IMG/VR virus record: IMGVR_UViG_3300042731_000336
Span: 1 to 24,198 of that record
DNA: 24,198 bases
Direction: 5' to 3' (one strand)
Origin: a virus
Shown: in pieces, positions 1 to 24,198 of the stretch
Position numbering within the stretch: position 1 is the first letter of the stretch
Layout: each line of letters starts with the position of its first letter
Program-made: the position numbers and the translations under genes
The notes under the pieces: model-generated
What the model was told of the DNA's origin: nothing
What the model saw: the letters and a program-made list of their open reading frames with translations, nothing else
Databases searched by the model: none

Positions 1-14
1 AACGCGAACTTAGC

Positions 15-200
15 ATGTATAAAAACCATCTCGCCATGATATATGACCGCATGGCTTTTTTAGAGATGGACAGGAAGGTGACAGAAGAAATCATCGAGAT
101 GATTGAGAACGACAGTATAGTCGTTATTGATGATTCAGTACCATTGGTCGGCGTTCATGACGACGACTATCCAGACTTTGATGGCGATGATTCTGCATAA
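15..200 (+). CDS. Small acidic hypothetical protein (possibly 5'-truncated)
   Basis: A 61-residue ORF of unknown function. The first half is mixed charged and aliphatic and probably helical; the C-terminal third is strongly acidic, rich in Asp and ending DGDDSA. I recognise no motif, signal peptide or membrane segment. No Shine-Dalgarno is visible before the ATG at 15, and the same frame stays open back to the window edge. The true start may therefore lie upstream and the gene may be cut by the window; an in-frame ATG at 36 is another option. Small acidic proteins are common among T4-like early genes, but nothing here assigns a role. Confidence 0.5.
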   Translation: MYKNHLAMIYDRMAFLEMDRKVTEEIIEMIENDSIVVIDDSVPLVGVHDDDYPDFDGDDSA

Positions 201-326
201 CCCATAGAGGGTATGTAACAATTTCGCACAAAGTGTTACTGAACTACACGTTCGGTATATATAGTATCGACATGCCAAATAGTTGGGTGTCGAATCATAA
301 CTTGCTTAAATTTAAGGAGTCAAAAC
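201..326 (+). promoter_or_regulatory. Intergenic leader of the hsp20 gene with an inverted repeat and weak -10
   Basis: This 126-base gap holds an inverted repeat (GTAACA at 215-220, TGTTAC at 234-239) and a -10-like TATAGT at 260-265 inside an alternating TA run. There is no convincing -35 at 17-18 bases. A clear Shine-Dalgarno AAGGAG at 314-319 lies 7 bases before the Hsp20 ATG. It may hold a promoter needing an activator or a modified polymerase, but the motif is weak. Confidence 0.3.
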
Positions 327-782
327 ATGACATTAACAGCAAAACAACTGTTCCCACGTTCAGCATTCGTCGGATTCGATAGTATGATCGACGAATTGGA
401 TAGGGTCGCTAGACACTCGGGTGATACGTTCCCCCCGCATAATATTTTAAAGACGGGAGAGGATCAATACCTAATCGAGTTAGCAGTCGCAGGTTTCTCT
501 GAAGACGAGCTCGAGATCGAAGTAAAGAACCGTACACTTACCATTCGAGGGTCTGTCAACGACACGAGAGAGTATATCCATAAAGGCATTTCGACGAAGA
601 GATTTGAACGTCAGTTCCGTCTGTCGGAGTATGTTGAAGTAATGGGAGCTGATTTCAGGAACGGATTACTAGCCATTTCACTGGAAGTAATAATCCCTGA
701 AAGTCAGAAGCCTCGTAAAATAACGATCAATCGATTATACGAGGAGAGCAATAATGGAGAAGAGCAGCCGTCCCAACTCTAA
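327..782 (+). CDS. Hsp20/alpha-crystallin family small heat-shock protein
   Basis: A 151-residue small heat-shock protein of the IbpA-like Hsp20 family, an ATP-independent holdase that binds unfolding proteins in the cytoplasm as an oligomer. The alpha-crystallin domain spans about residues 37-138. It starts with the beta-strand pattern around YLIELAVAGF (48-57), continues through LTIRG (71-75) and RFERQFRLSEYVEV (92-105), and ends with the family hallmark A-x-x-x-NGLLAISL (108-119). A short polar C-terminal tail follows. Length is typical. The start is fixed by AAGGAG at 314-319. Hsp20 genes are common in T4-like marine phages, where they are thought to help virion protein folding; that role is inference. 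Its last 29 bases overlap the next small gene. Confidence 0.93.
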   Translation: MTLTAKQLFPRSAFVGFDSMIDELDRVARHSGDTFPPHNILKTGEDQYLIELAVAGFSEDELEIEVKNRTLTIRGSVNDTREYIHKGISTKRFERQFRLSEYVEVMGADFRNGLLAISLEVIIPESQKPRKITINRLYEESNNGEEQPSQL

Positions 783-861
783 ACTAGAGGAAATGGGTTG
801 GGTGGTCGCATCGCTATCAAGTGTGTTTGTGATAGCGTTCTGTGTCCAACAACTGGTCTAA
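754..861 (+). CDS. 35-residue single-pass membrane microprotein
   Basis: A short ORF (MEKSSRPNSKLEEMGWVV then ASLSSVFVIAFCVQQLV) with a polar, basic N-terminus of about 13 residues and one hydrophobic helix covering residues 15-31. This suggests N-in topology in the inner membrane. A strong Shine-Dalgarno (GAGGAG, 741-746) sits 7 bases before the ATG, inside the 3' end of the hsp20 gene, which it overlaps by 29 bases in another frame. Its stop codon directly abuts the terminator at 869-889, so it is the last gene of the hsp20 transcript. Function unknown; a regulator of membrane events or a small lysis-related protein are possibilities only. Confidence 0.65.
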   Translation: MEKSSRPNSKLEEMGWVVASLSSVFVIAFCVQQLV

Positions 862-868
862 ATAAAGA

Positions 869-889
869 GGGGACGCAAGTCCCCTTTTT
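869..889 (+). terminator. Intrinsic terminator after hsp20/microprotein unit
   Basis: Perfect stem GGGGAC (869-874) with GCAA tetraloop and GTCCCC (879-884), followed by TTTTT (885-889). The flanking A-rich 5' side could extend the stem. It lies 7 bases after the microprotein stop codon. Confidence 0.9.
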
Positions 890-902
890 CATTGGTGTTG
901 AA

Positions 903-1622
903 ATGAATCTAATCTATCAGTACTGGGACGGAGATCTTACTCCCGAAGTTTCTGCAGGGGTTGATGCAATGGCTGCATACGCCCGACGCATTGGTGTAGA
1001 ATACAGATTCGAACAGAACACCCACTTCCTTGCACAACACTACAACTATTCTACCGAAGGGTTTGACCAATACTTTGGTGCACTCAAGCCTTTACTCGAT
1101 CCTCAGTTTGATGACTATGGTGTCATCATGTTCGCTGATGTTGACATCTTCCCTGTGACCAGTGACAATATATTCGACACATTTACAGGTGAAGTCGGTA
1201 TGGTACCCGAACCATTCCTAGATGCAATGCAACCTATTACTCGCGAACGATTCGAACATTGGAAAAGTCATCACCAATACGTACGTGAGAATCTGAACAC
1301 GGGCGTCTGTCTGTACTCGCAACCACTGAGGCGCAAGGCGCGAGGTTGGTTCAACCTTCCTGAATACATTAACCATATGGTTAAGATCAAGGCCAACGAG
1401 TTTTTCTTCAACGACCAACCGTTTCTGCAACAACTGTTCTACGGTAACGATGCAGACATACAACTGTTGGATCAAGATTGGAACTCACACGTATTCGATG
1501 AGTACTGGAAACAATACGGTGCGTGGCGGTCTAAGAGACATGATTTAAGAACATCTACCACTAAGTTTATACACTGTCGCCTCGAAGGTGACAAACTAAG
1601 AGAGTTTATCAATGAACTATGA
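903..1622 (+). CDS. GT-A fold glycosyltransferase (GT8-like pattern)
   Basis: A 239-residue probable nucleotide-sugar-dependent glycosyltransferase. The metal/nucleotide-sugar DxD motif is FADVDIF (77-83, D79 and D81), following the hydrophobic strand YGVIM. Downstream come LNTGVCLYS, NDQPFLQQL, LDQDWNS and a C-terminal FIHCRLEGDK. These resemble the NxGvml, DQ and HxxGxxK blocks of retaining GT-A enzymes such as GT8. No signal peptide or membrane helix is visible, so it should act in the cytoplasm. The ATG at 903 is preferred because the longer frame from 798 runs through the terminator. Shine-Dalgarno pairing is weak. Its 3' end overlaps the oxygenase gene by 11 bases. Acceptor (glycan, protein or DNA) unknown. 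Confidence 0.72.
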   Translation: MNLIYQYWDGDLTPEVSAGVDAMAAYARRIGVEYRFEQNTHFLAQHYNYSTEGFDQYFGALKPLLDPQFDDYGVIMFADVDIFPVTSDNIFDTFTGEVGMVPEPFLDAMQPITRERFEHWKSHHQYVRENLNTGVCLYSQPLRRKARGWFNLPEYINHMVKIKANEFFFNDQPFLQQLFYGNDADIQLLDQDWNSHVFDEYWKQYGAWRSKRHDLRTSTTKFIHCRLEGDKLREFINEL

Positions 1623-2310
1623 TATCAATAGATTCGATGAACTTGGTTATGTGATAGTGAAAGATTTTATGGGTGTTGAAGAACACATGGAACTTCACAT
1701 GGAGCAACTGCGTCTCACGGAAGTAGGGATGTTGAGAACGGACAATGGTGATGGCTGGGTAATGAACGAACCGCACAACCCATGTAAGTTGGATGGTGCG
1801 ATGTTGCGTTCCCCTGTGTTTCGTCGTCTAGGTCGTCACCGCAACCTAGTACCTATCGCAAAGACGTTATTAAAACAAAACAACCTAGACACGTATATCT
1901 CAAAGTTTTTTCCGATGATGCCACGCAACGGATTCTCTGTGGACTGGCACCAAGACAATCATTACATTCAGGCTGACGCGAATCGTCTGGTGAGTTGCGA
2001 CGTGTTTATACATGGTGCAACCAAGGAGAAGGGGTGTCTACGTTTGATCCCCGGCTCTCACCATGAACTGCGCAGACACACGAAGAATGCAGGAGTGTTC
2101 AACTGGTTGTATGTGGGAGAGAGTTCCGACATCGTCGATATCGAGATCGATGAGTTGTTCGCGATTTTCTTTCACCCTAACCTAGTGCACGGTTGTTATA
2201 AAAACACCAGTCTGTCCTATAGACCGAGCGTAGCGTGGGAATATATAGAGACAGGGTATATTCCACCAACGCACAACGGACACCAATCTCAAGACCGAAT
2301 CCAAGTATGA
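1612..2310 (+). CDS. PhyH-type Fe(II)/2-oxoglutarate dioxygenase
   Basis: A 232-residue member of the phytanoyl-CoA dioxygenase (PhyH) family, which hydroxylates small molecules, sugars or lipids using O2 and 2-oxoglutarate, giving succinate and CO2. The metal triad is readable: H113 and D115 in DWHQDNH, and H193 in HPNLVHG. R204 (SYRPS) is placed to bind 2-oxoglutarate, and RLIPGSHH (144-151) is a classic family motif. Length is slightly below bacterial PhyH proteins. It overlaps the glycosyltransferase upstream by 11 bases and the next by 4 (ATGA), so the three are probably co-translated. The context suggests it modifies a sugar or the glycosylated product. Substrate unknown. Confidence 0.85.
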   Translation: MNYDINRFDELGYVIVKDFMGVEEHMELHMEQLRLTEVGMLRTDNGDGWVMNEPHNPCKLDGAMLRSPVFRRLGRHRNLVPIAKTLLKQNNLDTYISKFFPMMPRNGFSVDWHQDNHYIQADANRLVSCDVFIHGATKEKGCLRLIPGSHHELRRHTKNAGVFNWLYVGESSDIVDIEIDELFAIFFHPNLVHGCYKNTSLSYRPSVAWEYIETGYIPPTHNGHQSQDRIQV

Positions 2311-3101
2311 AGATAAAACAAATCGTAATGAAGGGTGATCCCCGATCCGAAGAGTATGCGGAGATCTCCCGTGCGTCGTTTGCGCAGGCAATCAAAGACG
2401 GATACATTGAGTCGATCGAGACGTTCGATGCGATCACACCAGACAGTCCAGACTTCGAAGAACACTGCGCGAAGTACAACTGGGCACCTAGTCTCATGCA
2501 GTTGGATCTTGAGTCCGGTAAAAACAAAGATGATCATTCACCGACAGAGAAGGCTGGGATGTGTTCTCACTGGGAGTTGATGCGTCAACAAGGTGAACAG
2601 GATGATATGTTCTGGATCATCGAACACGATACGTTCCTACTACCTGAACGTTATGGTGTCTTCAAGGCACTTGCTTCGATGGCACCTAATATGTTATACT
2701 CCAACATTGGATTGTTCATGGGGATGTATTCTATGGACAGACGGGCCGCACACTGGATGTACCACATACTGACCAACAGGGACTTCCCTATCAACTGTGG
2801 TCCATACTGTACACTGCAACGTCTGTTTCGCACATTCACCACGGACTACCTTGAAGAGAATGATTACTTTGGTATGCATAACACTGCGATTCATCCGTGG
2901 CACAACTGCGACACACTAACCATCTGTCGCAACATTGGATTACCGTTCAACGGAATTGACCAGTTGAAGAGGGGTATCCCGACACCGACGACTCAGGTGA
3001 TTTCAAAACGTCTGTGCGTTACTCAGGATCATCACGGGTATAATGATATCCATATCGAACAGCCATGGACCCGTCACAAATTTTTTCACGTGATTGACTA
3101 A
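2307..3101 (+). CDS. GT25-like glycosyltransferase
   Basis: A 264-residue protein resembling LPS-type glycosyltransferase family 25. The N-terminus (KIKQIVMKGDPRSEEY) fits the family's opening strand. The block EKAGMCSHWELM (81-92) followed by FWIIEHDTF (102-110) matches the family pattern of a conserved Ser-His, then a hydrophobic strand and E-D/H-D. Here EHD (106-108) stands where EDD is usual. The rest has many Cys, His and Trp residues and no membrane helix. The start at 2307 shares ATGA with the upstream stop; a start at 2235 would overlap by 76 bases and lacks support. No terminator follows; the next gene has its own promoter. Donor sugar and acceptor unknown. Confidence 0.65.
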   Translation: MKIKQIVMKGDPRSEEYAEISRASFAQAIKDGYIESIETFDAITPDSPDFEEHCAKYNWAPSLMQLDLESGKNKDDHSPTEKAGMCSHWELMRQQGEQDDMFWIIEHDTFLLPERYGVFKALASMAPNMLYSNIGLFMGMYSMDRRAAHWMYHILTNRDFPINCGPYCTLQRLFRTFTTDYLEENDYFGMHNTAIHPWHNCDTLTICRNIGLPFNGIDQLKRGIPTPTTQVISKRLCVTQDHHGYNDIHIEQPWTRHKFFHVID

Positions 3102-3108
3102 AAAACAT

Positions 3109-3137
3109 TTGACAACCTTATCTCAGTGCTATATAAT
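3109..3137 (+). promoter_or_regulatory. Consensus sigma-70 promoter of the DNA methyltransferase gene, with operator-like repeat
   Basis: TTGACA (3109-3114), 17-base spacer, TATAAT (3132-3137), both hexamers perfect. Transcription should start near 3144, leaving a leader of about 20 bases with AAAGG (3154-3158) 6 bases before the ATG. CAGTGC (3124-3129) and GCACTG (3140-3145) form an inverted repeat centred on the -10 element, a possible repressor site. Confidence 0.9.
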
Positions 3138-3164
3138 GTGCACTGTAACTAGTAAAGGTATCAA

Positions 3165-4313
3165 ATGTACAAACCATATACACTACAAGATGTCTATGAC
3201 GCTGCGGCACAGAAAAAGTTCAGCGTCATCTCTACGTTTGCGGGCGGGGGTGGCTCATCTACTGGGTACCGTCTTGCGGGTGGTGACATTCTCGCGATCA
3301 ACGAGTTTGTTGAAGAGGCACGAAACACCTATCGTGACAACTATCCTACTACTCCTATCGTTCCGGATGATATCAAACAACTTACGGGACAATCCTTTCT
3401 CGACCTTACAGGTCTGCAGAAGGGTGAGTTGGATATCCTAGATGGGTCACCCCCTTGTTCCGCATTCTCTGTTGCTGGTAAACTGTCTCACTCCAAGGGC
3501 GGTAACCACTCTGACGGGTGGGGACAGACCAAGACTTACTCTGACGGTATGGTCGTCGAGAACATCGAAGATTTATTCTTTGAGTTCTTGCGTGTCGCCA
3601 ATGAGATCCAGCCTAAGGTCATCATCGCAGAGAATGTAAAGGGTCTCACTATCGGTGAGGCGAAAGAGTATTACAACCGCATCCTGAACGAGTTCGAAAA
3701 CATTGGGTATGAGGTTGTGTCTGAGGTTATGGACGCACGTTACTATGGTGTGTCACAGACGCGAAGTCGCGTTATCTTCATCGCAGTGCGCAATGATGTT
3801 GCAGAAGAAGTGGGTCTTAATTTCCTAACGATGAACCATTTATTCCCAACTCCATCGCGTAATGTCATCCCGCTCAAGGACGCTCTAGTCGATTTAGAGT
3901 ACGACCAAGAAGAGGTAGACTATCTACGCGAGAAGTTCGAACGCACCGCGTACTGGCGCGACACGGGGTCTAAGATGGAGGCTTACCCTAGTAAGGTATT
4001 GACGGGTATGGACTATCACCCGAAGGGTCACCACTTCAATCTCAAACGCGTATCACTTGAAGTACCCGCACCAACACTGACTGCTATGGGTAATGGTGAT
4101 ACGACTGCGGGTGCATTCCATTGGGCTGAACCAAGGAAGTTGACACTCGGCGAATTAAAGCGTATAATGTCCCTACCAGATGATTTCAAACTTACGGGTA
4201 AGTGGAATCAGAAGGCAGAACGAATCGGACGGATGGTACCGCCATTGATGATGAAGTCAATCGCGGAGTCTGTTTATGATAACGTATTGAGGGTATACAA
4301 TGAAAGATCGTGA
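3165..4313 (+). CDS. C5-cytosine DNA methyltransferase (Dcm family)
   Basis: A 382-residue DNA (cytosine-5) methyltransferase transferring methyl groups from SAM to cytosine in a specific duplex site. The ordered motifs are present: I (TFAGGGGSSTG, 24-34), IV with the catalytic Cys98 (GSPPCSAFS), VI (IAENVKG, 154-160), VIII (SQTRSRVIFIAV, 197-208), a motif IX-like RVSLEVPAPTLT, and X (RMVPPLMMKSIAESV, from about 356). The target recognition region between VIII and IX is of ordinary size, but its site cannot be read from sequence. No restriction enzyme gene is adjacent, so it looks like an orphan phage methyltransferase, probably protecting the genome from host restriction or altering gene control. 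It has its own promoter and overlaps the next gene by 14 bases. Confidence 0.93.
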   Translation: MYKPYTLQDVYDAAAQKKFSVISTFAGGGGSSTGYRLAGGDILAINEFVEEARNTYRDNYPTTPIVPDDIKQLTGQSFLDLTGLQKGELDILDGSPPCSAFSVAGKLSHSKGGNHSDGWGQTKTYSDGMVVENIEDLFFEFLRVANEIQPKVIIAENVKGLTIGEAKEYYNRILNEFENIGYEVVSEVMDARYYGVSQTRSRVIFIAVRNDVAEEVGLNFLTMNHLFPTPSRNVIPLKDALVDLEYDQEEVDYLREKFERTAYWRDTGSKMEAYPSKVLTGMDYHPKGHHFNLKRVSLEVPAPTLTAMGNGDTTAGAFHWAEPRKLTLGELKRIMSLPDDFKLTGKWNQKAERIGRMVPPLMMKSIAESVYDNVLRVYNERS

Positions 4314-5028
4314 GGCGTATGTGAGCAGAGAACCAGACTTTTCCTTCGCACACCGTGACGAAGGATTTGACAATCATATTGATCAATCAATTCGCGGGTA
4401 CGGTAATCTTCACGCGGACGTGATCTCAATGTCACAGTACTTTGTCGAAGACGACAAACAGGTTGTGGACATCGGTTGTTCTACGGGTAAGACCATCTAC
4501 GAGATGATGAAACAGAATAACAGTTTCGCGCCCAATGCAATGTACACGGGTGTCGAGTATGCGTCTGGCTTCAAAGATGACATGGATGCACGAACCGAAC
4601 AGATTGTAGACGAAGAACTAGGTATCGCACGGTTTATGAATATGGACGTGCGCGACTACACCTTCGACAACTGCACACTGATCACGTCGTTGTTCACGTT
4701 GCAGTTCATGCCACCGCACTGTCGTCGAGATGTTTTGAAAAAGATCTACGCAGGTTTGGATTGGGGCGGTGCGTTCATCTTCGCAGAGAAGACTGTGAGT
4801 GAGTGTGCACGGATTCAAGAGATCATGACGTTCCGGTTCTATGACCACAAACGTCAACACTTCACAGGTGACGACATACTATCGAAAGAAGTTGAACTGC
4901 GTCATATGTTGAAACCAAACACGTGGAGAGAAATACATAGCCTATTGATGACTGCAGGGTTTGACGCCAAGAAGATTCAACCGTTCTGGCAGAACCATTT
5001 ATTCGTTGGGGCGATTGCAATCAAATGA
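4300..5028 (+). CDS. CmoA-like class I SAM methyltransferase
   Basis: A 242-residue Rossmann-fold enzyme closely resembling CmoA, the carboxy-SAM synthase of tRNA wobble uridine modification. Matching blocks include FDNHIDQSIRGYGN (23-36), VVDIGCSTG (55-63, the SAM motif), SLFTLQFMPP (130-139), KIYAGLDWGGAFIFAEK (148-164) and a C-terminal FVGAIAIK. Length matches E. coli CmoA (247). By my recollection of the E. coli sequence, the carboxylate-binding Arg199 aligns with Glu197 here. It may therefore use plain SAM rather than make carboxy-SAM. No CmoB is in the window. Good Shine-Dalgarno TGAGGG at 4288-4293; 14-base overlap upstream and ATGATG coupling downstream. Substrate could be tRNA or a small metabolite. 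Confidence 0.7.
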   Translation: MKDREAYVSREPDFSFAHRDEGFDNHIDQSIRGYGNLHADVISMSQYFVEDDKQVVDIGCSTGKTIYEMMKQNNSFAPNAMYTGVEYASGFKDDMDARTEQIVDEELGIARFMNMDVRDYTFDNCTLITSLFTLQFMPPHCRRDVLKKIYAGLDWGGAFIFAEKTVSECARIQEIMTFRFYDHKRQHFTGDDILSKEVELRHMLKPNTWREIHSLLMTAGFDAKKIQPFWQNHLFVGAIAIK

Positions 5029-5828
5029 TGTTACATATCACCAACAATCCTAACCCTAGAGACTTTCAGGGTTCTGCGAATGATACTAACCTAGATATCT
5101 TCGCGGCGTACTCCATCCAGAATCCGTTTCTGAAAGAGTACCAGAGACACCTAGATGATGTCATGGGTTGGTTTACTGTCGGTGATCTCAAGATGCTCGA
5201 TTGGGTCAGTCAGAGAGAGATCAATACCGAAGGTGGTATACTGGAGCTGGGTGTGCATCTAGGTAAGATGTTCATCCCGCTCAACATGACTGTCAACGAA
5301 GGTACGTCTTACGCAGTCGATATCTTCGGGAAGTTGCAGGATTACAACGTGAGTCACTCTGGTGGCGACTGTCTTAATCAGGCAATGGGATTTAGAAATA
5401 ACGTCGAGAAGTATGACAAGCGTTGGAGTGGATTCAACGTGCAGATCATAAACGAAGACACGATGATGTTGGACCCGTCACACTTTGAGGGTAACAAGTT
5501 CAAGATCATCTCCATCGACGCAGGTCACCATCGACCACACGTACTAAACGATCTGTATCTTGCAGAGAAGTTAGTAACGCGGGACGGTGTGGTTATCGTC
5601 GATGATTGGTTCTGTAACGGATGGCCTGGGGTCACCGAAGGGACCATAGAGTACTTGTCTCGTGGCGAGGGACTTGTACCGTTTGCATCTTATCAAAACA
5701 AGTTGTATCTGTGTAGATACGGTGCGCACTATAAGTGGATGTATGAAATGAAGCATTTCAAGTACAAGCGTCTACCTATAACACTATGTGGTACAGAAAT
5801 GTATGACATTTGCCAAGAAAGCCATTGA
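5025..5828 (+). CDS. SAM-dependent methyltransferase (Methyltransf_24-like)
   Basis: A 267-residue class I methyltransferase. GGILELGVHLGK (about 70-81) is the SAM-binding motif I, YAVDIFG (96-102) ends strand 2 with the ribose-binding acid, and FKIISIDAGHHRPHVLNDL followed by GVVIVDDW is the pattern of the Methyltransf_24 family, whose members often O-methylate sugars. The final 60 residues are rich in Tyr, Lys and His. The gene begins ATGATG at 5025, overlapping the previous stop. Together with the glycosyltransferases and PhyH oxygenase upstream it looks like a tailoring enzyme for a glycan; the substrate is not evident. The promoter of the next gene overlaps its stop codon. Confidence 0.7.
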   Translation: MMLHITNNPNPRDFQGSANDTNLDIFAAYSIQNPFLKEYQRHLDDVMGWFTVGDLKMLDWVSQREINTEGGILELGVHLGKMFIPLNMTVNEGTSYAVDIFGKLQDYNVSHSGGDCLNQAMGFRNNVEKYDKRWSGFNVQIINEDTMMLDPSHFEGNKFKIISIDAGHHRPHVLNDLYLAEKLVTRDGVVIVDDWFCNGWPGVTEGTIEYLSRGEGLVPFASYQNKLYLCRYGAHYKWMYEMKHFKYKRLPITLCGTEMYDICQESH

Positions 5829-5853
5829 CAAGTCACGCTGACTTTGATACTAT
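5825..5853 (+). promoter_or_regulatory. Promoter of the ParB-like gene with palindromic spacer
   Basis: TTGACA (5825-5830) overlaps the stop codon of the methyltransferase. A 17-base spacer leads to TACTAT (5848-5853), preceded by TGA as an extended -10. The spacer holds AAGTCA-CGC-TGACTT (5830-5844). Its end, TGACTTTGA, nearly matches TGACTGTGA at the same position of the promoter at 22753. The leader to the ATG at 5935 is about 75 bases. Confidence 0.7.
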
Positions 5854-5934
5854 ATACAACTGTGGAGATACATCTGTCTACGGACGCCCGTATTCCACGT
5901 AACTGAACATTTTGTTTAACTACAGGAGACTATC

Positions 5935-6972
5935 ATGTCTAACAATACTAATGCCCCATTAGGCATCACCCCAGCCCTTCTTGTAACCATCGAGAAGAAC
6001 TTTCCAACCTCACACTGGGCGGAGAAGTATCCGCACCTCCAGTACTTGGGGATGGAACTCAAATCAACCAAGGACTTCGGCAAGGACGATAACCTTGGTG
6101 TACGTGCCAAGGGCACTCCTGAGGCAGAGGCCTTAGGTATCGACTTGGAAGCCAAGGGTTTCCTACCAGACTACGAACCACCTATGTGGAACGACACGAG
6201 GGATGAACCCTTCGATGGCCGTACACGTGCACGAAGGTGTTCGGTCTTAGGTGCGGAAGTTATTCCGTGTGCAGTTTTTGCGGAGAAGTCTACGACTACT
6301 CCGATTTGTCAGAACCTTGGCATCAAGGTTCGTGCAAACAACCACCCATATGCGGGCACCATGAAGTGGGACGACTTCGTCACCGCTGGTGTTGCGGCAG
6401 TGAACTCCGGAGAGATTGAACTCTCTCCTGAGGCTGTCCGTGGTTTCTTTGAAGACTTCTGTGACATCTACTCCTTCTATAGTGAAGGTGGTCACTGGGT
6501 CACGCGCATCATTAAGGAAGTTATCACACGATGCACCGAAGGTGATGACATCGTGCGTAACAAGGTGCGCGAAGACTGGATCGAGTGGTTGCGGGATAAG
6601 GGACACGATCTAACAGACGTGTCTGTCCTGACCGCAAGCGGTTCAAACGCAGCAGAACGTTTCTTCTGCCGTCACGTCCTAACGTCTACCAAAGGGTCTC
6701 CAGCAAAGGTGATCTTGTTCTCTGGTAGCGGTGTTGAGTCTCGCGTAAGACAAGACTTGATCGACTTCATTGACGAAGTGAAGCGCAACTGTCGCTACAT
6801 GGATGCAAACGTCGAGTCACACATTGACAACGATTTCATCAAGCTCAAGGGTAAGATTGATTACTCTTCGCGTTTTGAGATCATTGGTGTTATCCCTCAG
6901 TTGTCATGTCATAAGGATGATTACGAACTGGGACAGTTGGTCTCAATCGACGAGTTCGTCGGTCCTTTTTAA
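5935..6972 (+). CDS. Protein with ParB-like segment, function unknown
   Basis: A 345-residue soluble protein. Residues about 92-114 ([20 protein letters not shown]) resemble the ParB/sulfiredoxin motif seen as GxRRxxAxxxxGxxxIP in ParB N-terminal domains, which use CTP or phosphotransfer chemistry. The rest is not recognised: a Cys/Trp/His-containing middle region (130-235), then [19 protein letters not shown] and a beta-rich tail ending [10 protein letters not shown]. Start supported by AGGAG at 5924-5928. It is a single-gene unit between its own promoter and the terminator at 6982, next to the DNA methyltransferase cluster and the DNA polymerase. A role in DNA handling or modification is plausible but is inference. 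Confidence 0.5.
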
Positions 6973-6981
6973 GCTATTACG

Positions 6982-7005
6982 GGGGGTTGACAACAACCCC
7001 CTTTT
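6982..7005 (+). terminator. Intrinsic terminator overlapping the polymerase promoter
   Basis: Eight-base-pair stem GGGGGTTG (6982-6989), loop ACAA, CAACCCCC (6994-7001), then TTTT (7002-7005). It ends the ParB-like gene's transcript. The -35 hexamer of the next promoter is embedded in its loop side. Confidence 0.9.
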
Positions 7006-7015
7006 CATTTATAAT
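6987..7015 (+). promoter_or_regulatory. Consensus sigma-70 promoter of DNA polymerase, predicted leaderless
   Basis: TTGACA (6987-6992), 17-base spacer, TATAAT (7010-7015). The polymerase ATG starts at 7023, only 7 bases after the -10, where transcription itself should begin. The mRNA would then start at or within a base of the AUG. No Shine-Dalgarno precedes the ATG, in agreement. Confidence 0.85.
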
Positions 7016-7022
7016 GGTGCCC

Positions 7023-9488
7023 ATGACTGAATTTTATACATCCGTGCTTCGTAGAGGCAACCAAATCTACTATCGGGGTGTTCGCAACGGCGAACGCGTT
7101 AAGAAAAAAATTCCTTTCCAACCACATCTTTATGTGACGGGTGACAGTGCGAGTGAGTGGAAAACACTTGAGGGTCAGTCCGTCATCGAAATGCAGTTTG
7201 ACGACATGTCGGCTGCGACTGAATATATCCAAACGTATCGTGATGTCGCAAACGTCGATGTCTACGGTAACAACAACTACGTTGCGCAGTTCATTACTCG
7301 CAAGTTTCCAAAACGTATTGACTTCGACCGTTCGTTGGTGCACGTCTGCAACATCGATATCGAGGTCGCATCTGACCAAGGGTTTCCGGAACCCGCAGAG
7401 GCTGCACATCCGGTAATCTCTATCGCACTCCGTGCGAACGACGGCACCTACTGGGTGTGGGGTATGGGTGACTACACTCCCGCCGACGGTGTTCTCTTCA
7501 TCAAGTGCAGTGATGAGTTTGACCTACTGACCAAGTTCCTGAACTACTGGAGTACACACACTCCGGACATCATCACCGGATGGAACACGCAGTTCTTTGA
7601 TATTCCGTATCTGGTCAACCGTATGCGCAGAATCACGGGTGATGAGAAGATGTCGAACCGCATGTCTCCGTGGGGAATCATTCGCGAACGTAACGTCATG
7701 ATCAACGGTAAGGCGAATCAGGCCTATGTCCTTGAGGGTATCGAACAACTCGACTACCTTGACGTTTACAAGAAGTTCACCTACACGCAACAGGAATCGT
7801 ATCGTCTTGACCACATCGCGTTTGTCGAACTGGGTGAACGCAAACTCTCGTACGAAGAACACGGAAACTTGTTCACTCTGTACAAGGAAGATTACCAGAA
7901 GTTTATCGACTACAACCTGAAAGACGTTGAGTTGGTGCACCGTCTCGATGAGAAGATGGACCTCATCTCTCTGGTATTGACCATGGCCTACAAGGCGGGT
8001 GTGAACTACACCGATACTCTGGGGACCACCAACATCTGGGACTCGATCATCTATCGCATGTTGAACGAGAAACACATCGTTGTGCCACCCAAGGTGGAGA
8101 AGACCAAGACACCATATCCAGGCGGTTATGTGAAAGAACCACAGGTGGGGTCGCACGATTGGGTCTGTTCGTTTGACCTGAACTCACTGTATCCTAACAT
8201 CATTGTGCAGTACAACATGTCGCCCGAGACGGTGATGGATGGTCTCGTTCCCGACATCTCTGTCGATAGTTTCCTTGACGGTACCACTCAAGTGACCGAA
8301 GACGGTTACTCTCTCGCACCTACGGGTGTGCGGTTCTCGCATGAACGCAAGGGTGTCGTTCCCGCAATCATTGAACAGTATTACGCAGAACGTCGGATCA
8401 TCAAGGACCAGATGCTCGCGGCTGAACAAGAGATGCAGAAGAACCCGTCGAAACAACTGGAGTATCGCATCACTGCACTCAACAACCAACAGATGGCGAT
8501 CAAGATCTTGATGAACTCACTCTATGGTGCGTTGGGTAACAAGTACTTCCGTTACTTCGATCAACGCGTTGCAGAGTCAATCACACTTGCGGGTCAGTTG
8601 TCGATCAAGTGGGCAGAACGTGCAGTGAACACTGAGATGCAAGGTATACTCCAAACCGATGAGGACTACGTCGTCGCAATCGATACCGACTCTGTTTACA
8701 TTCGCATGGGTGGTCTCATCGATAAGTTCCAACCCAAGAACCCTGTCGGGTTCCTAGACAAGATCTGCTCCACGCATTTCGAGAAACAACTGCGCAAGGC
8801 ATATGATAAGATGGCGGAGGCCACTGGTGCATATGTCAATCGCATGGAGATGGGTCGTGAGGTTATTGCAGACCGTGGTATCTGGATGGCGAAGAAACGA
8901 TACATCCTCAACGTCCACAACAACGAGGGCGTGGCGTACGCGACTCCGAAACTGAAAATGATGGGCATCGAGGCGATCAAGTCTTCCACGCCTTCGGTCG
9001 TCCGCGACAAGATGAAAGAGATCTTCCGCGTTATCATTGAGGGGACGGAGTCGGATACGCAAAACTTTATTCGTGACTTTAAGAATGGGTTTAGGACTCT
9101 TCCACCCGAGGACGTATCGTTCCCTCGTGGTGTCAGTGATCTCACTAAGTGGGTTGACCGCGACACCGTGTACAAGAAGGGTACACCCATCCATGTCCGT
9201 GGTGCGTTGTGTTTCAATAACGCAATCGCGCAGGCTGGTTTGCAGAACAAGATCGAACTGGTGAAGACCGGAGAGAAGATCAAGTTCGTTTACTTGAAGG
9301 TCCCGAATCGTTTGGGTGAGAACGTGGTGTCGTTTCCGTTGAATCTTCCGAAGGAACTGGGTCTGCACACGCACATCGATTACGACACGATGTTCGAGAA
9401 AACATTCCTTGACCCACTCGAACCGATCCTAGACGCGGTAGGATGGTCGGCAGAACCGACTGCGTCACTAGAAGATTTCTTTGTTTGA
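7023..9488 (+). CDS. 43: Family B DNA polymerase (T4 gp43-like)
   Basis: An 821-residue replicative DNA polymerase with 3'-5' proofreading. Exo I is NIDIEVASD (D112, E114), Exo II is NTQFFDIPY (188-196, D193) and Exo III is YNLKD (297-301, D301). Polymerase motif A is DLNSLYPNI (385-393), motif B is [13 protein letters not shown] (494-506) and motif C is IDTDSVYI (553-560, D554 and D556). The C-terminus ends SLEDFFV, a likely sliding-clamp contact as in T4 gp43. It is somewhat shorter than T4 gp43 (898). No intron, intein or frameshift is seen. The ATG at 7023 is chosen because the promoter -10 lies just before it, so the frame from 6987 cannot be the start. Confidence 0.97.
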
Positions 9489-9514
9489 CTCGTACACTAA
9501 GTGTATGATATAAT
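9485..9514 (+). promoter_or_regulatory. Promoter of the primase-like gene, predicted leaderless
   Basis: TTGACT (9485-9490) overlaps the polymerase stop. An 18-base spacer leads to TATAAT (9509-9514) with an extended -10 (TGA before it). The ATG at 9522 is 7 bases after the -10, the same spacing as at the polymerase. The spacer contains the palindrome TACACT-A-AGTGTA (9493-9505). Confidence 0.85.
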
Positions 9515-9521
9515 ACAGCAC

Positions 9522-10463
9522 ATGTATGAATTAACTATATTCAAAAACCAGTACGACAACAAGACGCACCGCCGCGTATCATTTGATTCGTGGACTAAGT
9601 TCGTGCGTACACTTAATGGTCTGTACAATCAGAGAGGGCAAAAAGGTGGTCGCGATAGTTCTGTTCTTATTACTCCTGCTGTGTTTGCTGACGGAGAAAC
9701 ACGCTCTAATCGAGCGGTTACTCATTGGGCTGGCTGGGCTGCCGTTGATGTTGATGATCATACTTATCCTAACGGGTCTGTGGGAGACCTAGAGACTGCA
9801 CTCCGTGAAGACTTCGGTCAGTATGAGTACGTGGTCTATAACACTGCGAGTTCTCGCGAGGACATGCCTAAGTTCCGTATTGTCTTCAGACTTGATGACG
9901 TTGTAGAACAGGACAACATCAAGGCGTTCTGGTATGCACTCAACACTGAGTTGGGTGACATCGGTGATGCGCAGACCAAGGACATGGCCCGCATGTATTA
10001 CGTCCCTGCGCAGTATCCGGACGCATTCAGTTTCTTTCTGACCAACAGTGGTAAACCGATCAACGTCTCTGAGTTGATGGCGAAACACCCATACCACGAG
10101 AAGACAGGTAATAGTTTCCTAGATAGACTACCACCACAGTTGGCGTCTGCGGTAATTGAACATCGTAAGAATCAACTAAATAACACCGACTATAGATGGA
10201 CCTCGTATCGTGATTGTCCTTTCTGGCCTAAGATGTTGGGTGCGAAATATCAAACGATCACGGGTGAGGGGTGGTACTTTCAGATGTACCGCATCATGGT
10301 CGCCATCGCGGGTAATGCGTATGCGAAAGGATACCCACTGTCTGCGAAAGAGATTGAAGAACTTTGTAGGGAGTTCGACCGTGACAACGGTAACTGGTAC
10401 GAGAATCGTCCCATGTTGACCGAGGCGGATCGGGCCCTAGAATATATCTACAGAAATGGATGA
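9522..10463 (+). CDS. Putative archaeo-eukaryotic-type (AEP) primase/replication protein
   Basis: A 313-residue protein whose N-terminal half resembles primase/polymerase domains of the AEP superfamily. GWAAVDVDDH (71-80) supplies a DxD metal site at the end of a strand. YEYVVYNTASS (101-111) with KFRIVFRLD (117-125) matches the pattern in which a T/S-S-R element and a following basic strand line the active site, and ARMYYVPAQYP fits a later conserved strand. The C-terminal part is helical and may be a PriCT-like module. Its position directly after the polymerase supports a priming role. Codons for residues about 45-90 are unusually rich in T-ending triplets. No Shine-Dalgarno; start set by the promoter. 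Confidence 0.5.
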   Translation: MYELTIFKNQYDNKTHRRVSFDSWTKFVRTLNGLYNQRGQKGGRDSSVLITPAVFADGETRSNRAVTHWAGWAAVDVDDHTYPNGSVGDLETALREDFGQYEYVVYNTASSREDMPKFRIVFRLDDVVEQDNIKAFWYALNTELGDIGDAQTKDMARMYYVPAQYPDAFSFFLTNSGKPINVSELMAKHPYHEKTGNSFLDRLPPQLASAVIEHRKNQLNNTDYRWTSYRDCPFWPKMLGAKYQTITGEGWYFQMYRIMVAIAGNAYAKGYPLSAKEIEELCREFDRDNGNWYENRPMLTEADRALEYIYRNG

Positions 10464-11407
10464 ATGAAATGAAAATCTTAGTAACTGGTGCGGCTGGTTT
10501 TATCGGGTCGCAGTTATCAAAAAGACTCATGGATGATGGTCACGTTGTCAAAGGTATTGACAACTTCAACAGTCACCTCTACGAACCACAACTCAAGCGT
10601 GATCGCATGGTCCACTTCGGACTGGACATCTGGGGTTGTGACCTGAAAGATCCAATCAAGACTGAGGCACTACTGCGCGACTTCGATCCTGAAGTCATCA
10701 TTCACCTTGCGGCTCTCGCGGGTGTGCGCGACTCACTAGGTAAAGAGAAACAGTATCACGCGAACAATATTGATGCAACTCAGAACATGATTGACATCTG
10801 TAAGGCCCATATACCTGACGTACGTATCATCTATGCCTCAACGTCGTGTGTCTATGCAGGGTCACAGACTCCGTGGACTGAGGGTGAAGAGACGGGTAAA
10901 CAGTTAAACGCATACGGATACACCAAGTGGGCAAACGAGTGTCAGTTCCAATCGTCGGGACTTAACACAGTCGGTCTGCGATTCTTCACGGTCTATGGAC
11001 CTTGGGGTCGTCCGGACATGGCGTTGTTCGATTTTACGAAAAATATCCTTGCAGGAAACGAGATTACTGTGTATAATTACGGGGATATGAAACGCGACTT
11101 TACGTACGTGGACGATATCATTGATGGTATCGAATGCGTACTCAGACACGACGATATCGAGTCTGGAGAGATCTTTAATATCGGTAGGGGTGAACAAGTC
11201 AACTTGATGGACTTCATCGCTGAGATTGAAAAGAACACGGGTAAAGAGGCCATCAAAAACTTGGCACCTAAACATCCGGCAGACACCAAGGAGACTTGGT
11301 CTAACACTGCGAAACTTGAACAGTATGGATACGCACCCAAGGTAAGTATTGGGGAAGGTGTCCGTCGTTTTTATGAATGGTACAAAACTTATAATGAGGT
11401 AGACTAA
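10460..11407 (+). CDS. NAD-dependent epimerase, probably UDP-glucuronate 4-epimerase
   Basis: A 315-residue short-chain dehydrogenase/reductase (extended). The NAD-binding GAAGFIG motif is at 10-16. HLAALAGVRDSL (82-93), ASTSCVYAG (126-134), the catalytic YxxxK (Y152-K156), RFFTVYGPWGRPDMALF and NYGDMKRDFTYVDDI are signatures of UDP-glucuronate 4-epimerases. These interconvert UDP-glucuronate and UDP-galacturonate in the cytoplasm. Length is close to the family's usual 315-340. The start overlaps the preceding stop (ATGA); an in-frame ATG at 10469 is an alternative. It is followed with a 1-base overlap by UDP-glucose dehydrogenase, which makes its substrate. Confidence 0.85.
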   Translation: MNEMKILVTGAAGFIGSQLSKRLMDDGHVVKGIDNFNSHLYEPQLKRDRMVHFGLDIWGCDLKDPIKTEALLRDFDPEVIIHLAALAGVRDSLGKEKQYHANNIDATQNMIDICKAHIPDVRIIYASTSCVYAGSQTPWTEGEETGKQLNAYGYTKWANECQFQSSGLNTVGLRFFTVYGPWGRPDMALFDFTKNILAGNEITVYNYGDMKRDFTYVDDIIDGIECVLRHDDIESGEIFNIGRGEQVNLMDFIAEIEKNTGKEAIKNLAPKHPADTKETWSNTAKLEQYGYAPKVSIGEGVRRFYEWYKTYNEVD

Positions 11408-12381
11408 TGTCTAACGACTTACCACTCAGCCCATCGAATCCATTTCGATTGGCGATCGTGGGTCATGGGTTTGTTGGTCAGGCGGTCGAGTATGCGTTTA
11501 CGCATCCGTTCGTTGACTTCAAACTAATCGATCCTAAGTACAACACTTCAGTGGATGACTTGAAAGAGTATGATCCACACTGTGCATTTATCTGTGCACC
11601 AACACCATCTCTCGATGACGGTAACGTGGATTCTTCGATTGTCGAAGAGTCAGTGTTGAAGTGTTTGAAACAAACCAATGCACTGGTTGCAGTAAAATCA
11701 ACCATCACTCCGGACGTGATCACACGTCTTTATAATACGATGGGTCGTCGCGAGATTGACCGTTTCGTATACAACCCTGAGTTCCTGACTGAGAAGAACG
11801 CGAAGGCTGACTTCGTGACTGCGAAGTATCACGTGATCGGTGGATCACCACAGGCGACACAGGAACTCGTAGAGATCTACGACATCTTTTCCGGTTGCGA
11901 GTCTAACGACTACCATCGCATGACTGCGTTCGAGGCGTCGTTCGTCAAGTACACTATCAACTCATACCTTGCAACTAAGGTGACCTTCTTCAACCAGTTG
12001 TATGATCTGGTGAACGCGTATGGGTGTTCGTACAACATCGTTACTCGTGCAGCGGGTCTGGACGAACGCGTCGGTATGGGTCACACTCGTGTCCCTGGCT
12101 TTGACGGTAAACGTGGATTCGGTGGCGCATGTCTACCAAAAGATACGAAGGCATTCCTTGGGTTCTCTACTGTAGAGAACGACGACGGTACTCAAGTTTC
12201 TTTCGACTTACTCGAAAAAGTTCTTGACATCAACAGCCGTTATCGTGTACAGTATGAGCTTGATGAACGTGAAAAAGTCAACAACATTACTTTCGTAGAT
12301 TTCGGAGACAAACATGTCGATAATGGACAAATTGAAGAAGAACAGCAAGATCAAGGAGACGGAGACGCTCTCCCAGAGTAA
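11407..12381 (+). CDS. ugd: UDP-glucose 6-dehydrogenase lacking the C-terminal domain
   Basis: A 324-residue member of the UDP-glucose/GDP-mannose dehydrogenase family, which oxidises UDP-glucose to UDP-glucuronate with two NAD+. Seen: the NAD motif GHGFVG (19-24), CAPTP (63-67), KSTITP (97-102), YNPEFLTEKNAKADF (122-136), K181 and N185 of the central helix, and FGGACLPKD with catalytic Cys242. The protein stops soon after this. Instead of the usual UDP-binding C-terminal domain of about 110 residues it has a charged tail (EEEQQDQGDGDALPE). That tail is encoded in the 68 bases overlapping uvsX. Whether it is active without that domain is uncertain; UDP could be bound through dimer contacts or another protein. 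Confidence 0.85.
   Translation: MSNDLPLSPSNPFRLAIVGHGFVGQAVEYAFTHPFVDFKLIDPKYNTSVDDLKEYDPHCAFICAPTPSLDDGNVDSSIVEESVLKCLKQTNALVAVKSTITPDVITRLYNTMGRREIDRFVYNPEFLTEKNAKADFVTAKYHVIGGSPQATQELVEIYDIFSGCESNDYHRMTAFEASFVKYTINSYLATKVTFFNQLYDLVNAYGCSYNIVTRAAGLDERVGMGHTRVPGFDGKRGFGGACLPKDTKAFLGFSTVENDDGTQVSFDLLEKVLDINSRYRVQYELDEREKVNNITFVDFGDKHVDNGQIEEEQQDQGDGDALPE
12224..12253 (+). promoter_or_regulatory. Possible internal promoter ahead of uvsX
   Basis: TTGACA (12224-12229), 18-base spacer, TACAGT (12248-12253), inside the ugd coding region about 60 bases before uvsX. The -35 is perfect, the -10 matches four of six. It could give uvsX independent expression, but it lies in coding sequence and may be chance. 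Confidence 0.3.
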
Positions 12382-13366
12382 GTTCTTCACAGAGAAAGAT
12401 ATGGTACCGACCGACGTTCCAATGGTGAACGTCGCTTTGTCCGGTTCCGTAAATGGTGGTGTGACGCCTGGGCTGACAGTCCTTGCGGGCCCATCGAAAC
12501 ACTTCAAGACATCATTCGCATTACTTATGGCAGGTGCGTATCTAAACGCCAAACCAGATGCGGTGATGTTGTTTTATGATTCGGAGTTCGGTTCTCCGCA
12601 GTCATACTTTGAGCAGTTCGGGATAGATACTGACCGCGTACTGCACACACCGATTGCAAACGTCGAGGAACTCAAGTTCGACTTGGTCAACCAGTTAGAA
12701 GAACTAGACCGTGAGGATGACGTGGTTATTGTCATCGACTCGATTGGTAACCTTGCGTCCAAGAAAGAACTAGAAGACGCACTGAATGAGAAAGGTGTCG
12801 CAGACATGTCTCGTGCGAAATCTCTTAAAGGTCTGTTCCGTATGGTCACTCCATACTTGACCATGAAAGATATTCCTTTACTTGCAATCAACCACACTTA
12901 CAAAGAGATCGGCTTGTTCCCGAAAGATGTTGTTGGTGGCGGTACGGGTATTTACTACTCGGCCGACAACATCTGGATCATCGGTCGTCAACAAGAGAAA
13001 CAAGGTACTGAGGTTGTTGGATACAACTTCGTAATCAATGTAGAGAAATCCCGTTATGTCAAAGAGAAGTCGAAGATTCCTATCGGAGTTTCGTGGGAAG
13101 GGGGTGTTCAAAAGTATAGTGGTCTTCTCGACATCGCTCTTGCTGGTGGTTATGTTGTTAAGCCTTCTAACGGTTGGTATCAAAAAGTTGACACAACTAC
13201 AGGCGAAGTCATTGGGAATAAAGTACGAACAAAGGACACCCTGAGCGGAGAGTTCTGGGAACCAGTGTTTGAGTCAACAGACTTTGCAGAATTCCTTGAA
13301 AAGACCTACAAGATAGGTTATAATAGCAACATCAATGCAGAGACCATTGTTGAGGAGGCAGTGTGA
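12314..13366 (+). CDS. uvsX: UvsX, RecA-like recombinase
   Basis: A 350-residue strand-exchange protein of the T4 UvsX/RecA family. It forms filaments on single-stranded DNA for recombination-dependent replication and repair. SQSKFFTEKDMVPTDVPM (20-37) and NVALSG match T4 UvsX closely. Walker A is AGPSKHFKTS (58-67), Walker B is VVIVIDSIGN (137-146), and NHTYKE, GGGTGIYYSADNIWIIG and NVEKSRYVKEKSK are family blocks. It is about 40 residues shorter than T4 UvsX (391), mainly at the acidic C-terminus. Start at 12314 is backed by GGAG at 12304-12307, although this overlaps ugd by 68 bases; an in-frame ATG at 12323 is less well placed. Confidence 0.97.
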   Translation: MSIMDKLKKNSKIKETETLSQSKFFTEKDMVPTDVPMVNVALSGSVNGGVTPGLTVLAGPSKHFKTSFALLMAGAYLNAKPDAVMLFYDSEFGSPQSYFEQFGIDTDRVLHTPIANVEELKFDLVNQLEELDREDDVVIVIDSIGNLASKKELEDALNEKGVADMSRAKSLKGLFRMVTPYLTMKDIPLLAINHTYKEIGLFPKDVVGGGTGIYYSADNIWIIGRQQEKQGTEVVGYNFVINVEKSRYVKEKSKIPIGVSWEGGVQKYSGLLDIALAGGYVVKPSNGWYQKVDTTTGEVIGNKVRTKDTLSGEFWEPVFESTDFAEFLEKTYKIGYNSNINAETIVEEAV

Positions 13367-13716
13367 GTGAACTTGATTTAGATAAACCAAACGAGGCTAT
13401 CGACTACCAGTTGATACCCGAAATCGTAGATGATGAACAACTATGGAAGGTCCGTCTACTACGTGCGCCGTTTGACCAAACAACGATACGTTTTAAGAAC
13501 GTACAGATAGACAGTGAGAATGAACGTCTCACTTTTAACTTCACCATTGTAGAAGGTGATGACTTTACTGAGGACAATGCAGAACTTCAAGAGTTTGCTG
13601 CCGCAGTATTATCAGACATCATCAACACTGCAGTAAAAGAAGGTTGGTTAGGAACACGAGAGACAGATGACGGAAATAAATCTACAACAGACGATTCTTC
13701 GGAATCTACTGACTAA
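13363..13716 (+). CDS. Hypothetical acidic protein between uvsX and helicase
   Basis: A 117-residue protein of unknown function. It starts with GTG at 13363, sharing GTGA with the uvsX stop, with a strong GAGGAGG Shine-Dalgarno at 13352-13358. The fold looks like mixed strands (LWKVRLLRAPF, TIRFKNVQI, RLTFNFTIVEGDD) followed by a helix (AELQEFAAAVLSDIINTAVKEG) and a Ser/Thr/Asp-rich disordered tail. The tail is encoded over the 50 bases shared with the helicase gene. A small gene sits between uvsX and gene 41 in several T4-like marine phages. Its place suggests a role linked to recombination or helicase loading, but that is inference. Confidence 0.75.
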   Translation: MSELDLDKPNEAIDYQLIPEIVDDEQLWKVRLLRAPFDQTTIRFKNVQIDSENERLTFNFTIVEGDDFTEDNAELQEFAAAVLSDIINTAVKEGWLGTRETDDGNKSTTDDSSESTD

Positions 13717-15061
13717 CGATTCATATACACGGAAGGTTGCGGCCTTCCTATCCCCTGAATATTTCGAAGGTGTATACAAGGGACTCTTCAAAGAGTTCAC
13801 GTCGTTTATTGCGAAATACAATAAACTACCTAGTATGGAATCCTTCAAGATCGAGGTGGATGAGGCTGATCGTTTACCGGAAGAACAGTATCGCATGGCG
13901 ATGGACATTCTTCCGGACATCTTCACATACTCTGAAGAAAACCTTGATTGGTTGGTAGAACGTACTGAGAAGTGGTGTCAAGACCGTGCGGTATTCAATG
14001 CGGTCATGGAGTCGATTCAGATCATCGACGGTAAACACCAGACCTTGAGTAAGAATGCGATCCCTGACGTGTTGTCTAAGGCGCTGTCCGTATCGTTTGA
14101 TACTAACATCGGTCACGACTACATCGACAATGCGGATCAACGATTCGACTTCTATCATCTCGATGAGGAACGTCTAGCGTTCGATCTGGACTACTTTAAC
14201 AAGATCACCAAGGGTGGACTACCTAACAAGACTCTGAACATCGCTCTGGCAGGTACAGGGGTTGGTAAGTCATTGTTCATGTGTCATCAGGCTGCGTCTG
14301 CTCTGAGTATGGGTAAGAACGTTCTGTACATCACTATGGAGATGTCCGAAGAACGGATCGCAGAACGTATCGACGCAAACCTACTGAACGTACCGATTGA
14401 TCAGTTGGAGTTGTTATCAAAAGATATGTTCACGCAGAAGGTGCACAACGTCGCGCACAAGACCGATGGTAAACTGATCATCAAAGAGTACCCGACGGGT
14501 AGTGCACACGCGAATCACTTCCGTGCGTTACTGAACGAATTGAAACTGAAGAAAAACTTTATTCCGGATATCATCTTTGTTGATTATCTGAATATCTGCG
14601 CGAGTGCGCGTATGAAGGGGATGGGTGGTGCTATTAACTCGTATACATATGTCAAGTCTATTGCTGAGGAGTTACGTGGTCTCGCCGTGGAATTCGACGT
14701 GCCGATCGTGTCTGCAACACAGACGACGCGTTCTGGTTACTCTAATGACGATGTGGGGCTGGAAGATACGTCCGAATCTTTTGGACTACCCGCAACCGCC
14801 GACTTCATGTTCGCACTCATTACCAATGATGAACTCAAGGCTGCTGGACAAATACTTGTCAAACAGTTGAAGAATAGATATAACGATCCAGGCCTCCACC
14901 AAAGGTTCGTGATCGGTGTAGATAGATCCAAGATGCGTTTGTATGATGTTGACCAAAACGACTCGCCCCTAAATAAAGATGAAGATAATGGTGCAGCGTT
15001 TGATAATTCTGCTACAGGTCAAAGACTGTCGCAGGAAAGGTTTTCAGATTTCAAACTATAA
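13667..15061 (+). CDS. 41: DnaB-like replicative helicase (T4 gp41-like)
   Basis: A 464-residue hexameric 5'-3' DNA helicase of the gp41/DnaB group, which unwinds ahead of the polymerase and works with a primase. The N-terminal domain (about 1-145) is helical. The RecA-fold ATPase core has Walker A AGTGVGKS (195-202), the H1a-like ITMEMSEERIAERIDANLL (222-240), Walker B FVDYLNI (304-310, D306), and the sensor block VSATQTTRSGY. The C-terminal tail ends LSQERFSDFKL. Length is near T4 gp41 (475). It overlaps the previous gene by 50 bases. AAGGAG of the next gene begins inside its stop codon region. Confidence 0.95.
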   Translation: MTEINLQQTILRNLLTNDSYTRKVAAFLSPEYFEGVYKGLFKEFTSFIAKYNKLPSMESFKIEVDEADRLPEEQYRMAMDILPDIFTYSEENLDWLVERTEKWCQDRAVFNAVMESIQIIDGKHQTLSKNAIPDVLSKALSVSFDTNIGHDYIDNADQRFDFYHLDEERLAFDLDYFNKITKGGLPNKTLNIALAGTGVGKSLFMCHQAASALSMGKNVLYITMEMSEERIAERIDANLLNVPIDQLELLSKDMFTQKVHNVAHKTDGKLIIKEYPTGSAHANHFRALLNELKLKKNFIPDIIFVDYLNICASARMKGMGGAINSYTYVKSIAEELRGLAVEFDVPIVSATQTTRSGYSNDDVGLEDTSESFGLPATADFMFALITNDELKAAGQILVKQLKNRYNDPGLHQRFVIGVDRSKMRLYDVDQNDSPLNKDEDNGAAFDNSATGQRLSQERFSDFKL

Positions 15062-15064
15062 GGA

Positions 15065-15079
15065 GATCCATTATGGATC
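15065..15079. repeat. 15-bp palindrome over a start codon
   Basis: GATCCAT-T-ATGGATC, seven-base arms with one central base. It covers the start codon (15073-15075) of the small membrane protein and touches the last base of its Shine-Dalgarno. A DNA-binding site or chance are both possible. Confidence 0.45.
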
Positions 15080-15252
15080 CATACCTACACACGTTTATTG
15101 CAATCATTATGCTTGCCTTCACATACTACTTTGGTATGTTTAAGGGCATGACGCGAGGTATACAAAACACATTAACACATCTGTTGAAGTACGGTGTACT
15201 CACCGAGGCAGATATTGAAGAGGCTAACCGAAGACATGAGAGAGACCGTTAA
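15073..15252 (+). CDS. 59-residue small membrane protein
   Basis: A short ORF beginning MDPYLHTFIAIIMLAFTYYFG, with one hydrophobic helix over residues about 7-22. A basic stretch (K24, R28) follows, then an amphipathic helix LTHLLKYGVLTEADIEEANRRHERDR, giving a probable cytoplasmic C-terminus. A perfect AAGGAG (15060-15065), overlapping the helicase stop codon, lies 7 bases before the ATG, and codon use is like its neighbours. It is probably co-transcribed with the helicase. A membrane tether for replication proteins is one idea that its position invites; there is no direct support. Confidence 0.75.
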   Translation: MDPYLHTFIAIIMLAFTYYFGMFKGMTRGIQNTLTHLLKYGVLTEADIEEANRRHERDR

Positions 15253-15276
15253 CGTCTAATTTCATGTAATCTAATC

Positions 15277-15951
15277 ATGAGTGAAGTAACTATTCGTAAT
15301 GCAGAACTCTTAGAGATCCTTGAGGGGTTCTCGCAAGAGATGCTGTCTAAACCGTCGTATAACGACGAAAAGTATTGGACCTTCCACGAGTGGCAGGATA
15401 TAGGTAAGGGCGAGTACTATTGTTCTCGTGACTACCTAGATGACTGTCTATCTCGTGAGGGTTTAATTGGCCCGCCTGATCGGTATTTCGCACAACCGAT
15501 TTCGAAAATGGTGCGAGAAGATAAGGAAATGTGGGAAGGGTTTATGCAGAGAGTGAAGTACGACTTCGCTGCAGAACTAGGTGCACACACATCTGCATTA
15601 CTCTCCTACTATCCGCCTGGGGGCTTCGTTGGGTGGCATACCAACTACGACGCGAACGCCTACCAAGTCTTATTCACGTGGTCGGAGACCGGAGACGGTT
15701 ACTTCCGATACTACGACAAACAAAAGGATGAGATTGTTACCATTCAGGATGTCCCTGGCTGGCAATGTCGTCACTTCTACTTCGGTGCAGAACAAGAAGA
15801 GGATCTGCACTGTTGGCACTCCGCATACGCAGGATGTCAACGAATCACACTTGCATACAAGTTCGTAAACAATGGAAGCATAAATAATCCGGAAGACGCA
15901 ATGGCGCGTACTCTACGCGATAGTTTGATCGAAGATATAGAGACTCCATAA
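15277..15951 (+). CDS. 2OG-Fe(II) oxygenase family protein
   Basis: A 224-residue protein with the double-stranded beta-helix pattern of 2-oxoglutarate/Fe(II) oxygenases. YPPGGFVGWHTNYDANAY (112-129) carries the first metal His (H121). In place of the usual HxD the sequence reads H-T-N, with D125 two residues later. The second half has the distal His H181 (CWHSAY) and R189 (QRITLAYKF), the likely 2-oxoglutarate ligand. I recall related proteins in T4-like cyanophages with a similar HTN, so this may be a family trait rather than a defect. Substrate unknown. The stop overlaps the next start by one base (TAATG). Confidence 0.7.
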   Translation: MSEVTIRNAELLEILEGFSQEMLSKPSYNDEKYWTFHEWQDIGKGEYYCSRDYLDDCLSREGLIGPPDRYFAQPISKMVREDKEMWEGFMQRVKYDFAAELGAHTSALLSYYPPGGFVGWHTNYDANAYQVLFTWSETGDGYFRYYDKQKDEIVTIQDVPGWQCRHFYFGAEQEEDLHCWHSAYAGCQRITLAYKFVNNGSINNPEDAMARTLRDSLIEDIETP

Positions 15952-16742
15952 TGTTACTAACCGCTGGATGCAGTTTCGTCTGGGGAGACGAACTAGAAGG
16001 TTTTGATAAGAACCCCCCAACTCACCAAAAACTTACTTGGACCCACCTACTCGCAGAGCGTTTAGGTATGGACTACATCAACATGGGTATCTGTGGGTCT
16101 TGTAACGACCGTATCTTTCGTCACGTTACGGATTACCTACACAACCCTGAGAACGAGAAACCTTCTCTCGTTATTGTGATATGGTCTGCGTGGCAACGTA
16201 AGGAACTGGTAGAACACATGGCACCTAATCGCGAGTGGGCCATGGGTGTCAATCGACCAGAGAACGCAACACAGTATTCTCCGGTGCGCACTAAGGTTCT
16301 TGCGAGTCGTCGCACACGCGAGATACTTGATGAGTATTACACGACTACGTACGACAGTCGCACCGACATCATGCACGGTCTCACTCAGATGAAGGCTGTA
16401 GAGTTGATGTGTGACGCATTAGGTATCCCTGTTATTCAGGGTGTGTTTCATAGTCGTTGCTGGGCGAACGTACTCTCTGTACTTAAAGGTAAAGGCGCAC
16501 ACGATGACGGTGAGGCGGTAGAACATAAGTTCCTTGGTGAGACACCTGAGTACGCACGATGGGTTAAGGACGCACTAGGGTCACTCAGATCTACTAGTCG
16601 TTTGGGACTAGGTCGCGGTCCATCACTATATCAAATCGGTAAAAAAATAGATGATATCAAGGAGTTCGGGCACCCAGGCGAACGCACACAGGAGCTTTGG
16701 GCCGAACTAATGGAAAATACCTATAAAGATATGATATCCTGA
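15951..16742 (+). CDS. SGNH/GDSL-like hydrolase
   Basis: A 263-residue probable SGNH-fold esterase or acyl hydrolase. Block I is LTAGCSFVWGDE (3-14) with nucleophile Ser8, block II NMGICGSCNDRI (44-55) with the oxyanion Gly/Asn, block III the hydrophobic strand VIVIWSAWQR (74-83), and block V FGHPGERTQELW (239-250) with His241. No signal peptide is present, so it acts in the cytoplasm or as a virion component. Such proteins, common in marine T4-like phages, may de-acylate surface glycans; target unknown. It follows the oxygenase with a one-base overlap. Confidence 0.75.
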   Translation: MLLTAGCSFVWGDELEGFDKNPPTHQKLTWTHLLAERLGMDYINMGICGSCNDRIFRHVTDYLHNPENEKPSLVIVIWSAWQRKELVEHMAPNREWAMGVNRPENATQYSPVRTKVLASRRTREILDEYYTTTYDSRTDIMHGLTQMKAVELMCDALGIPVIQGVFHSRCWANVLSVLKGKGAHDDGEAVEHKFLGETPEYARWVKDALGSLRSTSRLGLGRGPSLYQIGKKIDDIKEFGHPGERTQELWAELMENTYKDMIS

Positions 16743-16754
16743 ATATTTTATTTG

Positions 16755-16762
16755 TATAAATA
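16755..16762 (+). promoter_or_regulatory. T4-type late promoter motif
   Basis: TATAAATA, the full T4 late promoter -10 octamer read by gp55-type sigma, in the 43-base gap before the P-loop kinase gene. No -35 is expected for this class. Start of transcription should be near 16769, just ahead of the CGGAG Shine-Dalgarno at 16776-16780. Confidence 0.65.
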
Positions 16763-16785
16763 ATCTTATCGAACACGGAGTATGT

Positions 16786-17469
16786 ATGTTAACCTTTAAG
16801 TCATTTTTGAATGAAGGGGTCAATGACCCTGCCATCTTCAAGGCAATCTTCCTTGCGGGTGGGCCAGGATCTGGTAAGTCCTTCATCGTCGGTAAGACCG
16901 GACTGACTTCTATGGGTTACAAGGTTGTTAACTCCGACGATGCGTTCGAATCTGCCATGAAGAAGGTTGGTATGGAGATGACTCCGGACAACATTTTCTC
17001 ACCGAAGGGTCAAGAACTTCGTGGTAAGGCAAAGAAACTAACTGGCAAGAAAGAAGAGCGTTACCTGAAGGGACGCCTTGGTCTTGTCGTAGACGGTACT
17101 GGTAAAGATCCAGACAAAATCGCAGCACAGGCACAGAAGGTTAAAGATCTAGGTTACGATGTCGCAATGATATTCGTCAACACAGACCTAGACACTGCAT
17201 TACAACGTAACCGTATGCGTGCCCGTTCACTCCCTGACAAAGAAGTCGAATCGTATTGGAAGGCGGTACAGGCCAATACGGGTAAGTTCCAGCAGATGTT
17301 TGGAAAACAAAACTTCTTGGTGGTGGACAACTCCGAAGGTAAAGATTATAATCAAGAAACCCTACGCGCATATCGCGATGCAAAGAAATTCACTAACGGT
17401 CCACACTCTGCGAAGGCAAAGCGTTGGATTGAGGTGGAGAAGCAGGCAATCAAGAGGGTGAAGGGCTAG
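16786..17469 (+). CDS. Zeta-toxin-like P-loop kinase with a capsid-targeting-like N-terminus
   Basis: A 227-residue ATP-dependent kinase-like protein. Walker A is AGGPGSGKS (24-32). VVNSDDAF (47-54) and VVDGTG (101-106) match the pattern of zeta toxins and polynucleotide-kinase-like enzymes, and RNRMRAR (141-147) is a likely lid with phosphate-binding arginines. The first ten residues, MLTFKSFLNE, followed by Gly, resemble the T4 capsid-targeting sequence (MKTYQEFIAE in internal protein III). They end with L-x-E, the consensus of the gp21 prohead protease. With the late promoter just upstream, this suggests an enzyme packaged in the head and delivered with the DNA. Substrate unknown. Start backed by CGGAG at 16776-16780; a terminator lies about 100 bases downstream. 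Confidence 0.8.
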   Translation: MLTFKSFLNEGVNDPAIFKAIFLAGGPGSGKSFIVGKTGLTSMGYKVVNSDDAFESAMKKVGMEMTPDNIFSPKGQELRGKAKKLTGKKEERYLKGRLGLVVDGTGKDPDKIAAQAQKVKDLGYDVAMIFVNTDLDTALQRNRMRARSLPDKEVESYWKAVQANTGKFQQMFGKQNFLVVDNSEGKDYNQETLRAYRDAKKFTNGPHSAKAKRWIEVEKQAIKRVKG

Positions 17470-17567
17470 TAAGGTTTAGTGACCTATAGTGATGAGTTTG
17501 TCATACAGAGGCGACTAAATTAGATTATTAATATTATAGACAAAGTGACATTCGTTATGTCTATTCC

Positions 17568-17595
17568 AAGAGGGACCTTCGGGTCCCTTTTTTTT
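17568..17595 (+). terminator. Strong intrinsic terminator with UUCG loop
   Basis: Stem GGGACC (17572-17577), TTCG tetraloop, GGTCCC (17582-17587), extendable by flanking A-T pairs, followed by eight T residues. It closes the kinase transcript. The gap before it (17470-17567) holds only a TAGACA/TGTCTA inverted repeat near 17537-17563 and no credible ORF. Confidence 0.95.
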
Positions 17596-17606
17596 GGCAA
17601 AAGCCC

Positions 17607-17635
17607 TTGACAAACCGCTAAACACCTAGTATACT
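17607..17635 (+). promoter_or_regulatory. Sigma-70 promoter of the small-gene cluster, flanked by an inverted repeat
   Basis: TTGACA (17607-17612), 17-base spacer, TATACT (17630-17635). TTGACAAA (17607-17614) and TTTGTCAA (17639-17646) form a perfect 8-base inverted repeat from the -35 to just past the start point. GAGAGG (17651-17656) serves the ATG at 17663. Confidence 0.85.
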
Positions 17636-17662
17636 CTCTTTGTCAAGTGAGAGAGGTACATT

Positions 17663-17878
17663 ATGAATAATCCATTGTTAGAACTCCTAGAGATGAAAGT
17701 CAAGTCGCATGACTGGTACTACCAGTACTCTGACGATCATCGTATGTGGGTAAGAGGTAAAGATCAACGACACGTCATAGACAATATGATGAAAGATCTT
17801 TTTGCGGCGGGTCTCGAAGCAGAGGCTATCGAAGTCTATAACGCAAACTGTCCCGAAGACTACAGGATCAAGTCATGA
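17663..17878 (+). CDS. Small hypothetical protein
   Basis: A 71-residue soluble protein of unknown function, first gene after the promoter at 17607. Residues 14-30 carry an aromatic-rich stretch (SHDWYYQYSDDHRMWVRG), followed by an amphipathic helix (HVIDNMMKDLFAAGLEAEAIEVYN) and a short C-terminal segment ending PEDYRIKS. No cysteine pair, signal or known catalytic motif. Good Shine-Dalgarno, and ATGA overlap with the next gene, so translation is probably coupled. The size and style match small conserved early proteins of T4-like phages. Confidence 0.8.
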   Translation: MNNPLLELLEMKVKSHDWYYQYSDDHRMWVRGKDQRHVIDNMMKDLFAAGLEAEAIEVYNANCPEDYRIKS

Positions 17879-18081
17879 GACACGTTCTGTTTGCATTCCT
17901 TTCCATAGGTATCCTTATCCTAGCGTTTCACCAGCGGATAGAGAACGGTGCAGCGGACACTCTGGTTATGGCTGGAGTCCTCCCTGCGATGTTGTATTTG
18001 ATGTTGAATGGTAGTCACGTGGTGATGGGATTTTCCTATATAAAGCATAGGAAGTATACTCGTATAAGAGGTAAGGAGTAA
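17875..18081 (+). CDS. Small two-helix membrane protein
   Basis: A 68-residue inner-membrane protein with two hydrophobic segments, residues about 4-18 (VLFAFLSIGILILAF) and 27-45 (DTLVMAGVLPAMLYLMLNG), and a basic C-terminus (KHRKYTRIRGKE) likely in the cytoplasm. Function unknown. Because a cell-wall hydrolase is encoded 700 bases downstream in the same direction, a holin-type role is possible, but small membrane proteins are common in such clusters and no holin signature exists to test. It begins inside the upstream stop (ATGA). Confidence 0.7.
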   Translation: MRHVLFAFLSIGILILAFHQRIENGAADTLVMAGVLPAMLYLMLNGSHVVMGFSYIKHRKYTRIRGKE

Positions 18082-18083
18082 AA

Positions 18084-18356
18084 ATGTTTGAGCCAGGAGA
18101 TAACGTCGTCTTGATTGACGACACACGAGAGATCGTGGACTTCGGTTCGGTCATTTCCATCAACGATGACGTTGTCGTCATTCGTTCTGAAGATAATAAT
18201 GAGTACGTGGGTTACGGACTTGACACGGTCGATGTTTTGCGTTACCGACTAGTAGAAGAGGAAGAGGTACAACTGTTACCCGCCCCTGACCCAGCGGACC
18301 ACATTTGTTCAGTCTTAGATATATATAATAAGTATAACAAATATACTTGTCATTAA
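18084..18356 (+). CDS. Small beta-rich hypothetical protein
   Basis: A 90-residue protein with an SH3/KOW-like start: FEPGDNVVLIDDTREIVDFGSV, then VISINDDVVVIR and NNEYVGYGLDTVDVLRYRLV, the alternating pattern of a small beta-barrel. The tail is acidic and then Asn/Tyr-rich (VLDIYNKYNKYTCH). AAGGAG at 18073-18078 gives a firm start. The last codons include a 7-base-pair hairpin (18330-18348). Function unknown; SH3-like barrels often bind nucleic acid or protein partners. Confidence 0.7.
   Translation: MFEPGDNVVLIDDTREIVDFGSVISINDDVVVIRSEDNNEYVGYGLDTVDVLRYRLVEEEEVQLLPAPDPADHICSVLDIYNKYNKYTCH
18330..18348 (+). repeat. Hairpin at the 3' end of the SH3-like gene
   Basis: AAGTATA (18330-18336), loop ACAAA, TATACTT (18342-18348), in a very AT-rich stretch. 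No T-run follows, so it is more likely an RNA stability or translation element for the GTG start at 18376 than a terminator. Confidence 0.4.
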
Positions 18357-18375
18357 TATCTAACGGGAATCTAAC

Positions 18376-18777
18376 GTGCAGTACTTCTTAGTATTCTGTA
18401 TAATTGCCACTGCCATTCTGTTCTATATTGAACGTCGCGTTAACGTTAGATTCTTCAACTCACATGTAGACCATATCACTGCGTACGATAGAAAGTACAT
18501 CGAAGGACATGAGAACCATATGTCCGGAACTTTGGTGAATGGTGATTTGATATTCGCAGGCATAAACTCACATGGTGACCCGACGTACATGAAGGGTCGC
18601 GCAAAGTTGTTTGGCCGCGTGTTTGTACTCTGGGGATATTTCCACGGGTACAAGAAATACCCTAACGGTCGGTTCATTGCAGCCATGGCATGGAAGGGTG
18701 ATAAAAAGATAACGATGGTGGCACCTTCATCATTGAAGGAGTTACTTTTGGTGTCGGTTGATTATGAGGAAATATGA
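18376..18777 (+). CDS. Hypothetical protein with N-terminal membrane anchor
   Basis: A 133-residue protein starting with GTG. Residues 3-18 (YFLVFCIIATAILFYI) form a signal-anchor helix, followed by basic ERRVNVR. The remaining 110 residues are soluble, with strands and many aromatic residues (LVNGDLIFAGINSHGDPTYM, RVFVLWGYFHGYKKYPNGRF, KKITMVAPSSLKELLLVSVDYEEI). No known motif recognised. By the positive-inside rule the C-terminal part after the basic segment may be cytoplasmic. The Shine-Dalgarno is weak (CGGGA). It overlaps the cell-wall hydrolase start by 4 bases, so it may work in the same cell-envelope step. Confidence 0.7.
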   Translation: MQYFLVFCIIATAILFYIERRVNVRFFNSHVDHITAYDRKYIEGHENHMSGTLVNGDLIFAGINSHGDPTYMKGRAKLFGRVFVLWGYFHGYKKYPNGRFIAAMAWKGDKKITMVAPSSLKELLLVSVDYEEI

Positions 18778-19262
18778 TGAAATATTTGATGGTCGCGGTT
18801 CTTATAGTGATCTTTGGTGTCGCATACAGTCAGGCCCAAGATAACGAAGAGAACCACGAGTTGACGTGCCTTGCGCTCAACATCTACCACGAGGCAAGGT
18901 CAGAAAGTCTTGCAGGTCAATACGCAGTTGCGGACGTAGTACTCAATCGAGTCGAGTCCACTATCTACCCCAACACCATTTGCGGTGTTGTCTATCAAGG
19001 TAAAATGTGGGAAGGTCACCCCGTACGGGACAAGTGTCAGTTCAGTTGGTTCTGTGACGGTAAGTCAGACCAACCTAAAGAGAAAGACGCATGGTACCGC
19101 TCACTCATCGTTGCAGTTAACATCTTACACGAGAACAAGTACCGAGGCCTGACCGAAGGTGCAACTCACTACCACACCGATTACGTCAACCCGCATTGGA
19201 ATAAGACTATGTACTTCATAGGACGTATCGGTGACCACCTATTTTATTTGGAGACACGATGA
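18774..19262 (+). CDS. SleB-type cell-wall hydrolase with signal peptide
   Basis: A 162-residue exported peptidoglycan hydrolase of the SleB/Hydrolase_2 family, thought to be a lytic transglycosylase. Residues 1-21 form a Sec signal (hydrophobic core LMVAVLIVIFGVAY, probable cleavage after SQA). The domain starts with CLALNIYHEARSES (32-45, catalytic Glu40) and contains QYAVADVVLNRV, the Cys-bearing TICGVVYQ and CQFSWFCDG, and GATHYHTDYVNPHW with the closing GDHLFY. It may be a phage endolysin exported by the host Sec system. The second ATG (18777) is better spaced from GAGGA at 18766-18770 than the first. ATGA overlap downstream. Confidence 0.88.
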   Translation: MMKYLMVAVLIVIFGVAYSQAQDNEENHELTCLALNIYHEARSESLAGQYAVADVVLNRVESTIYPNTICGVVYQGKMWEGHPVRDKCQFSWFCDGKSDQPKEKDAWYRSLIVAVNILHENKYRGLTEGATHYHTDYVNPHWNKTMYFIGRIGDHLFYLETR

Positions 19263-19486
19263 TATTAGAATGTTTGATGTGCGTTGCATTGGAGCAACCA
19301 CCTAAGTTTGATCAACCGACGGAAACGCAGAGAGTCGTCCGTGAGATGTTTTCAAAACATTACGGTAAACCAAAGAAAACGATCACCCACAGACGCGTGG
19401 TCATTAACGTCGATCGACGTACAAATTTTGTCATATCTAGGAAACGTGATCGATTCTTTACTGTTGTACATTACTTCAGTTTGTGA
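19259..19486 (+). CDS. Small basic hypothetical protein
   Basis: A 75-residue ORF coupled to the hydrolase by ATGA. The N-terminus carries two cysteines (ILECLMCVALEQ). The rest is basic (QRVVREMFSKHYGKPKKTITHRRVVINVDRRTNF), which would suit nucleic-acid binding, with a strand-like end (FTVVHYFSL). No family recognised. No separate Shine-Dalgarno beyond GGAG upstream, so it probably depends on coupled translation. It could also be a lysis accessory given its neighbour; neither idea has motif support. Confidence 0.6.
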   Translation: MILECLMCVALEQPPKFDQPTETQRVVREMFSKHYGKPKKTITHRRVVINVDRRTNFVISRKRDRFFTVVHYFSL

Positions 19487-19492
19487 TATAAT
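19464..19492 (+). promoter_or_regulatory. Extended -10 promoter overlapping a Shine-Dalgarno
   Basis: TTGTAC (19464-19469, weak), 17-base spacer, TGA then TATAAT (19487-19492). The AGGAG Shine-Dalgarno (19493-19497) of the next gene follows at once. A transcript starting near 19499 would lack it and have a 4-5 base leader, while read-through mRNA would keep it. Confidence 0.6.
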
Positions 19493-19503
19493 AGGAGCAT
19501 ATT

Positions 19504-19653
19504 ATGAGTGAGTTAGACGTTATCTTAGGAATCCTCGCATCGTTTGGTGTGGCCATCGGTCTGGTGGTGGTTCCTGTACTCGTACTCAAGGGATGGGACC
19601 GTTACGTTAGACGTAAAGGCATTAGTGTAAACTCAGGCGCGAAGTTTGGATGA
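19504..19653 (+). CDS. 49-residue single-pass membrane protein
   Basis: A short ORF (MSELDVILGILASFGVAIG then LVVVPVLVLKGWDRYVRRKG) with one long hydrophobic helix, residues about 6-28, followed by a basic cytoplasmic-type segment (KGWDRYVRRK). The start has AGGAG at 19493-19497 spaced 6 bases, and its end overlaps the next gene by 4 bases (ATGA). Function unknown. Its small size, single helix and nearness to the cell-wall hydrolase make it one possible holin or antiholin candidate among several small membrane proteins here. Confidence 0.7.
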   Translation: MSELDVILGILASFGVAIGLVVVPVLVLKGWDRYVRRKGISVNSGAKFG

Positions 19654-19907
19654 GTATCGGAGACGCATTTCCAAAAGGTTTCTACGGAGATGATGTATAC
19701 GACGAAAGTAAAGTATACATACTATTCGACAAGATAGGTGGGCTCATCGCAGTCTACCGATCCGCACAACGTGCAATCGATCGAGCTGCAAACGAGGTCT
19801 GTAAGGACCGACTATATAGCAGTGTACATGTAGACGCATACGACTATGTGATCTACGTGCAGGGTGACTTGGGGGAGGTCACCATAATAGTAGAAGATGT
19901 AAATTAG
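19650..19907 (+). CDS. Small hypothetical protein
   Basis: An 85-residue soluble acidic protein. Pattern: strand KVYILFDKIGGLIAVYRS, helix AQRAIDRAANEVCKD, then strands VHVDAYDYVIYVQGD and EVTIIVEDVN, suggesting a compact alpha/beta fold. No recognised family or catalytic motif. It is translationally coupled to the small membrane protein before it. It is the last gene of the 17663-19907 cluster; no terminator hairpin is seen before the aceA promoter that begins at 19911. Confidence 0.7.
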   Translation: MSIGDAFPKGFYGDDVYDESKVYILFDKIGGLIAVYRSAQRAIDRAANEVCKDRLYSSVHVDAYDYVIYVQGDLGEVTIIVEDVN

Positions 19908-19910
19908 TTG

Positions 19911-19940
19911 TTGACACTCACATGATGTATCGCGTATAAT
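19911..19940 (+). promoter_or_regulatory. Promoter of isocitrate lyase with palindrome centred on the -10
   Basis: TTGACA (19911-19916), 18-base spacer, TATAAT (19935-19940), both hexamers perfect. CGCGTAT-A-ATACGCG (19931-19945) is a 15-base palindrome lying over the -10, a typical place for a repressor site. The leader is about 20 bases; GGAAC (19956-19960) is a weak Shine-Dalgarno. Confidence 0.88.
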
Positions 19941-19966
19941 ACGCGCAAGTTAAATGGAACTTTGTT

Positions 19967-21208
19967 ATGAAAAAACGAAACTACTCACCAGAAGACGTGC
20001 GTCGTCTTCAAGGAACGGTGCAGATCGATCATACCCTCGCGAAGATGGGCGCAAAGAAACTGCGACAACTCTTCGAGGATCACGAATACATTAATACCTT
20101 TGGAGCTTACAATGGACAACAGGCAGTCCAACACGTCAAGGCCGGACTCAAGGCCATCTATCTCTCAGGGTGGCAAGTTGCCGCGTCTGCGAACTCTCAC
20201 AATGAGGTTTACCCAGATCAGTCTTTGTACGCTGTTGATAGCGTCCCTAACGTTGTCCGCAGTATCAATAATGCCTTCCGACGACAAGACCAAATCGAAT
20301 ATCTTGAGTCTGGAGAAGGATTTGAATTTGCACCTATTATTGCCGATGCTGAGGCAGGATTCGGGGGTGTTCTAAATGCGTATGAACTTGCAAGAAATCT
20401 TATCGAGGCAGGTGCTGCCGCTGTTCACTTCGAAGACCAAGTGGCTGCCGAGAAGAAGTGCGGACACCTTGGAGGAAAGGTTCTTATCCCTACTAGTCAG
20501 GCTATACGCAATCTTAACGCCGCTCGCCTTGCTAGTGACGTTGCTGGCACCGATACTGTTGTTATCGCTCGCACTGACGCCGAGTCTGCGAAACTAATCT
20601 CTAGTAACATCTCAGACATCGATAAACCATTCATTAGGAGATCTGCGCAAGGTAGTGCAGGCTCTATTCAACATCGTACACAGGAAGGATTCTATCAACT
20701 ACAAGAGGGTAGGGGGTTAGAGTTCGGTTGTGTGCGCGGTCAGGCCTACGCAGAATACGCGGACCTTGTTTGGTGTGAAACATCAACACCAGACCTGAAG
20801 GATGCGAAACGTTTTGCGGATGCGGTCAAAGGTGCAGTTCCAGACGCGATGCTCGCGTACAACTGTTCACCATCATTCAACTGGCGCAAGTCAATACCAG
20901 GCGATCAAGAACTAAAAGAGTTCCAGAGAGAACTAGGTCGTATGGGATTCAAGTTCCAGTTTATTACTCTGGCGGGGTTTCACCAGACTAACTATGCAGT
21001 CTTTGATTTCGCGAACCGATACAAAGATGAGGGGATGTATGCTTACAGTTTATTACAGGAGGCAGAGTTCGATGCAGAAGAACGTGGATACACAGGAGCC
21101 AAGCACCAGAGAGAAGTTGGTGTCGGTTATTTCGACGCCATTACTACGACTTTGGGATCTACTTCAACCGCGGCAATGTCTGGTTCGACCGAAGAGGAGC
21201 AGTTCTGA
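19967..21208 (+). CDS. aceA: Isocitrate lyase
   Basis: A 413-residue isocitrate lyase, the glyoxylate-shunt enzyme splitting isocitrate into succinate and glyoxylate; normally a cytoplasmic Mg2+-dependent tetramer. Nearly the whole bacterial AceA sequence is present: AIYLSGWQVAA (63-73), YPDQSLY (82-88), PIIADAEAGFGGVLNAYEL (123-141), HFEDQ (154-158), the signature KKCGH (163-167) with catalytic Cys165, VIARTDAESA, YADLVWCETSTPDL, LAYNCSPSFNW, KFQFITLAGFH and the C-terminal GSTEEEQF. Compared with E. coli AceA (434) only the N-terminus is shorter. No catalytic loss or frameshift is visible. Codons lean to CTT/GCT/GCC more than neighbours, suggesting later acquisition. No malate synthase in the window. 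It has its own promoter and 3' hairpin. Confidence 0.96.
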   Translation: MKKRNYSPEDVRRLQGTVQIDHTLAKMGAKKLRQLFEDHEYINTFGAYNGQQAVQHVKAGLKAIYLSGWQVAASANSHNEVYPDQSLYAVDSVPNVVRSINNAFRRQDQIEYLESGEGFEFAPIIADAEAGFGGVLNAYELARNLIEAGAAAVHFEDQVAAEKKCGHLGGKVLIPTSQAIRNLNAARLASDVAGTDTVVIARTDAESAKLISSNISDIDKPFIRRSAQGSAGSIQHRTQEGFYQLQEGRGLEFGCVRGQAYAEYADLVWCETSTPDLKDAKRFADAVKGAVPDAMLAYNCSPSFNWRKSIPGDQELKEFQRELGRMGFKFQFITLAGFHQTNYAVFDFANRYKDEGMYAYSLLQEAEFDAEERGYTGAKHQREVGVGYFDAITTTLGSTSTAAMSGSTEEEQF

Positions 21209-21214
21209 GGCAAC

Positions 21215-21238
21215 CCCAAACAAATGTGTTTGGGATTT
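21215..21238 (+). terminator. Hairpin after isocitrate lyase, probable terminator
   Basis: Eight-base stem CCCAAACA (21215-21222), loop AATG, TGTTTGGG (21227-21234), followed by ATTT only. It starts 7 bases after the aceA stop. The short T-run makes it a weaker terminator, or a 3'-end stabiliser allowing read-through to the next gene. Confidence 0.65.
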
Positions 21239-21263
21239 AGAAAATGAAGGATAGGAGACAATT

Positions 21264-21647
21264 ATGTCTAATGAAAGTTTTGTGGTACAAAATGGTCTGG
21301 ATGTCACTGGTGACGCAGACGTTACGGGGACTGTAACTGCGAATGCATTCGTAGGTGACGGTTCGGGTCTTACTGGTATTTCTGGTGCAACTACTGTATC
21401 TGGTACTGTGGATGGTCACTTGATCCCAGATACTAATGCGGCATATGATTTAGGTAATGCGGAATATAAGTTCCGTCACTTGTATTTGTCTAACAACTCT
21501 CTGTACGCAGAAAGCGGCAGACTGTCGTTTGCAGGTGGTCAGCTGACTTTCCGTGACGACCCAGTTCTTATGTTGTCTGACGTACAACGCATTGCGGCTG
21601 AGTCAAACACGTTCGAAGAGTTTAAGAACGCATTGAGTGCATTGTAA
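21264..21647 (+). CDS. Virion-type repeat protein (tail fibre/structural-like)
   Basis: A 127-residue protein with the low-complexity beta pattern of phage fibre and neck proteins: VQNGLDVTGDADVTGTVTAN then AFVGDGSGLTGISG, DTNAAYDLGNAEYKFRHLYL (a motif recurring in fibre proteins near 'DLG...W/FR.lYls'), and a C-terminal helix (DVQRIAAESNTFEEFKNALSAL). No chaperone or receptor domain. Probably a short structural or fibre-associated protein made late, although no late promoter octamer is seen upstream. Start firm by AGGAG at 21253-21257. Overlaps the next ORF by one base (TAATG). Confidence 0.7.
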   Translation: MSNESFVVQNGLDVTGDADVTGTVTANAFVGDGSGLTGISGATTVSGTVDGHLIPDTNAAYDLGNAEYKFRHLYLSNNSLYAESGRLSFAGGQLTFRDDPVLMLSDVQRIAAESNTFEEFKNALSAL

Positions 21648-21940
21648 TGAATATCGCCGAGTCACCTATTTCTAAAACAGGTAATACTGACTGGGACAAA
21701 ACATTCAATGAGTGTTTTTGGGAAAACATGAGACAAGTGATGTGGAGTCACTCATGTATGTTCAACGGACAACACTACGTCGCAAAGGGTTACGAATGTA
21801 ACTGGTGTGGGTGTAAGGAAGAAGATGAACCGAAACCGGACTACGTTGAAGTTGTAGGTGACATCGGTCGCACTCCATCAGCTGTGGATGATGCCGCAGA
21901 TGTGATGAGTGGGTACAAGCGTTTTAAAAGGATTGAATAA
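21647..21940 (+). CDS. Hypothetical protein with Cys cluster
   Basis: A 97-residue protein of unknown function. The middle part is rich in Cys, Trp and His (FNECFWENMRQVMWSHSCMF, GQHYVAKGYECNWCGCKEED). CNWCGC gives a CxxCxC group that might bind zinc with the earlier Cys/His residues. The C-terminal third is acidic then basic (KRFKRIE). The start overlaps the previous stop by one base, and no clear Shine-Dalgarno is present, so translation is probably coupled. Confidence 0.65.
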   Translation: MNIAESPISKTGNTDWDKTFNECFWENMRQVMWSHSCMFNGQHYVAKGYECNWCGCKEEDEPKPDYVEVVGDIGRTPSAVDDAADVMSGYKRFKRIE

Positions 21941-22143
21941 TGCCAGTCAAATATAAAAGGAGTAATGTCTCTAAGAGTCGCAAAGCGAAGACTCCAACAA
22001 AACATTTTTACATGCATCAACTAGACAACACTCAACTCTGGGCTGAGTTCGATGCATGTCGTGAACCTAAGTATCAGAACAAGATGCGTAACGAACTATA
22101 CAAGCGTGGATTCCGACACGAGGATTTCGTCGCACGTGGGTGA
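21940..22143 (+). CDS. Small basic hypothetical protein
   Basis: A 67-residue protein with a very basic N-terminus (VKYKRSNVSKSRKAKTPTKH) followed by a helical segment (DNTQLWAEFDACREPKYQNKMRNELYKRGF). AAAGGA lies 9 bases before the ATG, inside the preceding gene, and the start shares one base with that gene's stop. Small basic proteins like this are common in T4-like genomes and may bind nucleic acid; I recognise no specific family. Confidence 0.7.
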   Translation: MPVKYKRSNVSKSRKAKTPTKHFYMHQLDNTQLWAEFDACREPKYQNKMRNELYKRGFRHEDFVARG

Positions 22144-22285
22144 GTTTGGTTTACTTGCAGTATTTTTGTGTCCTATGGTCTTTGGTGGTATTACCATGTA
22201 TTACTCACACAAGGCCATACACAAAGCAACCTTAGATAGGTGGGGGATAAATGAAGTTCAAGATAATCTACAGGAGCGAGACTGA
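22136..22285 (+). CDS. Probable 49-residue membrane protein with GTG start
   Basis: From a GTG at 22136 the frame reads a polar start (VGEFG), a hydrophobic helix (LLAVFLCPMVFGGITMYY, about 6-23) and a polar, charged tail (KATLDRWGINEVQDNLQERD). GAGG near 22122 is the only Shine-Dalgarno candidate and is rather far. It fills the gap between two well-supported genes and overlaps them by 8 and 35 bases. The longer frame from 22052 lacks a ribosome site and overlaps more. Moderately supported; function unknown. Confidence 0.5.
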   Translation: MGEFGLLAVFLCPMVFGGITMYYSHKAIHKATLDRWGINEVQDNLQERD

Positions 22286-22628
22286 ATCCATTTTTCCGTG
22301 GAAGTCTCGTTATAGAGGTGTTGTACTTTGGCCTTATGTCATCATGCGACCAAAGAAATACGAGACCGGACAGATTGCGCAATCAGAGATGATGAATCGT
22401 CGTTCGTTGGTTAAGTTGTATCGTCATGAACTGCAACACGTGTATCAGATAAAACAAAGGGGTGTCATCTTATTTTACTTACGATACGTCCTTCTCAGTT
22501 TGGTAAAGGGGTATCAGAATCATCCCGATGAAATTGAGGCGAGACAGTACGAGAACGAGAAGTTGACCCCTATTGAAGAGAAGTGGCTCCACGAAGGGGT
22601 CATCAACCTACGCGATCTGGACGACTGA
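22251..22628 (+). CDS. Small HExxH putative zinc metallopeptidase
   Basis: A 125-residue protein with YRHELQHVYQIKQRG (57-71), which contains the zinc motif HExxH (H59, E60, H63). It is followed about 30 residues later by HPDEIEARQYENEKL (91-105), where E94 or E96 could be the third ligand as in gluzincin-type proteins. A hydrophobic stretch (VILFYLRYVLLSLV, 72-85) between them may be the core helix or membrane-associated. GGGGG at 22241-22245 precedes the ATG. No signal peptide, so any peptidase activity would be cytoplasmic or in the virion. Its 3' end overlaps the convergent minus-strand gene by 21 bases. Confidence 0.65.
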   Translation: MKFKIIYRSETESIFPWKSRYRGVVLWPYVIMRPKKYETGQIAQSEMMNRRSLVKLYRHELQHVYQIKQRGVILFYLRYVLLSLVKGYQNHPDEIEARQYENEKLTPIEEKWLHEGVINLRDLDD

Positions 22629-22892
22629 ACAGACGTTCGTCTTGTTGTCTACCTGAACGCGGATACGCGAATCTTTGTTGATTCGTCTACCTTGGTTCTT
22701 CACTACGACTTTCGAGTCGGGTGAAAGTTTTAGATTACAGTCGGTGTAAACCTTGACAGAGTCATGTGACTGTGATATAATTTGCACACTGTTTGACGAT
22801 ATAAGTATCTGATCGTCTTTGCAGATTGTGACTGAGTTTGCAAGTGCAGCTGGTGCGAATATAGATAACACCAGTAGAGTTAGATGTTTCAT
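22608..22892 (-). CDS. Exported small protein, the only minus-strand gene
   Basis: A 94-residue protein with a clear Sec signal peptide (MKHLTLLVLSIFAPAALA, cleavage after ALA) and a mature part of about 76 residues with three cysteines and alternating strands (DQILISSNSVQIISQSHDSVKVY, SKVVVKNQGRRINKDSRIRVQV). A consensus AGGAG (complement of 22900-22904) lies 7 bases before the ATG, which supports it as real despite its orientation. A possible promoter reads leftward (TCGCCA at 23000-22995, TATAAT at 22976-22971). The mature protein should be periplasmic; function unknown. A + strand promoter (22753) and terminator (22905) overlap its 5' half. Confidence 0.7.
   Translation of the reverse strand: MKHLTLLVLSIFAPAALANSVTICKDDQILISSNSVQIISQSHDSVKVYTDCNLKLSPDSKVVVKNQGRRINKDSRIRVQVDNKTNVCSVVQIA
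22753..22781 (+). promoter_or_regulatory. Consensus sigma-70 promoter antisense to the minus-strand gene
   Basis: TTGACA (22753-22758), 17-base spacer ending TGA (extended -10), TATAAT (22776-22781). Perfect hexamers. It points toward the tRNA genes but lies within the opposite-strand coding region. The spacer carries AGTCA-TG-TGACT (22760-22771). Confidence 0.8.
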
Positions 22893-22925
22893 TTGCTTTC
22901 TCCTATCGTCATCTCGACGATTTTT
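22788..22925 (+). ncRNA. Predicted antisense small RNA
   Basis: Bounded by the predicted start point of the promoter at 22753 and the terminator ending at 22925, giving about 138 nt. It has no ORF with a ribosome site and contains an internal hairpin (CTGGTG near 22849 with CACCAG). It is fully complementary to the first 105 coding bases, start codon and Shine-Dalgarno of the minus-strand gene. It is predicted, not known. Confidence 0.45.
22905..22925 (+). terminator. Intrinsic terminator between antisense promoter and tRNAs
   Basis: Stem ATCGTC (22905-22910), loop ATCTC, GACGAT (22916-22921), then TTTT (22922-22925). A six-pair stem of moderate strength. On the other strand the same hairpin sits just before the AGGAG of the exported protein gene and could affect its translation. 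Confidence 0.65.
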
Positions 22926-22994
22926 GTTGCCTCACGGCAGTAAATAGTATGACAGTTTTGTTACTGCTATATTATATATACGTTACATTAGTTT

Positions 22995-23070
22995 TGGCGA
23001 GTAGTTCAGTTGGTAGAACGCGTGACTGTTAATCACGTTGTCGCAGGTTCGAGCCCTGCCTCGCCAGCCA
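22995..23070 (+). tRNA. tRNA-Asn(GUU)
   Basis: Complete 76-base cloverleaf. Acceptor stem TGGCGAG/CTCGCCA, discriminator G, encoded CCA (23068-23070), D-arm with AGTTGGTAGA, anticodon GTT at 23028-23030 in the loop CTGTTAA with stem CGTGA/TCACG, and T-arm GCAGG-TTCGAGC-CCTGC. U1-A72 with G73 agrees with bacterial tRNA-Asn. Confidence 0.96.
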
Positions 23071-23073
23071 TTT

Positions 23074-23158
23074 GCGAGAGTGGTGGAATTGGTAGACACG
23101 CTGGTTTTAGGTACCAGTGCCGCAAGGCGTGAGAGTTCGAGTCTCTCCTTTCGCACCA
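23074..23158 (+). tRNA. tRNA-Leu(UAG)
   Basis: Complete 85-base class II tRNA. Acceptor GCGAGAG/CTTTCGC, discriminator A, encoded CCA (23156-23158), D-loop GGTGGAATTGGTAGACAC, anticodon TAG at 23108-23110 with stem CTGGT/ACCAG, a long variable arm (TGCCGCAAGGCG) and T-arm with GTTCGAGTC. It reads CUA and other CUN codons. It lies 3 bases after tRNA-Asn. Confidence 0.96.
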
Positions 23159-23182
23159 CATTATGATCAAGTGAGTTGAGTT

Positions 23183-23482
23183 ATGCCTAAACAAGGACGC
23201 GGTGACCCGATGGTGAGAGCAGACGGTCGCAACAAACCAGACCGTGAGTGGTACCCCGAAGATTTCGATTGGTACCTGAAGTGGGTCGCATCATTTTTTA
23301 TACTTGCATCCCTTGCTATGCGTTCCGCAGGGCCGGACTACCGAATGTATGATTTGGTGATCGGGTTCATCGGAATCATCTTGTGGACGTGGGTATCCGT
23401 CATCTGGAAAGACCGTGCGTTGATCATGTTGAACGCGGTATCTGGATTCATGATTTTGACTACTATATTGAGGGAGTGGTAA
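23183..23482 (+). CDS. Small multi-pass membrane protein
   Basis: A 99-residue protein with a hydrophilic, basic N-terminus (MPKQGRGDPMVRADGRNKPDREW) and three hydrophobic segments: about 31-46 (YLKWVASFFILASLAM), 56-75 (YDLVIGFIGIILWTWVSVIW) and 79-96 (ALIMLNAVSGFMILTTIL). N-in topology is likely. No signal peptide or enzyme motif. The start codon has only a weak ribosome site. It lies directly after the tRNA pair and is translationally linked to the next gene (TAATG). Function unknown; similar small membrane proteins occur in marine T4-like phages. Confidence 0.75.
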   Translation: MPKQGRGDPMVRADGRNKPDREWYPEDFDWYLKWVASFFILASLAMRSAGPDYRMYDLVIGFIGIILWTWVSVIWKDRALIMLNAVSGFMILTTILREW

Positions 23483-23829
23483 TGAAAAACGTTAAGGATC
23501 TGCGAGCTGATGGCTACGTGACTGAGGATGAGATCCCTAAGTTTAGTCTTGATGTTACAGGCATCAACTACAAGTTTAATGAGGACAAGTTGATCGCAGA
23601 ATTTGCGAAATATATTGACTCTACATATAATCAACACTACGCCAAAGAAAAATTTCAGGCGACCGAATTCATCATTGATGGGGGACATGGTACAGGTTTC
23701 TGTATCGGTAATGTTTTAAAATACGCACAACGTTACGGCAAGAAGGGGACCCGTGACGATGCGCGAAAGGACTTACTAAAGGTACTTCATTATGCGCTTA
23801 TTCAGCTACACGTTCACGATAGCGATTAG
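23482..23829 (+). CDS. DUF3310-like protein
   Basis: A 115-residue protein. The C-terminal half (FCIGNVLKYAQRYGKKGTRDDARKDLLKVLHYALIQL, about 70-106) matches the DUF3310 pattern GNxxKYxxRxxxKxxxxDxxKxxxY found in many phage proteins, sometimes annotated as nucleotide kinase or nucleotide-hydrolase related without firm evidence. The first half is less conserved (KDLRADGYVTEDEIPKFSLD). The start at 23482 overlaps the upstream stop by one base, with GAGGGAG a few bases before; the longer frame from 23383 is inside the membrane protein gene. It overlaps the lipoprotein gene by 38 bases. Confidence 0.7.
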   Translation: MKNVKDLRADGYVTEDEIPKFSLDVTGINYKFNEDKLIAEFAKYIDSTYNQHYAKEKFQATEFIIDGGHGTGFCIGNVLKYAQRYGKKGTRDDARKDLLKVLHYALIQLHVHDSD

Positions 23830-24172
23830 TCTATTCATCACCGGATGCGCATCATCTGGTGTCACCAATGCGTACCGTTACGGTACGGACAACTATAAGT
23901 TCCTAGAAAAGGAATACGAGAACTTGCATCCACAAGTTCACTTTGTTTTACTCAAAAACGAAGCCGAGTTCAATGCAGCCAGACGAAAGAATCTGGGAGT
24001 AGAATGGGATTCAGTGAGTGCGTTTACTCTCTGGATACCTGAGACCGGCGAGTGCACCGTGTTTATAAAGGATCCCGAGTGGCAGTGGGAACCTGAGTTG
24101 CTTGGACACGAAGTTGCACACTGTATATGGGGGAGATACCATAGGGGCAAAGAAGGCCTCAAACCATATTAG
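23792..24172 (+). CDS. Lipoprotein with HExxH zinc-peptidase motif
   Basis: A 126-residue protein with a lipoprotein signal: basic-hydrophobic start and lipobox FITG-C with Cys19, so it is probably exported and lipidated. The C-terminal region contains LGHEVAHCIWGRYHRG (104-119): zinc motif HExxH (H106, E107, H110) followed by G114 and H117. This resembles the metzincin pattern but with one residue too many. ECTVFIKDPEWQWEPEL precedes it. Likely a small envelope-localised metallopeptidase; target unknown. It starts inside the DUF3310 gene (38-base overlap, AAAGG before the ATG). The final G of its TAG stop is the first base of tRNA-Asp. Confidence 0.7.
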   Translation: MRLFSYTFTIAISLFITGCASSGVTNAYRYGTDNYKFLEKEYENLHPQVHFVLLKNEAEFNAARRKNLGVEWDSVSAFTLWIPETGECTVFIKDPEWQWEPELLGHEVAHCIWGRYHRGKEGLKPY

Positions 24173-24198
24173 GAGCGGTAGTTCAGTTGGTTAGAATA
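24172..24198 (+). tRNA. tRNA-Asp, 5' part only (cut by window end)
   Basis: The 27 bases starting GGAGCGG-TAGTTCAG-TTGGTTAGAATA match the 5' third of bacterial tRNA-Asp(GUC): acceptor strand, D-stem and D-loop. They differ from the E. coli sequence as I recall it by one base. The anticodon lies outside the window, so the identity is inferred from this match. Confidence 0.75.

Follow-up and report, generated by a model that had tools for sequence, protein, structure and literature searches.

A P-loop kinase of a T4-like marine phage with a predicted capsid-targeting leader

Is the P-loop kinase encoded in this viral DNA carried inside the phage head and delivered to the new host together with the genome? 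The question is raised by the amino-terminus of the protein, which resembles the sequence by which T4 sorts proteins into its prohead, and it was addressed in a stretch of 24,198 nucleotides (positions 1 to 24,198 of IMG/VR record IMGVR_UViG_3300042731_000336, here called the window), in related genomes and in published virion analyses of related cyanophages.

The kinase gene, its promoter and its leader

The kinase reading frame (16786–17469, plus strand) is intact, with an ATG at 16786 and a stop codon at 17467–17469, and encodes 227 amino acids beginning with MLTFKSFLNEGVNDPAIF. The first ten residues, MLTFKSFLNE (16786–16815, plus strand), form a predicted capsid-targeting sequence, with a predicted gp21-type cut after Glu10; the sequence around the cut, marked here and below by a slash, is MLTFKSFLNE/GVNDPAIFKAIFLAGGPGSGKS. 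The predicted mature protein of 217 residues (16816–17469, plus strand) starts with GVNDPA and is identified as a P-loop kinase by Pfam, PHROGs, fold matches, invariant residues and an hhalign alignment to T4 Pnkp.

An exact copy of the T4-type late promoter octamer, TATAAATA (16755–16762, plus strand), is located just upstream, as the original prediction had it, 31 nucleotides 5' of the ATG. By its presence alone the octamer is not significant, since chance gives one match per window and at least one copy was present in 43 of 100 shuffles of the window; it was dropped as stand-alone evidence. Its position is conserved: of 40 distinct upstream regions from kinase homologues, 21 have the octamer 13 to 42 nucleotides ahead of the start (about 0.8 expected), and about half lack a perfect copy. 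In relatives, the octamer also precedes structural genes for neck, sheath, baseplate and head, named here by reading the sequences. The conserved position suggests that the kinase is transcribed late. Immediately 5' of the kinase lies a gp41-type helicase gene. On the other side a likely intrinsic terminator, with a 7-bp stem, a UUCG loop and a T run, was read from the sequence at 17571–17596 (plus strand); the region 17560–17600 has a folding energy of −16.4 kcal/mol (z −3.0), and the terminator is missing from the list of the consensus scan. With a hairpin terminator behind it and an octamer of its own, the kinase thus looks like a single late unit next to replication genes.

In T4 IPIII, the first ten residues are enough for head targeting; within the capsid-targeting sequence, residues 4 and 7 serve targeting and residues 8 and 10 serve processing by gp21 (PMC9026906). 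The leader MLTFKSFLNE agrees with the T4 sequence MKTYQEFIAE at residues 4, 7, 8 and 10, confirming the layout that had been noticed from the sequence. Eighty relatives were taken from IMG/VR and 30 distinct leaders compared. Position 10 is invariant (entropy 0 bits) and positions 8, 4 and 7 have entropies of 0.21, 1.17 and 1.73 bits, respectively, so that positions 4, 8 and 10 are conserved and position 7 less strictly, while the remaining positions drift, with entropies above 2.1 bits. Relatives with leaders of different length still have the cut site (ILKFSSWINQLDE/G, MKNFSQFLESPLDE/G and MKTFAELQE/G). The EG pair and D14, next to the kinase core, are conserved too.

The leader on other proteins, including virion proteins of relatives

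A strict leader pattern, M..[FY]..[FYHLWM][LIV].E, was used for searches; its positions were taken from the T4 literature, while the residue sets allowed were our choice, made after the first homologues had been seen. In the window it matches once, in the kinase, against 0.016 matches expected. Contig G008 is 99.994% identical to the window over 16.9 kb and is therefore the same virus, so its leader proteins belong to the genome of the kinase. It contains three strict leaders in addition to that of the kinase, MENFGEFITE on a DUF6267 protein and MKKFKQYVEE and MISFKTYLDE on two other proteins, plus looser ones, among them the near-match MIKNFSQYLVEE of a cytidylyltransferase. The earlier statement that the kinase is the only protein here with such a leader thus holds for the window and fails for the genome, where the search for the same ten-residue leader on other proteins found these three. 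Across genomes, the pattern matches five times each in G001 and G003, four times in G008, three times in G004 and once in G005, with 0.07 to 0.16 matches expected per genome when the rate inside proteins is taken as baseline. In HTVC008M it has no matches, the leaders there being shorter; the kinase leaders of both HTVC008M and Melnitz are short and fall outside the pattern. With a looser pattern, false positives come in and the S-SCSM1 signal described below is lost. In HTVC008M and in G005, a direct neighbour of the kinase gene encodes an NMNAT-like cytidylyltransferase, a family also seen in virions.

The DUF6267 leader protein (L105 11775–12995 and G008 44632–45852, both minus strand) contains the ligase-like motifs KWDG and EGYVAID. 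A ligase assignment was not confirmed, as hhalign to T4 Rnl2, a PDB profile search and Foldseek with a poor model returned nothing. In T4 itself, the strict pattern matches only ipII, ipIII and gp61.1. The last of these (L217 18966–19130), a protein of 54 amino acids (MKTFKEFIKEDMVAGD), is possibly an unrecognised internal head protein.

Virion mass spectrometry is available for two T4-like cyanophages, S-SCSM1 (PMC9602691, with GenBank labels) and S-CREM2 (PMC10665884, Table 3). The single strict leader gene of S-SCSM1 encodes an NMNAT-like protein (MKSFLQFLKE/A) that was detected in the virion (PMC9602691). The three strict leader genes of S-CREM2 encode a SAM hydrolase (MKDFDSFLEE), an APH/ChoK-like kinase (VKRFDAFLTE) and a cytidylyltransferase (MKNFSSFLTE/A), all virion-detected according to the table (PMC10665884). 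For the two phages together, these sources place four of four strict leader genes in the virion, against 99 of 412 called genes; taken apart, the phages give Fisher p values of 0.2 and 0.027, to be read with the small sample of four genes in mind. Both papers allow for contamination, and the parts of them available to us do not discuss leaders (PMC9602691, PMC10665884). In the open-access literature, we found no report of virion proteomics for a zeta-type kinase and none that describes virion enzymes of cyanophages as having capsid-targeting sequences.

Two further features of these virions may be mentioned. ORF12 of S-CREM2 (L132 7704–10313, minus strand), listed as a virion-detected Cas9-like nuclease (PMC10665884), contains the CTS-like stretch LRFASFMAE/A about 17 residues in, and its annotated start may be too early. 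S-CREM2 ORF160 (L124 38342–39235) and S-SCSM1 ORF97 (L126 11973–12158), both recorded as virion proteins in these sources, have in common a stretch like GFTG..A.EGP.AGYDPLM, which recurs in the major capsid protein of S-CREM2, just past its predicted cut.

A search for a gp21 homologue was successful: four kinase-bearing relatives have homologues of gp20, gp21, gp22 and gp23, the window and G008 being fragments. LxE sites are found in these relatives in gp21 (CIVE/A), in gp22 (TLEE/A) and near the expected site of gp23 (FLTE/T and LLSE/A). This makes the prohead machinery and its cut specificity plausible for the group.

Because the leader is common to unrelated proteins of the virus and to virion enzymes of related phages, it is probable that the phage packages the kinase and injects it along with its genome. 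The reading we favour, and regard as fairly probable, is that the P-loop kinase of this T4-like (Kyanoviridae-type) marine phage is made late, packaged in the head, processed by the prohead protease and ejected with the DNA. It would be an internal head protein whose residues 1–10 attach it to the prohead core, Phe4 and Phe7 providing the contact. A gp21-type prohead protease would then cut after Glu10, the mature 217-residue kinase would remain with the packaged DNA inside the head, and upon ejection into a new host along with that DNA it would at once phosphorylate a target. Of the head loading that had been predicted, targeting and gp21-type cutting are backed by conservation of the specific leader residues, by the shared leader, by gp21, gp22 and gp23 in relatives and, to the extent that the two proteomic sources cover it, by leader proteins in the virions of relatives, while ejection and the target are proposed by analogy with T4.

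The main alternative, which we consider unlikely, accepts that the leader targets the prohead core and has the kinase serve head assembly or maturation, or travel as a passive passenger, with no effect in a new host. T4 IPIII does have a role in head morphogenesis (PMC9026906), and none of the computations shows ejection. Against a role in assembly only, T4 Alt and the internal proteins are ejected (PMC9026906), the S-CREM2 virion enzymes with leaders, as listed in the source (SAM hydrolase, APH-like kinase and cytidylyltransferase), look host-directed, and the catalytic residues of the kinase are invariant, which argues that its activity is under selection.

Fold and candidate substrates of the kinase

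The P-loop residues K31 and S32, the aspartates of the NSDD motif and the lid arginines R141 and R145 are invariant in the homologues. In an hhalign comparison based on shallow alignments, the invariant K31, S32, D51, R141 and R145 line up with T4 Pnkp, whose catalytic set we take to be the P-loop Lys and Ser, Asp35 and the lid Arg, with Arg38 binding substrate; Arg38 is not evidently kept. The structure model is mediocre (pLDDT 69). Among solved structures, it is matched best by phosphoseryl-tRNA kinase (Z 7.8), a bacterial polynucleotide kinase (Z 7.6) and zeta toxin (Z 6.3), all with Z below 8, a range that may mean a common fold only. The fold and the conserved catalytic residues point to an enzyme of the polynucleotide kinase, phosphoseryl-tRNA kinase or zeta type, so the candidate substrates are the ends of RNA or DNA, groups linked to tRNA, and small metabolites.

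A toxin of the zeta type phosphorylating UDP-N-acetylglucosamine, whether brought in by the phage head or synthesised late in the infection, would agree with the zeta toxin among the fold matches and with the Pfam match to Zeta_toxin (PF06414, E-value 1e-10, residues 19–191, above the gathering score). However, AAA_33 scores alike, at least as well as Zeta_toxin; polynucleotide kinase and phosphoseryl-tRNA kinase stand higher in the fold ranking; no antitoxin gene was recognised among the neighbours of the kinase, which vary between phages; and PADLOC gave no match. We regard this toxin as rather improbable. The description as zeta-toxin-like names one branch only and is too narrow, given that the modelled protein agrees at least as well with the folds of polynucleotide kinase and phosphoseryl-tRNA kinase. 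A cell-wall precursor appears no more likely as the target than something related to nucleic acid or tRNA.

Distant homologues and known systems

Homologues in Straboviridae have about 21 to 30% identity to the kinase. All seven start with an aromatic leader ending in LxE: MKSFKDFVSLDE/A in RB43, MKSFKQFTESTLTE/A in KP15, MKSFIEYINLDE/A in POP12, MNFREFQQLDE/A in Ci1, MNFKEFCQLDE/A in S13, MTLKSFKEFITLDE/A in Mm5 and MKMKFSEFVQLEE/K in CC2. The octamer NATAAATA is located just 5' of the gene in six of the seven, and several of the genes adjoin hoc. Since the sequence after the cut in these proteins has no relation to GVNDPAIFKA, conservation of LxE is not merely a need of the kinase core. In gp053 of Atu_ph07 (L084 7275–9611; 778 amino acids), the kinase domain is situated in the middle of the protein, preceded by VTE/G and no leader, while the amino-terminus of the protein is MKWNDLNE/A; the gene is part of a cluster (CDS 31–76) in which many virion proteins are encoded.

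That the leader is an ordinary amino-terminal helix of a cytosolic kinase, resembling the T4 tag by coincidence, is very improbable: the tag is short and degenerate, and EG and D14 are conserved next to the kinase core as well, but the pattern occurs far above chance on unrelated families (DUF6267, cytidylyltransferase and small proteins), LxE is kept by leaders of differing length and, in Straboviridae, ahead of unrelated sequence, and leader-bearing proteins are reported in the virions of relatives in the sources cited above.

Compared with known systems, the packaged-kinase reading has its closest counterparts in T4 IPII and IPIII, which, like the kinase, have a ten-residue leader with aromatics at positions 4 and 7, I or L at 8 and E at 10, a late-type promoter and an LxE cut site. 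The T4 internal proteins are small and basic, IPI being a restriction inhibitor, whereas the cargo here is a P-loop enzyme conserved across phage families. T4 Alt, a head-packaged ADP-ribosyltransferase, is likewise an enzyme that, as proposed for the kinase, is packaged, processed by the prohead protease and then ejected; its fold and chemistry are unrelated and its amino-terminus, MELITELFDE, falls outside the strict pattern. The enzymes listed for the S-CREM2 and S-SCSM1 virions (cytidylyltransferase/NMNAT, SAM hydrolase and APH-like kinase) share the leader pattern and differ in fold. T4 Pnkp, Clostridium thermocellum polynucleotide kinase, archaeal phosphoseryl-tRNA kinase and zeta toxin share the P-loop kinase fold, the conserved Asp after strand 2 and the lid arginines. 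Identities in structure alignments are 12 to 20%, and the phage kinase has the leader and lacks a phosphatase domain.

The T4 literature already suggests capsid-targeting sequences on diverse proteins of related phages (PMC9026906). As far as the open-access literature shows, what is new is the tagged kinase in Kyanoviridae-type and Straboviridae phages, the set of leader proteins in a marine virus and, within the accessible parts of the proteomic sources, the matching of the tag to cyanophage virion enzymes. The T4 packaging tag is thereby extended to a kinase conserved in two phage families and tied to cyanophage particle enzymes that, in those sources, were unexplained or caveated as contamination. 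There is perhaps an even chance that marine and other T4-like phages generally use the ten-residue leader as a sorting code, readable from sequence, by which a set of unrelated enzymes is loaded into the head and delivered with the DNA: the kinase, the NMNAT-like cytidylyltransferase, the DUF6267 protein, the SAM hydrolase, the APH-like kinase and possibly the Cas9-like nuclease. In that case, genomes alone would suffice to predict which proteins uncultured viruses inject. If the proposal for the kinase is right, the sequence of a T4-like phage would reveal which proteins it injects at time zero, and the function of the kinase would be directly testable in cultured relatives.

Further along the window, a reading frame at 19967–21208 (plus strand) encodes an isocitrate lyase homologue (PF00463, E-value 2.9e-95) that contains KKCGHLGGKVLIPT, a stretch resembling the active site; it may be an auxiliary metabolic gene.

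Follow-up and report, generated by a model that had tools for sequence, protein, structure and literature searches.

The window, a 24,198-base stretch that makes up an entire virus record, carries an intact open reading frame of 413 residues with an ATG start (aceA, 19,967–21,208, plus strand), and the product of this gene is apparently a working isocitrate lyase (ICL). The glyoxylate shunt is a carbon-saving pathway, and ICL is its entry enzyme. On the sequence evidence set out below, we consider it probable that aceA is a phage auxiliary metabolic gene encoding a catalytically competent ICL, driven by a sigma-70 promoter and probably early, whose glyoxylate would pass to host enzymes and whose succinate would feed the quinone pool, with an alternative oxidase (AOX) serving as the drain in many of these phages.

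The assignment draws on profile, PDB, Pfam, and residue evidence and on an AlphaFold model. The protein passes the cut-offs of two equivalog models, NCBIfam PRK15063 (3.8e-187, 622 bits, cut-off 562) and TIGR01346 (4.9e-152, 507 bits, cut-off 275.9), matches the Pfam ICL domain, and has as its best PDB matches bacterial isocitrate lyases throughout (E about 1e-154). We checked 19 substrate, metal, and catalytic residues, the mechanistic set of the Mtb ICL structures. All 19 are present, and none is substituted across 83 phage AceA proteins, where gaps arise from contig ends only. The KKCGH catalytic loop (residues 163–167, including Cys165; 20,453–20,467, plus strand) is likewise unsubstituted in these 83 sequences. 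The AlphaFold model (pLDDT 77.8) aligns with most solved bacterial ICLs at TM 0.85–0.90 and with the Mtb enzyme at about 0.89. The claim of the initial annotation, that this is a complete 413-residue AceA with a KKCGH active site, is therefore borne out by both profile cut-offs, the full residue set, and the ICL fold. An insert of about 10 residues (residues ~226–235; 20,642–20,671, plus strand) is seen in alignments to be shared by several phage subclades; it is missing from most bacterial ICLs, from the chromosomal relatives described below, and from other phage subclades. The gene is under purifying selection, with dN/dS of 0.04–0.06 for the window copy against five near relatives and of 0.06–0.10 in other phage pairs. 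No PHROGs family matches AceA, and ICL is not among the matches of the model in a viral structure library, the best of which are weak.

A perfect sigma-70 promoter (TTGACA-18-TATAAT, 12/12 match; 19,911–19,940, plus strand) lies 26 bp before the aceA ATG. The window holds five such perfect sites in all (at 3,109, 4,140, 6,987, 19,911, and 22,753), as against 0.06 expected. We note that the site at the DNA polymerase start would give nearly no leader, and that C48C1, a phage related to that of the window, is also rich in perfect sites. The aceA promoter is kept in the nearest relatives (L002, L003, and L006). Perfect sites occur no more than 500 nt upstream of aceA at 18 of 78 loci, compared with 5% of random stretches, and are limited to part of the phage clade. 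A tRNA-Glu gene precedes aceA in many near relatives, with about 20 nt between the two. On the 3′ side, downstream comparison identifies a remnant of a small membrane-protein gene (21,209–21,254, plus strand), its last ~15 codons ending in TPNKCVWDLENEG and a stop. This gene follows aceA or AOX in relatives and is intact in L167; because only its final codons are kept here, a deletion seems to have happened in the window. The promoter, the AOX, and the chromosomal relatives all go beyond what the initial annotation had covered.

In L167 the next gene 3′ of aceA encodes an AOX (PF01786, 232 bits), and in L031, L041, L070, and L167 AOX overlaps the aceA stop, so that in some of these phages the two genes are translationally coupled. 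Among aceA-bearing phage records, AOX is present in 14 of 40 and in four of the seven longer than 100 kb (it is absent from G003, G004, and G005); the pairing is not obligate. Wherever both genes were retrieved they lie on the same strand. An IMG/VR viral scan returned 68 AOX contigs, most having genes in common with C48C1. The cyanophage PTOX (PMC7472177) is also an AOX-superfamily quinol oxidase carried as a phage metabolic gene; the AOX here differs in that it matches C48C1 only among 50,697 phage records (E 1e-5; CDS0028, record positions 26,279–26,830, annotated hypothetical) and in that its phages lack psbA/psbD. In the relatives near the window with sufficient sequence (C48C1, G001, G002, G264, and G267), AOX lies ~16–20 kb upstream of aceA. 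It does not appear in the window, which has 20 kb upstream of aceA, and by synteny with C48C1 the AOX of the window phage would sit just beyond the left edge.

We propose the following scheme. To judge from the promoter, host sigma-70 RNA polymerase would probably transcribe aceA early in infection, and the phage ICL would split isocitrate into succinate and glyoxylate in competition with isocitrate dehydrogenase. The glyoxylate may go to host AceB, which we assume to be present, completing the shunt, or be converted to glycine by host transamination. The succinate would pass through succinate dehydrogenase to the quinone pool, and in many such phages AOX may drain the quinol to O2, so that flow could continue without Complex I or proton back-pressure. 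Together, phage ICL and AOX suggest a route from isocitrate via succinate and quinol to O2. It has been proposed that the glyoxylate shunt may send electrons via succinate dehydrogenase, bypassing Complex I under iron limitation (PMC11069385), and host aceA and aceB are reported, in work cited by PMC10452541, to rank among the most induced genes of phage-infected Pseudoalteromonas. Rerouting of host carbon by phage aceA is plausible and may benefit the phage.

Malate synthase (PF01274) was found in none of 15 aceA-bearing phage records, which include the complete C48C1 and five others (these six span 137–164 kb); the window's own genome is represented by a 24 kb fragment only. The PF01274 control was positive in 6 of 14 known genomes. 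The records thus hold no complete phage glyoxylate shunt of the aceBA type, and with AceB in 0/15 the shunt would need the host enzyme, a dependence that the initial annotation had already suggested and that stands. The same result favors the strongest alternative, which we regard as unlikely: that the main use of the enzyme is to provide glyoxylate for glycine, and so purines and serine for phage DNA, or to lower 2-oxoglutarate, rather than to run the shunt to malate. In L327, positions 7,664–13,472 hold nrdA, aceA, an FAD oxidoreductase (DAO family), and nrdB, a nucleotide-synthesis operon whose arrangement hints at a link of aceA with nucleotide supply, and a PhyH-type oxygenase of the window phage (Pfam; 1,612–2,310) would use up 2-oxoglutarate, from which ICL diverts flux. 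Against it, malate synthase accompanies this enzyme type in the chromosomal relatives, and the association with AOX suggests a role in respiration. A methylisocitrate lyase or other PEP-mutase superfamily activity is far less probable: the PrpB model also matches, but its 109 bits fall far short of its cut-off (354), while the two ICL models pass theirs at 622 and 507 bits and the ICL residue set is complete.

The initial annotation had placed aceA among the genes of a T4-like phage, and this holds. The plus strand carries a T4-like replication block assigned with PHROGs (6,987–15,061), in which two sugar genes lie between the T4-type DNA polymerase, primase, UvsX, and DnaB-like helicase genes, and, upstream of aceA, an endolysin or cell-wall hydrolase identified with PHROGs and further analysis (18,774–19,262). 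Elsewhere in the window, a 345-residue open reading frame (5,935–6,972) has no Pfam or PHROGs match, and another (15,277–15,951), without a Pfam match, looks from its sequence alone like a 2-oxoglutarate oxygenase. An independent 69.9 kb contig, L002, equals window positions 9,967–24,198 at 99.99% and spans both aceA junctions. L003 matches the window likewise, L006 matches it at 86–88% on either side of aceA, and C48C1, a complete circular phage genome of 156 kb, has an aceA copy that is 95.6% identical and labeled "hypothetical protein". The assembly chimera that the earlier annotation had named as a possible refutation is ruled out by L002, L006, and C48C1. The broader alternative, a chimera or else a recently captured passenger gene without function in the phage, is the least probable of those considered, since its somewhat atypical codon use (z = 3.3) is set against these contigs, relatives on over 150 viral contigs, and a dN/dS of about 0.05.

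The IMG/VR scan found 159 contigs with AceA relatives, and the 80 that were retrieved show 72–100% identity. Most retrieved phage aceA loci have further genes in common with C48C1, and two with few such genes, read directly, are also phages, one having a T4-type polymerase; the aceA-bearing contigs examined are mostly T4-like. Phage aceA is easily overlooked, being without a model in the reference phage families and labeled hypothetical in C48C1. We also observed phage one-piece tmRNA genes in L029 (1,886–2,223) and L033 (7,399–7,736), with the unusual tags ANDDNYYGDYALAA and ANDDSYYGDYALAA, respectively. Ordinary bacterial-type isocitrate lyase occurs in 80 more viral contigs (L217–L296), which may be of phage origin or contamination, with malate synthase near it in L289 only. 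Four entries of the phage collection (AGRM01000005, AFYI01000007, OR850939, and OR845679) carry an enterobacterial-type aceA; their sizes and, in some, an adjoining malate synthase suggest that they are bacterial DNA.

The nearest cultured relatives of the window-phage DNA polymerase and terminase are those of Synechococcus myoviruses, at only 47–49% identity, and C48C1 is filed by NCBI under Kyanoviridae (cyanophages). The photosystem D1/D2 genes psbA/psbD (PF00124) were found in 0 of 15 aceA-bearing phage records, which rules out a cyanophage with photosystem genes; a few true cyanophages likewise lack them (PMC7472177). The host of the window phage is likely a gammaproteobacterium. With SAR86 as the candidate, the 16S probe target was found in 0 of 16 genomes, from which 16S may be missing. 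The window tRNA-Leu has its best matches (92%) in MAGs G077 and G034, compared with 87% in the aceA-bearing bacterial family described below (one order searched), and thus lends that family no support as host.

The initial annotation had taken a richness in CTT, GCT, and GCC codons as a sign of later acquisition. The richness is real but modest: aceA differs from the rest of the window in CTT (33% vs 17%), GCT (23% vs 13%), and GCC (23% vs 10%), with z = 3.3. Later acquisition does not follow, because the phage AceA proteins form one deep clade, the DNA polymerase deviates further (z = 6.2), and aceA and polB of C48C1 are similar in codon use (distance 0.13); given the last two observations, the codon bias cannot be taken to indicate recent capture. 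Of ten genes compared between the window and C48C1, aceA is the least diverged at synonymous sites (pS 0.54 vs 0.66–0.86), and in some relatives it forms a block of higher similarity. We read this as cassette exchange among phages rather than recent bacterial capture; the aceA cassette seems to move between phages.

A bacterial donor had also been expected from AceA phylogeny, and the nearest bacterial copies look phage-derived instead. The closest bacterial AceA belongs to the single-cell genome AG-365-L08 (L086). A scan with it as query initially gave one locus only. It shares about 75% identity, all ICL residues, and a clade with the phage proteins, but lacks the 10-residue insert and belongs to a chromosomal locus, BI1-apbC-regulator-aceB-aceA, that includes malate synthase. 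An infected-cell artefact can be eliminated for L086, since it is surrounded by ordinary chromosomal genes, malate synthase among them, in an order also seen in other genomes. The phage-type aceA occurs in 7 of 11 genomes (1.1–1.6 Mb) of the AG-365-L08 family, a small-genome gammaproteobacterial group, within aceBA operons of the chromosome, immediately downstream of malate synthase, where the enzyme type presumably serves the glyoxylate shunt. No AOX was found in nine genomes of this family. Two of the chromosomal copies, G076 (L407) and G102 (L406), have stops or frame breaks, through possible decay or assembly error, which leaves five of the seven usable for the tree. Other genomes of the order have AceA at 60% identity or less, except for a contig of MAG G077 that looks like phage.

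In the tree, phage and AG-365-L08-family AceA form one clade (support 100/99). Within it the five chromosomal sequences are sister to phages L323–L325 (100/99), and phages L327, L329, and L331 branch outside the part that holds the chromosomal copies. An AU test rejects monophyly for the full set of phages (p = 0.0025) but not for the set that remains once the L327 group is taken out (p = 0.13 and 0.25). G042 keeps the BI1-apbC-regulator-aceB order, but an ordinary aceA fills the slot, and the aceB genes of the family, G042 included, form one clade (support 100), which together indicate that aceA was replaced within a conserved chromosomal operon. A third occupant, a distant isocitrate lyase-like gene of 27% identity, adjoins the same regulator in G091 (L408, 5,570–7,042). 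Repeated aceA transfers from unsampled bacteria are possible. Replacement from phage to host fits best, without being proven; this direction is the simplest, since apart from this family only phages were found to hold the type, and phage sequences flank the host copies in the tree. We advance tentatively, a little short of an even chance, the fuller reading that T4-like phages of marine Gammaproteobacteria carry ICL and AOX as a respiratory-carbon module, and that phage aceA, after long evolution, took the place of the native gene in the aceBA operon on the chromosomes of one bacterial family and became a core host gene.

Viral aceA as such is already known from reports of 2013, 2017, and 2026. 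Pacific Ocean viromes (Hurwitz 2013, PMC4053976) contain the glyoxylate-shunt genes aceA/aceB in marine virus fractions, there as gene families of the virome with no genome context for the window lineage. TARA_ERS478052_N000008 (179 kb; Nishimura 2017, PMC5332604) combines ICL with T4-like structural genes, as here, but has an aceBA operon including AceB, unlike the records tested here. Viruses of a proglacial lake (2026, PMC12783922) also carry aceA as an auxiliary gene, in freshwater sediment. The last two are likened by description. In the literature searched, we found nothing on how broad the lineage is, on a link with AOX, or on chromosomal aceA replacement, no paper on C48C1 or AG-365-L08, and none of relevance in which phage, alternative oxidase, and isocitrate lyase appear together.

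Isocitrate lyase in these T4-like phages, which are apparently not phages of cyanobacteria, is thus no stray capture but a conserved gene of long standing. Should the link with AOX hold, such phages would control the electron sink of the cell they infect as well as its carbon branch point. If aceA went from phage to host, a viral metabolic gene would have replaced a gene of central metabolism in situ.
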